From Deltaproteobacteria bacterium (lineage in GTDB: Bacteria; Desulfobacterota; Desulfobulbia; Desulfobulbales; Desulfurivibrionaceae): 63,517 nt of DNA. Positions within the stretch are counted from its first letter, which is position 1. Every line of letters starts with the position of its first letter. Location: positions 1-63,517 of the forward strand of contig JAPLJG010000027.1 in assembly GCA_026388735.1 (NCBI GenBank). The letters run 5' to 3'. Under the pieces are notes generated by a model that saw only the letters and a program-made list of their open reading frames with translations, had not been told where the DNA came from and searched no databases. Positions 1 through 63,517 of the stretch are shown here, one piece after another. The translations under genes and the position numbers were made by a program.

Positions 1-810
1 AAGTATATTACCATTCATCTCTTAGAAGCCGGTCAAGAGGAACGACTTGCAGAAGTATTGGTGGATCCTGCATATTTTGTCACGATGTGGAAGAAGGATG
101 AATATGCATTAAAAGCGAACTGGGTTCAAATCGAGAAGAAATCGCATCTTCAGATCATCAAAGTGTATGATCCGGTTCTGAAAAATCCTGATAATACCGG
201 TAATGATGAGTTTATTTTTTGTCTCTCAGAATTTTTAGATGATACTGATCACAGAATGGAGGCAATTTCCCTTTTTGAGTATCTCATGAATATTTATATC
301 GAAAAGGATGATAAACGCAAACTCCTGTATGTGTTGAGTTCAACTGCATGGTCCCTGTACCTGCAAAATAAGCAACATAACGCTCTTCAGCTATTAAAGT
401 TGTCCGAGTATTTCTCAACGATCCTTGATGACAGCGATGGTCTTCAACGAGCCTATTTCTATAGTGCCTCTATCGAAGAACAAACCCCTCAAAAAAATAT
501 GATCCTATTCCGTTTGCAGCAAAAGATCTGCGAGGACTTGGACGATGAATGGGCTCGTGCATATTGGCTTCAGTTGTCATATGGTAATGAGGGGATACTA
601 TTTTCCATTATAGGCGATGCTGAAGAATCTATGAGATTGTATAAATTAAAAGAAACAATATGTCAGGAAAGGGGTATAAAGCAAGGGTTGCAGTGGGCCT
701 ATGGCTACCAGGCAACTCAACTTATAGAACAGGAAAATTATTCAAAAGCTCGTGAATTACTCGTTGAACAGGAACGAATTGCAGAATCAATTGGGCGGCC
801 CTCTTTTTGA
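1..810 (+). CDS. C-terminal part of a TPR-rich, STAND-like protein (5' end outside window)
   Basis: The frame is open at the first base and stops at 808-810, so about 269 C-terminal residues are visible. The opening segment (HLLEAGQEERLAEVL, then a D-P-x-aromatic pattern) resembles the helical linker that follows the NB-ARC part of STAND NTPases. The rest is a chain of degenerate TPR helices with recurring aromatic/small/AL-LL-E patterns. No P-loop lies inside the window, so the STAND assignment rests on the linker alone. The DNA is clearly AT-rich compared with everything after about 790. The last few residues are read from bases that, in another frame, encode a lysR-type protein, so the natural C terminus is probably lost. 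STAND/TPR proteins are often sensors or antiphage proteins, but nothing here shows which role applies. Confidence 0.55.
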   Translation, partial: KYITIHLLEAGQEERLAEVLVDPAYFVTMWKKDEYALKANWVQIEKKSHLQIIKVYDPVLKNPDNTGNDEFIFCLSEFLDDTDHRMEAISLFEYLMNIYIEKDDKRKLLYVLSSTAWSLYLQNKQHNALQLLKLSEYFSTILDDSDGLQRAYFYSASIEEQTPQKNMILFRLQQKICEDLDDEWARAYWLQLSYGNEGILFSIIGDAEESMRLYKLKETICQERGIKQGLQWAYGYQATQLIEQENYSKARELLVEQERIAESIGRPSF

Positions 811-1633
811 CCGGCGGGGGCGCGCCTTGCTGATCAATGACCGCGGCCGCTATCTTCTACCGTTTGCCAAGGAAATTCTTTGCCAGATCAACAATATCGA
901 GACCCTGATGACCGAGAAAAAAGACAAGGTTGTCGGCGCCCTCAAAATCGTGGCCAGTTCCACCGTTGGCAATTATGTCCTTCCCTACCTGATCGGCGCC
1001 TTTAAGCAGATGCATCCCTCTGTCTCCATCGATATGGAAGTCTGCAACACCAGCCATGCAGAGGAACTCGTCGTGGGCGGCAGCATGGATCTTGGTTTTG
1101 TGGAGGGCGAGGTCAGCAATGATCAAATATCAACAATCCCCTGGCTCCAAGACGAGCTGATGGTGATCGCCAGTCCGGCCAGCGAAATAGGCGCTCAAAA
1201 AACCTTCCGGGTACCGGAGGATCTGGAAAGATGCGAGTGGGTCATGCGGGAAAAGGGCTCGGGCACGGCCCAAATCTTCAAAAAAAAGCTGGGCCGTCAC
1301 GTAACCGGGCTCAAGGTGGTCATGGAACTGGGCCACACCGAAGCCATCAAAAAAGCGGTGGAATCGGGGGCAGGGGTCGCCTGCCTCTCAAAACTTGCGG
1401 TCTGCCGGGAGGTGGAACAGGGATGGCTGGCGGGGCTGCCCGTGGAGGGCATCGACATGAAGCGGACCTTGCAGATCATTCAGTACAAGAAAAAAGCCAC
1501 CACCAACCTGATGGAGGAGTTCATCAACTTCTGCGCCGTGCTCAACGAGTGCAGTCAGGGCTGCGTCTGTCTGTCCTCGCCCTGGAAGCTACAGGACCTG
1601 CTGTCCAAATCCTGCCAGCAACCGGGAGCATGA
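788..1633 (+). pseudogene. LysR-family transcriptional regulator, 5'-truncated
   Basis: From about 788 the frame reads LGGPLFDRRGR, the end of the LysR winged helix-turn-helix, followed by the linker helix and a complete periplasmic-binding-like effector domain (GALKIVASSTVGNYVLPYLI onward, ending near 1560). The 45-50 residues that should hold the recognition helix are missing; they are replaced by the AT-rich TPR gene. The frame can be opened at a GTG at 752, but those extra residues do not look like LysR. The effector region resembles the CysL/YeiE-type branch. The product would lack a DNA-binding domain, so I call it a pseudogene. The alternative is that the join near 790 is an assembly chimaera and the true gene is intact elsewhere. 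Confidence 0.75.
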
Positions 1634-1743
1634 GGTGTCTTACGGGCTTTTGCGATACAGACACACATCTTGACAGGGCGGGGTTGCCCCTGTAAACACA
1701 GTTGCATGCAGCATTTTGACAACATATAAAGGACTTCTCGGCC

Positions 1744-2208
1744 ATGATCGTTGATCGTTTATCGCATTACAAATCGTACCCCTTTGGCAAGGCATGGCAA
1801 TTGGCCTTTGATTTTCTCCTCTCGTTGCCTCACGACGCGGAAGAAAAAAAATACCCCCTGCTTGGTGATGACCTTTTCGCCATTGTCATGAGCTATGAAA
1901 CATGCGGACCGGAAACAGCCGAGATTGAAGCGCACCGGAAGTATCTGGATATTCAAATGGTTATTACGGGAGAAGAGACGATTGGCTGGTGCCAGGCCGA
2001 CGAACTGGAGATTGACACACCCTATGACGCTTCGAAGGATGCGGAACTATACAAGCGCCCCGAGCAAGGATTGCTGCGGGTGGACCTGTTCCCAGGAAAT
2101 TTCATGGCCCTGTTCCCCCACGATGCCCATATGCCATCGCTCATGACCCAACAGGTTTCGGTCTTTACCAAAAAGGTGGTGGTGAAGGTGGCCACGCATC
2201 TCTTGTGA
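1744..2208 (+). CDS. YhcH/YjgK/YiaL family protein (cupin-like, sugar anomerase type)
   Basis: This 154-residue protein is a full-length YhcH/YjgK/YiaL (DUF386) member. The family hallmark EAHRKYLDIQ is at about residues 60-69, followed by the GEE and PHDAHMP segments that provide cupin metal ligands. Family members act on sugars such as sialic acid (NanQ-type anomerases) or are annotated as EbgC-like; the substrate here cannot be read from sequence and there are no sialic-acid genes nearby. An AAGGAC ribosome binding site lies about 8 bases before the ATG at 1744. It stands alone between the truncated lysR gene and the convergent recQ. Confidence 0.85.
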   Translation: MIVDRLSHYKSYPFGKAWQLAFDFLLSLPHDAEEKKYPLLGDDLFAIVMSYETCGPETAEIEAHRKYLDIQMVITGEETIGWCQADELEIDTPYDASKDAELYKRPEQGLLRVDLFPGNFMALFPHDAHMPSLMTQQVSVFTKKVVVKVATHLL

Positions 2209-2233
2209 GAATCTCCCCTCGCCAGAAAAACCC

Positions 2234-4048
2234 TTAATCCTTTCCCGCAGCTGCTTCACAAAACCGCTGAATCTCGCCAAGAAAATCCGCCCCATAGCGT
2301 TCAAGCTTGTGGGCGCCGACGCCGTGAATCCGCAAGAAACCCTCGTTGTCGGTGGGCAGATGGGCAGCCATCTCAGCCAGGGCGACATCGCTGAAAATGA
2401 CAAAGGGCGGGACTCCGGCCGCATCGGCCAGCCCCTTGCGCACCGTGCGCAGCTTGGCAAACAGCTCCTGATTGTACTCAAGATCCCCGACCTTACGCCG
2501 GACCGCCTTGGGCAGGGGAGCGACCTTGGCCCTGGGTTTGGCCATGCTCAGAGTTTGCTCCCCACGCAACAGGGGCCGGGCTGACTCGCTCAATCTGAGC
2601 ACCGAGTAGTTGGACACGTCCTGCTCCAGATACCCCTGCTGCACCAGATGGCGGAGGATACTGCCCCAGTACTCCTGGCTTTTGTCCGCGCCGATGCCGT
2701 AGGTGGAAAGTCGGTCGTGCCCCAGTTGCAGAAGCCGCTCTTTTTTGGAGCCGCGCAACACCTCGATCACATACCCAACCCCAAACCGCTGATCCACCCG
2801 AAAAACGCAAGACAACGCCTTGCGGGCGTCTTCCGTCACATCGACCAGCTCCGGGGGGTTGAGACAGATATCGCAATTCCCGCAGTCTTGCGCCAACCGA
2901 TCGCCGAAATAGCCGAGCAGCACCTGCCGCCTGCAGCTCATGGCCTCGGCAAATCCCACCATGGTGTTGAGCTTGTGGAGTTCGATGCGCTTCTGTTCGG
3001 CATTGTCACTGTTTTCTATCAAGCCGCGGGCCAGGGCGATATCGCCGTACCCGAACAGCAACAGGGCTTCAGCCGCCAGCCCGTCGCGGCCGGCGCGGCC
3101 GGTTTCCTGATAATAACTTTCGAGGTTCTTGGGGATGTCGTAATGCACCACATAGCGGATATTGGATTTGTCGATGCCCATGCCAAAGGCCACCGTGGCC
3201 ACGATGATCTGGACATCGTCCCGCAGGAAATCCTCCTGCACCCGTTGGCGCTGCATGGCCGGCAGACCAGCGTGGTAGGAGGCTGCGGAAAACCCGGCCT
3301 CGCGCAACTGCTCCGTCACCTTCTCCACCCGCTTCCGACTCAGGCAGTAAACAATCCCGGCCTCCTCCCGCCGCCCCTGCAAAAAATGGGAGAGCTGAGC
3401 AAAGGGTTTGTGTTTTTCCAGCACGGTGTAGCGGATATTGGGCCGGTCAAAGCCGGAGACATAACACTGGTTTGCGCGCAGACCCAGACGCTCAAGGATG
3501 TCCTTGCGGGTGTGGGGCTCGGCCGTGGCAGTGAGGGCGATCAGGGGGATGTCGGGGAAGAGCTTGCGCAGTTGGCCAAGCTTGCTGTATTCGGGACGGA
3601 AGTCGTGCCCCCACTGGGAGATGCAATGCGCTTCGTCAATGGCGAACAGGGCGATGGGGATCTCGCGAAGCCGCTCGACAAACCCGTCGCTCATCAACCG
3701 CTCCGGCGCGACATAGAGCAGGTCCAGCTCTTCCCGATGCAGCTGGGCAAGAACCTGGCGGGCCTCTTCGCTTTTGAGAGAAGAATTGTAAAAAGCCGCC
3801 CGGACTCCGCAGGCCAACAGGGCATCCACCTGATCCTTCATCAGAGAAATCAGAGGGGAAATCACGATCCCCACGCCTTTACGGTGCAGGGCCGGAATCT
3901 GGTAGCACAGCGACTTGCCGCCGCCGGTGGGCATCAGAACAAAGGCGTCTTCGCCCCGGATGAGTCCTTCAATGATCTCCTGCTGCGGGGGCCGAAAGGT
4001 GGTGTAGCCGAATATCTTCTTGAGGCTTTCCAGGGGGGTGCCATGCAT
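2234..4048 (-). CDS. recQ: ATP-dependent DNA helicase RecQ
   Basis: RecQ is a 3'-5' superfamily 2 helicase that works in recombination repair and at stalled forks. The 604 residues match the usual length. In order: RecA-like domain 1 with Walker A TGGGKS (about 41-46) and DEAH box (138-141) in the context AIDEAHCISQWGHDF; RecA-like domain 2 with the arginine-finger motif ETGRAGRDG near 330; the RecQ zinc-binding cysteines around 375-400; the RQC winged helix; and a C-terminal HRDC domain from about 520. No domain is missing. It is transcribed alone, converging on the YhcH-family gene with 25 bases between the stops. Confidence 0.97.
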   Translation of the reverse strand: MHGTPLESLKKIFGYTTFRPPQQEIIEGLIRGEDAFVLMPTGGGKSLCYQIPALHRKGVGIVISPLISLMKDQVDALLACGVRAAFYNSSLKSEEARQVLAQLHREELDLLYVAPERLMSDGFVERLREIPIALFAIDEAHCISQWGHDFRPEYSKLGQLRKLFPDIPLIALTATAEPHTRKDILERLGLRANQCYVSGFDRPNIRYTVLEKHKPFAQLSHFLQGRREEAGIVYCLSRKRVEKVTEQLREAGFSAASYHAGLPAMQRQRVQEDFLRDDVQIIVATVAFGMGIDKSNIRYVVHYDIPKNLESYYQETGRAGRDGLAAEALLLFGYGDIALARGLIENSDNAEQKRIELHKLNTMVGFAEAMSCRRQVLLGYFGDRLAQDCGNCDICLNPPELVDVTEDARKALSCVFRVDQRFGVGYVIEVLRGSKKERLLQLGHDRLSTYGIGADKSQEYWGSILRHLVQQGYLEQDVSNYSVLRLSESARPLLRGEQTLSMAKPRAKVAPLPKAVRRKVGDLEYNQELFAKLRTVRKGLADAAGVPPFVIFSDVALAEMAAHLPTDNEGFLRIHGVGAHKLERYGADFLGEIQRFCEAAAGKD

Positions 4049-4168
4049 GCGATTCGAAAATCCTCTTTCTTATTTTTAACGATTTTCGATTGTACTCACC
4101 ACGGCAACACTCCCGCTACCCTTTATCACCCATCCTGAAAAAATTATCCGCTCGTCGACATATAACTT

Positions 4169-5020
4169 CTAAATATACCCCTGCATTATCTGCCGCAACC
4201 CCTCACGAGAGACCTCCTGCCGGGCGAGCGGTCCGTTTTTGAGGACAGCAAACTGATCCTCAAAGATCGGCCCTTCTTTTTTATAAATAACGCCCAGCGG
4301 GATGCGCTCCCCGAATTCCATAGCCGTGCGAAGGGCCAAAACATGGTCGGCAGGATCATGGTCCTCGGCAAGTTCATAACAATGTTTTTTGTACCATTGA
4401 TAGGTGTTGACCTTGTTGAACGAGACGCAGGGTTGCAGGATATCCACCAGGGCCGTGCCCCGATGCTTGATGGCCTGGACGATGAGTCCGGCGAGATGCT
4501 CCGGCATGCCCGCATAGCTGCGGGCCACAAACGAGGCGCCCATGGTCACCGCCACGGCCACCGGGTTGAAGGGCGCGGCAAAAGCGCCGTGGGGCTGGGT
4601 CTTGGTCACGAAGCCCTGTTCCGAAGTGGGGCTGGCCTGCCCCTTGGTGAGACCGTACACCCGGTTGTCGTGCGCCAGGATGGTAAGGTTGAGATTGCGA
4701 CGCAAGGCTGCGAGAAAATGGTTGCCCCCCTCCCCGTACATGCAGCCATCGCCGCTTTCGGCGATCACGGTGAGTTCCGGGTTGGCAAGTTTTGCCCCGA
4801 TCGCCACGGGCAGGCTGCGGCCGTGCAGGCCGTTAAAAACATTGGCCTTCAAATAATGCGGGGTTTTGGCCGCTTGCCCGATGCCGGAAACCAGCAGCAC
4901 CTGATGGGGCTCAAGTTCACAGGCAACAAGGGCCTGCTTCAGGGACTTGAGAATCCCAAAATTGCCGCAGCCTGGGCACCAGGCGGTCTCGTATTTGCCG
5001 TACTCTTCAATGGATGTCAT
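4169..5020 (-). CDS. korB: 2-oxoacid:ferredoxin oxidoreductase, beta subunit
   Basis: This is the thiamine-diphosphate-binding subunit (283 residues) of a 2-oxoglutarate/2-oxoacid:ferredoxin oxidoreductase, which decarboxylates a 2-oxoacid to its CoA thioester and passes electrons to ferredoxin. WCPGCGNFG (14-22) opens the protein, and the TPP/Mg motif ESGDGCMYGEGGN spans about 88-100. Its ATG overlaps the stop of the fused gamma-alpha gene by four bases (ATGA), so the two are translationally coupled. No separate delta ferredoxin subunit is adjacent. Whether the substrate is 2-oxoglutarate, pyruvate or a branched-chain oxoacid is not decided by the sequence. Confidence 0.93.
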   Translation of the reverse strand: MTSIEEYGKYETAWCPGCGNFGILKSLKQALVACELEPHQVLLVSGIGQAAKTPHYLKANVFNGLHGRSLPVAIGAKLANPELTVIAESGDGCMYGEGGNHFLAALRRNLNLTILAHDNRVYGLTKGQASPTSEQGFVTKTQPHGAFAAPFNPVAVAVTMGASFVARSYAGMPEHLAGLIVQAIKHRGTALVDILQPCVSFNKVNTYQWYKKHCYELAEDHDPADHVLALRTAMEFGERIPLGVIYKKEGPIFEDQFAVLKNGPLARQEVSREGLRQIMQGYI

Positions 5021-6714
5021 GCTTTTCCCTCCACGGCTGCAAGGCGGTTCAGGATGTAGCGGGCGGTAAAGGGCAGACCGTCATAACGCGCTATCCGGCT
5101 TGGCATGGCAAAGCCGGTCTCCCGTTGGATGAGCCGGGCAAACTGGCCGGTGGCGTTGCCCTCCACGCAGACGACATTCCCGGAAGCCTGAAGAATGTCG
5201 ACAAATTGAGCTGGGACCAGCGGCCACACCTGGGAAAAATGCAGGCTGGCGACATTCCTCCCCTGCCCGCGCAGATCAGCGACAGCCTCCAGCACAGGGC
5301 CCTGGCTGGAGCCCCAGCAGACGAGCAGGAGGTCCGCGCCTTTTTCTCCTGCAAGCTCGGGGGCGATGGCCTCCTGCTTGAGGATCTCCATTTTGCGAAG
5401 CCGCTTATCCACCATGGCGATGCGCACCCCGTGGTCTTCGCTGATATGGCCGTCTTCGTCATGTTCGTCGCTGTCCGCCACCACCAGATGCGTTGACATG
5501 CCCGGCAAAAGGCGGGGCGAAAGACCGTTTGCCGTGAGACGATAGCGTTGGTAGGGGGTTGGCACCGCACTTGGCTCAACCCCCGCCACAACCGGGACGA
5601 TGGCCGCCGCATCAAACGGTACAACAGGCCGGGACGAATCTGCCAGAAACTGGTCGGTCAGGAGAAAAACCGGCGATTGGGCTTGCTCGGCCATGGCCAA
5701 GGCCTTCTGGGTGAGGTGGTAGCACTCTTCGATGCTTCCCGGAGCAAAAATTGCCCGGGGAAATTCACCATGGCCGGCATGGAGGACAAATTCCAGATCC
5801 CCCTGCTCGGTGCGGGTGGGCATGCCGGTGGCAGGTCCTGGCCGCTGGGCTACTGCAACGAGCACCGGCGTTTCGGTCATGGCCGCCAGGCTCACCCCTT
5901 CGGCCATCAGGGCAAAGCCGCCGCCCGAGGTGGCCACCATGCTCGGCGCTCCTGCATAGGCAGCGCCGATGGCCATATTGATGGCAGCAATCTCATCCTC
6001 CGCCTGCTCAAACACGCAACCCATCACCTCGGCATGGGCGATCAGCTCAAGAACTATGGAAGTCGCCGGAGTCATGGGATAAAAGGCACAAAATTTGAGT
6101 CCGCCAGCCAGAGCGCCCAAGGCAATGGCCTGGTTGCCGTTCAACAAAAGACGGTCCGTTGCGGGAGCACCGCCAGCCAGGGTGAAGCCATGCTTTGGCA
6201 CATGGGCCGCAGCCCAAACCCGGCTTTTCTCCATGATTTCGCTGTTTTCAACAAGGGTTTCCGGGTGTTTTTTGCCAAGCATCGCCTCCAATGCCTGGTG
6301 GAGCGAAGCAGAGGGAAGGTCCAGAATCCTGCCCAGCAGGCCAAGGGCTACGGTGTTCCAGAGGTGCTCCGGGCCAAGCTCGGCAAAAGGCACCGAAATT
6401 GTCCCCGGCAAGTCTGGGGCAAAGTCAGAATCGGCAATAAGCAACGCCTGGTCGGTCAGCTGGCCGCGGTGCAACTCCACGGTTTCGGCATTGAGCGCCA
6501 CCAGGATATCAATGGACTCGCGGGGCGCAAAAAATGGCCCCCCGCCCAACCGGATGGAAAAGGTGTTATGCCCGCCGCGAATCCTGGAATGGTAGCTCTG
6601 GCTGACAAAAATCTCATACCCCGCCCGGACCAGGGCCTTACTGAGCAACTGGCCTATGGTCACCAGGCCCTGGCCGGCTTCACCGCCAATAAGCAGATGG
6701 ATGTCCAATGGCAT
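5017..6714 (-). CDS. korA: 2-oxoacid:ferredoxin oxidoreductase, fused gamma-alpha subunit
   Basis: This 565-residue subunit joins a gamma domain (residues 1 to about 180, opening with GGEAGQGLVTIGQLLSKAL and HSRIRGGHN) to an alpha pyrimidine-binding domain (from about 190, LLNGNQAIALGALAGGLKF then YPMTPATS). The gamma-alpha fusion is the common KorA/OorA layout in Desulfobacterota. It pairs with the beta subunit immediately downstream through a four-base overlap. The 98-residue gene upstream ends only 18 bases before its start, so all three are probably one transcript. It forms the cytoplasmic core of the complex that feeds low-potential electrons to ferredoxin. Confidence 0.93.
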   Translation of the reverse strand: MPLDIHLLIGGEAGQGLVTIGQLLSKALVRAGYEIFVSQSYHSRIRGGHNTFSIRLGGGPFFAPRESIDILVALNAETVELHRGQLTDQALLIADSDFAPDLPGTISVPFAELGPEHLWNTVALGLLGRILDLPSASLHQALEAMLGKKHPETLVENSEIMEKSRVWAAAHVPKHGFTLAGGAPATDRLLLNGNQAIALGALAGGLKFCAFYPMTPATSIVLELIAHAEVMGCVFEQAEDEIAAINMAIGAAYAGAPSMVATSGGGFALMAEGVSLAAMTETPVLVAVAQRPGPATGMPTRTEQGDLEFVLHAGHGEFPRAIFAPGSIEECYHLTQKALAMAEQAQSPVFLLTDQFLADSSRPVVPFDAAAIVPVVAGVEPSAVPTPYQRYRLTANGLSPRLLPGMSTHLVVADSDEHDEDGHISEDHGVRIAMVDKRLRKMEILKQEAIAPELAGEKGADLLLVCWGSSQGPVLEAVADLRGQGRNVASLHFSQVWPLVPAQFVDILQASGNVVCVEGNATGQFARLIQRETGFAMPSRIARYDGLPFTARYILNRLAAVEGKA

Positions 6715-6732
6715 GATCTTTGGCTCCCTTCG

Positions 6733-7029
6733 CTATTTTTTGACTGCTTTGTAACGGGCGTACAGATCGTGGATACGGTGGCGCAGAGCGCTGATTTTTT
6801 TGGAATCTTCCTTGGCGAGCCAGCGCGGTTCGCTGATCGCAAAAACAACCTTGGCCAATTCATCGAGCACGCTCTCGGTGGCAAGGCACCACTCATCGGT
6901 ACAGATATGCGTCATCTCCTTGGCCTCATCAATATCCTGCGCCACGAGATTGAGAGATTTTTCGAGATGCGCCAAAAACTCCCGGTGCGCACGCAACATG
7001 GTTTCTTCCATTTCAATCTGACGTTTCAT
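6733..7029 (-). CDS. small helical protein of unknown function
   Basis: I do not recognise this 98-residue protein. I chose the ATG at 7029 because a strong AGGAGG-type site sits about 5 bases upstream; a longer frame back to 7101 has no such site and runs into the preceding gene. The sequence is mostly charged and helical with two cysteines in the CTDEWC segment (about residues 42-47) and a lysine-rich C terminus. It has no signal peptide and no membrane segment. Its position between a flavoprotein gene and korA suggests a redox-linked accessory role, which is only inference. Confidence 0.75.
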   Translation of the reverse strand: MKRQIEMEETMLRAHREFLAHLEKSLNLVAQDIDEAKEMTHICTDEWCLATESVLDELAKVVFAISEPRWLAKEDSKKISALRHRIHDLYARYKAVKK

Positions 7030-7097
7030 GATGCTCCTCCTTGTTGGATGGTTCATGATCGACGGGCGGGGGAAATCCCATATCGCCCGTTGCCTGT

Positions 7098-7988
7098 TCA
7101 CAGCTCCAGCAGACGGTGGTTGATCTCGATGCCCACCATGGCTCCCTGACCAGCGGCAATAATGGCCTGGGCCTTGCCCGCCTTGAGGGCTCCCAGGGCA
7201 AACAAGTTTTTAACAGACGTTTCGCAACCAGGGTCGGTTGAAAGCTGAGTTCCATTGCCATCCCGTGCAAGATCAAGCCCGACAAGGCAGGAATCGTTGA
7301 GAGTATAATCATAACTAAGCATGACCACCTCGCAGGCAATCTCTTGCCCGTCTGCCAATTTCACCCCGGTCAACACCGTGTCGCCAAGAAATTCCTGCGG
7401 ATTGCCGACCCAAAAAGCAATGCCGTCCTCGGCCAGCAGTTCGGCGTGGTCATCCGGCATAAGACCAGCCGGGAGGATGAGCGTAATATCCGGGGTGAAC
7501 ATCTGCCGCATGGCAAAGGCAAGGCGCATGGCGTCGAGGGAATCGCCGAGGATAGCGAGTTTCTTGCCGGTGGTGCGGTAGCCGTCGCAGTCCACACAGG
7601 TAAAGACCGTGCGGCTGAAAAATCTGTTCATCCCCTTAATTTTCGGCGGATGCTCAACAGCCCCGACGGAAACGATGACATAGGGCGCTTGGTACTGGCT
7701 CTTTTCCGTGATCACGGTAAACCCATTCTCAGCCCGCACCGAGGCAACATGCTCACGTCTGAATTCGGCGCCGAAGGATTTGATCTGTCTGATGCCGGTA
7801 TCAACAAGTTCTTTGCCGGAGGTGAGTTCAAGACCGAGATAGTTTTCGATGTGCAGGGCATGGCGGGTCCGACCGCCCCCGTGATCGATAAGGAGAACCT
7901 TCCGGTTATAGCGGGCAAGATGGATGGCAGCCTGCAACCCGCCAGGCCCTGCCCCGATGATGACACAGTCGTAACGGTTTTCTTGCAT
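7098..7988 (-). CDS. thioredoxin-reductase-like FAD-dependent oxidoreductase
   Basis: This 296-residue flavoprotein has an N-terminal FAD-binding GAGPGG (12-17), a redox pair C131-x-x-C134 in CVDCDGY, as in thioredoxin reductases, and a C-terminal FAD motif (NLFALGALKAGKAQ). The second nucleotide-binding loop reads GDSLDAM instead of the usual GxGxxA, so NADPH binding is doubtful and another donor such as ferredoxin is possible. It lies 104 bases downstream of the selenoprotein of thioredoxin fold (8093-8662), making that protein a plausible partner. The ATG at 7988 has an AGGA site about 8 bases upstream. The exact substrate is unknown. Confidence 0.8.
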   Translation of the reverse strand: MQENRYDCVIIGAGPGGLQAAIHLARYNRKVLLIDHGGGRTRHALHIENYLGLELTSGKELVDTGIRQIKSFGAEFRREHVASVRAENGFTVITEKSQYQAPYVIVSVGAVEHPPKIKGMNRFFSRTVFTCVDCDGYRTTGKKLAILGDSLDAMRLAFAMRQMFTPDITLILPAGLMPDDHAELLAEDGIAFWVGNPQEFLGDTVLTGVKLADGQEIACEVVMLSYDYTLNDSCLVGLDLARDGNGTQLSTDPGCETSVKNLFALGALKAGKAQAIIAAGQGAMVGIEINHRLLEL

Positions 7989-8092
7989 AGACTTTTCCTG
8001 GTCCTCCCCCCGGCGGCAGGAAATCTTTTACAGAGCGGGACAACGGAAAAGCCTGAAGCCGAGGCGGCCCAGACTTTTCCGCTCACAAGGGC

Positions 8093-8662
8093 TCACAGGA
8101 GCCGATAGGGATAGGCGCGCTTGGTCCATTCGCTGTCGGGAAAAGTAGCGCTCAGCTTTTCATAGGCAGCCTTCAGTGGCTTGGGATCGTGCGACCGCTT
8201 GTAGCGGCAGACGCCACACAAAAAGATGGCCTCTGGAGCACTGCCGCTTTGGCCGTATCCATCGACCAGTTGCTCAAGGCGGGCCAAGGCCTCGTCAAAA
8301 CGGTCATTTTCAAAATGATATTTGCCCAGCCCCAGCAGGAGCGAGGGAATCAACTCTTCGGGTCCGAGAAACCCCACGGTCCGGTGATGCTCTTGGGCTT
8401 CCGGGCTCAAGGTTATCAGGGTGGGCGTCCACTTGACGTTGTACTTCTCCGAGTGGGGCTTGCTGTCGAACAGGAGCCGCAGCGGGATAAAATTTTCTTC
8501 AATGAACCGGACAACCTTGCTTTCGGGATACGTAACTGTATCCATCTGTTGGCAGCCAATTCAGTTGGGGTTGAAAAAATCGAGCAGAATCGGTTTGCCC
8601 GCCTTTTGCCCCAGACACAGGGCATCGTCCATTTCCGTACGCCATTGGACTTTTTCTGTCAT
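8093..8662 (-). CDS. selenocysteine-containing thioredoxin-fold protein (UGA recoded)
   Basis: Conventional calling would start this gene at 8545 and lose its active site. Reading from the ATG at 8662, which has a GGAGG site 8-10 bases upstream, gives 189 residues with one in-frame TGA (8561-8563) as codon 34. It falls exactly at the first catalytic position of a thioredoxin motif: LLDFFNPN-U-IGCQQMD, that is U34-x-x-C37. Cysteine homologues of this family carry CIGCQQM here. The frame stays open on both sides and conserved thioredoxin features continue (cis-proline region KWTPTL). A hairpin suited to bacterial Sec insertion follows the UGA. Residues from about 90 form a TPR-like helical tail. 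It lies 19 bases after the ferritin-like gene. A likely redox partner is the downstream flavoprotein. Confidence 0.88.
8526..8543 (-). promoter_or_regulatory. bacterial SECIS hairpin of the selenoprotein gene
   Basis: Read on the minus strand, GGATAC (8543-8538) pairs perfectly with GTATCC (8531-8526) around the six-base loop AGTTAC. The loop begins at the 24th base after the UGA and has a G among its first two bases, which fits the accepted spacing and loop rule for SelB-recognised bacterial SECIS elements. It lies inside the coding sequence, as bacterial SECIS elements do. Folding and SelB binding are inferred. Confidence 0.8.
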
Positions 8663-8681
8663 GATTGTTCCTCCTCGTGGG

Positions 8682-8963
8682 TTATTTGAGCAAATCGTCC
8701 ACTTCTTCCTTGCCCTTGGCAAGTTCGTGCTGCTGCTCCTTGTCCTTTTTCAGGAGCAAGGCCTGAAACTCGCCAACGTGGGTTTTTTCCTCCCGGGCAA
8801 CATCGAGAAAAATTATTTTCAGATCCTTGCCCGTTGCAAGGTTCGCCATTTGCTCATACAGATTGATCGCATCCAGTTCGGCAATAATGGCTGCCCTCAG
8901 AAGCTCTTTGTCAACATCGGCCTTTGAAATTTTTTCCAGATTAAAAGGAATAGTCGCCAGCAT
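8682..8963 (-). CDS. ferritin-like protein of the encapsulated-ferritin type
   Basis: This 93-residue protein carries the short ferritin-like signature LRAAIIAELDAINLYEQMA (about 22-40) and the second iron-ligand stretch DVAREEKTHVGEF (about 54-66), with the E...ExxH ligand pattern. This is the half-ferritin type that assembles into rings and is found as encapsulin cargo or fused to encapsulin in some archaea. I see no encapsulin shell gene in the window and no clear cargo-targeting peptide in its short charged C terminus. Its likely role is iron oxidation/storage or peroxide defence beside the redox genes. The selenoprotein gene starts 19 bases downstream. Confidence 0.82.
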   Translation of the reverse strand: MLATIPFNLEKISKADVDKELLRAAIIAELDAINLYEQMANLATGKDLKIIFLDVAREEKTHVGEFQALLLKKDKEQQHELAKGKEEVDDLLK

Positions 8964-9055
8964 CTTTTCCCTCCCGCAACAATGAAATAGGGCAGGTTCC
9001 CGTCAGATCGTTTTCCATTACAGGGCGGGTCATTCAAGCGAACGGCTACAAGCCT

Positions 9056-9100
9056 AAAAAAATACGCCCCGGATTAGGGAAGAATCCCTACAATCCGGGG
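9056..9100 (-). terminator. rho-independent terminator after the zinc-ribbon gene
   Basis: On the minus strand, arms CCCCGGATT and AATCCGGGG (9067-9100) enclose an inner GGGA/TCCC stem. They are followed by a run of seven T residues (9056-9062, reading away from the gene). It starts 8 bases after the stop codon at 9109, so it should separate the zinc-ribbon gene from the ferritin-like/selenoprotein/flavoprotein/kor genes downstream. Confidence 0.85.
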
Positions 9101-9108
9101 CAGTTTTC

Positions 9109-9312
9109 CTACTTGGGGCAACACGATTCCGTGAGAACAAAGGTCTTACGCTCACCAATCTCGCCACACTTCGGACATTTCAATTTATCGGCCGACTTTA
9201 TTTTTTCGTATATTTCTCTGCCACAGCTTCCACAGATAAGATGATCCCCTTGGGCGACAAGATCATTGGGCAGAATTTCGCGGCGGCACTCGGGACATAG
9301 CAATGAAGGCAT
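9109..9312 (-). CDS. small zinc-ribbon protein
   Basis: This 67-residue protein has three CxxC knuckles (CPEC at 6-9, CGSC at 27-30, CPKC at about 46-49) and a C-terminal CC pair, so it should bind zinc or an iron-sulfur centre. An AGGAGG site lies about 7 bases before the ATG at 9312, which makes the start firm. It is followed at once by a strong terminator. Similar tiny ribbon proteins accompany oxidative-stress genes in anaerobes, but no specific function can be assigned. Confidence 0.8.
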   Translation of the reverse strand: MPSLLCPECRREILPNDLVAQGDHLICGSCGREIYEKIKSADKLKCPKCGEIGERKTFVLTESCCPK

Positions 9313-9386
9313 GGTGTTTCCTCCTTTCGAGGTTTTGCCAATGAATCACCGCAGTTAACCAATCTGCTCCCCCAAAAACAGGAGCG

Positions 9387-9689
9387 TCAACCGCCGACCT
9401 CATAATCAAAAAACTCGCGTGCCGCCTCCTCGTACTTGTTGCCCAGATCCGCCATCTTCCCTTTGATTTCTTTCCGCGCCGGACTCCACTCCGTTGGACA
9501 TGCAGTTCGCAACTGATCAAGCCGGTCATCAAGCTCGGTCATGACGATATGCAGGCCATTGACCTTTTCATACATCCGCTGCTTGTCGCCTGTCGGCAAT
9601 TTATCCATCTGGCGCATGACATTATACAGTTTTGCTTTCCACGCCGTGAGTTCCGTATCCACATTCCTGCAATAATCCTTAACATCCAT
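9387..9689 (-). CDS. small helical protein of unknown function
   Basis: This 100-residue, mainly helical protein is not one I can name. It starts MDVKDYCRNVDTELTAWKAK and ends FFDYEVGG. I placed the start at 9689, where GAGGTGGAG precedes the ATG; the frame can be extended to 9740 without a better site. The two cysteines are far apart and there is no signal peptide. The heptad-like spacing of leucines (residues 20-60) suggests coiled-coil pairing. It stands between the decayed small gene at 9853-10102 and the zinc-ribbon gene, all on the same strand. Confidence 0.7.
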   Translation of the reverse strand: MDVKDYCRNVDTELTAWKAKLYNVMRQMDKLPTGDKQRMYEKVNGLHIVMTELDDRLDQLRTACPTEWSPARKEIKGKMADLGNKYEEAAREFFDYEVGG

Positions 9690-9852
9690 GGCTCCACCTC
9701 TCTGTTTGAAGTTATCAGATTGTGACTGGCCTTGTGTCATTGACTATCCAATGTGTTTTCGGGACCCACCTCCTTTTTTGGCCTCTAGAAAATAAGGGAT
9801 GAGCATCCGGTTTGTTTTTTTTGTTTCAGCCTCTTTAAGCAAGGTTGACCTC

Positions 9853-10102
9853 CTACAATTGCTCGATATTCTTCCTGAGCTGACCGATCTGCAGCCCCAG
9901 CGACACGCATTGTTTTCCGTCCATGCACTGTTGCGCCTCGGAGTCCTTCAGAAAGGTCTTGAGCTCATATTTGTTCTTCTTGAGGTCAACGACCCAGGCC
10001 TTGTTGTTCTTGTCGTAATCAACCATGAGGTCGATACCGCAGGCGCCGATCTCCGGAGAAAACCGCCTTGACCTTCTCACACAGTTTTTCTTTGGTGTGC
10101 AT
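9853..10102 (-). pseudogene. small conserved gene with a single-base frameshift (copy 1)
   Basis: From the ATG at 10102, preceded by AGGAGG, the frame reads MHTKEKLCEKVKAVF. A one-base shift near 10054-10061 is then needed to continue into PEIGACGIDLMVDYDKNNKA and on to QLRKNIEQL at the stop. Removing one T in the ttctcc stretch would restore one open frame of about 82 residues. The protein family is unknown to me. A second, more decayed copy in the same orientation lies at 17588-17815, on the other side of the secretion and transpeptidase genes. The lesion may be real decay or a base-call error. Confidence 0.7.
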
Positions 10103-10147
10103 GGCATATCCTCCTGTTGCTCGGTTATTCTGGCTTATATTATTTTT

Positions 10148-10177
10148 AAGGCATCCAGGAATCTGGATGCCTTAAGA
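10148..10177. repeat. perfect 13-bp inverted repeat (hairpin)
   Basis: TTAAGGCATCCAG (10148-10160) and CTGGATGCCTTAA (10165-10177) are perfect inverted arms around a GAAT loop. It lies 45 bases upstream of copy 1 of the small gene and about 190 bases after the transpeptidase stop. There is no clear T run on either side, so it may be a weak terminator, an attenuator or a protein-binding site. Confidence 0.6.
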
Positions 10178-10365
10178 GAATTTACATAAAAAAAGGTGCC
10201 CGGACTAGAAGAATGATCTGCGTAACCGAGCAACTTTCGTTTCCCCCGACAACACTCGCACACAATCAAACACCAAGGTTGATAACCATGCGATGATTCA
10301 CGCTATCACCTGCTTCGCCATCAAAGCGCCGCAATACGAAGACACTGCTGAAAAGCTCTCGGTCA

Positions 10366-11259
10366 TCAATGCCGAACAGTTGCGGAAGCGCCCTGCGCGG
10401 GCACTGGTTGGCTCGCGGTCTGCAGTCGCGCGTGCTCCTCGACGTCATACGACGAGAAGACTTCGCGTGCCGATTTAGTTTCCGGCAGCACATAGACGAT
10501 GCCATTCGTCCCGGTAAAAGCCGGGCGCACTACCTTCTCGAAGAACTCCGCCGGAACATTAATGCAGCCATAGGAAATACGATTGTCGAGCGGTGTCGGA
10601 GTGGCCAAGCGCTGTAGGCGACGCTCCTTTGGGTTAGTCGTAATCACCGGATGTATGGAGACGGCACCGTCGTAATCCACCCAGAGAATTTCCTTGCCGC
10701 GCAAATTGTAGCCCAGCGAGGCGACGAAACGACCCGCCGGCGTCGTCCGCTCCTCGGGCCGGATGCTCGCTAATTCCCGGTCTCCGATGCCGGGGGGGGC
10801 ATCATCACCCCGCGCCAAACCAAGCAGCGCGGGAGCTGCGCTGCGGATCCGCCCGTCTGCGGCGAACACAAAGACTTTGGCGTCCGTCTTGTCGACAATC
10901 ACGAACGGCATCTTGCGATTGTCGCCCGAATCGACGACCCAATCTGCCACATGCCGGGCCTCATGCGACGCGCTCTCCCGTTCGAAGTCCGCCCGCTTGG
11001 GACGATGCGCCACCACGGATTGCATCTCCATAACGGATGGGGCGGCTGCTCCTTCATGCGCAGACAATGGTTGGCTCAGGCTGGACAATTTCGTAGCCTC
11101 GTCCGCTGCAGCTGCTTGGTTAGGGGTAAAACTGACAACCAGCAGGCCAAAGCAAAGTCCTTTGCCTATGATCAATGCGACCGAGCACACACTCCCTGAG
11201 CGCTGGTGGTGCATAGCAGCCAAGCGGCGCAGTCCGATCATTTTTCTATTTGTTGTCAT
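10366..11259 (-). CDS. L,D-transpeptidase (YkuD family), exported
   Basis: L,D-transpeptidases cross-link peptidoglycan or attach proteins to it in the periplasm. The catalytic signature is present as RISYGCINVPAEFF about 55 residues from the C terminus, with the upstream conserved His in VSIHPVITT. The start at 11259 (MTTNRKMIGLRR) gives about 297 residues with a hydrophobic export segment (IIGKGLCFGLLVVSFT) ending at ANQAAAADE-like residues; an upstream ATG at 11289 is possible, and neither has a good ribosome site. SYGC replaces the more common SHGC, as in the ErfK/YbiS-unrelated branch. It is the last gene of the secretion island, 128 bases after tpsA. Confidence 0.85.
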   Translation of the reverse strand: MTTNRKMIGLRRLAAMHHQRSGSVCSVALIIGKGLCFGLLVVSFTPNQAAAADEATKLSSLSQPLSAHEGAAAPSVMEMQSVVAHRPKRADFERESASHEARHVADWVVDSGDNRKMPFVIVDKTDAKVFVFAADGRIRSAAPALLGLARGDDAPPGIGDRELASIRPEERTTPAGRFVASLGYNLRGKEILWVDYDGAVSIHPVITTNPKERRLQRLATPTPLDNRISYGCINVPAEFFEKVVRPAFTGTNGIVYVLPETKSAREVFSSYDVEEHARLQTASQPVPAQGASATVRH

Positions 11260-11387
11260 AATCTGATTGTCTGGACCGAAAAAAATCAAGCGTGCCGATC
11301 CGCATCAGTAGGCTTCGCTCATCTAACAAAACCCCAAATAACCCCGGCACACATCTTTTTTATAACAGCGGACCAGACGGTTCTTAC

Positions 11388-14300
11388 TTAATTGCGATCT
11401 GGCTTGCGCGGACGATGGGGCACCACGTAGACCTTCTGTGGCGTCTCAGACGGAACTATAACCGCCGGCACCTCGGATCGCCCTGGGTCCATTACTGGTA
11501 GGAGGGCTAAAATGGTGGACGGCATTGCAACGCCAAAATCTATCACTTCGAGATTCAAACCAGCCAGTTGGGCGGAGAAAATATCACCCGGACGCGTTAC
11601 CATCGTGTCGGCCATCGCCGTCGAAGTCTGCTCTTCAATAGGTACTGTTTGCATCAGCGGCATCACTGTCAGTGCGCCATCGATATAGCTGATCGTGTAG
11701 TTGTTGGCGTTGAATGTGCCCCCGGTAGCATTGCTTGGTGTAACTGCATACAGACTATCCGCCGCGCCGAACGCCGCGCTCTTAGAGCTCATCATGGTGA
11801 CGCTGCCGACGGTTTCACCGTTCATCAGGCCCACCGTAGTGAACGCGGACAAGATAGAATCCTGGCCGTAGATTTTCGTGGCATTGGACGCCGTCACTTT
11901 AAGGCTAACAGGTATCACTGTCAGCACGCCGTTGATATAGTGAAGAGTATAGTTGGATGGAGTGAAAGTACCGCCGGTCGCGTTGCTTGGCGTAATCGCA
12001 TACGGGCTGCCTGCCACTGCGGCGGTCGGCGCTGCTCCCGCACTCGCCAGGCTCACGCTGCCAACCGTTTCGCTGTTTTTCAGCCCGGTGATGCTGAATT
12101 CGCTATCGGTGAAATTCACCGTGCTGCCGTAGGTCTTGCTGATGTTGTTCGCCACAATGCCAAGCGGCGCTGGGATCACGTTCAAAACACCATTGGCATA
12201 GCTGATGGTGTAGTTAGACGAACTCTGTCCAGATGGAATGATGGTGTAATTACCTGCGTTGACCGCGCCCTGCGAGCTGCCACCATAGACCAGCGTTCCG
12301 GTCAAGGAAGCGGCGGTGTCTGAACCCTGGAAGCCGGTGTAAGTCACGCCGTTGCCCCCGCTGTAGGCCAGACCGTCATAGGTCTTGACCGCCGGGTTGG
12401 CCGCAATGGCCAGTCCGCCTGCGATCACACCCAGCGAGCCGTTAACATAGCTGATGGTATAGTTGTTGGGGTTGAAGGTACCGCCGGTAGCGGCACTGGC
12501 CGTGATAGCGTAGGGGCTGCCTGCCACACCGGCGGTCGAGACCGCACCCGGACTCGCCAAGCTCACGCTCCCGACCGTCTCGCTGTGTTTCAGCCCGGTG
12601 CTGGTGAACTCGCTGCCGGTAAAACTCACTGTATCGCCAAAGATTTTGCTGCTGCTGTTTGCCGCGATGCCAAGCGCAGCCCGGGCAACAGCCAGGGTGC
12701 CGTCAACATAGCTGATGTTGTAGTTTGTCGAGCTCTGGCCGGACGGGGTAATGTTGTAACTGCCCGCGTTGACCGCCCCCTGCGAATTGCCGCCGTAGGC
12801 CAGCGCTCCGCTCAGGGAAGCGGCAGTATCCGAGCCCTGGAAGCCGCTGTAGGTTACCCCATTACCCCCGCTGAAGGCCAGACCGTCGTAGACCTTGGCC
12901 GCTGCGTTTGCCGCAACGCCCAGCGCTGCGGGAGTGATACCCAGGGTGCCGTTGGCGTAATTGATGATATAGCCCTGCTGGTTGGAGTTCAGACCGCTTG
13001 GCGTAATGGCGTAACTGCCAACCGAGGTGCCACCGCCGCTAGTACTCACCGAGCCGAACAGGTAGGCGAGGTTGTAAGTGCTTGGGGAATAGGTCACCCC
13101 GCTCCCACCGGTTTGTGCGGCGCCGTTATAAGTCGTGGTGGCGCTGTTCGCCGTCACTGTCAGCGGCGTCATGAACGGCCGCAGGAGCGGGTAGGTTATT
13201 CCGTTATACATCACCCAGGTGTTGGTGAAATCCCAATTCGGATTGACGCTGCCGTTGGGCCCAGTGGCGGATGTAAAATTGGCCTGCTGCTTCATGTCGC
13301 TGGTGACCATGCTCAGGCCACCGCCCGCTGACCCCGCCTGGCCCGTGGTCGTTAAGTCCCAGAAACTATTGGTGGCTGTTCCGGCGACCCCTACCAGACC
13401 GCCTTTGGTGCCGCCACCGCCAACGATGCCCGCCGCATAGCTGGTAGTGACTGGGCCCCCGCTGGTCCCAATCAGGCCGCCGGTCCCGCCACCGGTACCA
13501 CTGACGTTGCCTGTGGCGTAAGTGTCGCTGACAACGCTAGCTCCGGTGACACCCAACAAGCCACCGGTGTCGGCGCCTCCGCCAGTTACGTTCCCCGAGG
13601 CGTAGCTCTTGCTGATGGTCCCTGTTGTGTTGCTCCCCACCAGTCCACCGGTGCTGGCTCCGGCACCGATCACGTTGCCTCGAGCGTAGCTGTTGGTGAT
13701 CGCGCCTGTTGTGTTGACTCCAACCAACCCACCGGTGCCGGCATTACTCCCGTTCACGGTGCCCGTGGTAAAGCTGTTGGTGATCGTGCCTGTTCCGTTA
13801 ACTCCCACCAACCCGCCGGTGCCGGAAGCGCCGCTCACGGTGCCCGTGTTGTAGCTGTTGGTGACCGTGCTGCCATCGCCGTTGTTTCCGATCAGCCCGC
13901 CGGTGCCGGCAGCGCCGGTCACGGTGCCGCCGACCAGCCCAACGTTGTTGAACGTCGAGGTGGTACCGGTAGACCCAAACAGGCCGGCGTTATCTGCTCC
14001 TGAATTGACTTTGAGACCGGTAATGGTGTGACCCAAGCCGTCAAACGTGCCGTTGAATTCGGTGCCTGTAACCCCGATCGGCACAAAGCCAATTCCAGCC
14101 CATGTGGTGCTGGTCGCGCTTGCATCGATATTGCTGCCAAGCGCGTAATTTCCGGCCAGTTTGAGGGCGCTGCCTCTCATGCCCTGCAAATCGGTGCCGG
14201 TGGTGCTGCCTTCCGCACCCAGGCTAGTGATGACGGTGTAGGGAAGAGTGTTGATGGTGAGGAAGCCCGCGCCGGAACGGGGTGTCACCCCGTTCGCCTG

Positions 14301-15710
14301 GAAGAAGTCCACCCGCCCGATAAAGCCGTCCGCATTCATGCCCACCTTGACGGCACCGGCGGTGGAGGTCATAACCAATAACGACGCGTCGGAGGCGGTC
14401 ATCACGGCATTGATGTTGATGTCGCGTGCGGCAGTCAGCGTAAGCGTATTGGCGCTCCAATGCACTGCATCGTTGACATTGATGTCGCCGGGACCCGCAG
14501 TAGAACCCTGGGTGGATAAAATAGTGACGGAACTGCTGCCTAGCGCCGTTGATAGTGTACTTCCCGAGACATCTCCTGAAGGAGATGCAGGAGGCCCACC
14601 GGCGATGGTGCCCGCGGCGCCAGCGCCAATAGTGAAGTCCACTGGGTCGATCAGCCAGTTGCCGCTGCTGCCTTGTGCAGACTGAGTGGTTACGATGGTG
14701 TTGTCGGCGACTTTGACGTGCGCCGCCGAGGTTTCAATGAAGCCGCCATCGCCGCCATGCGGCGCCGAGGCATCCAGGGTGCCGCCGACGTTCACAGTGC
14801 CGCTTTGCATGTCGCCCATCAGCTTGATGGTGCCGTTATGGTTCTCGATGGTCTGCGCCTGGATCACGCCGGTGTTGTTCACCGCGCTCTGCAGGAGATT
14901 TCCCGCCGCCTGCGCGGTCAACACGACTTGTCCGCCGTCGGCCAAGATCAGGCCGCCGTTCTGTGCCAGCGCGTTCACCGCGCCCTGGTTCACCATGACA
15001 TTGAGCAGACCGTCGCCGGCCACGTCGAGGGTGACTACGTTACCTGCGGCAAGCGCCACCGTACCGAGTCTAGCCGAGATCACACCTTCATTGTTGACGT
15101 TGGCGCCCAGCAGGGCCACATAGCCGCCGTCGGCATTGATCGAGCCCTGGTTGAGGACCGTGCCGGTGCCTGCGCCGACAAAATTGTATCTGCCCGCCAT
15201 AAAGTCGCCATCGGTGATGTCAAGGGTGGAAGCTACCAGCCCACCCACGTTCACTTGCGCCCCTTGGCCGAACAGGATGCCGTTGGGATTCAGCAGGAAC
15301 ACTTTGCCGTTGGCCGACATACTGCCCAAGATGCTTGAAGGATCTGGACCCAACACCCGGTTGAGTGTTGTCGAGTTGCTGTTGGGTTGCACAAACCGGA
15401 CCGCTTCTGCTTGTCCGATATTGAAGCCCTGCCAGTTGATCGCCGCGTTCGGCGTCGACTGGGTGATGGTTGTAATGCCCGCACCACTGCTGATACCGAC
15501 GCTACCTGCCGTTACGACCCCACCCGCTGGCAGGGCATAGGCATTCGAACCAAACGCCAGCATCAGCGAAACCGCCAACCCTTTCAGGACGAAGCCCCCC
15601 CCTCCCACCATCGTTTCGCCAGAGGATTTCTTCCCGCTTTTGACTATTTCGGAAACGGGGACAAAAATGCCAGTCTTTTCACTCCAGATCAATCGGTATA
15701 TGCGGTTCAT
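11388..15710 (-). CDS. two-partner secretion exoprotein (TpsA, haemagglutination-activity domain)
   Basis: This 1440-residue surface or secreted protein opens with an extended signal peptide (ESPR): MNRIYRLIWSEKTG, then a basic stretch and the hydrophobic core VLKGLAVSLMLAFG. The TPS/haemagglutination-activity domain follows (about 60-330, with the LNPNGILFGQGAQVNVGGLVA stretch and repeated NG-V-A turns). Next are seven or so GLUG-type repeats (about 575-785) and six MBG-type repeats (about 845-1350). The C terminus is a proline/basic tail. It lies 62 bases downstream of its transporter gene tpsB, the standard TPS order. The ESPR is typical of gamma- and betaproteobacterial TpsA and unusual in this background, pointing to transfer. 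The ligand is unknown; adhesion is likely. Confidence 0.93.
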   Translation of the reverse strand: MNRIYRLIWSEKTGIFVPVSEIVKSGKKSSGETMVGGGGFVLKGLAVSLMLAFGSNAYALPAGGVVTAGSVGISSGAGITTITQSTPNAAINWQGFNIGQAEAVRFVQPNSNSTTLNRVLGPDPSSILGSMSANGKVFLLNPNGILFGQGAQVNVGGLVASTLDITDGDFMAGRYNFVGAGTGTVLNQGSINADGGYVALLGANVNNEGVISARLGTVALAAGNVVTLDVAGDGLLNVMVNQGAVNALAQNGGLILADGGQVVLTAQAAGNLLQSAVNNTGVIQAQTIENHNGTIKLMGDMQSGTVNVGGTLDASAPHGGDGGFIETSAAHVKVADNTIVTTQSAQGSSGNWLIDPVDFTIGAGAAGTIAGGPPASPSGDVSGSTLSTALGSSSVTILSTQGSTAGPGDINVNDAVHWSANTLTLTAARDININAVMTASDASLLVMTSTAGAVKVGMNADGFIGRVDFFQANGVTPRSGAGFLTINTLPYTVITSLGAEGSTTGTDLQGMRGSALKLAGNYALGSNIDASATSTTWAGIGFVPIGVTGTEFNGTFDGLGHTITGLKVNSGADNAGLFGSTGTTSTFNNVGLVGGTVTGAAGTGGLIGNNGDGSTVTNSYNTGTVSGASGTGGLVGVNGTGTITNSFTTGTVNGSNAGTGGLVGVNTTGAITNSYARGNVIGAGASTGGLVGSNTTGTISKSYASGNVTGGGADTGGLLGVTGASVVSDTYATGNVSGTGGGTGGLIGTSGGPVTTSYAAGIVGGGGTKGGLVGVAGTATNSFWDLTTTGQAGSAGGGLSMVTSDMKQQANFTSATGPNGSVNPNWDFTNTWVMYNGITYPLLRPFMTPLTVTANSATTTYNGAAQTGGSGVTYSPSTYNLAYLFGSVSTSGGGTSVGSYAITPSGLNSNQQGYIINYANGTLGITPAALGVAANAAAKVYDGLAFSGGNGVTYSGFQGSDTAASLSGALAYGGNSQGAVNAGSYNITPSGQSSTNYNISYVDGTLAVARAALGIAANSSSKIFGDTVSFTGSEFTSTGLKHSETVGSVSLASPGAVSTAGVAGSPYAITASAATGGTFNPNNYTISYVNGSLGVIAGGLAIAANPAVKTYDGLAYSGGNGVTYTGFQGSDTAASLTGTLVYGGSSQGAVNAGNYTIIPSGQSSSNYTISYANGVLNVIPAPLGIVANNISKTYGSTVNFTDSEFSITGLKNSETVGSVSLASAGAAPTAAVAGSPYAITPSNATGGTFTPSNYTLHYINGVLTVIPVSLKVTASNATKIYGQDSILSAFTTVGLMNGETVGSVTMMSSKSAAFGAADSLYAVTPSNATGGTFNANNYTISYIDGALTVMPLMQTVPIEEQTSTAMADTMVTRPGDIFSAQLAGLNLEVIDFGVAMPSTILALLPVMDPGRSEVPAVIVPSETPQKVYVVPHRPRKPDRN
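11661..13167 (-). repeat. six MBG-type repeats in tpsA, two alternating kinds
   Basis: Six units of 75-85 residues each begin with a pattern like L-x-[IV]-x-A-N-x-x-x-K and end with N-Y-x-[IL]-x-Y-x-[ND]-G-x-L. Units 2 and 4 (NGVTY-GFQGSDTAAS) match each other closely, as do units 3 and 5 (GLK-SETVGSVSLAS), so a two-unit block of about 0.5 kb was duplicated in tandem. This is a likely site for copy-number change. Confidence 0.85.
13357..13995 (-). repeat. GLUG-type repeats in tpsA
   Basis: About seven units follow the pattern TGGLVG-N-x-G-x-I-x-N-S-Y-x-x-G-x-V-x-G. These glycine-rich repeats are known from secreted adhesins and would extend the beta-helix. They sit between the secretion domain and the MBG repeats. 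Confidence 0.85.
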
Positions 15711-15772
15711 TTTGTCACCCCATTATTCATTAAGATACTTGTGAGATAATTGTTCGTTTCCGCTCACCACAA

Positions 15773-17446
15773 TCAAAAATATTTCACGAGCTGTATCCAG
15801 AATTGGCCAGATGCGTCCGGGGCTGCCGTCGCATCTTCATTGCCCAGTTTGAAAGCGTAAGACATATTCACAAGGAAATTATTGTAGTCCGCCCAGGTAA
15901 ACCCAATCCCCGCTCCGCTCAGAGTTCTGTGGTTATCATCGTTCGTCCAGGGATCTTTGTTGATGGTCCCCCTGCCGGTATCAGCAAAGCCAATCAAATG
16001 GATCTGCCCCAGCTGGCGCTCCGAAAACTTCGACAGTAGCAATCTTGCCTCAAGAGTCGCCACATAGCCCTCGTCTGAATAACCTTCGCCTACTGGATAA
16101 GCCCGCACAGCGTCCGGGCCGCCCAACGCCATCTTCTCCGCAACGTCCAGGTTCTGCGAGGCGAACTGGCCGTTAATCACTGCATAAAGCGAGATCCTTT
16201 CGCTGACACTCTGCAACCGCGCAACATTATACTGCAGCTTCTGGAAGCTCCCGTTCGTTTGCGCCGTCCGCTCATCCATGACCAACACCTCAGGGGTGTT
16301 GATGTCAACGTCGCCGACGCTTCCGGTAAGCGAATAACTGGTCAGCCCGCCACCGCCGAAATTGTCACGATGGTTGCCGGCAACTCCCCCCATCCCAACC
16401 CGGACCTTTTTGTCGGTGACCGTCGAGGTTGCATCCACTTTGTCCCGGAAAGTCTTGTCATCATATTGGCCCAAGACATAAAGATTGGTGTTGCGCGAAC
16501 GGATCAGCGGATATTTAGTGAAGATGCTGGCGATCAGAGCTGTGCCGTGGGCATCTAAACTCTCAAACTCCTCGCCCAGCTCGTATTTCATGGCGGCATA
16601 AGCGGCCCCCACCGTCGCCTTACCTAACTGTATCTGGTAGGATGCACGGCCATAATTCATCCCAGAACCCGAAGTCAGCGCTCGTAGGCTCAATGCATCC
16701 CCGTGGCCCGTCGGATTATTGAGGCTCACCGTCGCCCCTACACGGTACCGGCCGGTGTAGTAGTTGCCTGCGTTGTCGGCCTCGACGCTCCCCGTCACGC
16801 GCTGCCCCGGAATCACGTCGACGAGCAGGTCGGAAGTGCCCACCGAAGCACCGGGTGTCAGGGTGGATTTCACGTTCACGCCGGGAATGTCCGAGAGCAG
16901 CAGGAGACGGCTCTCAAGCGGAGCGATGGCGACCGTGTCCCCGCTGTTCAGGCCTTCAAGCAATCCGTTCGCCAGCCCATCCGAAAGATTTGTCTGGTTA
17001 CGTAGAGTAACGCTGCCGTAGTGGCCCTCAAGCACGACGATCGTCACGGCCCCTTCCTTGATCTCCTGCATGGGCAGATAGGTTTGCGCCACAAAATACC
17101 CATTTCGGTGGTAATGACCCGCAATCTTTGAGGCCATGACGCGCAGCTCGGATAGCGTCAATTCGCCATCTGGGACGAACCCCGTAATCGCGACCAGTTC
17201 GGCTTCTGAATACAGGGTCTGGCCAGTCACATGTAGCGACTTGACCAAAAATTTTACATTATCAGAATCCGAGACGATTGGCGCATTGCCTTGCTCGATC
17301 TGGATTTCTGGAGATGTCCTTTGCGGAATGGGCGCGGGTGGAATCTGCTGAATCTGACCACCCGCGCCCGGCAGAAGCAGATCAGCGGCAAAGGCACTTT
17401 GGCTCAAGGCCAATAAGGCAACGGTAACTAACTTTATTTTCGACAT
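15773..17446 (-). CDS. two-partner secretion outer-membrane transporter (TpsB, ShlB/FhaC family)
   Basis: TpsB proteins are Omp85-superfamily barrels that export their TpsA partner. From the ATG at 17446 (GAGAGGAC upstream) the protein has 557 residues with a signal peptide (MSKIKLVTVALLALSQSAFA), a proline-rich linker, POTRA domains (about 60-200, FLVKSLHVTGQTLYSEAELV and GYFVAQTYLPMQEI) and a 16-strand barrel ending in an aromatic residue (LVKYF). The frame is open to 17668, but that extension is the remnant of the decayed small gene, not TpsB. It precedes tpsA by 62 bases. Confidence 0.93.
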   Translation of the reverse strand: MSKIKLVTVALLALSQSAFAADLLLPGAGGQIQQIPPAPIPQRTSPEIQIEQGNAPIVSDSDNVKFLVKSLHVTGQTLYSEAELVAITGFVPDGELTLSELRVMASKIAGHYHRNGYFVAQTYLPMQEIKEGAVTIVVLEGHYGSVTLRNQTNLSDGLANGLLEGLNSGDTVAIAPLESRLLLLSDIPGVNVKSTLTPGASVGTSDLLVDVIPGQRVTGSVEADNAGNYYTGRYRVGATVSLNNPTGHGDALSLRALTSGSGMNYGRASYQIQLGKATVGAAYAAMKYELGEEFESLDAHGTALIASIFTKYPLIRSRNTNLYVLGQYDDKTFRDKVDATSTVTDKKVRVGMGGVAGNHRDNFGGGGLTSYSLTGSVGDVDINTPEVLVMDERTAQTNGSFQKLQYNVARLQSVSERISLYAVINGQFASQNLDVAEKMALGGPDAVRAYPVGEGYSDEGYVATLEARLLLSKFSERQLGQIHLIGFADTGRGTINKDPWTNDDNHRTLSGAGIGFTWADYNNFLVNMSYAFKLGNEDATAAPDASGQFWIQLVKYF

Positions 17447-17587
17447 AACGTGTCCTCTCGTTGAATAATATGACAAACTTCGCCGCATCATTGGATTTCT
17501 GCCGCCATAGTTGTTTATCATCATCTTGCGGTTAGTGGTTAACGGAAAACACCCTTTTTCACCAGACTGCATCAAGAGGCGTGGCGC

Positions 17588-17815
17588 TTGCTGCAATTGT
17601 TCGATATTCTTCCTGAGTTGACTGATCTGCACTCCAGCGACACGCATTTTTGTCGTCCTTCCAGACACTGCTACGCCCCGAAGTCCTCCACAAAGGAGGC
17701 CTTGGACTCGTGTTTGTCCTTCTTGAAGTCAACAACCCAGACCTTGTTTTGCTCGTCGTAATCAACTCTGAGATTGATCTTCTCGCACAGCTCCTCTTTG
17801 GTGGGTATATTTTTC
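17588..17815 (-). pseudogene. decayed second copy of the small conserved gene (copy 2)
   Basis: The minus strand encodes a protein clearly related to copy 1: TKEELCEKI, a short deletion, then RVDYDEQNKVWVVDFKKDK, a stop within the next segment, then a frame change into QISQLRKNIEQLQQ. Copy 1 reads VDYDKNNKAWVVDLKKNK and QIGQLRKNIEQL at the same places. Both copies point the same way and enclose tpsB, tpsA and the transpeptidase gene. Several lesions make this copy non-functional. Confidence 0.75.
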
Positions 17816-17950
17816 CGCCTGTTGCATTGTGTCTCTTTGCAGAATTTGCGCCACGAGTGTTGTTGCCAGGGAACAAACTCCCATCATACTGAAATGACTT
17901 TAATTTAAAAAATATACTGCGATGGAGAATAACTGCTCCCTTGAAGGAGT

Positions 17951-17987
17951 CGCCTGACATATCAGGAATTTCCCGATATGTCAGGCG
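17951..17987. repeat. 37-bp near-perfect palindrome
   Basis: Arms CGCCTGACATATC (17951-17963) and GATATGTCAGGCG (17975-17987) are perfect inverted copies, and the 11-base centre itself contains GGAA-T-TTCC. It overlaps the start of the transposase remnant. There is no flanking T run, so it is not a standard terminator; an IS end, an insertion target or a protein-binding site are all possible. Confidence 0.65.
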
Positions 17988-18652
17988 ACAACAATCTGAC
18001 ACTAACTATGAAAGAGATCATATGCTCACCCAAGAACTTATCCGTAAATAAAACGTATAAGCGCAAAGCCGGTGGTGGCAAAAAGCATATGGAACACCGA
18101 CAGGTTTTTGAGGCTATTTTGTATGTTCTGCGTACTGGCTGCCAATGGAAGGCACTGCCGAAGGAACGGTTCGGCAGTCCAAGTGCGATTCACACTCATT
18201 TTATGAGATGGATGAAGTCTGGCTTTTTTCTTTCTCTTTGGAGAGCCGGCCTTGCCGAATACGATGAAATGGAAGGCATTGCTTGGCGATGGCAAAGTAT
18301 AGATGGTTCCATGACCAAAGCCCCTCTGGTCAAGAATCCGTAGGTCGCAATCCGACCGATGGGGGAAAAAAACGGGAGCAAACGTCATATTCTGGTGGAG
18401 GAACGTGGAGTCCCCTTGTCGATAGTCGTAACCGGGGCAAACAGGCACGACGTGAGGCAGCGCGGGGAAGAAATCCGGGAGAAGAAAGCCAATCCCTCAT
18501 AACAGCGCCAGAAGGAGGGTGGTTAAAGTCACACAGTCCTGGTTCAACAGATTCAGAAAATTGCTGGTGAGATATGAAAAACTCACCGCGACCTACAAGG
18601 CTCTGCTACACATTGTGGCAGGATCAACTTGCGACGTATATTTGCGACCGAC
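17978..18652 (+). pseudogene. IS5-family transposase remnant
   Basis: The frame from 17978 holds the N-terminal IS5-type transposase region: HRQVFEAILYVLRTGCQWKALP, then the start of the DDE core as IDGSMTKAPL. It then hits a stop (18341-18343). Further pieces of the same protein appear in shifted frames: GVPLSIVVTGANRHDV near 18410-18445 and the C-terminal WFNRFRKLLVRYEKLTATYKALLHI near 18535-18610. Several frameshifts, stops and a missing middle make it inactive. I could not find convincing terminal inverted repeats. It sits at the edge of the secretion island, next to pyrF. Confidence 0.8.
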
Positions 18653-18699
18653 TTCAGTGACCGAACGGAGGAAAAAATCCTGTCAGCCAGGTCCTTGTC

Positions 18700-19407
18700 T
18701 TACTGAAGAGCCTGGGCAATCTCCTGCTGCATGGCGTCAATAACCGCGAGGGGATCTGCGGCTTTGGAGATAGGGCGGCCCACAACCACCTGATCGGCGC
18801 CGCTTGTGATAGCGCGTCCAGCGGTCATGATCCGGGTTTGGTCGTCGGCGTGATCGAGCACATTGGCCCCAGGCCTGATCCCTGGCGTGACCAACAACAG
18901 CTTATCACCAAGCCCGCCGCGCAACCGAGTCGCCTCAAGACCGGAAGAGACCACCCCGTCGCAGCCCAGATCCAGCGCCCGTTTGGCCCGAAAATAGACC
19001 AGATCTTCAATGGACTGGGTCATGCCCATGGCCCGCAGATCTTCTTCGCCGAAACTGGTGAGCACGGTCACGGCCAATAGTTTAATATCGCCTTTTTCCT
19101 CCAGGGCCGCCCGGATAATCGGGTCATTGCCGTGGACGGTGGCCAGGCTCACCCCGTGTTTTCTCAGTTGGGCCACGGCCAGCTTGACGGTTTCCGGAAT
19201 ATCGAAAAACTTGAGGTCAAGCATCACCTTATGGCCCCGATCGACCAGCCAGTCAACGGTCTGGAACCAGTCGGCCATGAAAAGCTGGAGCCCAACCTTA
19301 TAAAAGCCCAGGTGGGACTCGGTTTTTTTCACCAACTCCCTGGCCTGTTCCGGTGTTTCCACATCAAGGGCCAGGATGATCCGTTCTTTCAAGGGAATAT
19401 CTTTCAC
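18700..19407 (-). CDS. pyrF: orotidine-5'-phosphate decarboxylase
   Basis: PyrF makes UMP by decarboxylating OMP, the last step of pyrimidine synthesis. The 235 residues match the bacterial type. The catalytic D-x-K-x-x-D signature is DLKFFDIPET with D64, K66 and D69; LALDV (about 12-16) binds the nucleotide, and the phosphate-binding PGIRP and VVGRPI stretches are present. It is the last gene of the pyrG-kdsA-kdsC-lptC-pyrF run, 25 bases after lptC. The island begins directly behind its stop. Confidence 0.97.
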   Translation of the reverse strand: MKDIPLKERIILALDVETPEQARELVKKTESHLGFYKVGLQLFMADWFQTVDWLVDRGHKVMLDLKFFDIPETVKLAVAQLRKHGVSLATVHGNDPIIRAALEEKGDIKLLAVTVLTSFGEEDLRAMGMTQSIEDLVYFRAKRALDLGCDGVVSSGLEATRLRGGLGDKLLLVTPGIRPGANVLDHADDQTRIMTAGRAITSGADQVVVGRPISKAADPLAVIDAMQQEIAQALQ

Positions 19408-19432
19408 GCGCTGCCTTTTCCTTATACCCGTC

Positions 19433-20002
19433 CTACTTGATATCGACCTTCACCCGACCGCTGACATCGTAGGAATCCTTCTGCATGTCATAGGCCATGC
19501 CCTTGCCGTGAATGTCCATGCCCTTGCCGGTGACCTGCACCGGGGACGTGGTCGTGATCTTTCGGGCCTGATCATCATAGCTGAGACTGTCGGACTGAAT
19601 CAGCATGCCATTCTCGGCCTGCACGTTGACACTGTTGCGCATAACGAGGATTTTTGTCTTGCTGTTGTATTCGCCTTCCTGGCCGGTGATGACAAATCTG
19701 CGCTCGGCATTTTTAAAAACCTGCGCCTCCACCGTTTCCATCTGCATTCTGTCCTGATCTTCTCCGGCAAAAAGCCGCTTGGCCTGGATCTGCCAGTCTC
19801 GCACCCCGTTTTTCAACTGAGAAAACAAGACCCCATCCATACTGAAACCTGCGCCGGTGCTCGTTGCCTGGGGCACGGCAAGATTAGCAGCCAGACCGCC
19901 GCGCGGCAGCAGAACACTGGTGAATGCCCCGCCCCAGATCGGCCAGGACAGCACAAGGCTCACAGGCAACAGCCAGAGAATATTACGGTAGCCGGTCATC
20001 AT
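19433..20002 (-). CDS. lptC: LPS export ABC transporter periplasmic protein LptC
   Basis: LptC is the inner-membrane-anchored bridge that takes lipopolysaccharide from LptB2FG and hands it to LptA. The 189-residue protein has one N-terminal membrane anchor (ILWLLPVSLVLSWPIW) and a periplasmic beta-jellyroll with repeated V-x-A-x-x-G-x-x patterns. Its ATG overlaps the kdsC stop (ATGATGA); a second ATG three bases on is equally possible. The usual lptA-lptB genes do not follow; pyrF does. Confidence 0.9.
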   Translation of the reverse strand: MMTGYRNILWLLPVSLVLSWPIWGGAFTSVLLPRGGLAANLAVPQATSTGAGFSMDGVLFSQLKNGVRDWQIQAKRLFAGEDQDRMQMETVEAQVFKNAERRFVITGQEGEYNSKTKILVMRNSVNVQAENGMLIQSDSLSYDDQARKITTTSPVQVTGKGMDIHGKGMAYDMQKDSYDVSGRVKVDIK

Positions 20003-20643
20003 CGCAGATACCTCGCCAGCAGCTCTTCCCGTTGCCCCTTGGCCTCGATGATCAGTTCGCACAACTCGCGCACCGCACCCCGGCCTCCCGCCTGTTTGGT
20101 TACATAATGGGCAACCGCCTTGACCTCGGCCACACCATCGGCCACCGTTGCCGCCAGACCCACCCGACTGAGCAGGGGCAGATCAAGCCAATCATCCCCC
20201 ATGTAGGCGACCTGCTGGGGGGAGAGCTTTTGTTCGGCAAGAATCTTTTCAAACGCCTCGATCTTGTTGCCCACCCCCTGATAGAGGTGGGCCAGTTTCA
20301 GGTCCTGGGCTCTGCGTTCCACCGCCTCGGAACGGCGGGCGGTGATGATGCCCACCTCCACCCCGACCTCCCGCAGAAGACGGATGCCGAAGCCATCTTT
20401 GATGTTAAAGGCCTTGAGCTCCGTACCGGAATTGCCGTAAACGATGGAGCCATCGGTGAGCACCCCGTCCACATCCAGAAGCAATAACCGGATTTCCTTG
20501 GCCAGCGGCAGACAATTACGCCAGACATAGCCGCGCTCGTCCTGCCCGGTGCGGGCCAAGGCCCGCTTCCGCAACCCCTCCAAAACCTCACAGTCGGAAG
20601 GATATTGCCCGCCCGGAATACCGCAGGAACCGGGGTCGGTCAT
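19999..20643 (-). CDS. kdsC: 3-deoxy-D-manno-octulosonate 8-phosphate phosphatase
   Basis: KdsC removes phosphate from KDO-8-phosphate on the way to CMP-KDO for the lipid A inner core. It is a HAD-superfamily phosphatase; the nucleophile motif LLLDVDGVLTDG has D57 and D59, and the C-terminal Mg motif is MGDDWLDL. It overlaps kdsA by four bases and lptC by a few. Unlike the usual 170-180 residues there is an extra 45-50 residue N-terminal segment with two cysteines; the ATGA overlap with kdsA favours this long start, but a later start cannot be excluded. Confidence 0.93.
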   Translation of the reverse strand: MTDPGSCGIPGGQYPSDCEVLEGLRKRALARTGQDERGYVWRNCLPLAKEIRLLLLDVDGVLTDGSIVYGNSGTELKAFNIKDGFGIRLLREVGVEVGIITARRSEAVERRAQDLKLAHLYQGVGNKIEAFEKILAEQKLSPQQVAYMGDDWLDLPLLSRVGLAATVADGVAEVKAVAHYVTKQAGGRGAVRELCELIIEAKGQREELLARYLR

Positions 20644-21482
20644 AGCCCGACCTCCCCGGCCTGACGCTGAATAAGGGTATGAATCTCCAGAAGATGGGCG
20701 AGCAGCGGCTCCACCCCATTAAGCGGCATGGAGTTGGGTCCATCGCACAGGGCCTTGGCCGGGTCGGGATGGATCTCCATGAACAACCCATCGATCCCGG
20801 CCGCCACGGCAGCCCGGGCCAGAGTCGGGATAAATTCGCGCTGCCCGCCGGAGCTGCCCCCTGCCCCGCCGGGCAGCTGGACGCTATGGGTCGCATCGTA
20901 GATAACCGGGCAGCCGAAAGAACGCATCACCGGCAGGGAGCGCATATCAACGACCAGATTATTGTAACCAAAGGTTGTGCCCCGCTCCATGAGCATCAGC
21001 CGATTTTTAGCCACCGCATTGATCTTGTTCACCGCATTCCGCATATCCCAGGGCGAGACAAACTGGCCTTTCTTCAGGCTCACCACCTTGCCGCTTTTGG
21101 CCGCCGCCACCAACAGATCGGTCTGACGGCAGAGAAAAGCGGGAATCTGCAAGACATCCAACACCTCGGCAGCCGGCCCCACCTGGGCCACCTCATGCAC
21201 ATCGGAAACCACCGGCACGCCAAAATCCTGGCGGATATCGGCCAAAATCCGCAGACCCTCGGCCAGGCCGGGGCCACGGAAGGAATCAAGCGAGGTCCGG
21301 TTGGCCTTGTCAAAAGAGGCCTTGAACATGTAAGAGATGCCCAGCCGACCGCAAATCTCTTTAAGCCCAACGGCAACTTCGCGGCACAGCTCGGCCGATT
21401 CGATGACGCATGGCCCGCCGATCAATAAAAAAGGCCGGTTGGGACCGACCTCAAAAAAATCTGGGATACGAACAGACTCCAC
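20640..21482 (-). CDS. kdsA: 3-deoxy-8-phosphooctulonate synthase
   Basis: KdsA condenses arabinose-5-phosphate with phosphoenolpyruvate to KDO-8-phosphate. The 280-residue protein shows the family landmarks: GGPCVIES (about 22-29), FKASFDKANRTS (about 53-64), the Q-F-V-S-PWDM loop, GTTFGYNNLVVDMRS, DATHSVQLPG and FMEIHPDP. C25 in GGPCVIE is the metal ligand found in metal-dependent forms. The gene lies between pyrG and kdsC, a common order, with four-base coupling to kdsC. Confidence 0.97.
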   Translation of the reverse strand: MESVRIPDFFEVGPNRPFLLIGGPCVIESAELCREVAVGLKEICGRLGISYMFKASFDKANRTSLDSFRGPGLAEGLRILADIRQDFGVPVVSDVHEVAQVGPAAEVLDVLQIPAFLCRQTDLLVAAAKSGKVVSLKKGQFVSPWDMRNAVNKINAVAKNRLMLMERGTTFGYNNLVVDMRSLPVMRSFGCPVIYDATHSVQLPGGAGGSSGGQREFIPTLARAAVAAGIDGLFMEIHPDPAKALCDGPNSMPLNGVEPLLAHLLEIHTLIQRQAGEVGL

Positions 21483-21524
21483 GCTTTTTCTCCTTAGTTT
21501 GACAACAAAGAGCCAGGAACCGCT

Positions 21525-23180
21525 TTACAGGCCAGCGTTTTCCAGGGCAGCCTTGATAAAATTCGTAAACAAGGGATGCGGCTTCATGGGGCCGGATTTA
21601 AATTCCGGATGGAACTGACATCCCAAAAACCACGGGTGGTCGGGCAACTCAACAATCTCCACCAGCTTCTCATCCGGCGAGGTACCGCTGATGATGAGCC
21701 CATGTTTCACCAACTCGTCTTTAAAGATGTTGTTGAATTCATAGCGGTGCCGATGCCGTTCTTGTATCTCATCTGTGCCATAGGCCTTGTGGGCAAAGGT
21801 TCCTGGCACCATCTTGCAGGGGTAAGCGCCCAACCGCAGGGTTCCGCCCAAAGCGGTAGACTCGTCACGGATCTGGATCTTGCCGGTGCGGTAATCAAAC
21901 CACTCCTTAATGAAGTAGATCACCGGATGCTTGGTGAGCTGGTTGAACTCGGTGCTGTCGGCGTCCTTCATCTTGGCGATATGGCGGGCGAACTCGATCA
22001 CCGCCAACTGCATGCCAAGACAGATGCCGAAATAGGGGATTTTTTTCTCCCTGGCAAAGGTCACGGCCTGAATCTTCCCAGCCACCCCACGGCTGCCGAA
22101 ACCGCCCGGCACCAACACCCCGTGGCACCCGGCCAACAAACCATCGGCGCCCTTGTCTTCAATCTCCTCGGCGCTCACATAACGGAGCCGCACCTTGGCC
22201 TCATTGGCCACGGCCCCATGCACCAAGGCTTCGTGCAGACTTTTGTACGACTCGGTCAGATCAACGTATTTGCCGATGATGCCGATCTCCACCTCGCGTT
22301 TCGGATGCTTGACCTTCTCGACCAGCTCCTGCCAGGCGTCCAGACGCGGCGCCCCGGTCCAGATATTGAGCTTGTTGAGGATAATGTCGTCGAGCCCCTC
22401 GGCGTGGAAACAGAGCGGCACCTCGTAGATATTCTCCACATCGCGGGCCGTGATCACCGCCTCTTTCTCCACGTTACAGAACAGGGAGATCTTGGCCTTC
22501 AGCTCATTGGAAAGCAGACTCTCCGTACGGCAGAGCAGAATATCCGGTTGGATGCCGATGGCCCGCAGTTCCTTCACACTGTGCTGGGTGGGCTTGGTTT
22601 TCACCTCGCCTGCGGTCTTGATGTAGGGGACCCAGGTAACATGGATATACAGGGAGTTTTCCCGGCCCACATCGGTGCGGAACTGCCGGATCGCTTCCAG
22701 AAAGGGCAGCCCTTCGATATCGCCGATGGTCCCGCCGATCTCGATGATAGCCACGTCCACCTCGCCTTCAAACTGCAGGATGGCTGTCTTGATCTCGTCG
22801 GTGATATGCGGGATCACCTGCACGGTGCCGCCCAGGTACTCGCCGCGCCGCTCCTTGCTGATCACCGAATGATAGATGCGGCCCGAGGTGTAGTTATTGC
22901 GCTGCCCCAGAACCACGGAGGTATACCGCTCGTAATGGCCAAGATCAAGGTCAGTTTCCGCCCCGTCATCGGTAACATACACCTCACCGTGCTGGAAGGG
23001 ATTCATGGTGCCAGGATCTACATTGATGTACGGGTCCAACTTCTGAAAGGTGATGGACAACCCGCGGCTCTCAAGCAGGGCGCCGATGGAAGCGGCTGCC
23101 AGCCCTTTCCCCAGGGAAGAGAGAACGCCTCCGGTGATGAAAATGAACTTGGTCCGATGGGTCTGATTGGTAGTTTTCAT
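21525..23180 (-). CDS. pyrG: CTP synthase
   Basis: CTP synthase aminates UTP using glutamine. The start at 23180 ([18 protein letters not shown]) gives 551 residues, the usual length; the frame extends further upstream but without homology. The N-terminal synthetase domain has [17 protein letters not shown] (about 15-31) and the Mg/UTP-binding region; the C-terminal class I glutamine amidotransferase has the nucleophile in [16 protein letters not shown] and a catalytic H-P-E in QFHPEF. It is the first gene of the KDO/LPS run, 42 bases before kdsA. CTP is also the co-substrate for KDO activation. Confidence 0.97.
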
Positions 23181-23583
23181 AAAATGGCGCCGGTCTCGTA
23201 GAATAGGAAAAAAACACGGTGGATGACTTTCAGCGTGAACAACGCGACCCAGAGGGAAACGAGGCATACGCCGGGACTCCACCAAGCAATCGACAAACAG
23301 CAGGGGGACAAGGACGACAGCCCAACATAATCGAGCCGCATTACATTTTCATCAAAATACCGCATCCCGCTCTCATTTGTCCAAGGGAAAATGCTTTTTT
23401 TGCCCGGCCTATTTCCTGTGTTTGCCGGAGGTTACAATATTGTCACCTCTGCCAGTACAATGGATTTATTTGAATGGTGCAAAAGCGTCAAGCTTGACCC
23501 GGGACGGACCTGACCCGAGAAAACTCACTTTTCAAGACGGTATCTGACCCCATAGTCCATAGTCTTCTGCATAGTCTTCTTGG
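23181..23583. other. intergenic stretch, no gene seen
   Basis: About 400 bases between pyrG and the membrane-protein gene. Short frames exist but none resembles a protein. Near 23490-23580 there are repeated short words (tgacccg/tgacccc and catagtcttct twice), which look like degraded repeat DNA. The pyrG promoter should be here but I cannot place it with confidence. Confidence 0.5.
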
Positions 23584-24330
23584 CTACGGGCTATTGCATT
23601 GATCCTCGTCTTTACACGTATCTCCAAGAAGGCATGCACTCCACCAACAAAAAACTCCTTTAGGCGATACTGGAAGCATCCGCTGGCTCTGCTTGTCGAG
23701 TTGCCATACTTGATTAATACGACGAGTGAAGTGTGAACAATCACTATTTCCTGTTTCTGGGAGGGCTAGTGCAAAAATGATGGGGTTCGCATCAAGTGAC
23801 TTTTTTTTATCGCAATCCGAAAAAGCAACTGACCGTAGGAGATTCGCCTGTATCTTCTTATCGTCCCATTGAAGTCGCCTCCTTACGTCTGAGGGAAAAC
23901 GCAACGATTTCGACTTGATAGCGAGCACATCTACAACTATTGAATAAGCAGGAGAAGCCGACGACACATGGCGCATTGTCACAAGAGCTGCGGACCCATC
24001 ACGGCGATAACATGGATCAACAACGAATTCTCCAGAGCGTGTCCCTCCCAAGCAGACCCACCCACTTACAACATCACCGATAGAGCCAGGCCGCCAGCCA
24101 GGACCGTGATAATGAATCTCATCAGGAATTTTCATTCCTGCCAAAGGTTGCCTCTCCGTTGGGGATATATCACGGGACATTGTCAGCCCGGACATAACAA
24201 CCAAAAGGGATGGCACCACAAAACTACAGAAAAAAACCCCAAGAACACACGGGGACGGAGCCCGATATTTTTGATTTTTCTCATCACAAAAACCGGACTC
24301 CGCCCCTATTTCTTCATCACCTTGTTCCAT
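23584..24330 (-). CDS. single-pass membrane protein of unknown function
   Basis: I do not recognise this 248-residue protein. The ATG at 24330 has a GGGAGGA site about 6 bases upstream, better than the ATG at 24354. A cytoplasmic head of about 30 residues is followed by one hydrophobic segment (LGVFFCSFVVPSLLVVM, about 32-48) and a long polar domain with seven or more cysteines, probably periplasmic and disulfide-bonded. The base composition is lower in GC than the neighbouring pyrG and rlpA genes. It stands alone and no neighbour suggests a role. Confidence 0.6.
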   Translation of the reverse strand: MEQGDEEIGAESGFCDEKNQKYRAPSPCVLGVFFCSFVVPSLLVVMSGLTMSRDISPTERQPLAGMKIPDEIHYHGPGWRPGSIGDVVSGWVCLGGTRSGEFVVDPCYRRDGSAALVTMRHVSSASPAYSIVVDVLAIKSKSLRFPSDVRRRLQWDDKKIQANLLRSVAFSDCDKKKSLDANPIIFALALPETGNSDCSHFTRRINQVWQLDKQSQRMLPVSPKGVFCWWSACLLGDTCKDEDQCNSP

Positions 24331-24574
24331 CAACGATCCTCCCTTCCCCGGCATACATGATCATTATACTGCCGCACGTCGAACACGCGCACCTAACCCA
24401 AAGAAGCACTGTGAAAGATGTAAAGAAATCCACTCCGATTGTCAAAGTCTTTCGGCTACACCTGTGTTTGGTTTAACGTTTGGATATTTTCCCAACACTC
24501 ATCACTGTCACAAGACCAAGGTCTTCTTTTTTTGCGCAATTGCGGCTTGTTGCCTTTGCCGCAAATAAGGTAGT

Positions 24575-26010
24575 ATGGCGGAAACATTCATCAAGCTCGA
24601 GGATACACGCTCCGCCATGCCGTTTCGCCTCAATATAAAAAACCGCGCCACCCTGCTGCTTCTCTGCCTGCTTGCCCTGGCCTTTTCCGGGTGCAAGCAG
24701 GGCAAGACTCCAGATAGGGCAGCTGCTCAGGAAACTCCGGCCCGCCAACCCGCTTGCTTAGGCTGTCACGCGGAAGTCCGGCTCGACCCCAACCACAATC
24801 TCGCCTGCACCGACTGCCACAGGGGAAGCCCGGAGGGTACAACACAGGAGCAGGCCCACGCCGAGCTCATCAGCCAGCCAGCGCACCCCGACCAGATGCA
24901 GAAGGCCTGCGGCACATGCCACGCCAAGCAAGTAGCCCAGGCCGCCCTCACGAGACAATCGCCTCTCCCCTCGACCTTGCCGACGACCTGCTGCGCCGCC
25001 GCTGCCTGCGCTGCCATGTGTACGGCTCCGGCGACGGCTACCCTGAAACAACGCGCGGCACGGGCTGCGCCGCCTGTCATCTCGCGTACACCAACGGCAA
25101 AATGACCAACCATGCCTTCAGTAAATCCCCGGCGGACAGCCAGTGCCTGCACTGCCATTACGGCAACTTCGTTGGGGCCGACTATTATGGCCGCTTTGAG
25201 CACGACTTCAACCAGGAGTACCGCACCCCCTACCGCACCGATGGCAGCGAAACCCGGCCCTATGGGGTCGAGTTCCACCAGCTGACCCCGGACATCCACC
25301 AGCAGAAAGGGTTGGCCTGCATCGATTGCCACAGCGGGGCAGAACTCATGGGCGGACACGGCGCAGCCAAGGGCACAACCCCGGCCATCACCTGTCTTGC
25401 CTGCCACGATTGGCGCAAAGGATTGCCACTACCCCTCAGCAACCTCCAGGTTGAGGCGGACCGGCTGGTGCTCTTCACCCGGCTCACCAGCAAGAAATTG
25501 GTGGTGCCCCAGCTCGTCCACCCGGCCCACAAACTTTACGAGAAAAAAGCCCATTGCACCGTGTGCCACAGCCAGTGGAGCTTCAACGACCAGGGCACCC
25601 ACCTGCTCCGCACCGATACTCCGGACCATCCCGCCTGGGCCAGACTCAGTGTGCAAGGCAGCCGCGAGGTGGAGGAACAGCTGGACAACCCCACCCCCCA
25701 AGGACCTTCCCTACGGGACAAAATCACCGGAGCGCCAAGCCCAAGCCTATGGCTCAAGGGCTACGAGTTGCGCCGCTGGGAAAGCCCCTTGATCGGCATT
25801 GGGCCGGACGGCAGGCTCCAGATCTTCCGGCCCATCCTGGACCTGCACCTGTCCATGACTGACACGGGCAAAAAGGTTATTTTCGACAATGTGGGGGTGA
25901 AGCCTAAGCAGCAGCGCTATCTCCCCTATACCCCACACACCGCTGGCAAGGCCGGAGCGTTTTTCAACGAACGGCTCAAGCCCAACCTCCCTACCGAGAC
26001 AAAACCATGA
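24575..26010 (+). pseudogene. multihaem c-type cytochrome lipoprotein, frameshifted
   Basis: The first frame gives a lipoprotein signal (LLLLCLLALAFSGC, lipid-bearing C40) and three haem sites (CLGCH, CTDCH, CGTCH). A second frame, entered near 24951-24957, continues with six more (CLRCH, CAACH, CLHCH, CIDCH, CLACH, CTVCH) and runs to 26010. Adding one base in the acgagacaatc stretch would give one protein of about 478 residues with nine haems. Both parts match each other in composition and motif spacing, so the break is recent or a base-call error. A lipid-anchored cytochrome of this size would serve periplasmic or outer-membrane electron transfer. The stop overlaps rlpA by four bases. Confidence 0.85.
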
Positions 26011-26819
26011 GCTTCGCCAAACATACCCGAAAAGTTTTCCTCCCGGCCCTCCTGCTCCTCTGCGCCACCACCTTTTCCGGCTGCGCAACAGTGCTCACCA
26101 GCACCCCGCCGCCACAGACTGCTCCACCAGCCAAGCCTGCAGCCACCAAAACGGGCCGCATCCCCGCCACGCAAAAGCCCTACCAGATTGAGGGCAAGAC
26201 CTACTATCCGCTGCCCTCGGCCGAAGGGTACGTCGAAACCGGCACTGCCTCCTGGTATGGCAATCCATTCCATGGCCGCAAGACCTCCAACGGCGAAATC
26301 TACAACATGTACGACTGGACCGCAGCCCACAAAACCCTGCCCATGAACACCCGGCTCTTGGTAGAAAACCTCGGCAACGGCAAGTCCACCACGGTGCGGA
26401 TCAATGACCGCGGCCCCTTCGTGGGTACCCGAATCATCGATCTCTCCTACAATGTGGCCAGGGATCTGGAAATCATGAAGGAAGGCACCGGCAAGGTCCG
26501 GATTACCGCCCTAGGCGAGGCGGAAACCGTGCAACTCGCCGACAACAAGACCACAGCCCGTTTCCTGCCCCACGAGGATTTCCAAAAGGGTGATTTTTAT
26601 GTCCAGATCGGCTCCTTCACCGTTAAGGAGAATGCAGACCGGCTGACGGACAAAATGATCAAGGGGGGCAGAGAAACAGAGACCGTCCGCTATGAGCGAG
26701 GCGATCAAGTTTTCTACCGCGTCCAGGTAAAGGCAGGATCAACCCTGACCGCAGCCAAGAAAATGGAGCAGACCATGACCAGTTCCGGCTTCGCAGGCGC
26801 TTTTGTGGTGGCGCGATAA
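26007..26819 (+). CDS. rlpA: septal ring lytic transglycosylase RlpA family lipoprotein
   Basis: RlpA binds and can cleave denuded peptidoglycan strands at the division site. The 270 residues include a lipoprotein signal (lipobox FSGC, C26), a double-psi beta-barrel (about 80-165, TASWYGNPFHGRKTSNGE and VRINDRGPFVGTRIIDLS) and a C-terminal SPOR domain (about 195-268, FYVQIGSFTVKENA). All parts are intact. It is translationally coupled to the cytochrome gene by an ATGA overlap. Confidence 0.93.
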   Translation: MSFAKHTRKVFLPALLLLCATTFSGCATVLTSTPPPQTAPPAKPAATKTGRIPATQKPYQIEGKTYYPLPSAEGYVETGTASWYGNPFHGRKTSNGEIYNMYDWTAAHKTLPMNTRLLVENLGNGKSTTVRINDRGPFVGTRIIDLSYNVARDLEIMKEGTGKVRITALGEAETVQLADNKTTARFLPHEDFQKGDFYVQIGSFTVKENADRLTDKMIKGGRETETVRYERGDQVFYRVQVKAGSTLTAAKKMEQTMTSSGFAGAFVVAR

Positions 26820-26838
26820 AATCCCTCGACACAATTTC

Positions 26839-26866
26839 TTGACAGCCAAAGGCCAATCGTTATATC
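26839..26866 (+). promoter_or_regulatory. hydB: putative sigma70 promoter of the hydrogenase operon
   Basis: TTGACA (26839-26844), a 16-base spacer and TATATC (26861-26866) lie 70 bases before the first hydrogenase ATG, in the only sizeable gap between rlpA and the operon. The small inverted repeat CCCAT-aaac-ATGGG follows the -10 box. Recognised by pattern only. Confidence 0.5.
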
Positions 26867-26935
26867 CCATAAACATGGGCTGTTTTTCATAACGAAAAGC
26901 GTGCCATTCCCCACTCTCTGCCGAGGAGGGCTGTC

Positions 26936-27973
26936 ATGATCTTCAAGGTCTTCAAAAAACAGGAGCTCGCCCGACTGTATGAGCTGCTGGCCGTCAACGT
27001 CATTGTCGGCCCCGTGGCCAAAGGCAACGACCGCAACGGCAAGCCCCTGTATGATTTCGATGTGGTCTACGATTTTGATGAACTTGCCCTTGACTACACC
27101 CAAACGGTGCATTCGCCCAAACGTTTTGTCCTGCCCTACCAGGAAACCTTGTCCACGTTTGCCATAACCCGTGAGGGTTGGGAAAAGCATGTCGACATCA
27201 ATGTCTACCGGCCCCTGGTCTTCTTCGGCATGCACGCCTGCGACATCAATGCTCTGAACAAGCTGGATCTGGTTTTGGCGCAAAGCACCTACCCAAACCC
27301 ATACTACATGGGCAAACGGAAAAATCTCTTCATCATCGGGATCGACTGCAACCCCGAGCCCCAATGTTTCTGCCGCTCCATGGGCACAGACTCCGCCATC
27401 CACGGCTTTGACCTGTTTCTCACCGATCTGGGGGGCAAATATTTTGCGGAGATTCTTTCTGCCACAGCCTTTGACCTGCTGAGCCAAATCAAATGCACGG
27501 ACCCGAGCGCCAAAGAACTTGCCCTCTACAAACACACCACCAAAGAGAAAAGCACACGCTACACCGCCACGGTGGATACCTCGGATCTCACCAAGATCCT
27601 CGACCTTGAATTTGAATCAACTGCTTGGGATGCCTGGGGCGAAAAATGCCTTTCCTGCGGCACCTGCGCCAACGTCTGCCCCACCTGTTACTGCTATGGC
27701 GTTGAAGAGCATGTCGATCTCGACCTGCAACACGCCAACAAAACCAAATCTCTGCACTCCTGCAACCTCATCGACTTTGCCAAGGTGGCTGGCGGGCACA
27801 ACTTCCGGCCCACAAGCGCCAGCCGCCTAAAATACAGGTACTACCACAAACATCGCGGCTTCGTGGAGGCCTTTGAAGAGTCCCTCTGTGTTGGCTGCGG
27901 TCGCTGCGGGGCAGCCTGTCTTGCCGACATCACCCCCCCGGCAGTCATCGCCAGCGTCCGGGGCAAGGAGTAA
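26936..27973 (+). CDS. hydB: [NiFe] hydrogenase group 3b-type, beta subunit (4Fe-4S)
   Basis: This is the iron-sulfur subunit of a cytoplasmic NAD(P)-linked sulfhydrogenase. The 345 residues include two C-terminal [4Fe-4S] ferredoxin motifs, CLSCGTCANVCP (from about 238) and CVGCGRCGAAC (from about 318), after an N-terminal domain with further cysteines (HACDIN, CNPEPQCFC). It should relay electrons between the small hydrogenase subunit and the flavin subunit. A GAGGAGG site is about 6 bases before the ATG. It is the first gene of a compact four-gene operon. Confidence 0.93.
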   Translation: MIFKVFKKQELARLYELLAVNVIVGPVAKGNDRNGKPLYDFDVVYDFDELALDYTQTVHSPKRFVLPYQETLSTFAITREGWEKHVDINVYRPLVFFGMHACDINALNKLDLVLAQSTYPNPYYMGKRKNLFIIGIDCNPEPQCFCRSMGTDSAIHGFDLFLTDLGGKYFAEILSATAFDLLSQIKCTDPSAKELALYKHTTKEKSTRYTATVDTSDLTKILDLEFESTAWDAWGEKCLSCGTCANVCPTCYCYGVEEHVDLDLQHANKTKSLHSCNLIDFAKVAGGHNFRPTSASRLKYRYYHKHRGFVEAFEESLCVGCGRCGAACLADITPPAVIASVRGKE

Positions 27974-27976
27974 GCC

Positions 27977-28879
27977 ATGCAGAACAAACTCGCTTTTCTC
28001 GACATCCTCGGTCAGACCGCAGGCTCGCACCGCAAGCAAGACCCGGACAGTTTCGAGTACACCCTGCCGGCCGAGATCACCAGCATCTACCCGCTCACCG
28101 CCACGGAAAAACTCTACCAGATCCAGATCATCGACCCCGACCAGCGAAACCGCTTCTCCTTTAAGCCCGGCCAATTCGTGATGCTGGAGCTGCCGGGAAT
28201 CGGCGAAGCGCCCTTTTCCATCTCCTCTTCCCCGGTGCGGCACGGCGATCTTGAGCTGTGCATCCGGGCGGTGGGCAATTTCACCAATTTCCTGGACCGG
28301 GTGGAGCGGGGCACCAGGATAGGGATAAGCGGCCCGTTCGGCACCTCTTTCCCTCTGGAAAAGATGCAGGGGCAGGACATCCTGCTCATCGGCGGGGGCC
28401 TGGGCATCGTGCCCCTGCGCTCACCCCTGCTGGCCGTGCTGGAAAACCGGAGCCGATACGGGCGGGTGGACATCATGTACGGCGCCAAGACCCCGGCGGA
28501 GCTGCTCTTCACCTACCAATACGAGGAATGGAAACGCTTCGACATCAACCTCGGCATCACGGTGGACCGGGCGGACAAAAACTGGGAGGGCCGCACCGGT
28601 CTGATCACCGAACTTTTGCAGGAACGCATCGCCCAGACAGCAAGCCTGCGCGAGAACACCTACGCCATCGTCTGCGGCCCGCCGGTGATGTTCCATTTCG
28701 TGTGCAAGATGCTGACCGAGGCTGGACTGCCCATGCAGAAGATGTTCGTTTCCCTGGAACGCCGCATGCACTGCGGCCGAGGCAAATGCTGCCGTTGCAA
28801 CATCGGCTCGACCTACACCTGTCTGGACGGCCCGGTCTTTGACTACTGGTCAGTGATGAACCTCAAGGAGGCGATCTGA
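27977..28879 (+). CDS. hydG: [NiFe] hydrogenase group 3b-type, gamma subunit (FAD/NAD(P), 2Fe-2S)
   Basis: This 300-residue flavoprotein has a ferredoxin-reductase-like fold: an FAD-binding barrel (residues about 35-125, PGQFVMLELPGIGEAPFS), an NAD(P)-binding domain (LIGGGLGIVPLRS) and a C-terminal [2Fe-2S] site with the closely spaced cysteines of MHCGRGKCCRCNIGS. It is the site where the hydrogenase exchanges electrons with NAD(P)H, or reduces sulfur in archaeal relatives. It starts three bases after hydB with GGAG upstream. Confidence 0.93.
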   Translation: MQNKLAFLDILGQTAGSHRKQDPDSFEYTLPAEITSIYPLTATEKLYQIQIIDPDQRNRFSFKPGQFVMLELPGIGEAPFSISSSPVRHGDLELCIRAVGNFTNFLDRVERGTRIGISGPFGTSFPLEKMQGQDILLIGGGLGIVPLRSPLLAVLENRSRYGRVDIMYGAKTPAELLFTYQYEEWKRFDINLGITVDRADKNWEGRTGLITELLQERIAQTASLRENTYAIVCGPPVMFHFVCKMLTEAGLPMQKMFVSLERRMHCGRGKCCRCNIGSTYTCLDGPVFDYWSVMNLKEAI

Positions 28880-28880
28880 G

Positions 28881-29699
28881 ATGAGCCCACAACTCTCCTA
28901 CCTTGGCGTCCCCCTTGCCCGGCCAAAGGTCGGGTTCTTCGAGCTCAGCTCCTGCGAAGGCTGCCAGCTACAGCTTTTGAACAACGAGGCCACCCTGCTC
29001 GATTTTCTCAACCTGGTGGAGATCGTCAACTTTCGCGAAGGCATGAGCGAACGCGCCGACACCTACGACATCGCCTTTGTCGAGGGCAGCGTCACCCGCA
29101 AGGATGAAATCGCCCGCCTCACCGCGATCCGCAAGAACGCCAAGATCCTGGTCGCCCTTGGCTCCTGCGCCTGCTTTGGCGGGGTCAACCAACTGAAAAA
29201 CCGCTTCCGCGATCTGGACTGGGTCAAGAAAGAGGTGTACGGCGACTTCCCCATTGAGACCATGGAGGTACATCCTCTCAAGGATTTTGTTCAGGTGGAC
29301 CTCGAGATCTTCGGCTGCCCCATCAAAAAGGAAGAGGTCGAGAGAATCGTCACCGATCTTGTGGTGGGCAAGGCGGTGCACCACCCGGAATACCCGGTGT
29401 GCATGGAGTGCAAGGCCAATGAGAACATCTGCCTGTTCGAACTCGGCGAGCCCTGCCTCGGCCCAATCACCCGGGCCGGCTGCGATTCCTGGTGCACCAG
29501 TAACCGCAGGGGCTGCTGGGGTTGCCGTGGTCCGGCGGAAGGGGCCAACTTCAAACAATTGGAAGAGATCATGCATACCTACGGCTTTAGCAGCGAGACC
29601 ATCCTCGACCGCCTGGAATGTTTTGGCGGCTTTGCCTCTTTCGCTGACGCAGTCCGCTCCCCAAACAAAAAGACCCCGGCCAGGAGGAAAAAATCATGA
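28881..29699 (+). CDS. hydD: [NiFe] hydrogenase group 3b-type, small subunit
   Basis: The small subunit carries the iron-sulfur relay from the NiFe centre. In 272 residues it has the proximal-cluster motifs ELSSCEGCQLQLL (about 15-27) and LGSCACFGG, then the later cysteines CMECK, CLGPITRAGCDSWC and GCWGCRGP, enough for three [4Fe-4S] clusters. It has no Tat signal peptide, consistent with a soluble cytoplasmic enzyme. AAGGAGG precedes the ATG, and the stop overlaps hydA by four bases. Confidence 0.94.
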   Translation: MSPQLSYLGVPLARPKVGFFELSSCEGCQLQLLNNEATLLDFLNLVEIVNFREGMSERADTYDIAFVEGSVTRKDEIARLTAIRKNAKILVALGSCACFGGVNQLKNRFRDLDWVKKEVYGDFPIETMEVHPLKDFVQVDLEIFGCPIKKEEVERIVTDLVVGKAVHHPEYPVCMECKANENICLFELGEPCLGPITRAGCDSWCTSNRRGCWGCRGPAEGANFKQLEEIMHTYGFSSETILDRLECFGGFASFADAVRSPNKKTPARRKKS

Positions 29700-30970
29700 A
29701 GCTCTCCTGCGAAGTCGATGTCCACCACCTGACCAGGGTGGAAGGCCACGGCAACATCAACATCAGCATCAAGAACGGGGTGGTCAAAAAGGCGCAATGG
29801 GAGGTCATCGAGACCCCGCGTTTTTTTGAGGCCATGCTGGTGGGCAAGCACTGGGAGAATGCGCCCTATATCTGCGGGCGAATCTGCGGCATCTGTTCCA
29901 TCGGCCATACCCTGGCCAGCATCCGGGCCGTGGAAAACGCCTTTGGCATCACCCCCTCGACCCAGACCGCAGACCTCCGGCTGCTGCTCAAACACATGGA
30001 AACCCTGCAAAGCCATATCCTGCACCTGTACTTCCTGGCCGCCCCGGATTTCCTGGGCGTGGGCAGCGTGCTGCCCCTGGCCAAAACCCACCCGGAGGTG
30101 GTGCAGCGAGCCTTGCGCCTCAAGCTGCTGGCCAACGATGCCTGCGACATCATCGGCGGCAGACGCCTGCACCCGACCCGAACCGTGGTGGGGGGCTTCA
30201 CCATGCTCCCGGAAAAAGGCGAGCTGGAAAAAATCCGCCAGCGGCTGATGGCCTCGATTCCTGATCTCCTGGCCTCGGCGGAACTGTTTAAAACCTTTGC
30301 CATCCCCGACTTCAGCCGGGAAACGGAATTCGTCTCCCTCAAGGGCGAAATCAACTATCCCTTTATCGGCGGCGGGCTTGTTTCAACGGATGGGGTCGTG
30401 AAAAAAGAGCACCAATACCGGGCCATGACCAATGAATACTGCAAGAAAGGCTTTACCTCCAAGTTGAGCAAATTATCCCGCCCCTCCTTTGCCGTGGGCG
30501 CCCTGGCCAGACTAAACAACAATTTCACCATGCTCCACCCCACCGCACGGGAAATCTCCAAATTTCTGGGCCTTATGCCGGTGAATCACAACCCGTACAT
30601 GAGCAATGTGGCCCAGTTGGTGGAATGCGTCCAGGTGGTGCTCGATTCCGTGCAGCTCATCGACATCCTGCTGGGCAGCCCCTGGCAGGAGGCGCGCCAG
30701 CCGGTAAAGGCGAAACAAGGCGAAGGGGTCGGCGCAGTGGAGGTGCCCCGGGGCATCCTGTATCATTATTATAAATTCGACAAAGACGGCAAGGTTATCA
30801 AGGCTGATTGCGTCATCCCCACCAGCCAGAACCACGCCAACATCCTGCACGACATCGAGGCTCTGGCCAACCAGTACGCCAAAAACGGGAAAAAAGACCG
30901 GGAGATCGAGCTATTGGCCGAGATGCTGGTGCGGGCCTACGATCCCTGCATCTCCTGCTCGGTGCATTAG
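29696..30970 (+). CDS. hydA: [NiFe] hydrogenase group 3b-type, large catalytic subunit without C-terminal extension
   Basis: The 424-residue large subunit holds the NiFe site through two CxxC pairs: N-terminal GRICGICSIGH (about 60-70) and C-terminal DPCISCSVH. The gene stops directly after the terminal His, the residue after which maturation proteases usually cut. Group 3b relatives in Pyrococcus carry a few extra residues there that are removed. This enzyme therefore appears to be made without the removable tail and may mature without an endopeptidase. ATGA overlap with hydD. No maturation genes (hypABCDEF, hycI/frxA) occur in the window. Confidence 0.94.
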   Translation: MKLSCEVDVHHLTRVEGHGNINISIKNGVVKKAQWEVIETPRFFEAMLVGKHWENAPYICGRICGICSIGHTLASIRAVENAFGITPSTQTADLRLLLKHMETLQSHILHLYFLAAPDFLGVGSVLPLAKTHPEVVQRALRLKLLANDACDIIGGRRLHPTRTVVGGFTMLPEKGELEKIRQRLMASIPDLLASAELFKTFAIPDFSRETEFVSLKGEINYPFIGGGLVSTDGVVKKEHQYRAMTNEYCKKGFTSKLSKLSRPSFAVGALARLNNNFTMLHPTAREISKFLGLMPVNHNPYMSNVAQLVECVQVVLDSVQLIDILLGSPWQEARQPVKAKQGEGVGAVEVPRGILYHYYKFDKDGKVIKADCVIPTSQNHANILHDIEALANQYAKNGKKDREIELLAEMLVRAYDPCISCSVH

Positions 30971-31094
30971 CCTTTCCGCTTTGCCATGACGCTCAGGCTC
31001 TCAGGCAAAATAGCGGCATTCCCCGCGCAAAAAATAATTCCAAATCTCCCGCAACCGGGTATGATGCTTAGTATTTCATAAGGGATTTACACGC

Positions 31095-31763
31095 ATGCCA
31101 ACTGACAACCCTGCAAACACCAGCGACCAGAATCGCCGGGAAAATTTCCGAATCGACGATCTGCTGGCAATATCGGTACGCAAAGTCGCAAACGGCGTCC
31201 TGCCCGTGGCCAGGATGATTCCGGTGGCGCTTTCCGATTCGGGAAGACTCGGAGCAGGCATGAAGTTACTTTCCCATGAAATCGACCCATCCTTTACCCT
31301 GATGATTCTCGAGGCCGAGGCCAAGCTGGGTTTCCTCATGGACTTCTACAAGCTAGCACGCCAGAACAAAGAGAATGACTCCCAGCCCTCAATGACCCAG
31401 TTGCTCCTCCAGATCAACACCAAGCTGGACAGCCTTCTTGATTTTCATCGTATTGCCCGGCAGCAGGGTGCAACAAGGGTTAAAGAGGTAAGCCTGAGCG
31501 CCAGCGGAATCAAGCTTACCTCCCATGAAACGCTTGCGGTTGGAGATCTCGTTGAAATCCACATGCTCCTGACCACGGATCAGCCCTGCTGGGTCGTGGT
31601 CGGCGGTTCGGTTGCCCGGGCAACCCCCCTCCCTGAGGGGGACGGCTGCCTGGTGGCTATCCAGTTTACCGCAACAACTGCGGCCATCGAAGACGCCATT
31701 GCCACCTATGCGCTCAAGAAACAAAAAGAACAACGCATCAGTCAACGCTTGCTGGAGTCCTGA
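31095..31763 (+). CDS. PilZ-like domain protein
   Basis: The 222-residue protein begins with an RRENFRIDD motif (about 14-22) and has VSLSASGIKL near residue 137. Together these resemble the RxxxR and D/N-x-S-x-x-G motifs by which PilZ domains bind cyclic di-GMP. The second motif lacks the usual Asp/Asn, so nucleotide binding is uncertain. A helical insert of about 90 residues separates them. It lies 89 bases before motA, so a YcgR-like brake on the flagellar motor is a reasonable inference. An AAGGGA site precedes the ATG. Confidence 0.75.
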   Translation: MPTDNPANTSDQNRRENFRIDDLLAISVRKVANGVLPVARMIPVALSDSGRLGAGMKLLSHEIDPSFTLMILEAEAKLGFLMDFYKLARQNKENDSQPSMTQLLLQINTKLDSLLDFHRIARQQGATRVKEVSLSASGIKLTSHETLAVGDLVEIHMLLTTDQPCWVVVGGSVARATPLPEGDGCLVAIQFTATTAAIEDAIATYALKKQKEQRISQRLLES

Positions 31764-31852
31764 CCTTTCCGGTCCGGTTTCAAGGGGAAAAACCCCGCGC
31801 CAGCCGTAAAAAAAATAAAGCCATAGACATTTCATAGGGACCAAATACCAAC

Positions 31853-32719
31853 ATGATCACAATCATCGGCATAGTAGTTGTTTTAGGGTCGGTCATCGGC
31901 GGCTACGCCATGGGAAAAGGCAACTTCTCTGTTCTGTTCCAGCCTGCCGAGGTAATCATCATCTTTGGCGCAGCCATCGGCAGCCTGATTATTTCCTCGC
32001 CGACCAAATCGTTGAAGGTCATTGTCGGACATCTCGGAGGCATCTTTGCCGACTCCCATATGAGCAAGGCCCATTATCTGGAACTGCTGCTACTCATGAA
32101 TGCCGTCTTCTTCAAGATCAAGAAAGAAGGGTTGGTCGCCATCGAGTCCGACATCGAGAACCATGAGGCCAGCCCCCTGTTCCAAAAATACCCCAACATC
32201 ATGAAAGACCGCGAAGCAGCCGAATTCATCTGCGACACGGTCCGCACCATGCTCAGCGCCAATTACCCAGCCTACGAATTGGACAACCTCATGGAGATCG
32301 ACTTGGAGGCCAATCAGCATGAAAGGATGCTGCCCGCCCACAGCATCACCAAAATAGGCGATGCCCTGCCCGGCCTGGGCATTGTTGCGGCGGTTCTCGG
32401 CATTGTTATCACCATGGGATACATCAACGAATCAGCCGAGGTTTTGGGCCACCATATCGGCGCAGCCCTGGTCGGCACCTTTTTTGGCGTACTTGCCTGT
32501 TATGGCTTTGTCGGGCCCATGGGAACCAAACTGGAACACCATGCCCTTGAGCGCGAAACCTATTTGCGGGTGATCAAAACCTCCCTGTTGGCCGCCTATT
32601 CCACCAGTTTCATGGTGCAGTTCGCCGTTGAGGCAGGTCGCCGCGCCATCCCAGGAGACGACCGTCCCTCCTTTGCCGAGACCGAGGAGGCCATCAAGAA
32701 ATGGAAGACAAAAGCATAA
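31853..32719 (+). CDS. motA: flagellar motor stator protein MotA
   Basis: MotA forms the ion-conducting stator pentamer around MotB. The 288-residue protein has four membrane segments (residues about 1-20, 33-52, 170-190, 203-223), a cytoplasmic loop with the charged residues that touch FliG, and the conserved GDALPGLGIVAAVLGIVITMG. The length fits the PomA/MotA group. It overlaps motB by 19 bases. No other flagellar genes are near, as is common for a detached motAB pair. Confidence 0.95.
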   Translation: MITIIGIVVVLGSVIGGYAMGKGNFSVLFQPAEVIIIFGAAIGSLIISSPTKSLKVIVGHLGGIFADSHMSKAHYLELLLLMNAVFFKIKKEGLVAIESDIENHEASPLFQKYPNIMKDREAAEFICDTVRTMLSANYPAYELDNLMEIDLEANQHERMLPAHSITKIGDALPGLGIVAAVLGIVITMGYINESAEVLGHHIGAALVGTFFGVLACYGFVGPMGTKLEHHALERETYLRVIKTSLLAAYSTSFMVQFAVEAGRRAIPGDDRPSFAETEEAIKKWKTKA

Positions 32720-33618
32720 TCATAAAGAAGGTCAAGAAGGTCCAGGGTGGCGGCGCTCACGGCGGCAGTTGGAAGGTGGCCTTTGCCGACTTCATGACCG
32801 GAATGATGGCTTTTTTCCTTCTCATGTGGCTGGTCAACATGACCACCAAGCCGCAGAAGGAGCAGCTTGCCCATTATTTCCAGGAGTACAGCATCTTTGC
32901 CGAGGGCGGCGCAGGCGGAAGCGCAGAGATGATCGCCACGGAGCAAGCCCAGACCGAGGCCCAGATCACCGTCACCCAAGCCCCGGCAGCCGCCGGGTCA
33001 ACAACGGAAGGCGAAGGAACCGCCGCAGGCCTGGAACGACTCAAAGACCAACTGCAAAAGGAAATCGAGCAACGGCTTACCGATCTCAAAGATCAGGTGC
33101 ATATTGAGGTGGTCGAGGGCGGAGTCAAGGTGGACATCATGGACAAAGAGGGAAACCCCATGTTCCCTCTGGGCAGTACGACCCTCACCGAAAGCGGCCA
33201 GAAAATCCTGAAGGTGCTCTGCGACAACATCAAGAACACCTCAAACCGCATTGAAATCGAAGGCCATACCGATGCGGTGACCTACGCTAAAAAAGAATTC
33301 GGCAACTGGGAACTCTCCACCTCCAGGGCCTCAGCCGCGCGGCTTGAGGTGGAAAAAAACGGCATCCCCTCCAACCGCCTCCTCCGGGTCTCGGGCTATG
33401 CCGCCACGCAACCGATCATCAAGGAAAACCCTTTTGACCCCCGCAACCGGAGAATAAGCCTGCGCCTCTACCCCGATAAAACAGGCACGTCTCCTGCCCA
33501 AACGCAACCACAGCCCCCGACCCAGGTTCACCCGCCGCAACCGCAGGCCCCGGCTCAGGCTACTCCCCAAGTCACGCCGCAGGGCGCACCCCTGGTTCAG
33601 CCCGCACGGATGAAATAG
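32701..33618 (+). CDS. motB: flagellar motor stator protein MotB
   Basis: MotB anchors the stator to peptidoglycan and carries the ion-binding aspartate. Here this is D30 in KVAFADFMTGMMAFFLLMWL, the single membrane helix. Residues about 175-258 are the OmpA-like peptidoglycan-binding domain (IEGHTDAV, DPRNRRISLRL). The last 45 residues are rich in Pro, Gln and Thr, a low-complexity tail absent from most MotB proteins. 305 residues, overlapping motA by 19 bases. Confidence 0.95.
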   Translation: MEDKSIIIKKVKKVQGGGAHGGSWKVAFADFMTGMMAFFLLMWLVNMTTKPQKEQLAHYFQEYSIFAEGGAGGSAEMIATEQAQTEAQITVTQAPAAAGSTTEGEGTAAGLERLKDQLQKEIEQRLTDLKDQVHIEVVEGGVKVDIMDKEGNPMFPLGSTTLTESGQKILKVLCDNIKNTSNRIEIEGHTDAVTYAKKEFGNWELSTSRASAARLEVEKNGIPSNRLLRVSGYAATQPIIKENPFDPRNRRISLRLYPDKTGTSPAQTQPQPPTQVHPPQPQAPAQATPQVTPQGAPLVQPARMK

Positions 33619-33646
33619 CTAAAGCGAAGCTTGTTTGCCAGGCAGC

Positions 33647-33967
33647 TCAGCAGCAGGAACCGCCGTCCGGTTTGTCCTTAAGCGAACAACAGGCTTCGCT
33701 GCTGCGGCCCAGCATGGTATTGAATACCGCCTGGGCGCAGCCCACTCCGCTTTGCACCCAAATAGCCTCAACCGGGCAATTCATCATGCAGGCCCCGCAC
33801 TCCATGCAGGCGTCCGGCTCGCTGATCCGCACCTTCTTACCCGGCCCCATGACAAAAACCTCCTGCGGACAAACCTCCAGACACATGCCGCAGCCGATAC
33901 AGGCATCCTGATCAAGTCGCAGGGTGGCAACCCCTTTGAGATATAACCGCCTTCCCATTTCCTTCAT
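33647..33967 (-). CDS. hgcB: HgcB, ferredoxin partner for mercury methylation
   Basis: HgcB is the dicluster ferredoxin that supplies electrons to the corrinoid protein HgcA in Hg(II) methylation. The 106 residues have two [4Fe-4S] motifs, CIGCGMCLEVCP (23-34) and CMECGACMMNCP (54-65), the latter matching the HgcB signature C-[MI]-ECGA. Two vicinal cysteine pairs (C93-C94 and the terminal C105-C106) fit the C-terminal thiols thought to pass Hg(II) to HgcA. The start at 33967 has GGAGG 5 bases upstream and its ATG overlaps the hgcA stop by four bases. The downstream convergent gene is motB. Confidence 0.94.
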   Translation of the reverse strand: MKEMGRRLYLKGVATLRLDQDACIGCGMCLEVCPQEVFVMGPGKKVRISEPDACMECGACMMNCPVEAIWVQSGVGCAQAVFNTMLGRSSEACCSLKDKPDGGSCC

Positions 33968-35022
33968 TGCAGCCTCCTTGCCCAGACCAGCAACAGCAGC
34001 CCGCATAATGCCGCGACAACTTGAAGCGGCACGGCAAGACGCATTTCCTTCTTTACCCCGGAAAGCGAGGTGTAGGTAGAGGCCCCGGTGAATTCCAGGC
34101 CGAGAAAAGAGGCAATGGCCGGAATGAGCAGCAGCCAAGCCAAACCGGCGAGACCGTTGTCCGAGGTTCCTGACCGGGAGAAAAAGACCGCGATAAATGC
34201 CAGGGCGGCCATAAGTCCAGCCGCCCCCCCCTTCAGGGAAAAGGCGCGGCCAGGCAGCACCGGCAGCAACAGGGGGGTCAACACCGTCCCGGCAACGACG
34301 CCGCTCCACAGGCCGGCCATTGTCCAGCCACCGCCATGCGCCCGCACATTTTCCCAGAATGAGGCCGGGCCAAACAGGCCGCTCGCCCCACACAGCACGG
34401 CGGACAGGGGCAGCGCCCATTTGCAGGCGATGACGAGTTCCACCGGAACCAACACCGCCCGTTCCGGCAGGGAAAAGGTCTTGCGCCGCATTGCCGGGGT
34501 GGCCTGCATCCCACAAACCAAAAACTCTGGAAGATGTCGGGCCAGCACCGGTCCATACACCACGGCAAACCCGCTCTGTTGCTTCACCGCATGCGCCGCG
34601 ATACCCGACGCGCCGAGTTGGGGCACAACAAGCCTGCGATGCCGGACCAGTTGAACAAGTCGGCTCGCACCCACCTGGGCACAGAGCGCGGCAGTGCCAA
34701 AGGTTCCTTTGCCAGCCGCGCACCAGACATTGATCCCGTTGGTGTCAAGGACCAGAACCCAGGCGTCCTGCCCGGTCAGGGCTGCACGCAGATGGTCGAA
34801 ACTCAACTTGTAATTGGCCGTGACCAGGATGGGCGAATCCTCCTGGGGGGTGCCAACGGCATACAGGCCAGGTTCAACGGTATATTGCATCCGCCCAAGG
34901 CCCAGGCGAACCCGAAGCGCTCCCCAGCGATCCCGCCCGGCAAGCACGGTGGCAACCTGCGGCACCGGGCCCACCGGAGTCTCAATCTTTCCGATCACAA
35001 AGGCTTGCTCTGCTATGGCCAC
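33964..35022 (-). CDS. hgcA: HgcA, corrinoid protein of mercury methylation
   Basis: HgcA transfers a methyl group from its corrinoid cofactor to Hg(II). The diagnostic cap-helix motif is intact: NVWCAAGKGTFGT at about 98-110, with C101 the expected lower-axial cobalt ligand. Residues 1 to about 175 form the cobalamin-binding domain; five membrane helices follow (about 215-350), with the conserved FTGASTYTSLSGVKKEM between the last two. 352 residues is normal. An AGGAG site precedes the ATG at 35022. hgcB follows with an ATGA overlap. Together the two genes are the accepted marker of methylmercury production in anaerobes. Confidence 0.96.
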   Translation of the reverse strand: MAIAEQAFVIGKIETPVGPVPQVATVLAGRDRWGALRVRLGLGRMQYTVEPGLYAVGTPQEDSPILVTANYKLSFDHLRAALTGQDAWVLVLDTNGINVWCAAGKGTFGTAALCAQVGASRLVQLVRHRRLVVPQLGASGIAAHAVKQQSGFAVVYGPVLARHLPEFLVCGMQATPAMRRKTFSLPERAVLVPVELVIACKWALPLSAVLCGASGLFGPASFWENVRAHGGGWTMAGLWSGVVAGTVLTPLLLPVLPGRAFSLKGGAAGLMAALAFIAVFFSRSGTSDNGLAGLAWLLLIPAIASFLGLEFTGASTYTSLSGVKKEMRLAVPLQVVAALCGLLLLVWARRLQ

Positions 35023-35405
35023 TCCTGCCCGAGGAGGAATCTTCGGGCCTCAACAACTTTGCTGGCCACCGGGCAAAATACCTTCAGTCTGTTCCATACG
35101 GCCTTGCCTCCACCTTTTTTTGATGTGTATAGTCCTTCAACCTAGCTCCTCAGGGGATTACTCGTCAAGCCTGACAAGCAATCGAAGTGCATATTCTAAT
35201 AAAATTCGTCATCCGTTCTGATTTGAAAACTGCCATCAATTCTTGTTTCAATACCATCCATTCTTTTTGATTTCAAACCGTTGTAGCTTCAACAGATGAT
35301 CTTCCACTCCAAAAGCGGGCACATCAATTCGGGTTGTTGTTGCGTGCAGCGAAACATGCTAGACTCCGATACGCTATATCCACCCACCCAAAAGGATTCT
35401 GTTCC
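35023..35405. other. divergent intergenic region between hgcA and the chromate-family transporter gene
   Basis: About 380 bases, AT-rich between 35160 and 35330. It must hold the promoters of both divergent genes. I see no coding sequence, no ArsR-type operator palindrome and no riboswitch fold that I would defend. Confidence 0.5.
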
Positions 35406-36584
35406 ATGCACGAGATCAAAGAACAACCGGCCCTACGCACCCCATCACTGGGCCGGTTGTTCTCCTCTTTCCTGCGGCTGGGGACAACCGCCTTCGGCGG
35501 CCCAGCCATGATTGCCCACATTCGCGAACTGGCGGTTGAGCGGGAACGCTGGCTCGACAAGGAAATTTTTCGGGATGGCGTGGCCCTCTGCCAAGCGATT
35601 CCCGGTGCAACCGCCATGCAGGTCGCGGCCTATGTCGGCCTCCGAACTCGGGGAGTGCGGGGGGCCATCACAGGCTACCTCGGCTTCGGCCTGCCAGCCT
35701 TCCTTCTCATGACGGCGCTTTCGGCGCTCTACGCCCGGATGCATGAAATGCCCGCCGTGGTTGCGGTTTTCAGCGGCCTGCAAGCCATTATTGTCGCCAT
35801 TGTCGCCAACGCCGCCATCTCCTTTGGTCGAAATTCCCTTACCAACTGGCAACATGGCGTCGTGGCTCTTGTAGCGGCGGGATTGTTTGAACTTGCGGTG
35901 CATCCGGTCCTTATCCTGAGCCTTGCTGCACTGCTAAGCCTGCTGCTGAATAGCGGGCAACCAGCCATACAGCAGGTTGAGTCTCGGACCCACATGCCCT
36001 CCACCACCCTGCCGCTTCTCTTCCTGCTGGGGGCCACCGCTACGGGCTTTGCCCTGCTTGCTTTCTTTCGCTACGACCTCGCGCAACTGGCCCTGCTCCT
36101 GGCCAGGATCGACCTCATGGCCTTTGGCGGCGGTTTTGCCTCGGTGCCCCTCCTGTTCCATGAAATCGTTGAGACCCGCGCCTGGCTGGATGCCTCGACC
36201 TTTCTGGACGGCATCGCCCTGGGCCAGCTCACCCCAGGCCCCATCGTGATCACGGCAACCTTTGTCGGCTACCTGCTCCATGGCCTTACCGGCGCGTTCA
36301 TCGCCACAGTGGCCATGTTCCTTCCCTCTCTGCTGCTGCTGATTGGAACCGCCCCCTACTTTACCCGGCTACACGCATCGCCCCGATTCAACCGGGCCAT
36401 TGACGGCGTTCTTTGCTCCTTTGTCGGCCTGCTCTGCACAGTTACCATCCGTCTATCCCTGCATGTTCATTGGGACTGGTCCCACTTGCTCCTTGCCGCC
36501 ACCGCCTTCGCTGCCTTGTTCAAGAAAATTGATCTCCTTTGGGTGGTTCTCGCAGGCGCCACGGTGGCCATGTTTCTTTTTTAA
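35406..36584 (+). CDS. chrA: chromate transporter family protein (ChrA, two-domain)
   Basis: ChrA-family (CHR) permeases expel chromate, though many members are untested. The 392-residue protein contains the duplicated CHR domain: half one begins FLRLGTTAFGGPAMIAHI (about 24-41) and half two ARIDLMAFGGGFASVPLL. The GQLTPGPIVITATFVGY signature is in the second half. About 10-12 membrane segments. I chose the ATG at 35406, with AAGGA upstream; an earlier ATG adds 24 residues without homology. It is divergent from hgcA. Confidence 0.88.
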   Translation: MHEIKEQPALRTPSLGRLFSSFLRLGTTAFGGPAMIAHIRELAVERERWLDKEIFRDGVALCQAIPGATAMQVAAYVGLRTRGVRGAITGYLGFGLPAFLLMTALSALYARMHEMPAVVAVFSGLQAIIVAIVANAAISFGRNSLTNWQHGVVALVAAGLFELAVHPVLILSLAALLSLLLNSGQPAIQQVESRTHMPSTTLPLLFLLGATATGFALLAFFRYDLAQLALLLARIDLMAFGGGFASVPLLFHEIVETRAWLDASTFLDGIALGQLTPGPIVITATFVGYLLHGLTGAFIATVAMFLPSLLLLIGTAPYFTRLHASPRFNRAIDGVLCSFVGLLCTVTIRLSLHVHWDWSHLLLAATAFAALFKKIDLLWVVLAGATVAMFLF

Positions 36585-36591
36585 AAATCCC

Positions 36592-36756
36592 ATGCGCTTT
36601 CGGTCTGGACAAAATGATTCGCCAGAAACGGTGCCGACCATGAGGCTTTCTGCCCTGACGCTAAATCTGGAGGAAGGTGGCGACATGCTCCGACCGATGG
36701 CGATCGCTGCCATCGGCGGATTGGGGACGGAAATGTTGGCGGCTTTGTGCATGTAA
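36592..36756 (+). pseudogene. possible remnant of an RND efflux pump C terminus
   Basis: A short frame just after the transporter gene ends with EGGDMLRPMAIAAIGGLGTE, which resembles the last membrane region of heavy-metal or hydrophobe RND pumps (E-G-x-x-x-x-R-P-[ML]-A-x-x-x-I-G-G-L). It stops at 36756, before the usual final helix is complete, and the rest of the pump is absent. The match is short, so this is tentative. Confidence 0.35.
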
Positions 36757-36807
36757 GTTTTCACTTCAAAACACATGCTCTTGCCCTAAAGAAGCAGCAA
36801 AAATAAA

Positions 36808-37017
36808 CTATTTTTTCGGATGCATTATAAAATATGAATAGTTTTGAAGTTCAGCCCCGAAATGCTGGCGACAACGGCAATCTGATCCATGGCACTGTAG
36901 ACTCTCGGGGCATTTCTTGCATAGATTGGCCTCTTCAAGGAGTCGGCGCTTATGTTTGGTGTCTTGGCTATCCTCGATTTGCTTGAGAATATCGCCAATA
37001 TCTTTTTTGGTGCACAT
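36808..37017 (-). CDS. small cysteine-rich protein of unknown function
   Basis: This 69-residue protein has a helical, charged first half and then a dense cysteine cluster (CKKCPESLQCHGSDCRC, about 33-49), suggesting a metal or iron-sulfur site. I do not recognise the family. It follows the TauE/SafE-family permease gene on the same strand 51 bases downstream, and GGGGATGGGACT precedes the ATG. It may be co-transcribed with that gene. Confidence 0.55.
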   Translation of the reverse strand: MCTKKDIGDILKQIEDSQDTKHKRRLLEEANLCKKCPESLQCHGSDCRCRQHFGAELQNYSYFIMHPKK

Positions 37018-37068
37018 AGTCCCATCCCCAGATGAAAATTTCGCAATGGACTGGTGCTTTCTTTTTCG

Positions 37069-38031
37069 TTAATACCCCAAAAAATCAAGAATGTATTTGG
37101 TCGCCGTGAGGACCATAATCCCTGCCAACATCCACTTGATGGCCCTGGCCGGAACAAATTTCTGACAACGCGCCCCGAGATACATACCCACCATTCCCCC
37201 TAAACCAAAGAGGATTCCCAGTAACCAATCCGGAGCCACTGAAAGGTGTGGATAAAACGGGGCAATGGCTTGATAAAAGGCAACGCCGGCAACCGAAGTG
37301 ACGAAGGTCCCCATCAGGGCCGCTCCGGCTACGATGTAGACCGACAGCCCGAAGAAGGTGACAAAAAAAGGGGCGATAATGGAACCGCCGCCGATACCAT
37401 AGACCCCTCCCACAATGCCGACAATGAAGCTCAAAAGGAAAATGCCCCAGAATGAAACGTCAAAAGATTCACCATGGAACGTGAAGCCCAGTCGCCTCAA
37501 GTTGAAATGCGTAACCGTTACCGGCCGCAAATGTTCTCCTCTGGAAATTCCGGTTCCGACACTCTTTGAACCGGAATTTCTCATCATCTCCTGAAACCGC
37601 TTTTCGCTGTTGGTTTTGCTGTCATTGCTGGTGTTTTTTTTCAGTAAGTCACGCACCATTCTAAGACCGATATACAGGAGGACCGCAGCGACAAAAAGTT
37701 TGAAATGCTTTGGGTTCGGCAGATAGGCCACCCGCACGATGGCCCCGATAAAAACACCGGGTAACGTGCCGAAGACTACGATCCAGGTAAGGGGCCACAC
37801 CATCCGCCCCTCGCGCCAATAGCGATACACCCCACTGGGGATGGCCACTATGTTGAACACTTGGTTGGTAGCGCTGACCGAGGGGTTGGTATAACCGAGA
37901 AAGGACATCTGGAACGGCAAAAGCAGAAAGGCGCCAGACACGCCACACATGGAGGTGAAAAAAGAGATCGCGAAGGCGACCAGAGGTGGTATCCAGGGAG
38001 CGACTTCGATTCCGGCGGTTGCAAACAGCAT
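37069..38031 (-). CDS. sulfite exporter TauE/SafE family permease
   Basis: TauE/SafE permeases export sulfite, sulfoacetate or related organosulfonates. The 320 residues include about eight membrane segments and both inverted-repeat signatures: FTSMCGVSGAFLLLPF in the N-terminal half and GGVYGIGGGSIIAPF in the C-terminal half. A hydrophilic loop of about 60 residues (near 135-190) separates them, longer than in most members. I chose the ATG at 38031 because GGAGG lies exactly 5 bases upstream; earlier ATGs lack a site. The substrate is unknown, but export of a sulfur oxyanion would suit a sulfur-cycling anaerobe. Confidence 0.88.
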   Translation of the reverse strand: MLFATAGIEVAPWIPPLVAFAISFFTSMCGVSGAFLLLPFQMSFLGYTNPSVSATNQVFNIVAIPSGVYRYWREGRMVWPLTWIVVFGTLPGVFIGAIVRVAYLPNPKHFKLFVAAVLLYIGLRMVRDLLKKNTSNDSKTNSEKRFQEMMRNSGSKSVGTGISRGEHLRPVTVTHFNLRRLGFTFHGESFDVSFWGIFLLSFIVGIVGGVYGIGGGSIIAPFFVTFFGLSVYIVAGAALMGTFVTSVAGVAFYQAIAPFYPHLSVAPDWLLGILFGLGGMVGMYLGARCQKFVPARAIKWMLAGIMVLTATKYILDFLGY

Positions 38032-38183
38032 CAGGGCCTCCATGAAAAATTGCGCTTGACATGAGTGACACGAAAAGAATAACTTACGTGTCAACGTAGT
38101 AAATTTCTCAACACATTGTCAAGGTCTTCCATGAATCCCCTGAAAAAAAATCATCGGCTCCATCCCGGTCGACGGCAACAATA

Positions 38184-39230
38184 ATGAACCACGGGCGGAT
38201 CATTTCGGCTCCTGACAGCAGCCAATGCCTGGATAGCGATCAGCTCCAGCGGCTGGAACAATCCTTCCGTGAATGGGCCGAGGGCTCGACCCGCAACGAT
38301 GTGCGCCAGTCCCGCCGCCGCATTGTGCTTATCTTCCTGTTGATCCGTTACACGGGGGGTAAGTTAAACGAGGTTCTGGCCCTTGATCCGTTTGTCGACC
38401 TCGATTGCGACCAGCAAACGGTTTTTTTCCGGAGCACCGACCCAGGCCAAGAACCGGGGCAGAGGGAGGTGCAGATTTCGACCACCCTCTGCCAGGAAAT
38501 TCAATCGGCGCTCAGCGATCCAGAGTTCAGGGATTCCTTGCAGAAACTGTTTGAGATTGATCCGGCCTTTGTGCGCCGCAAATTCTACGAGCGCGCTCGG
38601 GAATGCGGGTTTGACAAGCGATTGGCAGGACCGGAGATGATTCGCAGGGCCCGCGCCGTGGAGCTGATGCAGGGCAACCTGCCGCTGCCAGCAGTACAAA
38701 GGCTCCTGGGCCATTCGACGCCCAATCTGACTTCGGCACACGTTTCCTTTTCCGAAGAGGGAGTTCGGGAGATGACACGGTTCTTCATGGAAAGGGAATC
38801 AACGCGCAAGACCAGCGCACGCAACGCCTTCTTCGGCAAAATCGAGACGATCCGGCGGGGTGACATCCAGAGCCTTGTGAAGTTGATCACTTTCGCTGGC
38901 CACGCCATCACCACGGTGATCACCAATGACAGTCTGCAAGTACTCGGCTTGCGGGAAGGGATGCCAGCGACCGCCGAGGTCAAGGCGCCGTGGGTCATTT
39001 TGCAAAAAGGGGAGGAAAAGCCGGCCTGTAGCGCCGAAAACCGGTGCAAGGGCATAATCGCCCGCAAGACCAAAGGCAGGATCAACACCGAGTACGTGGT
39101 GCGCCTAGCGGACGGGACCGAGCTCTGTTCAATCATTACCGAGGCAAGCGACCGCCGCCTTAATCTTCATGAGGGCGATCTGGTTTGGGCATTCTTCAAT
39201 TGCTTTTCCGTGGTGTTGCATGTCGGGTAA
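38184..39230 (+). CDS. TunR-like regulator: inactive tyrosine-recombinase domain fused to a TOBE domain
   Basis: Residues about 40-215 align with the catalytic domain of tyrosine recombinases (FLLIRYTGGKLNEVLALDP and LPAVQRLLGHSTPNLT), but key residues are changed: the first Arg is Lys, the H-x-x-R box is E-x-x-R, and the Tyr nucleophile position is His. Residues about 218-285 form a molybdate/tungstate-binding TOBE (Mop) domain (SARNAFFGKIETIRRGD, then ITNDSLQVLGLREG), and a second short region with CSAENRC follows. This architecture is known in sulfate reducers as TunR, a tungstate-responsive repressor of Mo/W transport genes. No such transport genes are in the window, so its targets must be elsewhere. 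348 residues. Confidence 0.85.
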   Translation: MNHGRIISAPDSSQCLDSDQLQRLEQSFREWAEGSTRNDVRQSRRRIVLIFLLIRYTGGKLNEVLALDPFVDLDCDQQTVFFRSTDPGQEPGQREVQISTTLCQEIQSALSDPEFRDSLQKLFEIDPAFVRRKFYERARECGFDKRLAGPEMIRRARAVELMQGNLPLPAVQRLLGHSTPNLTSAHVSFSEEGVREMTRFFMERESTRKTSARNAFFGKIETIRRGDIQSLVKLITFAGHAITTVITNDSLQVLGLREGMPATAEVKAPWVILQKGEEKPACSAENRCKGIIARKTKGRINTEYVVRLADGTELCSIITEASDRRLNLHEGDLVWAFFNCFSVVLHVG

Positions 39231-39372
39231 GGAGGGGATATCCCTTGGTCTATACCATTCCGGGTCCGGCACACCTGAGGGTGGGTTCAAAGCAAGAATG
39301 GGCGGCCGAATTGGCAAAAATGTGCAATACGGCGAACAAGCGACTCCAGCCTGCCGCGCTCCGAAAAACTAT

Positions 39373-39417
39373 TTGACAGTGCTCCGGGCCTTCTGATAAT
39401 GTGAATGCGTATTCACA
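39373..39417 (+). promoter_or_regulatory. promoter with TetR-type operator of the efflux operon
   Basis: TTGACA (39373-39378), a 16-base spacer and GATAAT (39395-39400) form a good sigma70 promoter. Overlapping its end is a perfect inverted repeat TGTGAAT-gcgt-ATTCACA (39400-39417), in the right place to be the operator for the TetR protein whose GTG start is at 39431. Binding is inferred from position and symmetry. Confidence 0.75.
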
Positions 39418-39430
39418 TAAAGGAGCTGCT

Positions 39431-40069
39431 GTGCCCCCGAAAAAAAGCACCCACATCCGCAGGGAAGAAATTGTCCAGGCCGCGCTCCAGGTTATCGGTG
39501 AAAAAGGCGTGCATGCTCTGACCATCACCGAGATCGCCGGACGAGCCGGGATGAGCGATGCCAATATCTACCGCCATTTCAAGGGCAAGCAGGAGATTCT
39601 CGAAGCGCTGGGCGATTTCATCGGCGAGACGGTGATGGGTAAGGCCGCAGGCATTGCGGCGAGAAAAGGAACGGCCCTGGAAAAGCTCAGCGTCATTTTT
39701 CATTCCCACGCCGCCCTGATTGCCGCACACCCCGGCCTGCCCAGGTTCATGTTTTCCGAAGAAGTCCATCTCGGAAACCGGGAACTCGCCGCCGCCATAG
39801 CAGGGAGGATGGCAGGGTATATCGGCACCCTGAGCAACCTTGTTGCGATGGGAATCAGTGCCGGAGAATTCCAGCCGGATATCTCCCCACGGGAAACAGC
39901 ACTCACCCTGCTTGGCATGATCCAATTCACTGCCCTGCGCTGGTCCATCACCCAAGGGGCTTTCGGTCTGGAAGCAGAAGCTGCCCGACTGTGGGAAAAT
40001 TTTGTGCGGCTCATCCGCAAACAGCCGGTGGCCCTTCCCACGGAAACACTTGCCATGGATTCTGTATGA
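39431..40069 (+). CDS. TetR/AcrR-family transcriptional regulator
   Basis: The 212-residue repressor starts at a GTG at 39431 with AAAGGAG 6 bases upstream; a frame from 39401 would run through the operator. The N-terminal helix-turn-helix is typical (IVQAALQVIGEKGVHALTITEIAGRAGMSDANIYRHFKGK region, about 15-55), followed by an all-helical ligand-binding domain. It probably represses its own operon through the palindrome at 39400-39417 and is released by a substrate of the pump it controls. Its stop overlaps the tolC-like start (ATGA). Confidence 0.92.
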   Translation: MPPKKSTHIRREEIVQAALQVIGEKGVHALTITEIAGRAGMSDANIYRHFKGKQEILEALGDFIGETVMGKAAGIAARKGTALEKLSVIFHSHAALIAAHPGLPRFMFSEEVHLGNRELAAAIAGRMAGYIGTLSNLVAMGISAGEFQPDISPRETALTLLGMIQFTALRWSITQGAFGLEAEAARLWENFVRLIRKQPVALPTETLAMDSV

Positions 40070-41328
40070 AAAAAACACTCCTTGCCCTGTTGCTCGCCCT
40101 GCTCTACGCTGCTCCGGCCATGGCTGCGGAACCACTTACCCTGGCCGAGGCCCTGGCAACCGCGAAAAAAAATCATCCCCAGATCGAAGAGGCCGCCGCA
40201 AGCCTGAGCGCCTCGGATGCCCGGCTTGGCCAGGCCATGGCCAATTACTGGCCGCAGATCAACCTGGCTGCGGACTGGACCAAGGGAGACACCTATCTGA
40301 CCACCCTGGGGGCCATCCGGGAAACCGAAATCTCCTCCACCGCCGTGGTGGTCCGCCAGAACATCTATGATTTTGGCCGCACCGCAGGTGCTACTGCGGC
40401 AGCCCGCGGGGTCAAGGCCGCCGCGGCCGAAGGGCTCGCCGCCAGCCGCCAGGATGTGGCCTTCCGGCTCAAGACCGCCTGGTATCTGCTGTTTGCCGCG
40501 GAACAGCAGGTGGAAGCCAGCCGAAAGACCGTGGCCGCCCGCGAAGTGCTTGCCCGACAAGCCACGGAGTTTTTCAAGCATGGAACCCGCGCCAAGGTGG
40601 AAACCGCCCGCGCCGACGCCACGCTGTTTGCCGGGAAAAGCCTGCTAATCCGGGCCGAGAACAACCGCGATCTTGCCCGGCTGGAACTGGCCAACGCCAT
40701 GGGCGTGATGCGCCTCGACGACCGGCCTCTGCTTGAAGCCGAAACCGCTGCCAGCCCCGTGCCGGAAAATCTCGCCGCTCTGCGGGACGAAGCGCTGAAC
40801 ACCAGAAGCGAGATGAAGCGGCTTGCCGCCCTCCGGGATGCGGGCGCAGGCTCTCTCAAGTCCGCAAAAAGCGGCTATCTGCCCAGCCTCTCCGGCACGG
40901 CAAGCTACGGCGAGGCCGCACAAAGCATGCTGCCCGAGGGCAAGGTCTGGGCGCTGGGGGTCAATCTCTCCCTGCCGGTCTTTTCCGGGTTCGCCACTCA
41001 AAATCAGGTGCGGGAGGCAGACGCGCAGATCCAGGGGGTGGAAGCCCAGCAAAAGACCTTGCGGATGCAGATCGGCAAGGAGGTGGAATCCGCTTGGCTG
41101 GGAATCAAGGAATCCCGCACACGCTTTGAACAAAACATCAAGGAAACGGCGGCGGCCCAGGAAAGTCAACGGCTGGCCATGGAACGCTACCGAGAAGGCT
41201 TGGGCACCATGGTCGAGGCCATTGACGCTCAAGCCCAGGCCCTGAACGCGGAGACCGCCCGGATTCAAGCGGGATACGATGAAAAAATCGCCTTGGCCAG
41301 ACTAGACCGCGCCCTGGGCAAAGAATAG
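40066..41328 (+). CDS. TolC-family outer-membrane efflux protein
   Basis: This 420-residue protein begins with a signal peptide (MKKTLLALLLALLYAAPAMA) and contains the duplicated outer-membrane-factor repeat (about 30-210 and 235-415), with long helices rich in A-x-x-x-L-x-x-A. It forms the trimeric exit duct of a tripartite pump. Translation is coupled to the tetR stop; its own ribosome site is poor. The matching membrane-fusion protein and ABC subunits follow at once. Confidence 0.92.
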   Translation: MKKTLLALLLALLYAAPAMAAEPLTLAEALATAKKNHPQIEEAAASLSASDARLGQAMANYWPQINLAADWTKGDTYLTTLGAIRETEISSTAVVVRQNIYDFGRTAGATAAARGVKAAAAEGLAASRQDVAFRLKTAWYLLFAAEQQVEASRKTVAAREVLARQATEFFKHGTRAKVETARADATLFAGKSLLIRAENNRDLARLELANAMGVMRLDDRPLLEAETAASPVPENLAALRDEALNTRSEMKRLAALRDAGAGSLKSAKSGYLPSLSGTASYGEAAQSMLPEGKVWALGVNLSLPVFSGFATQNQVREADAQIQGVEAQQKTLRMQIGKEVESAWLGIKESRTRFEQNIKETAAAQESQRLAMERYREGLGTMVEAIDAQAQALNAETARIQAGYDEKIALARLDRALGKE

Positions 41329-41351
41329 CGCAGGATAGTAGGAGAACACCC

Positions 41352-42395
41352 ATGCAACTTCCGGCAATACTGAAACACAAGAAAACCCGCTTCATCCTGC
41401 TTGGCGTAATCATAGCCGCCGCCCTTTTCCTGCGGCTCGTTGTCTTTGGCTCGCCGAAGATAGCGGTTGTCCACGTGGAGAAACGGGATCTGGTCGCCCA
41501 GGTGTATGGCAACGGCACGGTTGAAGCCAAGGTGGTGGTCAACATCGCCAGCAAGATCACCGGCCGGATCGTCGAGGTCGGCGCGGACCAAGGGGATACG
41601 GTCAAACGGGGACAGGTTCTGGCGAAACTGGACTTGAGCGAATTGCAGGCCCAGAATAGGCAGGCCGAGGCCAGCTTGGCGCTGGCGACAAAAAATGCGA
41701 CCCGGTTCAAGGCCCTGGCTGCCAAGGAACTGGTTTCGGCGCAGGAGGCGGAACAGTATGAAACCGCCTATCTGCTGGCCAAGGAGGCGGTGGTCGCGAG
41801 CCGCTCTCGGCTGGCGGATGCCACCATTGTGGCGCCGGAGGATGGCGTTATCATCCGGCGCGATTTGGAGCTGGGCGCCACAGTGACTGCGGGGGTGCCG
41901 ATCTTTCTGATGGCCAACCCGGAAACCGTGTGGGTCAAGGCCAATGTGGACGAATCGCAGCTCAAGGGAGTAACGCCCGGGCAGTCGGCAACCATCACCC
42001 TCCGTTCCGCACCGGGCGAGAAATTTCCCGGCCAGGTGGTCCGCCTTGCCTGGGAAAGCGACCGGATCACCGAGGAACTTGAAGTGGATGTGGCCTTTAC
42101 CCCGCCTTTGTCGCACTTTCGCCTTGGCGAACAGGCCGAGGTACTGATCGCGGCAGGCGCACGGCAGGGAGCGCCCTCCATCCCCAAGGGAGCCCTGGTA
42201 GCAAAAGGAAAACAGCGCGGGGTCTGGGTGGTGGAAGGCAATCGCCTCCGCTTTCAGGAGGTTGGCGTGGGGCTTGAAGACTCCAAATTCAGCGAAATCA
42301 CCAGCGGCCTGGCCGGAAACGAATCAATAGCCCTGACCGCCCCGGAAAAAATGCCCCAGCTCGCCGAAGGCCAGAAGGTCCGGGTACAAAAATGA
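41352..42395 (+). CDS. membrane-fusion (HlyD-family) efflux adaptor
   Basis: 347 residues: one N-terminal membrane helix (FILLGVIIAAALFLRLVVF, about 14-32), a lipoyl-like domain split by a short helical hairpin (VNIASKITGRIVEVGADQGD about 62-81, then ATIVAPEDGVIIRRD), a beta-barrel domain and a membrane-proximal domain. It bridges the ABC transporter and the TolC-like duct. An AGGAG site lies before the ATG, and its stop overlaps the permease gene by four bases. Confidence 0.93.
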   Translation: MQLPAILKHKKTRFILLGVIIAAALFLRLVVFGSPKIAVVHVEKRDLVAQVYGNGTVEAKVVVNIASKITGRIVEVGADQGDTVKRGQVLAKLDLSELQAQNRQAEASLALATKNATRFKALAAKELVSAQEAEQYETAYLLAKEAVVASRSRLADATIVAPEDGVIIRRDLELGATVTAGVPIFLMANPETVWVKANVDESQLKGVTPGQSATITLRSAPGEKFPGQVVRLAWESDRITEELEVDVAFTPPLSHFRLGEQAEVLIAAGARQGAPSIPKGALVAKGKQRGVWVVEGNRLRFQEVGVGLEDSKFSEITSGLAGNESIALTAPEKMPQLAEGQKVRVQK

Positions 42396-43594
42396 ACCTG
42401 GCCCTGCGCGACATCCGGCACAACAAAAGCCGCTTTATCCAGACCTGCCTTGGCCTTGGCCTGCTCCTCGGGGTAGTGATGAGCATGGGCGGCATCTACC
42501 GAGGTCTGTTCACCGATGCCACCGCCATCCTGAACTCCACGGCAGCGGACCTCTGGGTGGTGCAGCAGGACACCAGCGGCCCCTTTGCCGCCACCTCCCG
42601 CATCCCTGAAGACATCAAGTTTCGGATTCGGGCGGTGCCCGGCGTGGCGCAAGCCTCGGCCCTGTCGTTTCAAAACATCCAGAGCGAACGCAACGGCAAA
42701 CCCTTCCGCTTCTTTCTGGTGGGGTACGAACTGGGGGGCATGGGCGGGCCGCCCGCCATCGTTGCCGGACGGCCTATTGGCCAAAAGCATTACGAGATCG
42801 TGGTGGACCGCGCCATGAAGATTGCCCTGGGCGAGCAACTCCGCCTGGCAGGCGATGACTACACCGTGGTCGGCCTTACCGCCAAGATGGTTTCCTCGGC
42901 CGGCGACCCGGTGGCCTATGTGACCCTGGCCGACGCCCAAAAGATCCAGTTCAAGGATGACAACAACGCCATCCGCAACAGCCGCGAGAAACTCGCCGAT
43001 CAGCTCAGCCGCCTGCCGTTTCTTTCCGCACACCAGGCCAGCCAGCTCACCCCGCAGATCGCAGGCATCGTCGGCTCAACCCACATCGCCAACACCGTGG
43101 TGGCAAGGCTCGCCCCAGGCGCTGACCTTGCCCTGATCCAGGAGCGGATCAACCGCTGGAACCATTTTCGGCCCCTGACCGGCAAGGATCAGGAACGCAT
43201 CCTCACCGAGGGCATGATCAAAAAAGCCAAGATGCAACTCGGCCTATTCCGGGCCATTCTCCTCGTCATCTCCGGGGTCATCATCTCGCTCATCATCTAC
43301 ACCATGACCCTTGACAAGCTGCGGGTGATCGCCACCCTCAAGCTGATCGGCACCAGAAACCGGGTGATCGTCGGCCTGATCCTTCAGCAGTCGCTGCTCA
43401 TGGGTTTGATCGCCTACGCCATCGGCTTCACCCTGATCGGCCTCACCCACGACAAGTTTCCGCGGCGGGTGGATCTGGTGGCCATCGATCTTCAGCTTCT
43501 CTTCGGCATCGTGATCCTGATCTGCATCGGCGCAAGCCTGGTGGGCATCCGCAAGGCCATGCGGGTAGAACCGGCGGAGGCCTTGGGAGGATGA
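42392..43594 (+). CDS. ABC transporter permease, FtsX/MacB-DevC type
   Basis: The 400-residue permease has the four-helix MacB-like layout: one membrane segment near 17-37, a large periplasmic domain (about 45-270) and three segments near the C terminus (about 285-305, 328-355, 365-387), the FtsX domain. It couples periplasmic substrate movement to ATP hydrolysis by the next gene product. Start and stop each overlap neighbours by four bases. The DevC-type layout without a fused ATPase fits the separate ATPase gene. Confidence 0.92.
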   Translation: MNLALRDIRHNKSRFIQTCLGLGLLLGVVMSMGGIYRGLFTDATAILNSTAADLWVVQQDTSGPFAATSRIPEDIKFRIRAVPGVAQASALSFQNIQSERNGKPFRFFLVGYELGGMGGPPAIVAGRPIGQKHYEIVVDRAMKIALGEQLRLAGDDYTVVGLTAKMVSSAGDPVAYVTLADAQKIQFKDDNNAIRNSREKLADQLSRLPFLSAHQASQLTPQIAGIVGSTHIANTVVARLAPGADLALIQERINRWNHFRPLTGKDQERILTEGMIKKAKMQLGLFRAILLVISGVIISLIIYTMTLDKLRVIATLKLIGTRNRVIVGLILQQSLLMGLIAYAIGFTLIGLTHDKFPRRVDLVAIDLQLLFGIVILICIGASLVGIRKAMRVEPAEALGG

Positions 43595-44298
43595 CGATGT
43601 ACGCGGTGCAGATTGCAAGATTGACCAAGATTTACGGCAACGGCGACAACGAGGTCGTGGCCTTAGCCGACGCCACCTTCGACGTGGTGCCCGGAGAGCT
43701 GGTGGCCATCCTCGGCCCCTCGGGCTCCGGCAAAACCACGCTCCTAACCACCATCGGCCTGGTCACCGAACCGACGAGAGGACGGGTGGTGCTGGACGGA
43801 GAGCTGATCGCCGACGGTGGCTGGCCGCCAGGGCTCGATCTCAAGCGGGTCCGACGGGAAAAGCTGGGCTTCATCTTCCAGTCCCACAACCTGATTCCCT
43901 TTCTCACTGCGGTGGAAAACGTGATGATCGCTTTGGAGAACAACGGGGTGGGAAGCAAGGAGGCGCGGGCGCGGAGCATTGAGATCCTAAAAAACCTCGG
44001 CCTTGGCCACCGCCTCGACCATTATCCGGCCCTGCTTTCCGGCGGCGAATCACAGCGCACCGCCATTGCCCGCGCCTTGGCCAACCGGCCTAAAGTGATC
44101 CTGGCCGACGAACCCACCGCCGCTCTGGACACGGAAAACGGCAAACACGTCATGGCCCTGCTCAAAAAACTGGCAGTGGAGAACAACTCCGCCATCATGG
44201 TGGTCACCCACGACCAGCGGATGGTGGAAGGCTTTGACCGGATCTTTACCTTTAGCGATGGCCGGATCGTTGACGAGAAGCGGAACCATGCGGGCTGA
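43591..44298 (+). CDS. ABC transporter ATP-binding protein (MacB/LolD type)
   Basis: 235-residue ATPase with Walker A GPSGSGKTT (about 43-51), Q-loop FQSHNL, signature LSGGESQR, Walker B VILADEPTAALD and switch His in VVTHD. The start could be 43591 (four-base overlap with the permease stop) or the ATG at 43597, which lies at better distance from GGGAGG. It drives the adjacent permease. A strong terminator follows 13 bases after the stop. Confidence 0.95.
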   Translation: MTMYAVQIARLTKIYGNGDNEVVALADATFDVVPGELVAILGPSGSGKTTLLTTIGLVTEPTRGRVVLDGELIADGGWPPGLDLKRVRREKLGFIFQSHNLIPFLTAVENVMIALENNGVGSKEARARSIEILKNLGLGHRLDHYPALLSGGESQRTAIARALANRPKVILADEPTAALDTENGKHVMALLKKLAVENNSAIMVVTHDQRMVEGFDRIFTFSDGRIVDEKRNHAG

Positions 44299-44310
44299 GG
44301 CGGATTGCTA

Positions 44311-44349
44311 AAAAAAATCCCGGCCTTTTCAGGCCGGGATTTTTTTTTA
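44311..44349. terminator. bidirectional rho-independent terminator
   Basis: ATCCCGGCCT (44317-44326) and AGGCCGGGAT (44331-44340) form a perfect 10-bp stem around TTTC, with seven A residues before and a T run after it. It serves the efflux operon from the left and the AICAR transformylase gene (minus strand) from the right. Confidence 0.95.
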
Positions 44350-44366
44350 GATATTTTGCTGCCTTC

Positions 44367-45656
44367 TTAATGCTTGAAGGATCTTTGGCCCGTAAACTTC
44401 ATGGCCACCTGCGGCTTAGCCTCGTTACAGGCCTGGATGGTCTCGAAATCCCGCATGGAGCCGCCCGCCTGGAGAATGGCGGAAACCCCCTGGCGGATGC
44501 CGACATCGGCGCCGTCGCGATACGGGAAAAAGGCGTCGGAAATCATCACCGAACCGGGCAGCCCGGCCTTGTCCGCCTTGGTCTGTCCGTCAATCTTCTC
44601 CTGGTCCGCCTTGTTCCGCTTGCCCTGCTCAATCTCCAGCACCATATCCGCATAGGGAAGACCAAAGGTATCGAAACAAAGCATATCGGCATACTTGGTA
44701 TAGGCCTTGTACACCGCGATGTCAGCCACCCCGACCCGGTCCTGCTCGCCGGTGCCGATGCCAACCGTACAGCCATCCTTCACATAGATGACCGAGTTGG
44801 AGGTCACCCCATGCTCCACGGCCCAACCAAAGATCATGTCATCGATCTCCCGCTGGGTGGGCTCCCGTTCGACCTTGTATTCCTGGCCCTTCGAGATACT
44901 CACCGCCGGCTTCAGGTCGGCTACGGAACGGATGGAGTTCACCGCCGACTGTTGGACAATAAGGCCGCCATCGATCAGACTTTTGAAATCGACATAACGG
45001 TATTTCTCATAATCGGCGAGCCGGTCAATCCGGCTGATCCGCACCACCCGCAGATTTTTCCGGGCCGCGAGAATCTCCAGGCTTCCCGCCTCGAACTCAG
45101 GGGCGCAAACCACCTCCAGATAGTTCTTGCTCAAGAGTTCGGCGGTTTCCTTGTCGCAGGGCCGGTTGAGAATCACCGCCCCGCCGAAGGCGGCGATGCG
45201 GTCGGCCCGGTTGGCCCGGTCATAGGCGCGGGCCAGAGTCTCGCCGCAGGCTGCGCCGCAGGGATTGTTGTGCTTGAGGATCACCGCGGCCGGACTATCC
45301 ATGAGATACTTGATGATGTTTAAGCCGTTGTCGATGTCGGTGAGGTTGATCTTGCCGGGATGCTTGCCCACCTGGAGCATGTCCTCGACCTTGATCCCGC
45401 TGACCAGCCCCTTACCCGGCTCGATGAACCGGCAGTCGCCCAGCACCAGGTTACCGTTGGTCAGCTCGTAGAGGGCCGCCTCTTGGTCCGGGTTCTCGCC
45501 GTAGCGGACGCCGCGCTCATCAACGCTCCCGTCCTCGGCCACGATCTTCCAGGTCTTTTTCCGGTAGACCAGTTCCTGATCGCCAAAGGTGATTTTCATC
45601 TCCATGGGAAAGTGGTCACCAAGAATAGTGGTGTACATTTTTTTCAGATCTGCCAT
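44367..45656 (-). CDS. phosphoribosylaminoimidazolecarboxamide (AICAR) formyltransferase, single-domain PurH type
   Basis: This is the AICAR transformylase half of PurH, which adds the second-last carbon of the purine ring. At 429 residues it has the transformylase core (VRYGENPDQEAALYE about 50-64, LKHNNPCGAACGE, GKGLVSGIKVEDML, SVMISDAFFPYRDG) but no N-terminal IMP cyclohydrolase domain, a split arrangement seen in deltaproteobacteria and some archaea. The ATG at 45656 sits at normal distance from AAGGAGG; a GTG at 45665 is too close. A separate cyclohydrolase is expected elsewhere. Confidence 0.92.
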   Translation of the reverse strand: MADLKKMYTTILGDHFPMEMKITFGDQELVYRKKTWKIVAEDGSVDERGVRYGENPDQEAALYELTNGNLVLGDCRFIEPGKGLVSGIKVEDMLQVGKHPGKINLTDIDNGLNIIKYLMDSPAAVILKHNNPCGAACGETLARAYDRANRADRIAAFGGAVILNRPCDKETAELLSKNYLEVVCAPEFEAGSLEILAARKNLRVVRISRIDRLADYEKYRYVDFKSLIDGGLIVQQSAVNSIRSVADLKPAVSISKGQEYKVEREPTQREIDDMIFGWAVEHGVTSNSVIYVKDGCTVGIGTGEQDRVGVADIAVYKAYTKYADMLCFDTFGLPYADMVLEIEQGKRNKADQEKIDGQTKADKAGLPGSVMISDAFFPYRDGADVGIRQGVSAILQAGGSMRDFETIQACNEAKPQVAMKFTGQRSFKH

Positions 45657-45740
45657 TGGGTTCACCCCTCCTTCCTTATGATTAAATTTATCGGTCTGCT
45701 GGGCTGTTATAGCAGACCCAGTGGAATAATTGATGGGAGA

Positions 45741-46739
45741 TTAATCGACCGATAGCACTCGATTCGCCAATTCAACGCAATGATACTTTCCATAAATCGT
45801 GGCGCGCTTTCTCATCACACGCAAACTAAGCGCAGCGGCAGCTTTGGAGATGCCTTGGTCCATCAATAACTGCTCCATAGACGCACCATCGTGAGTATGA
45901 AGACTAACTTGATGCTGGCCAGCATCTCTATACCCCCGGTGCACTACTTCTACGAAAGGGTAGGCCGCCGCCAGTTCATCGAGAGATGTCCAATGCTCAA
46001 GCAATACGTCTTCAGCAACGTTTACAAATGACCACAGAACATCAGAGCTTTGCCTTTCCCAGCCAACGACAAATAATTCCATAACTCCGGCATTCACGCA
46101 TAGCAACCGTGGCCAAGTGTTGCGATTCGTGCTTGGCATACAGCTCACAGACCAAAACGAATACTCGGTACGTCTCGGCGCGGGCACACAACCCCAAACA
46201 TATTGTTTGAATAGCGCCAATGCTCTTTGAGACAGCGAGTGCTTTTCAAGACGAGCAAAATGTTTGGAAAAGCGTAGTTGCTGGGCTTCAGGAAGTACGA
46301 TTTTCGTGGAGAGCGTCCCTGTATTATTCAGGCAAGAAGGGTTGTTCAGCCAAGCCTCCTGTTCAGAAGCAGACACGACCAGATCGAAATCACTATCGCC
46401 TACAATGTTGGTTACATGCACTGCGTTTGTAAGTTTAAGTCCAAGGGATTCTGCTCTAAAAATCAGGGCTTTTTCTGTGCCATCAAGTTCAGGCTTGGCT
46501 GTAGGAAGAAAGGAAAAGCCAACAATGTCATCATGGACACGCCGGTGTTGAGAGAACCGCCTCACAACATCTACAGCTTGACCGATATAAAAAAGTCCGT
46601 GACGAAAAGCAAAGCAATATATGCCACAGCGCTTCTTTGATGATCCAAAGAGGTGCGCAATTGACAATAACGACGCGACCGGGGTCATAGCCGGAAATCC
46701 CATTGCTACTACATGTTCGTGGGGCAGGCTAAATTCCAT
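45741..46739 (-). CDS. GIY-YIG nuclease-domain protein
   Basis: The 332-residue protein has an N-terminal GIY-YIG core: CGIYCFAF at about 38-45, LFYIGQAVDVVRRFSQH at about 49-65, with the catalytic Tyr pair and an Arg on the following helix, and an E near residue 86. The remaining 230 residues match nothing I know; the C-terminal RKRATIYGKYHCVELANR may be a DNA-binding end. No clear ribosome site. GC content is lower than in its neighbours and it interrupts a run of biosynthetic genes, so it was probably acquired. Repair, homing or defence are all possible. Confidence 0.8.
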   Translation of the reverse strand: MEFSLPHEHVVAMGFPAMTPVASLLSIAHLFGSSKKRCGIYCFAFRHGLFYIGQAVDVVRRFSQHRRVHDDIVGFSFLPTAKPELDGTEKALIFRAESLGLKLTNAVHVTNIVGDSDFDLVVSASEQEAWLNNPSCLNNTGTLSTKIVLPEAQQLRFSKHFARLEKHSLSQRALALFKQYVWGCVPAPRRTEYSFWSVSCMPSTNRNTWPRLLCVNAGVMELFVVGWERQSSDVLWSFVNVAEDVLLEHWTSLDELAAAYPFVEVVHRGYRDAGQHQVSLHTHDGASMEQLLMDQGISKAAAALSLRVMRKRATIYGKYHCVELANRVLSVD

Positions 46740-46751
46740 ATTGTTTATCGT

Positions 46752-47860
46752 TCAGGCAGCCTGCTGCCTGTCTCCCTGCAATTGAAAAACAGCATCCCAA
46801 TCCTTAAGAACCGGATCAAATCCCTTCTGTTGGATGGCAATGCTTACCTCAGCGAGGCTCCGATTATCCCCGACTTCGAATTGCTCCGCGCCCGCGTTTT
46901 CCTGGCCGTATCCGCCCGGAGCGGTGCAAGAGCCTGCCGAGTACCGAGTCGGGCCAAGACCAATCATGCCGTCGCGAAAACGGGCCTCCTCCCTAGTCGA
47001 GAGATACAGGCCGACATCCGGATCAAAAATCCGCAGAGCAAAGATCATCTGGCTGAGATCTCTCTCGCCCACCGGCTGCAAGGGCTTGAACTCCCCTTGC
47101 GCCGGACGCATCCGCGGAAAAGAGACGGTAAGCCCGGTGCGCCAGTAATTTTTCCTCAGCCAGGCAAGATGCTGGCCCAGGGCCAGTCCTTCCGCCCGCC
47201 AGTCCGCAAGGCCCAACAGAGCACCGATCCCCCGGCAGCCGCAGCCCTGGCCGGAGTTTCCAGGCGATAGTCAAAATCAGCCTTGCGCCCGGCCAGATGC
47301 ACCTGTTTGTACACGTCCCGGTCATAGGTTTCCTGGTACACGGCCACCGCAGTAATGCCGGCGCGGAAAAGCCTCGCATACTCTTCCGTGGCCAAGGGCT
47401 GCACCTCGATGGACAGGGCGGCAAACCGATCGCGCAGGCGCAGGGTCAACTCTTCAAGATAGTCCACACCAACCTTGGCCGGAGCCTCCCCGGAAACGAG
47501 GAGAAGATGGCTGAATCCCCGCTGGTGCAGGATCATGGCCTCGCTTTCCGCCTCGGCAAAAGTCAAGACCCGTCTTTCAATGGTATTGTCCGCCGAGAAC
47601 CCGCAATAGGCGCAGCGGTTGGCACAGAAACTCGAGAGATAAACCGGCGCATACATCTGCATGGTCCGACCGAAACGCTGGCTGGTAATAGCAGCAGAGC
47701 GCTTGGCCATGGCCCCAAGATGCGGCTCCGCCGCAGGCGACAACATGGCGGCAAGCCCTACCAGCCCAGGACGATCTGAGTGCAGAGCCCGCAAAACCTC
47801 TGCCTCGGTGGCCCGGTTGATCGCAGACTGCAATGCGGAAAATTCGGGGATAACAAACAT
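46752..47860 (-). pseudogene. thiH: 2-iminoacetate synthase ThiH, frameshifted
   Basis: ThiH is a radical-SAM enzyme that cleaves tyrosine to dehydroglycine for thiazole synthesis. The first part (start 47860, MFVIPEFSAL) has the radical-SAM motif CANRCAYC (C79, C83, C86), SGEAP and QETYDRDVYK. At a run of five G residues (47229-47233 on the minus strand) the frame breaks, and the natural continuation IGALLGLADWRAEGLA, then VSFPRMRPAQGEF, is read in another frame to 46752. One extra base in this run would restore a single protein of about 370 residues. The homopolymer makes a base-call error likely; otherwise the gene is inactive. Confidence 0.88.
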
Positions 47861-47864
47861 AAGG

Positions 47865-48632
47865 CTAACGCAAGAAGCCAAGCCCATCCTCGGGCGAGGA
47901 GGGGGCAGCGTCCTTACTCACTGCGCCAAGACCAGATTCATAGGCGATCCGCCCCGCCTCCACGGCCATGGCAAAGGCTCGGGCCATCCGCACCGGATCT
48001 CCGGCCACGGCAATGGCTGTATTGACCAGCACCGCGTCAGCACCCATCTCCATGGCCTCGGCCACGTGCGATGGCGCGCCAAGCCCAGCGTCAACAATAA
48101 CCGGCACCTGGGCCTGGGCAATGATGATCTCGATCTGGAATCGGGTCAATACTCCCTGATTGGTGCCGATGGGCGAACCAAGGGGCATGACGGCAACAGC
48201 ACCCGCGTCCTGGAGGCGCAGAGCCAGGATCGGATCAGCGTTCATATAAGGCAGCACCTTAAACCCCTCCTTGACCAATTCTTCGGTGGCCTTCAGGGTC
48301 TCAATGGGGTCAGGGAGCAGGGTTCGCGGATCGGGAGTCACCTCAAGCTTGAGCCATTCCCCGCCGCCGGAAGCCCTGGCCAACCGGGCAAGACGGATCG
48401 CCTCGCTTGCATCCCGTGCGCCGGAAGTGTTGGGCAGAAACAGGTAGCGCTCACGGTCCAGCACGCTCATGATATCATCAGCCGGGTTGTTGAGATCAAT
48501 GCGGCGCAACGCCACGGTGACCATTTCACAGCCAGAGGCGGCAAGCGCCTCCTTCATGACCTCCGGGGAGGAGAACTTCCCCGTACCGCCAAAGAGCCGT
48601 GAGCGAAATTTTCTCCCTGCAATGGTCAACAT
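47865..48632 (-). CDS. thiG: thiazole synthase ThiG
   Basis: ThiG joins deoxyxylulose phosphate, dehydroglycine and ThiS-thiocarboxylate sulfur into the thiazole phosphate of thiamine. From the ATG at 48632 the protein has 255 residues with FGGTGKFSS, the Schiff-base lysine region [28 protein letters not shown] and [19 protein letters not shown]. The start lies one base after the thiS stop; an earlier in-frame ATG would overlap thiS. ThiH follows five bases downstream and is its partner. Confidence 0.96.
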
Positions 48633-48633
48633 C

Positions 48634-48834
48634 TCAACCGCCCCCCACAAACCGTATCAATTCAAGCACCGCGCCATCCTGCAAGGCATGGCTCCCATAT
48701 TCTTCCCGGGTGAGAATCTTCCCGTCACACTCGACCACCACCGAAAGGGCATCCAGGCCAAGCTGGTCGAGATAATCCGTCACCCGGATACCGGAGGCGA
48801 TCTCGCGCGCTTCGCCGTTACAGAGAATCCTCAT
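48634..48834 (-). CDS. thiS: sulfur carrier protein ThiS
   Basis: ThiS is the small ubiquitin-like carrier whose C-terminal glycine is adenylated by ThiF and thiolated. The 66 residues have the beta-grasp pattern and end FVGGG, with the required terminal Gly-Gly. It begins immediately after the thiF stop and is followed at one base by thiG. Confidence 0.93.
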
Positions 48835-49647
48835 CTACTCAGCCTCATTTTCCGCGCCTAGGAGGAGCCGGACCACCTGGTTCGCCTGGTGGTGGGCGGC
48901 AATCCCTACGCGGGCCGCCATGAGCCCCTGTCCCGGTGCCGCAGCGCTTACCTCATCACCAACAATATATATGCCAGGGTACAGACGCCTGGTCCGAATC
49001 GCATTGTTTTCGCCATAGCCGGCAAGCCCTGAGGCACCAACATAAAAAACCCCAGGAAGATGATGCAAAGCGGCCCGCAGGCCCGCAGCCTTCATGGCCG
49101 GCTCATCGAAACACTCCACTAGGGCATGGACATCCTTGAAGACCGCGCCGATATCGTCCTCGGCCAACCGCCGGTCAATGGTGGTCACGGAAACGTGGGG
49201 ATTTACCCGTTGCAGAATGTCATGGAGCGCCGTTGTTTTCTTCTGGCCGATCTGGTCAACAAAATACTGCTGCCGATTGAGGTTGGTGGGCTCCACCACA
49301 TCATAGTCAGCAAGGAGGAGAGAACCGATGCCCATCCGGGCGAGGGCGATGGCCACCACGGAACCAAGACCACCCAGCCCCATGATCCCAACCACTTTCC
49401 CCTGAAGGCAAGCCTGTACGCCTGGGCTGTGCCGGGCATAGAGCAGATGCTGCATCTCGTCCGCAGAAGGCACCTTGCCCCGCCTCCACAGCCAACATTG
49501 ATCACCATCGAACAACGCGGTTTGCACGGTGGCAGGGTAGCCGTTCACCAGCAAGATGTCGACGTCACCACCCTGGACACTCACCAAGTCAGCAAGGGTC
49601 ATGCCTGCATGAAAGGGAACCTCTTTTTCGTTTACCATCAATGCCAT
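48835..49647 (-). CDS. thiF: ThiS adenylyltransferase ThiF, with N-terminal ThiS-like domain
   Basis: ThiF activates the C terminus of ThiS with ATP. The E1-like domain (about 75-270) has GIMGLGGLGSVVAIALARMG for ATP, the D-x-x-x-x-x-N-x-x-R-Q pattern (DVVEPTNLNRQQ) and a basic R/K pair. The first 60-65 residues form a ThiS/MoaD-like beta-grasp domain without a terminal Gly-Gly, a fusion seen in other anaerobe ThiF proteins. The usual CxxC zinc pairs are not visible. It is the first gene of the thi run; I found no TPP riboswitch (thi box) in the roughly 150 bases before it. Confidence 0.9.
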   Translation of the reverse strand: MALMVNEKEVPFHAGMTLADLVSVQGGDVDILLVNGYPATVQTALFDGDQCWLWRRGKVPSADEMQHLLYARHSPGVQACLQGKVVGIMGLGGLGSVVAIALARMGIGSLLLADYDVVEPTNLNRQQYFVDQIGQKKTTALHDILQRVNPHVSVTTIDRRLAEDDIGAVFKDVHALVECFDEPAMKAAGLRAALHHLPGVFYVGASGLAGYGENNAIRTRRLYPGIYIVGDEVSAAAPGQGLMAARVGIAAHHQANQVVRLLLGAENEAE

Positions 49648-49791
49648 GATGCCCTTTTGATCAACCCCTGCAAAAGGATAATACTAACCGACAGACACCA
49701 ACGATGGTATATTTTTTTGCCGGAACCACCTGCCACCACGATCACAAAATCAGCAACAAAAAAACCAACCGATCCATGTCAGGTTTTCTGC

Positions 49792-49840
49792 AAAAAAAAA
49801 GCTGGCTTGAACGTTCTGTTCAAGCCAGCTTTGGTTTTTC
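49792..49840. terminator. terminator at the end of the ribosomal/rpoA operon
   Basis: AAAGCTGGCTTGAAC (49798-49812) and GTTCAAGCCAGCTTT (49818-49832) form a perfect 15-bp stem with a five-base loop. On the minus strand it is followed by a long T run (49792-49800). It lies 26 bases after the rplQ stop. Confidence 0.95.
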
Positions 49841-49857
49841 AAAAAACAGGCGGAAAA

Positions 49858-50253
49858 CTAATTATCTTCTTTTTCCGCTTTTACCGCTTTCACTTCGCTA
49901 TAATTCACCAACTCAAGGATAGCCATTTCAGCCGCATCGCCAAGGCGCTTACCGGTTCTGATAATCCTGGTGTAACCACCGGTTCTGCTCATGTACTCAT
50001 CTCTGAGCACATCAAACAGCTTGGCCACAACCTTTTTGTCCTGAACAAAGGATAAGGCCTGACGCCGAGCGTGAAGATCACCACGCTTAGCCAAAGTAAT
50101 CATCTGATCCGCGACCTTGCGAACTTCCTTGGCCTTGGGGGTGGTGGTAATAATTCTCTCATGCTCTAAAAGAGAAGTCACCATATTGCGAACCATTGCC
50201 TGGCGATGGGATGTTGTTCTGCCAAGTCTCTTGCCTGCTTTTCTATGTCTCAT
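49858..50253 (-). CDS. rplQ: 50S ribosomal protein L17
   Basis: 131 residues, opening [20 protein letters not shown], which is diagnostic of bacterial L17, with [18 protein letters not shown] and GGYTRI in place. It is the last gene of the alpha operon, after rpoA, and is followed by a strong terminator. The acidic/basic C-terminal tail is a short variant of the family's variable end. Confidence 0.97.
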
Positions 50254-50272
50254 AACTGCCCTCTTCCCGGAT

Positions 50273-51310
50273 TTATGACTGCTCTTCAGAGACCTTGTCT
50301 GACACGACAGGAGGCTCCCAGCCTTCTAATTTCATGCCCAGCGAAAGCTCCATCTCAGACAGCAGCTGCTTGATCTCATTAAGAGATTTACGGCCAAAGT
50401 TTTTGGTCTTCAGCATCTCAGCCTCGGACTTCTGCACCAGCTCGCCAATGTGACGGATATCCGCATTACGCAAGCAATTCGCTGAGCGGACTGAAAGTTC
50501 CAGATCCTCTACACTGCGATAGAGATTCTCATTCACTGGCGATACACGATCTACGCGGGTATCATCAACGGCTGGCTCAACAGATGCCTCATCAAAGGCG
50601 ATAAAAACCTGCAACTGTTCTTTCATTATTTTGGCTGCATAGGCCAAGGCATCTTCAGGCCGCACGCTACCATCAGTGGTGATTTCCAGGATCAGTTTGT
50701 CATAATCGGTCTGCTGACCAACACGCGCCTGACTGACAAGGGACTTCACATTAACAATAGGAGTAAAAATAGCATCGATGGGAATTACCCCGATCACCTG
50801 CTCCTCAGCCTTATTTTTCTCTGCGGTGACATAGCCTTTTCCCCATTTCACCTCAAACTCCGCCTTAAACACACCCTCGCCGGTGATGGTGCAAATCTCC
50901 TTTTCAGGATTCATCACCTCCACCTTGCCTCCAGAGGTAATATCCCCGGCGGTAACAATGCCAATTTTGTTTTTTTCAATCCGAACGATCTGCGAGCCAG
51001 GAGTATTCAGCTTCAGGCGCACTTCTTTAAGATTAAGGATGATCTGGGTCACATCCTCCTTAACCCCTGGAATAGTTGACAGCTCGTGGAGCGCGCCATC
51101 AATTTTCACTGAAACAATAGCCGCACCCTGGATGGAGGACAAAAGAATCCTGCGCAGGGAATTCCCGATAGTCGTGGCAAAACCCCGCTCCAATGGCTGA
51201 CAGGTGAATTTGCCGAAACTTTTTGTATGGCTGTCCTGGTCTACTTCCAGTCTTTCAGGAATGATAAGCTCATGCCAATTTCTGTAAAACGGATCAGACT
51301 CAAGTGTCAT
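50273..51310 (-). CDS. rpoA: DNA-directed RNA polymerase subunit alpha
   Basis: 345 residues: the N-terminal dimerisation domain (about 20-240, [20 protein letters not shown] and [15 protein letters not shown]) and the C-terminal domain (about 260-320, [20 protein letters not shown], then [12 protein letters not shown]) that contacts UP elements and activators. The C-terminal tail of about 20 residues is acidic. Located between rpsD and rplQ as usual. Confidence 0.98.
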
Positions 51311-51338
51311 AGTTTCCTATTGCTCCACGGTTGGCTAA

Positions 51339-51968
51339 TTATTTGGAGTAAAGCTCTACAATCAACTGCTCCTGAATCGGCATAGTAATTTCCTGCCGAA
51401 TCGGTAAGGCTTTTACAGTTCCCTTGTAGTTCTCTTTATCAAGCTCCAACCAGCTTGGCACACCACGACGCACGACGGCTTCAAGGCTCTCGTTAATGGC
51501 GGCAACTTTCTTGCTTTTTTCTTTCAAGGTAATGACGTCATTCACGGAAACCCGAAAAGAAGGAATGTTCACCTTCCTGCCGTTCACCTGAATATGATCG
51601 TGCCGCACCAACTGCCGTCCCTGATTCCTGGAACTTGCATAACCAAGGCGGTAAATCACATTGTCAAGGCGGCTTTCCAGAAGCATCAACAGGTTTTCAC
51701 CAGTAACACCCTTGATCCGCTCAGCGATCTCAAAATATTTGTGAAATTGTCCTTCCAGCATGCCATACATGCGCCGGACTTTTTGTTTTTCACGTAGCTG
51801 AATGGAATAGTCAGAAACCTTGCGCACCCGGGCCTGACCGTGCTGTCCTGGCGGAAAGGAACGCCTCTCAAAGGCGCACTTGTCTGAATAGCATCTGTCG
51901 CCCTTCAAAAACAACTTGAGTTTTTCGCGCCGACACTGCCGGCATTCTGCGCCTGTATATCTGGCCAA
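51339..51968 (-). CDS. rpsD: 30S ribosomal protein S4
   Basis: 209 residues with the S4 RNA-binding domain at about 98-160 ([20 protein letters not shown]). The N terminus keeps four zinc-type cysteines (C9, C12, C26, C31), so it is the C+ form of S4. S4 begins 16S rRNA assembly and often represses its own operon. No truncation. Confidence 0.97.
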
Positions 51969-52036
51969 TTTGGACCTCCACTCAATCTACTCAATCATAC
52001 TTTAATTATCAAACGCCTGCGACCAGCCCTGCTCTA

Positions 52037-52429
52037 CTACACCCTTCTACGCTTAGGAGGCTTGCAGCCATTATGCGGAACGGGGGTCACATCACGGATA
52101 ACGCTCACATCAAAACCATTGGTCTGTAATGCCCGGATAGCAGATTCCCGCCCAGGCCCAGGGCCATTGACCCGGACCTCGACTTTGCGCATGCCATGTT
52201 CCTGGGCTTTTTTCGCTGCGGCATCAACTGTGTTTTGCGCAGCAAAGGGGGTGCTTTTCCGTGACCCCTTAAATCCCAAACAACCGGCACTGGACCAGGA
52301 AATCACATTTCCCTGCCTGTCCGCAAAAGTAACAAGGGTATTGTTGAAGGTTGAGTGAATAAAACATATTCCCTCGGGTACGTTCTTCTTTTCCTTGCGT
52401 TTCGGACGACTCGCTTTCGGACTAGCCAT
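52037..52429 (-). CDS. rpsK: 30S ribosomal protein S11
   Basis: 130 residues from the ATG at 52429, which has TAGGAG upstream; the frame extends six codons further but without a site. The conserved [20 protein letters not shown], then [14 protein letters not shown] and the C-terminal [15 protein letters not shown] identify S11. It lies in the alpha operon between rpsM and rpsD. Confidence 0.97.
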
Positions 52430-52468
52430 TATAACTCCTATAAACAATCCAGAATGATTATTTAATCT

Positions 52469-52837
52469 CTACTTTTTACTTTTAATCGCTGACCGCCTCG
52501 GACCTTTCCGCGTTCTGGCATTGGTCTTGGTGCGTTGGCCCCGACAAGGCAACCCCTTACGGTGACGAATTCCACGGTAGCATCCCGCATCAGTCAACCG
52601 TTTAACATCCATGGCTACTTCCCGACGACGATCACCCTCAACAACAAACTCATCATCCATGATTTTTCTGATGTTGGTAACATCACTTTCAGACAAATCA
52701 TCGCTGTTCGTTGTGTGTGGCAATCCAACCGAATCCAGAATTTTACGGGCAGAAGTCCTGCCAATCCCATGGATGTAGGTTAAAGCAATAACCATGTGCT
52801 TATTTCTTGGTAAATCAACACCAGCTAAACGTGCCAA
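52469..52837 (-). CDS. rpsM: 30S ribosomal protein S13
   Basis: 122 residues, opening [20 protein letters not shown] with the helix-two-turn-helix region [14 protein letters not shown] and the C-terminal basic tail [18 protein letters not shown] typical of S13. It sits directly after rpmJ. Confidence 0.97.
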
Positions 52838-52874
52838 GGCATGCCTCCCTTGCTAGTCAAAATAAATTGGAAAA

Positions 52875-52988
52875 TCATCCCTGCCGCTGTTTATGCTTCT
52901 TTGTCTTACATGAAACACGTAAGACACCTTTCCGCTTAAACACCCGGCAGTCACTACAAATTTTCTTCACAGAAGACCTTACTTTCAT
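52875..52988 (-). CDS. rpmJ: 50S ribosomal protein L36
   Basis: A 37-residue gene, easily missed because of its size. It reads [17 protein letters not shown] and ends HKQRQG. The zinc ligands C11, C14, C27 and H32 are all present (C+ form). It lies between infA and rpsM, the standard place. Confidence 0.96.
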
Positions 52989-53022
52989 TACGCGACCCTT
53001 TTGTTATGCGGCAAAAAACATT

Positions 53023-53247
53023 CTACTTTTTCTTTGCCCTGAATGTCACTCTTCCCCGTGTGAGATCATAAGGAGATAACTCAACAGTGACACGATCTCC
53101 CGGGAGAATCTTAATAAAATGCATCCTCATCTTTCCGGAAATATGGGCTAATATCCGATGACCATTATCGAGCTCAACCCGGAACATCGCATTTGGGAGA
53201 GGCTCAACGATGGTCCCTTCAACCTGAATAGCTTCTTCTTTGGTCAT
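53023..53247 (-). CDS. infA: translation initiation factor IF-1
   Basis: 74 residues from the ATG at 53247 ([20 protein letters not shown]), with AAGGGG just upstream. The S1-like OB fold shows the family stretches [20 protein letters not shown] and [20 protein letters not shown]. It blocks the ribosomal A site during initiation. An ATG nine codons earlier is in frame but unlike the family. Confidence 0.97.
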
Positions 53248-53380
53248 AAACCCCTTATTTCCTACAATGCACACCTCTCTGCCAAAAAATAAACATGCGA
53301 TATTTTGGCAGACAGAAAGCAGAGGATACTACCTTATTTATTATTTTTTGCCTTGTTTTTTTTCACAAAGACAAAAAAAA

Positions 53381-54145
53381 CTATGCGGACAACTCGCTCA
53401 GAATTATGGGCGCCCCGTCTGTTACAGCAATTGAATGCTCGAAATGGGCTGAGTTTTTCCTGTCCCTTGTTACAACCGTCCACCCGTCGCGCAACACATC
53501 AACCGCATGTGTGCCAAGATTTACCATGGGTTCAATGGCAAGAACCATACCCGGCATAAGCTTGGGTGTACGTTCAGACCGAACATAATTTGGTATTTCT
53601 GGAGCCTCATGGAGCTGGCTCCCAATGCCATGGCCGACAAATTGACGAACAACTGAAAAACCATGTTTTTCAACATGTTCCTGCACGGCCTGCGAGATAT
53701 CGTTTATTCTATTTCCAGGGATTGCCTGAGCAATTCCCTTATAAAGGGCTGCCCGCGTCACCTCAAGCAAGGAAAGACACTCTGACGCAACCTTACCGAC
53801 AGGAATACTTACTGCGGCGTCACCGTAATACCCTTTATATTTCACGCCAAAATCTATGCTGACTATGTCGCCATCCCTGACAATGATCTTCTTGGCAGGA
53901 ATCCCGTGCACAACCTGTTCATTGATGGACACACACAGACTGCCAGGAAAACCGCGATATCCTTTAAAGGCAGGCTCGGCACCACAATCACGACAATACT
54001 TTTCTGCCAGCGCATCCAAAAAGAACGTTGAGCAGCCTACCTCAATTTGCTCGGTAAGCAGAGCCAAGGTCCGGGCAACGATCTGATTCGCCTCACGCAA
54101 TAGCTCTATTTCTCGAGGCGACTTCAGAATAATTGCCATGTTCAT
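53381..54145 (-). CDS. map: type I methionine aminopeptidase
   Basis: Removes the initiator methionine. The 254 residues have the pita-bread fold with all five metal ligands in view: D in SIDFGVKYKG, D in YYGDAAVS, H in FVGHGIG, E in AIEPM and the final E in HFEHSI-like context. The start could be 54145 or the ATG two codons on; neither has a strong ribosome site. Adenylate kinase, often found between secY and map, is absent here. Confidence 0.96.
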   Translation of the reverse strand: MNMAIILKSPREIELLREANQIVARTLALLTEQIEVGCSTFFLDALAEKYCRDCGAEPAFKGYRGFPGSLCVSINEQVVHGIPAKKIIVRDGDIVSIDFGVKYKGYYGDAAVSIPVGKVASECLSLLEVTRAALYKGIAQAIPGNRINDISQAVQEHVEKHGFSVVRQFVGHGIGSQLHEAPEIPNYVRSERTPKLMPGMVLAIEPMVNLGTHAVDVLRDGWTVVTRDRKNSAHFEHSIAVTDGAPIILSELSA

Positions 54146-54160
54146 GTCACGTTAACGCTA

Positions 54161-55468
54161 TCAACGTCCCTTAAAGCCACCGGACTTCATAAAACCATCA
54201 TAGTTGCGCATAACCGTGTGGGACTCAATCTGTGAGATTGTATCAATCGCCACACCAACAACAATCAGCAGGGCTGTACCACCAAAATAGAAAGGCACAT
54301 GCAACTTATTGATCAAAATGGTCGGCAACACACAGATAACGCTGATATAACAAGCACCGATCACCGTCATCCGCACCACAATCTTGTCGATAAAATCGGA
54401 GGTTTTCTTTCCCGGCCTGATCCCCGGAACAAAGCCACCATGTTTCTTTAAATTTTCTGCTATATCAACCGGGTTAAAAGTAACCGCTGTATAAAAGAAG
54501 CAGAAGAAGACAATAAAACCAAGAAAAAGCAAAGTATGCGGCAGACTTCCCCAGCTGAGTGCAGCGCTCATCTTCTGCACCCAATCAACCTGGATAAACT
54601 GTCCGATGGTGGCAGGAAACATCATGATTGAAGAGGCGAAAATCGGCGGGATAACCCCGGACATATTGATTTTAAGAGGAAGATGTGATTGCTGCCCCCC
54701 GTACATTTGCCGTCCAACCATCCGTTTCGCATACTGAATTGGAATTCGCCGCTGGGCAGTCTCGAAAAATATGACAAAAGCGATAACCGCCGCGATCATG
54801 GCCAATAAAACGGGCAACATGATATAGGCAATTTCGCCAGCACTGGCCATCTTAAAAGTATTCACAAGAGCTGCTGGCATTCTCGCCACGATACCCGCAA
54901 AGATTATCATGGAAATACCGTTGCCAATACCACGCTCGGTCATTTGTTCGCCAAGCCACATGATAAAAGCGGTGCCTGAACTCAGGGTCAGCATGGTCAT
55001 CAGACGAAAATGCCAACCAGCGGCAATAACAACCATCTCGCCGGTTCCGGGCGCACTCATACTTTCCAGGCCAATACTGATAAACAATCCCTGAACCAGA
55101 CTTAAGACAACCGTAGCATAACGGGTGTACTGGGTGATTTTGCGGCGTCCAGCCTCACCCTCTTTTGAGAGGGCCTCAAGCTGGGGCACAACCACGGTCA
55201 ACAATTGAAAGATAATCGAGGCGCTGATGTATGGCATGATTCCCAGGGCGAAGATGGAAAATTTTTCCAAAGCGCCACCGGAAAACATGTTGAACATATC
55301 AAAAAGGGAGCCAGCACTTTTTTGGAAAAATTGATTCAGCGCCTCGCCGTTGATGCCTGGCGTGGGAATCTGCACTCCGGCTCGGTAAACGGCAAGCATT
55401 ATCACCGTGAATAAAATCCGGCGCCTTAATTCCGGAATGTTTGCAGCATTCTGAACCCCAGCGCGCAT
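54161..55468 (-). CDS. secY: preprotein translocase subunit SecY
   Basis: 435 residues with ten membrane segments; the plug and signature regions (FALGIMPYISASIIFQLL about 75-92, GIGNGISMIIFAGIVA about 175-190, and PGIRPGKKT in the cytoplasmic loop near 350) match SecY. It forms the protein-conducting channel with SecE and SecG. It follows rplO by four bases and precedes map. Confidence 0.98.
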   Translation of the reverse strand: MRAGVQNAANIPELRRRILFTVIMLAVYRAGVQIPTPGINGEALNQFFQKSAGSLFDMFNMFSGGALEKFSIFALGIMPYISASIIFQLLTVVVPQLEALSKEGEAGRRKITQYTRYATVVLSLVQGLFISIGLESMSAPGTGEMVVIAAGWHFRLMTMLTLSSGTAFIMWLGEQMTERGIGNGISMIIFAGIVARMPAALVNTFKMASAGEIAYIMLPVLLAMIAAVIAFVIFFETAQRRIPIQYAKRMVGRQMYGGQQSHLPLKINMSGVIPPIFASSIMMFPATIGQFIQVDWVQKMSAALSWGSLPHTLLFLGFIVFFCFFYTAVTFNPVDIAENLKKHGGFVPGIRPGKKTSDFIDKIVVRMTVIGACYISVICVLPTILINKLHVPFYFGGTALLIVVGVAIDTISQIESHTVMRNYDGFMKSGGFKGR

Positions 55469-55472
55469 CTAT

Positions 55473-55913
55473 TTATTCCTCAACCTTGCCACCGACAGCT
55501 TCTATCTTCTGACGCGCAGAACCACTCACCTTGTCGACAGCAACGGTTATCGCATTCGTCAACTCGCCGTTTCCAAGGATTTTCACGAGCTTGTCATTCT
55601 TGGAAACAAGGCCCGCAGCGATTAAGGCCTGCCTGTCAACCATGGTGCCAGCGGCAAACCGCTCGAGTTCTTGGACATTGATAATGGTGTATACTTTCTT
55701 AAAAATATTGTTAAAGCCACGCTTCGGCAAACGACGCTGAAGGGGCATTTGCCCACCTTCAAACCCCACTTTAATACCACCACCAGAACGCGCCTTATGA
55801 CCCTTATGACCACGGGTTGCTGTTTTACCATGACCAGAACCAAGGCCCCGGCCCACTCTCTTTCTCGGCTTTCTAGAACCTGGCTGTGGCGACAAATTAC
55901 CTAAGGTCAACAT
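55473..55913 (-). CDS. rplO: 50S ribosomal protein L15
   Basis: 146 residues. The N-terminal glycine/arginine-rich extension (RKPRKRVGRGLGSGHGKTAT) and FEGGQMPLQRRLPKRGF are the L15 signatures. Located between rpmD and secY with very short spacers, indicating one transcript. Confidence 0.97.
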   Translation of the reverse strand: MLTLGNLSPQPGSRKPRKRVGRGLGSGHGKTATRGHKGHKARSGGGIKVGFEGGQMPLQRRLPKRGFNNIFKKVYTIINVQELERFAAGTMVDRQALIAAGLVSKNDKLVKILGNGELTNAITVAVDKVSGSARQKIEAVGGKVEE

Positions 55914-55916
55914 AAA

Positions 55917-56096
55917 TTAATCCTCCACCTCAACCAGATGTTCGACTTTTTTAATCATCCCCCGAATTTCAGGGGTATCCTGCCGAATAACAGTTTTATT
56001 GATCTTTGTCAGCCCCAGGCCGATCAACGTCGCACGTATTTTTTCAGTGCTCCCGATCTTGCTTTTCTTCAGGGTCACTTTGAGCTGATTTGCCAT
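55917..56096 (-). CDS. rpmD: 50S ribosomal protein L30
   Basis: 59 residues from the ATG at 56096 ([16 protein letters not shown]), the usual L30 beginning; a start at 56108 would add four residues and has a slightly better purine stretch upstream. [20 protein letters not shown] is the family core. It lies between rpsE and rplO. Confidence 0.95.
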
Positions 56097-56213
56097 ATTG
56101 ATACCCATTCACTCTTCATTAAAATCATGCTGTTTTCAGCACACAATTAAAAACCTGAATCACAATCCCCTACAGATACTCACATTACATGATAATGGGG
56201 GGGACCGAACTGA

Positions 56214-56720
56214 TCAGGCGGAAATTTCTTCGACAGATTTTCCACGACTCAGCGCGATCTGCTGCGGGGTACGCAGTCTCCGCAAACCATCCAGGGTCGC
56301 TTTGACCAGATTATGCGGGTTATGAGAGCCGATACACTTGGTCAGAATATTATGAACACCTACCGCTTCGAGCACGGCGCGAACAGCCCCGCCGGCAATA
56401 ACACCAGTTCCTTCCACCGCAGGTTTCAACATGACATTGCCAGCACCAAATTTCCCATAAACCTCGTGAGGAATACTCATGTCAGTTATGGAAACACTTT
56501 TCATGTCCTTGCGTGCCTGATCAACCCCCTTCCTGATTGCATCAGGAACCTGATTGGCTTTACCAAGACCGCAACCGACTTTCCCTTTCCCATCACCAAC
56601 TACAACAATGGCGCTGAAGCTGAAACGACGTCCACCCTTGACTACTTTCGCAGTCCTGTTGATATGAACGATCTTTTCAATAAACTCGTCGCCACTTGTG
56701 TTCTTATTAAAATCTGCCAA
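56214..56720 (-). CDS. rpsE: 30S ribosomal protein S5
   Basis: 168 residues with the N-terminal double-stranded-RNA-binding fold ([20 protein letters not shown], about 19-38) and the C-terminal [20 protein letters not shown]5 helps decoding accuracy. The gap of 117 bases to rpmD is the longest within this part of the operon and shows no extra gene. Confidence 0.97.
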
Positions 56721-56779
56721 GGTTCACCCCCAAATTGCTTTGGATTTTTTTACAGGATAAGACTTTTCCACACAGCCAA

Positions 56780-57145
56780 TTAGAAATCAAGACCGCCTTC
56801 ACGAGCCCCATCCGACAAAGCCTTAACCCGGCCATGATACAGATAGCCACCCCGGTCGAAAACCACCTTGCCAATACCTTTGACTTTGGCAAGTTCGGCG
56901 ATCTTCAGCCCGACCTGACGTGCCTTCTCGGCTTTTCCCTTGATATCAGCGGCAATCATGCCCTTATCCACAGTGGACATGGCAGCCAGGGTGTTTCCGG
57001 CAACATCATCTATAATCTGACAATAGATATGTTTTGCGCTTTTAAAAACACGCAAGCGAGGTCTCTCCGGAGTCCCGGCAATATTTTTCCTGATCCGTTT
57101 AACCCGCTTTTCACGAGCAATCTCTTTCGGATTTGTCTTACCCAT
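56780..57145 (-). CDS. rplR: 50S ribosomal protein L18
   Basis: 121 residues; opening basic region and [20 protein letters not shown], ending [20 protein letters not shown], are the L18 hallmarks. It binds 5S rRNA together with L5 and L25. Located between rplF and rpsE. Confidence 0.97.
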
Positions 57146-57202
57146 TGTTTTGCCTTATAAATATTTATCTCTTGCAAGCCGCGTAAAGATTACGCGTACC
57201 CT

Positions 57203-57745
57203 CTACTTCTTAGAAGCAGATTTGCCAGCCTTCCGGGCGATGTATTCATCAGTATAACGAATCCCCTTCCCTTTATAGGGCTCAGGAGGACGCACAGCAC
57301 GGATTTTAGCGGCAGTTTCACCAAGCAACTCTTTATCAATACAATCCAAGGTAACATTATTTGCTTTGTCCACCTCGGCAGTAACACCTTTAGGTAGAGC
57401 AAACTCCACGGGATTGGAATAACCAACGCTCAGGTTCAGAAAAGCCCCCTTAACCTCGGCCCGATAACCAACTCCCTCTATGGACAGTTTTTTCTGGAAG
57501 CCTTTATCCACACCAATAATCATATTGCTGACTAAGGTCCGAGTAAGGCCAGAAAAGGCTCTGGTTCTTTTACTGTTGTCCTTGCGAACAACGATCAGGG
57601 TGTCGCCTTCTTCCTGTAGACCAATCTCTGGGCGGATATTCCGCTCCAGTGTGCCTTTGGGCCCGACGACTTTAACGTACGATCCATTTATATCAAGCTT
57701 AATCCCTTTAGGCACAGGGATAGGTTGATTGCCAATCCTCGACAT
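57203..57745 (-). CDS. rplF: 50S ribosomal protein L6
   Basis: 180 residues, opening MSRIGNQPIPVPKGI and ending with the conserved PEPYKGKGIRYTDEYIARKA. The two L6 half-domains are both present. Located between rpsH and rplR. Confidence 0.97.
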   Translation of the reverse strand: MSRIGNQPIPVPKGIKLDINGSYVKVVGPKGTLERNIRPEIGLQEEGDTLIVVRKDNSKRTRAFSGLTRTLVSNMIIGVDKGFQKKLSIEGVGYRAEVKGAFLNLSVGYSNPVEFALPKGVTAEVDKANNVTLDCIDKELLGETAAKIRAVRPPEPYKGKGIRYTDEYIARKAGKSASKK

Positions 57746-57799
57746 GACGACTCTCCACTCGTTACGAAATACTCAATAGTTAGCAATTACAAATTCGAT

Positions 57800-58198
57800 C
57801 TACCAAACTTCACAGAGAAGCTCGCCACCAATTTTCATGGACCGTGCTTCTTTATCCGTAAAAATTCCTTTGGAAGTCGAAATAATCGCGATACCAAGGC
57901 CACTCATTACCTTGGGGATCTGGTCATGCTTCACATAAATGCGGCGGCCCGGCTTGCTGACCCGCTTCAGGTTAGTGATAATCCGCTCATTGTTCTGGTC
58001 GTATTTCATTTCAATACGCAAAACACCTTGCGTGTCCGTATCAAGGACCTGATAGTCATTGATGAAACCTTCCTTTTTCAGGATCGCGGCAACACCGGTT
58101 TTCACTTTCGAAAGCGGCATTTCAACAGCCTCGAACTTGACCATACCGGCATTTCTTATCCTGGTCAGCATATCAGCCAGGGGGTCAGTCATGCACAT
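57800..58198 (-). CDS. rpsH: 30S ribosomal protein S8
   Basis: 132 residues, [18 protein letters not shown] at the start and [20 protein letters not shown] at the end, typical of S8, a central 16S rRNA binder and often the autoregulator of the spc operon. GGGAG lies 8 bases before the ATG. Confidence 0.97.
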
Positions 58199-58268
58199 AG
58201 TGCTTGCTCCCTATGATGTTTTTTAAAACAAACAGTTAACATATCTACGGCGATTACAATCAGCACTG

Positions 58269-58454
58269 TTACCAACTTGATTTGGTAACACCGGTAATTT
58301 CACCACGATTAGCCAAGCTCCGGAAACAGATACGGCATACACCGAACTTCCGATAATAGGCTTTCGACCTGCCGCACAATCCGCAACGGTTGTAAGCCCT
58401 CACTGGAAACTTCGGCGTCCGCTTGCACTTTGCTATCAAAGACTTTTTAGCCAA
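58269..58454 (-). CDS. rpsN: 30S ribosomal protein S14, zinc-binding type
   Basis: 61 residues, the short type Z form of S14. The zinc ligands C24, C27, C40 and C43 (CGLC and CRIC) are present. Located between rplE and rpsH. Confidence 0.96.
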
Positions 58455-58475
58455 CTTCTTCCTCCTTACCCTGTG

Positions 58476-59015
58476 CTATTTCCTGAAGGGCATTCCCATT
58501 ACTTTCAAAAGAAACCGACCTTCATCATCAGACTCGGCGGTCGTAGTAATCGCAATATTGAGTCCCTTGATTTTGTCGATTTTATCATAATCAATTTCAG
58601 GGAAGATGATATGCTCCTTGATGCCCATGGCATAATTCCCGCGCCCATCAAACGACTTCAGAGATAACCCGCGGAAATCCCTGACTCGCGGCAAGGCAAT
58701 ATGAACCAGCTTGGCAAAAAAATCATACATCCGGTCGCCACGGAGTGTTACCCGACAACCAATGGGCACCCCGGCACGCAACTTAAACCCGGCGATGGAC
58801 TTCTTCGCTTTGGTAACAACCGCCTTCTGCCCAGCAATCATGGTCAGTTCCTGAACCGCACTGTCGATGATCTTCGGGTTCTGCACAGCCTCACCCAAGC
58901 CCATATTCAGAACGATCTTGGTGATCTTCGGCACCTGCATGATGTTCTGGTAGCCGAATTCCTGCATAAGCTGCGGGACACACTCGCCCTGATATATCTC
59001 TTTTACCCCAGCCAT
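58476..59015 (-). CDS. rplE: 50S ribosomal protein L5
   Basis: 179 residues from the ATG at 59015, which has GGAGG exactly 5 bases upstream; the frame could be opened at 59027, but that start is inside the frame-shifted end of rpl[12 protein letters not shown] and [19 protein letters not shown]-like stretches identify L5, the 5S rRNA and P-site tRNA contact. Confidence 0.96.
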
Positions 59016-59326
59016 TCTTGCCTCCAAAAAAAATCAGGACCTATTAGGCTTTCGCCTCTACAGATTCTACCTACCCGTGAAGTCTTGGAACATTTCGGAC
59101 AAATCACCATCAAGTTAGAAGCATCAAGAGCCGCTTCCTTCTCAATGATCCCGCCCTGCTGATTCGTTTGACTGGGCTTCGTATGCCGCTTTATCATGTT
59201 GATCTTTTCGACAATGGCTTTGCCATCGGTGGCGTTGACCTTGATGACCTTGCCGACCCGACCTTTGTCCTTGCCGGCGATCACCTCAACCTGATCATTA
59301 ACTTTCAAATGTGTTTTTGCTCTCAT
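59003..59326 (-). CDS. rplX: 50S ribosomal protein L24, with probable C-terminal frameshift
   Basis: L24 starts 50S assembly. Residues 1-88 are normal ([42 protein letters not shown]). After VGR the frame continues for about 19 residues that do not resemble L24 and overlaps rplE, swallowing its ribosome site. One base less in the agaatctg stretch (near 59063-59067) would give the ordinary ending SVEAKA and a stop at 59044-59046, leaving a normal gap to rplE. I think this is an error or a recent insertion at the very end. Confidence 0.9.
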
Positions 59327-59400
59327 GCCTTCAGCCTCTCAACCGCCCAAAGTACGGACGGGGAACTCATTGAATATCCAAATCTTCGTTTCAACCGCAG

Positions 59401-59769
59401 TTACAGAACCTCGGGGGCCAAGGAAATAATCTTCATATACCCCTTCGGACGCAACTCCCGGGCAACCGGTCCAAAAATACGGCTTCCAACCGGTTCCCCT
59501 GAATTTGCCAGCAATACGGCGGAGTTATCATCAAACCGAACAATCGTATCATCCTCGCGACGAATCTCTTTAACAGTCCTTACCACGACGGCCCTGAGAA
59601 CATCGCCCTTCTTAACTTTCGCGTTCGGGATCGCCTCTTTGACGGTGACAACAATAACATCACCAACAGAGGCATACCGACGCCTGGTCCCGCCCAAAAC
59701 TCTTATGCAAAGAACTTTCTTGGCGCCTGAATTATCTGCTACATTAAGTACGGTTTCTGTTTGTATCAT
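59401..59769 (-). CDS. rplN: 50S ribosomal protein L14
   Basis: 122 residues, [20 protein letters not shown] and the C-terminal GPVARELR segment identify L14, one of the most conserved 50S proteins and the RsfS silencing site. Located between rpsQ and rplX. Confidence 0.98.
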
Positions 59770-59843
59770 TTCTTCACCAACCGCAGAAAACTTTACAAGT
59801 ACCCAAACAAATCGCCTGGGACTTAGTTATCAAAAACCGCTAA

Positions 59844-60104
59844 TTACACGGCCTTCTCGATGACTTCCATAATCCGCCACCGTTTATTCTTGCTCAGCGG
59901 GCGGCACTCTTCAATCAGAACCCTGTCGCCAACGCTGCAGCTGTTTTCCGGGTCATGAACCATGCATTTAGCATGCTGACGCATGAACTTCCCATACAGT
60001 TTATGGGGAACAAGGCGCTCGGTTTGCACAATAGCACTCTTGTCCATCTTGGTGCTGACAATGATACCAACCCTTGTCTTCTTATTCGATTTTTCATCAA
60101 CCAT
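59844..60104 (-). CDS. rpsQ: 30S ribosomal protein S17
   Basis: 86 residues with the OB-fold stretches RVGIIVSTKMDKSAIVQTER, KLYGKFMRQHAKCMVHDP and GDRVLIEECRPLSKNKRW. Located between rpmC and rplN, 74 bases before the latter. Confidence 0.97.
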   Translation of the reverse strand: MVDEKSNKKTRVGIIVSTKMDKSAIVQTERLVPHKLYGKFMRQHAKCMVHDPENSCSVGDRVLIEECRPLSKNKRWRIMEVIEKAV

Positions 60105-60181
60105 GAATGTATCCTACCCAGTAGCGTTATCAATTGACGCAAGCACTAAAAACACCAGTACTCTTGGCCAGAAACCAGCGG

Positions 60182-60370
60182 TTATGCAGTATGCGCAGTA
60201 AGAGCAGTTTGCATCCGGGCAATTTCTTTACGCAACTGCCGCAGCTTTGCCGTATTCTCCAAGGGACGAATGCCATGTTGGAATTTCAACCTAAAATGCT
60301 CTTCCGACAACTCCCTCACCTTGACAACAAGCGCCTCTTGCCCAAGCTCACGTATATCTTTCATTTTCAT
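60182..60370 (-). CDS. rpmC: 50S ribosomal protein L29
   Basis: 62 residues, helical hairpin with [14 protein letters not shown] and [20 protein letters not shown], the L29 signature; it lies at the exit tunnel. Its ATG overlaps the rplP stop by four bases. Confidence 0.96.
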
Positions 60371-60783
60371 AAAGTCGTCCCCACATAAATCACTTTAGTC
60401 GGGAAAGGCAGTTTGTTGGCGGCCAAACGTAACGCCTCTCGGGCTAAATCATCATCAACCCCGGCCAACTCGTACAATATGCGTCCTGGTTTTACCTGGG
60501 CAACCCAATATTCTGGATTTCCCTTACCTTTTCCCATCCTGGTTTCCGCAGGCTTCTTGGTAATTGGCTTATCTGGAAAAACACGGATCCATAGCTGGCC
60601 AGTTCTTTTAATCTTTCTATTAATTGCAATACGAGCCGCTTCAATCTGCTGGGCGGTCATCTTGCCACAACCAACAGCCTTAAGGGCATATTCACCGAAA
60701 GAAAATCCAGACCCGCGATACGCTGCGCCAGTCAAGCGGCCCTTAAACATCTTTCTATGTTTTACTTTTTTTGGACTTAACAT
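60367..60783 (-). CDS. rplP: 50S ribosomal protein L16
   Basis: 138 residues, [16 protein letters not shown] at the start and the R-M-G-K-G-K-G motif ([15 protein letters not shown], about 80-94) identify L16. Located between rpsC and rpmC; ATGA overlap with rpmC. Confidence 0.98.
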
Positions 60784-60837
60784 CTGTATATCCTATCTGT
60801 GACTGACTTTTTTAAAGCCGTTTCACTCGACAACGAG

Positions 60838-61485
60838 TTATTCGGCAATCTGGTCGGCAGCATTTAGAACTTCACCCTTGAAGATCCAAACCTTAACGCC
60901 GATTTTGCCATAGGTAGTATTCGCCTCTGCAATACCATAATCGATATCAGCCCGGAGAGTATGCAGAGGAACACGCCCCTCCCGCACCCATTCCTGACGA
61001 GCAATTTCCGCCCCGCCCAACCGGCCTGAACACGCGATCTTAACACCTTTGGCACCGAACTTCAAGGCCATATTTACTGACTTCTTCATGGCACGACGGA
61101 AGGCCACACGTCTTTCGAGCTGCAAGGCGATATTTTCCGCAACCAACTGCGCATCAGCCTCAGGGCGCCGGACCTCCTGAATATCAAGAACACACTCTTT
61201 GCCCGTCAACTTATCAATTTCAGCTTTCAGGACTTCAATCTCTGTCCCTTTTTTGCCAATAACAATACCAGGCCTGGCAGTATGGAGCTTAATCCGGAGT
61301 TTATCGCCGGTTCTGGCTATCTGAATCTTGGAAATGCCAGCATGAAAGAGCCGCTTTTTGAGAAACTTCCTAAGGCTCTGGTCCTCAAGAAATTTTTTGG
61401 CATAATCCTTGTCGGCGTACCAAATGGAGTCCCAGGTACGTATAATATTCAGTCGTAAACCTATCGGATTAACTTTCTGGCCCAA
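60838..61485 (-). CDS. rpsC: 30S ribosomal protein S3
   Basis: 215 residues, [14 protein letters not shown] at the start, the KH domain with [11 protein letters not shown] (about 73-83) and the C-terminal domain ending in [15 protein letters not shown]3 lines the mRNA entry channel. Confidence 0.98.
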
Positions 61486-61554
61486 AACCTTCCTCCATTC
61501 TCATTGATATGCAACTTCAAGTACAAACGAATACCTTCTTACTTCTGTATTCAA

Positions 61555-61887
61555 TTATTGCTCGTCCAAAACAACGGTTATGTGGCTTGTTCTTTTAAGA
61601 ATCCTGTTCGCACGCCCTTGAGCCCGCGGCATAATTCTCTTCAACATGGGCCCACCGTCTATAAAGATAGACTTCACATAGAGGGTATCGACATCGATAC
61701 TCTCATTCTGACTGGCGTTGGCGACAGCAGATTCGATTACCTTTTTCAGCAGACGGGCACCTTTTTTAGGCAAAAAACGCAGGGCGTTTATCGCGTAATC
61801 GACACTTTTTCCGCGCACCAAATCCGCAACCAGCCTGGCTTTTTGCGGCGAAATCCTTATATAACGAGCAAGCGCTTTTGCTTCCAT
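61555..61887 (-). CDS. rplV: 50S ribosomal protein L22
   Basis: 110 residues, [20 protein letters not shown] and the exit-tunnel beta-hairpin [17 protein letters not shown] are characteristic. Located between rpsS and rpsC. Confidence 0.98.
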
Positions 61888-61937
61888 CGAATGAACTCCT
61901 TATCTTTACCTGACAACCGTGTCCGGCTTAGCAGCTT

Positions 61938-62213
61938 TTATTTCTTTTTCTTCCTGTCCGCTGCGTGACCATGGTAGGTGCGGGTCGGAGAAAACTCGCC
62001 GAGCTTATGCCCCACCATATTTTCGGTCACGAAAACCGGGATGAACTTTTTGCCATTGTGCACAGCAAAGGTAAGTCCAACCATGTCCGGAATAACATCA
62101 GAACGTCGAGACCAGGTCTGGATAACCTTTCTGGAGCCCTCGTCTTTAGCCTTCATGACCTTTGACATCAAATGGTCATCTACAAATGGACCTTTTTTAA
62201 CTGAACGTCCCAC
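61938..62213 (-). CDS. rpsS: 30S ribosomal protein S19
   Basis: 91 residues, [16 protein letters not shown] and the C-terminal [20 protein letters not shown] identify S19. Located directly after rplB. Confidence 0.98.
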
Positions 62214-62227
62214 TTGTAACCCCCTAA

Positions 62228-63049
62228 TTATGATCTTTTCTTAACAATAAATTTGTCGGATGACTTCTTGCCACGTGTTTTATAGCCCTTGCTTGGCACA
62301 CCCCACGGTGAACAAGGATGACGACCGCCGGAGCTTTTACCCTCACCACCACCCATTGGATGATCAACCGGGTTCATGGCAACACCACGAACCTTGGGAC
62401 GGTTCCCTTTCCAGCGACTGCGGCCAGCCTTTCCAAGCTTCTGGCTTTCATGTTCCTTATTTCCAACCTGACCAATACAGGCCCGACATTTCCGGTGAAA
62501 TTTGCGCACCTCGCCAGAGGGTAATTTTACCGTGACATACTCACCCTCCTTGGCCATAAGTTGCGCAGAAACACCAGCACTTCTCACAAGCTGCGCGCCC
62601 TTGCCGATCTTCATTTCAAGATTATGGATAATGCTGCCCAACGGCATATTTCCCATGGGCAAACAGTTCCCAGGCTTGATATCAACCGTCTCACCCGCAA
62701 TAACTGTATCACCAATCTTGATGCCCAGCGGCGAAAGGATATAACACTTTTCACCATCGACATAGTTCAGCAAGGCCAAATTAGCCGACCGATTGGGATC
62801 GTATTCAATGGCCGCAACTTTTGCCGGAATATCCATTTTTTCCCGCTTGAAATCGATCAAACGATATTTCCGCTTATGACCTCCACCAATATGCCTGGAT
62901 GTAATGCGGCCATTGTTATTCCGTCCCCCGGTCTTACTCAGGGGCCGAATCAATGATTTCTGCGGTTTATCCTTTGACAACTCGGGATTGACAACTGTAA
63001 CCAGTGATCTTCTGCCCGGTGATGTAGGTTTATAGGTCTTTAATGCCAT
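62228..63049 (-). CDS. rplB: 50S ribosomal protein L2
   Basis: 273 residues, [19 protein letters not shown] and the conserved [20 protein letters not shown] near the C terminus, where the peptidyl-transferase His lies. The usual HPHGGG reads HPMGGG, a known variant. Located between rplW and rpsS. Confidence 0.98.
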
Positions 63050-63119
63050 TTCAAACCCCGATAATATTTAAATTACGTATTCGTAACAAAAAATTACAAC
63101 TCTTGCCGACGAGACTTCC

Positions 63120-63410
63120 CTAAATCTTCTCAAGGAAATCAATCTTATTCCCTTCTTCAAGAGTAACAATGGCCTTCTTCCAGTCAGACTGCTGTCCGAA
63201 GCTCTTGCCCACACGTTTTTTCTTGCCATGCATATTTGCAGTTCGCACCTTGGCGACCTTGACGCTGAACAATTTTTCAACAGCATCCTTGATCTCAATT
63301 TTATTGGCGCGGGGATCAACCTTAACAACAACCTGATTGTTAGTTTCCTGCAATCCAAGAGCCTTTTCGGTCAGGCACGGCTTCTTAATAATGCTGAACA
63401 TATCTTTCAT
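63120..63410 (-). CDS. rplW: 50S ribosomal protein L23
   Basis: 96 residues from the ATG at 63410 (MKDMFSIIKKPCLTEKA), with GAGAGG upstream; an ATG three codons later is also possible, and a longer frame to 63443 would overlap rplD without reason. ANKIEIKDAVEKLFSVKVAKV is the L23 core. It lies at the tunnel exit where SRP and trigger factor bind. Confidence 0.96.
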   Translation of the reverse strand: MKDMFSIIKKPCLTEKALGLQETNNQVVVKVDPRANKIEIKDAVEKLFSVKVAKVRTANMHGKKKRVGKSFGQQSDWKKAIVTLEEGNKIDFLEKI

Positions 63411-63517
63411 GACAACAACCTCTCTTCCAGCTGGCCAATGCAAGGCTGCAGTAAAACAATGTGCTTATGGAGCAAAATGTCGTAAACATTCAGCCCTGCC
63501 GTCGGAATAACCTTAAA
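63407..63517 (-). CDS. rplD: 50S ribosomal protein L4, C-terminal end only
   Basis: The last 36 codons run in from the window edge: residues such as IPTAGLNVYDILLHKHIVLL match the C terminus of L4. The TGA stop overlaps the rplW ATG (ATGA). The rest lies beyond the window. Confidence 0.9.
   Translation of the reverse strand, partial: FKVIPTAGLNVYDILLHKHIVLLQPCIGQLEERLLS

What the first reader, a model, noticed from the sequence alone, without database searches (positions are those of the whole stretch)
33647..35022. hgcAB mercury-methylation gene pair
HgcA has the diagnostic NVWCAAGKGTF cap helix with its cysteine ligand and five membrane helices; HgcB has CMECGAC plus terminal vicinal cysteines. 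The two genes overlap by four bases. hgcAB is the accepted predictor of methylmercury formation, so the host is probably a mercury methylator. The placement between motAB and a divergent chromate-family transporter, with no ArsR-type regulator, is worth comparing with known loci.
Basis: partly seen in the sequence, partly recalled or inferred. Interest (0 to 1): 0.85.

Follow-up and report, generated by a model that had tools for sequence, protein, structure and literature searches.

The report
Selenocysteine form of mercury-methylation genes hgcAB
The window carries a genuine mercury-methylation gene pair, and its first gene is longer than it looks because an apparent stop codon near its start most likely encodes the selenium amino acid selenocysteine, a form already named in the literature but poorly understood.

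Summary
The hgcAB pair is real. HgcA scores 417 bits against the curated HgcA model (cut-off 275), HgcB 117 (cut-off 99); cap-helix cysteine, five predicted C-terminal membrane helices, two 4Fe-4S motifs, the Cys73-equivalent and the terminal Cys pair are present. It is not a CFeSP/CdhD-type protein.

The frame continues upstream through one TGA (35052-35050), preceded by TGT, to an ATG at 35097 with a GGAGG ribosome site. The TGA aligns with a Cys of Cys-Cys homologues; 37 of 102 readable hgcA loci carry TGA there. A stem-loop follows in 33 of 37 TGA rows, 0 of 33 Cys-Cys rows and 385 of 11100 control codons, with covarying pairs. The genome holds selA, selB and tRNA-Sec. So HgcA here is very probably a selenoprotein with an N-terminal Cys-Sec tail; HgcB is the Cys form.

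Sec-HgcA was reported before (Haft & Gwadz 2023, seen only as cited), so this is a new member of a known kind. What selenium does in mercury methylation is unknown. The motAB side is shared across the genus; the chromate-family transporter is a local insertion.

The parts
33964..35097 (-). hgcA, full length (377 residues, residue 16 by TGA)
35107..35111 (-). GGAGG ribosome-binding site, 9 nt before ATG 35097
   Evidence: read from the sequence
35050..35052 (-). in-frame TGA, most likely selenocysteine (residue 16), preceded by TGT (Cys15)
   Evidence: aligns with Cys of Cys-Cys homologues
35022..35036 (-). SECIS-like stem-loop CUCCU-CGGGC-AGGAG, loop 18 nt after the TGA
34720..34722 (-). cap-helix Cys126 codon (NVWCAAGKGTF)
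33647..33967 (-). hgcB, dicluster ferredoxin of 106 residues; Cys77 (GVGC) is the Cys73-equivalent, Cys105-Cys106 the terminal pair
31853..33618 (+). motA and motB, convergent neighbours
35406..36584 (+). chromate-family transporter, divergent neighbour
37069..38094 (-). TauE/SafE-type transporter

Best explanation
This is a genuine hgcAB mercury-methylation pair of a Desulfobulbales-type bacterium in which HgcA is a selenoprotein. Translation starts at ATG 35097. UGA 35052-35050 is decoded as selenocysteine by SelA, SelB and tRNA-Sec, with the stem-loop at 35036-35022 as the insertion signal. The product has a flexible N-terminal tail with Cys15-Sec16, a corrinoid domain whose cap-helix Cys126 ligates cobalt, and five membrane helices. 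HgcB is the partner ferredoxin that re-reduces the corrinoid and passes Hg(II) and/or CH3Hg+ through Cys77 and its C-terminal Cys pair. Most likely role of the Sec tail: a mobile, very soft ligand that captures or releases Hg(II) or CH3Hg+ near the corrinoid, complementing the Cys tail of HgcB. Shown here: family membership, motifs, TGA/Cys alignment, conserved stem-loop, Sec machinery genes. From literature: corrinoid chemistry, Cys ligand, SAM as methyl donor, role of the HgcB cysteines. Inferred: Sec insertion in the cell, methylation by this host, mercury handling by the tail.
For: HgcA 417.1 bits and HgcB 116.7 bits over equivalog cut-offs. TGA in 37 of 102 readable loci at a nearly constant place, 107 codons before the cap Asn in 30 of 37; in A3 the column of residue 16 is Cys (TGA read as Cys) in at least 90% of 40 rows. 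Stem-loop rule met by 33 of 37 TGA rows, 0 of 33 Cys-Cys rows, 385 of 11100 body codons, and 0.7 rows on average (maximum 4) over 200 shuffles; in 12 rows of one register, of 19, all five pairs form and four covary. Third-position excess (33/38/114) in the eight codons before the TGA among nine genus members. selA 600.1, selB 366.9 and tRNA-Sec 72.5 bits in the own genome, all over cut-off. Literature lists HgcA with motif CU (PMC13188914, table row seen).
Against: No protein-level proof of Sec. The minimum-energy fold of the stretch alone is no better than shuffles (z 0.15 and -0.54) and pairs the stem in a shifted register. The stem-loop rule was written after looking at rows, and 4 of 37 TGA rows fail it. 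Four of 19 genomes with TGA-hgcA lack selB over the cut-off, though all four have selA and three have tRNA-Sec. Some HgcA rows have no N-terminal Cys or Sec, so the tail is not essential to all HgcA. selD was not searched.
Confidence: 0.9

Rival explanations
1. hgcA starts at the GTG 35022 (or another weak start) and the ATG-to-TGA stretch is a separate short leader peptide, perhaps a translational regulator.
For: The annotated-style ORF from GTG 35022 passes the HgcA model from its residue 20 onward; the energy-minimum fold is not exceptional.
Against: The peptide before the TGA lines up with the tail of Cys-Cys homologues in the same frame and at the same distance; GTG 35022 lies in the stem-loop's 3' arm and has no spaced ribosome site of its own; stem-loop in 33 of 37 TGA rows against 0 of 33 Cys-Cys rows.
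Confidence: 0.06
2. The TGA is a sequencing or assembly error or a nonsense mutation in a Cys-Cys HgcA.
For: A single-base change separates TGA from Cys codons; the genome is a 123-contig assembly.
Against: The same TGA is in 37 of 102 loci, including two Desulfacinum type strains, and carries its own stem-loop.
Confidence: 0.01
3. The Sec tail is a redox or structural element (for example keeping cobalt or the HgcB thiols reduced) and does not bind mercury; the native job of HgcAB may be other than mercury methylation.
For: The native substrate is not established; PMC7305189 (passage seen) says methylation is generally not thought to be a mercury detoxification mechanism. The Cys before Sec is missing in 4 of 37 TGA rows, against a strict two-ligand site.
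Against: A single selenolate can still bind CH3Hg+ (established chemistry, recalled); HgcB keeps its mercury-handling cysteines.
Confidence: 0.3
4. The gene is a CFeSP/CdhD-type corrinoid protein.
For: Pfam's broad CdhD model matches it (42.4 bits, cut-off 24.8).
Against: CFeSP gamma model 68.5 bits against a cut-off of 306, HgcA model 417.1; seven CFeSP gamma rows stand apart in the tree; a separate CFeSP gamma at 599.4 bits lies on another contig.
Confidence: 0.01

Closest known systems
Sec-containing HgcA (NF040863, motif CU; Haft & Gwadz 2023 as listed in PMC13188914)
   Same: Same family, same Cys-Sec motif near the N-terminus, TGA aligned with Cys of homologues
   Different: No difference found; the paper itself was not held, so whether this lineage is in it is unknown
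HgcAB of Pseudodesulfovibrio mercurii ND132 (PMC11588087, PMC7305189, passages seen)
   Same: Cap-helix Cys, corrinoid domain plus five membrane helices, HgcB with two cluster motifs, Cys73-equivalent and terminal Cys pair
   Different: Window HgcA has an N-terminal Cys-Sec tail; the ND132 tail was not examined here
Sec-containing HgcB (NF040864, motif GVGU; PMC13188914 table row)
   Same: Same system, Sec at a mercury-handling cysteine
   Different: Window HgcB has Cys there, as do the 97 HgcB tails read here
CFeSP gamma subunit of the Wood-Ljungdahl pathway
   Same: Homologous corrinoid domain
   Different: Scores, tree and membrane domain differ

Membership tests
HgcA | score over the curated equivalog cut-off NF040863 | tested here: met
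   417.1 against 275 bits
HgcA | cap helix N(V/I)WCAAGK with Cys ligand | tested here: met
   NVWCAAGKGTF, Cys126; N, V, W, C invariant in A3
HgcA | corrinoid domain followed by five membrane helices | tested here: met
   model with pLDDT 87.1, five long C-terminal helices
HgcA | mercury methylation by the pair | not testable with these tools
   needs an assay
HgcB | score over NF040864, two CxxCxxCxxxC motifs, Cys73-equivalent, terminal Cys | tested here: met
   116.7 against 99 bits; GVGC and GGSCC
Bacterial selenoprotein (Sec-HgcA) | in-frame TGA aligned with Cys of homologues | tested here: met
Bacterial selenoprotein (Sec-HgcA) | SECIS-like stem-loop 16-37 nt downstream, G in the first two loop positions, stem of 4-16 pairs | tested here: met
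   5 pairs, loop CGGGC, 18 nt; but the energy-minimum fold uses a shifted register
Bacterial selenoprotein (Sec-HgcA) | Sec machinery in the genome | tested here: met
   selA, selB, tRNA-Sec found; selD not searched
Bacterial selenoprotein (Sec-HgcA) | selenium in the protein | not testable with these tools
   needs mass spectrometry or 75Se label
CFeSP gamma / CdhD | score over NF003195 and place in the CFeSP clade | tested here: not met
   68.5 against 306 bits; outside the seven CFeSP rows
HgcAB-like fusion protein (NF043039) | score over the curated cut-off, single fused chain | tested here: not met
   184.7 against 285 bits, two separate genes

The most novel reading that the evidence does not exclude
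The selenolate on HgcA's mobile N-terminal tail is a working ligand for mercury in the methylation cycle, and the single Sec, not the Cys-Sec pair, is the selected element (4 of 37 TGA rows keep Sec without the preceding Cys). If so, a widespread lineage of methylators uses selenium, the element best known for binding mercury, inside the methylating enzyme itself, and methylmercury output could depend on selenium supply.
Probability: 0.3. Interest if true: 0.8.

Novelty: new member of a known kind. Interest (0 to 1): 0.5.

Why it matters
Gene finders that stop at TGA cut the tail off this HgcA and place the start inside the insertion signal, so start sites in gene surveys and expression constructs for such hgcA genes are likely wrong. 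If Sec is inserted, selenium supply is tied directly to a mercury-methylation enzyme in a sediment lineage, which is testable. For the HgcAB field it adds a conserved N-terminal chalcogen tail to the residues worth studying.

Tried and rejected
CFeSP/CdhD identity: rejected. A first tree contained one CFeSP row (L160) read in a wrong frame by my script; it was corrected and L003 and L104 were dropped. Reading HgcB past its C-terminal TGA as a further Sec: rejected, since L011 has TAA at that place. Sec at GVGC of HgcB: not seen in the 97 of 102 loci that gave an HgcB tail, two of them cut short. Whole-stretch RNA folding as proof of SECIS: not informative. Rfam on the window: 0 matches at gathering score. 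Promoter and terminator scans: one site each, at or below chance. Papers naming Desulfurivibrio with hgcA: 1 listed, not read; Desulfacinum with mercury and hgcA: 0. Empty-site reading for G009 rejected: an hgcB remnant sits at its contig edge; motB of G010 and G015 lies at a contig edge; in G007 motB is followed by other genes. The least number of changes between Sec and not-Sec on the tree is 8 over 98 rows; it was not set against shuffles and cannot tell gains from losses.

Rows dropped or labelled loosely: L050-L053 and L093 duplicate L020, L019, L018, L016 or L011 and were left out; L096, L125 and L127 gave no cap motif; L085 and L115 have a TGA of doubtful meaning and were not counted as Sec. 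The label 'CC' is a loose motif in the N-terminal stretch, not always the exact column; 'other' includes L003 (Cys-Cys, but interrupted by a later TGA), rows cut by contig ends such as L008, and rows with Cys-x-Cys. One search used 12 of the 19 TGA rows then in hand, those in one stem register.

Full report
Observation. NCBIfam places both over their curated equivalog cut-offs, HgcA 417.1 bits (275) and HgcB 116.7 (99); the HgcAB-like fusion model (184.7, cut-off 285) and the CFeSP gamma model (68.5, cut-off 306) are not met. Pfam's broad CdhD model does match (42.4, cut-off 24.8), as expected for HgcA, which PMC7305189 calls a subset of that Pfam family. It is the only hgcA over the cut-off in its genome. 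In a tree of 100 HgcA and 7 CFeSP gamma rows the window protein lies among HgcA, nearest a same-genus HgcA at 90% identity. An AlphaFold model from 40 rows has mean pLDDT 87.1, five long C-terminal helices and a disordered first 25 residues. The nearest solved structures by sequence are CFeSP large subunits (4 distinct sequences).

The missed feature. The product begins MEQTEGILPGGQQSC-U-GPKIPPRAG. In the window plus 29 relatives' hgcA loci, 19 have Cys-TGA, 8 have Cys-Cys at the same place and 3 show no such motif, one of these being cut by a contig end. Adding the best 80 named loci of a genome scan gives, after removing 5 duplicates and 3 without a readable cap, 102 loci: 37 TGA, 2 ambiguous, 33 with CC, 30 other. 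The residue before Sec is Cys in 33 of 37, Thr in 2 and Gly in 2, and the distance to the cap Asn is 107 codons in 30 of 37.

The insertion signal. After the TGA lies CUCCU-CGGGC-AGGAG, the loop 18 nt away, which fits the bacterial SECIS model quoted in PMC13188914 (stem 4-16 pairs, loop 3-9 nt, a G in the first two loop positions, 16-37 nt from the UGA; passage seen). In 12 rows of one register all five pairs form in every row and four of five show changes on both sides; 0 to 3 of 500 shuffles reach the observed values. A stricter rule (5 or more pairs with 3 or more G-C, loop of 4-5 nt with GG or GU in its first three positions, 16-24 nt away) is met by 33 of 37 TGA rows, 0 of 33 CC rows, 385 of 11100 body codons of the same genes, and 0.7 rows on average (maximum 4) in 200 shuffles. 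The rule was written after seeing rows, so the controls carry the weight. Against it, the energy-minimum fold of the stretch alone is no better than shuffles and uses a shifted register. In most TGA rows outside the window's own order-level relatives the loop is AGGU, AGUU or AGGC on a stem such as GGCUC/GAGCC. The eight codons before the TGA differ at positions 1/2/3 by 33/38/114 among nine genus members, as coding sequence does.

Machinery. The own genome holds selA, selB and tRNA-Sec over their cut-offs. Of 19 genomes with TGA-hgcA, 15 have selB over the cut-off; the other four (G002, G004, G026, G049) all have selA and three have tRNA-Sec, so assembly gaps are likely. Of 11 genomes with other hgcA forms 8 have selB, so selB alone does not tell the forms apart.

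Neighbourhood. In the genus, hgcA passes the cut-off in 9 of 17 genomes; all 9 are the TGA form. motB lies next to hgcBA in the hgcA-positive genus loci where it was looked for: L050-L053, L153, L154, L157, L158 and the window. G011 and G012 show motB-hgcBA-tetR-TolC, tetR being divergent from hgcA; G008 and G003 show motB then tetR-TolC with no hgcAB between; the window and G005 carry a chromate-family and a TauE-type transporter between hgcA and the TolC gene, in different arrangements. So hgcAB is an optional cassette at a fixed site, and the chromate gene is incidental. PMC7438021 (passages seen) describes ArsR-like and other regulators near hgcAB elsewhere; none was seen among the ten neighbours scanned, but a TetR-family gene is 4.3 kb away in the window.

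Mechanism. From PMC11588087 and PMC7305189 (passages seen): HgcA carries methyl-cobalamin with a Cys as lower ligand, SAM is the methyl donor, HgcB re-reduces cobalt, Cys73 of HgcB is essential and at least one of its C-terminal cysteines is needed for full activity. The window proteins have these residues; HgcB has Cys at the Cys73 place. The added element is a flexible tail with Sec. I think it most likely binds Hg(II) or CH3Hg+ next to the corrinoid (inference, about 0.3 as a working ligand); other roles are open, and some HgcA rows show no N-terminal Cys or Sec.

Prior knowledge. PMC13188914 (passages and table row seen) lists HgcA (NF040863, CU) and HgcB (NF040864, GVGU) as selenoprotein families, citing Haft & Gwadz 2023 and, for HgcA, also Zhang & Gladyshev 2008; PMC11588087 says some homologues may be selenoproteins. 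Haft & Gwadz itself is not held. Paper searches on the topic. So this is a new member of a known kind; I make no claim that the stem-loop or its distribution is unpublished.

Noticed in passing
window 8096-8746, minus strand, TGA at 8563-8561: A thioredoxin-like frame with an in-frame TGA in the context NPN-U-IGC (Sec-x-x-Cys), a second likely selenoprotein gene of the window; weak matches to DsbD and VPGUxxT-type selenoprotein models, below their cut-offs.
   Followed up: partly
window 38184-39230, plus strand: A tyrosine-recombinase-like domain fused to molybdate-binding Mop/TOBE domains, resembling the tungstate-responsive regulators of sulfate reducers (recalled).
   Followed up: no
window 26936-30970, plus strand: A sulfhydrogenase-type NiFe hydrogenase gene set; the large and small subunits match HydA/HydD models below their cut-offs. 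It lies upstream of motAB also in L050-L053.
   Followed up: no
L102 and L107 (Desulfacinum hydrothermale, D. infernum): Named type strains whose hgcA carries the TGA and stem-loop, but Gly, not Cys, before Sec: useful for bench tests.
   Followed up: partly
L030 (G055:C16): A TGA-form hgcA with no hgcB in the 1.5 kb downstream.
   Followed up: no
L003 (G042:C111) and L017 (G012:C19): L003 has a further TGA inside hgcA; L017 has a TGA in hgcB just before the terminal Cys pair. Error, decay or recoding is not decided.
   Followed up: no
window 11388-15710, minus strand: A 1440-residue protein with a filamentous-haemagglutinin-type N-terminal domain.
   Followed up: no
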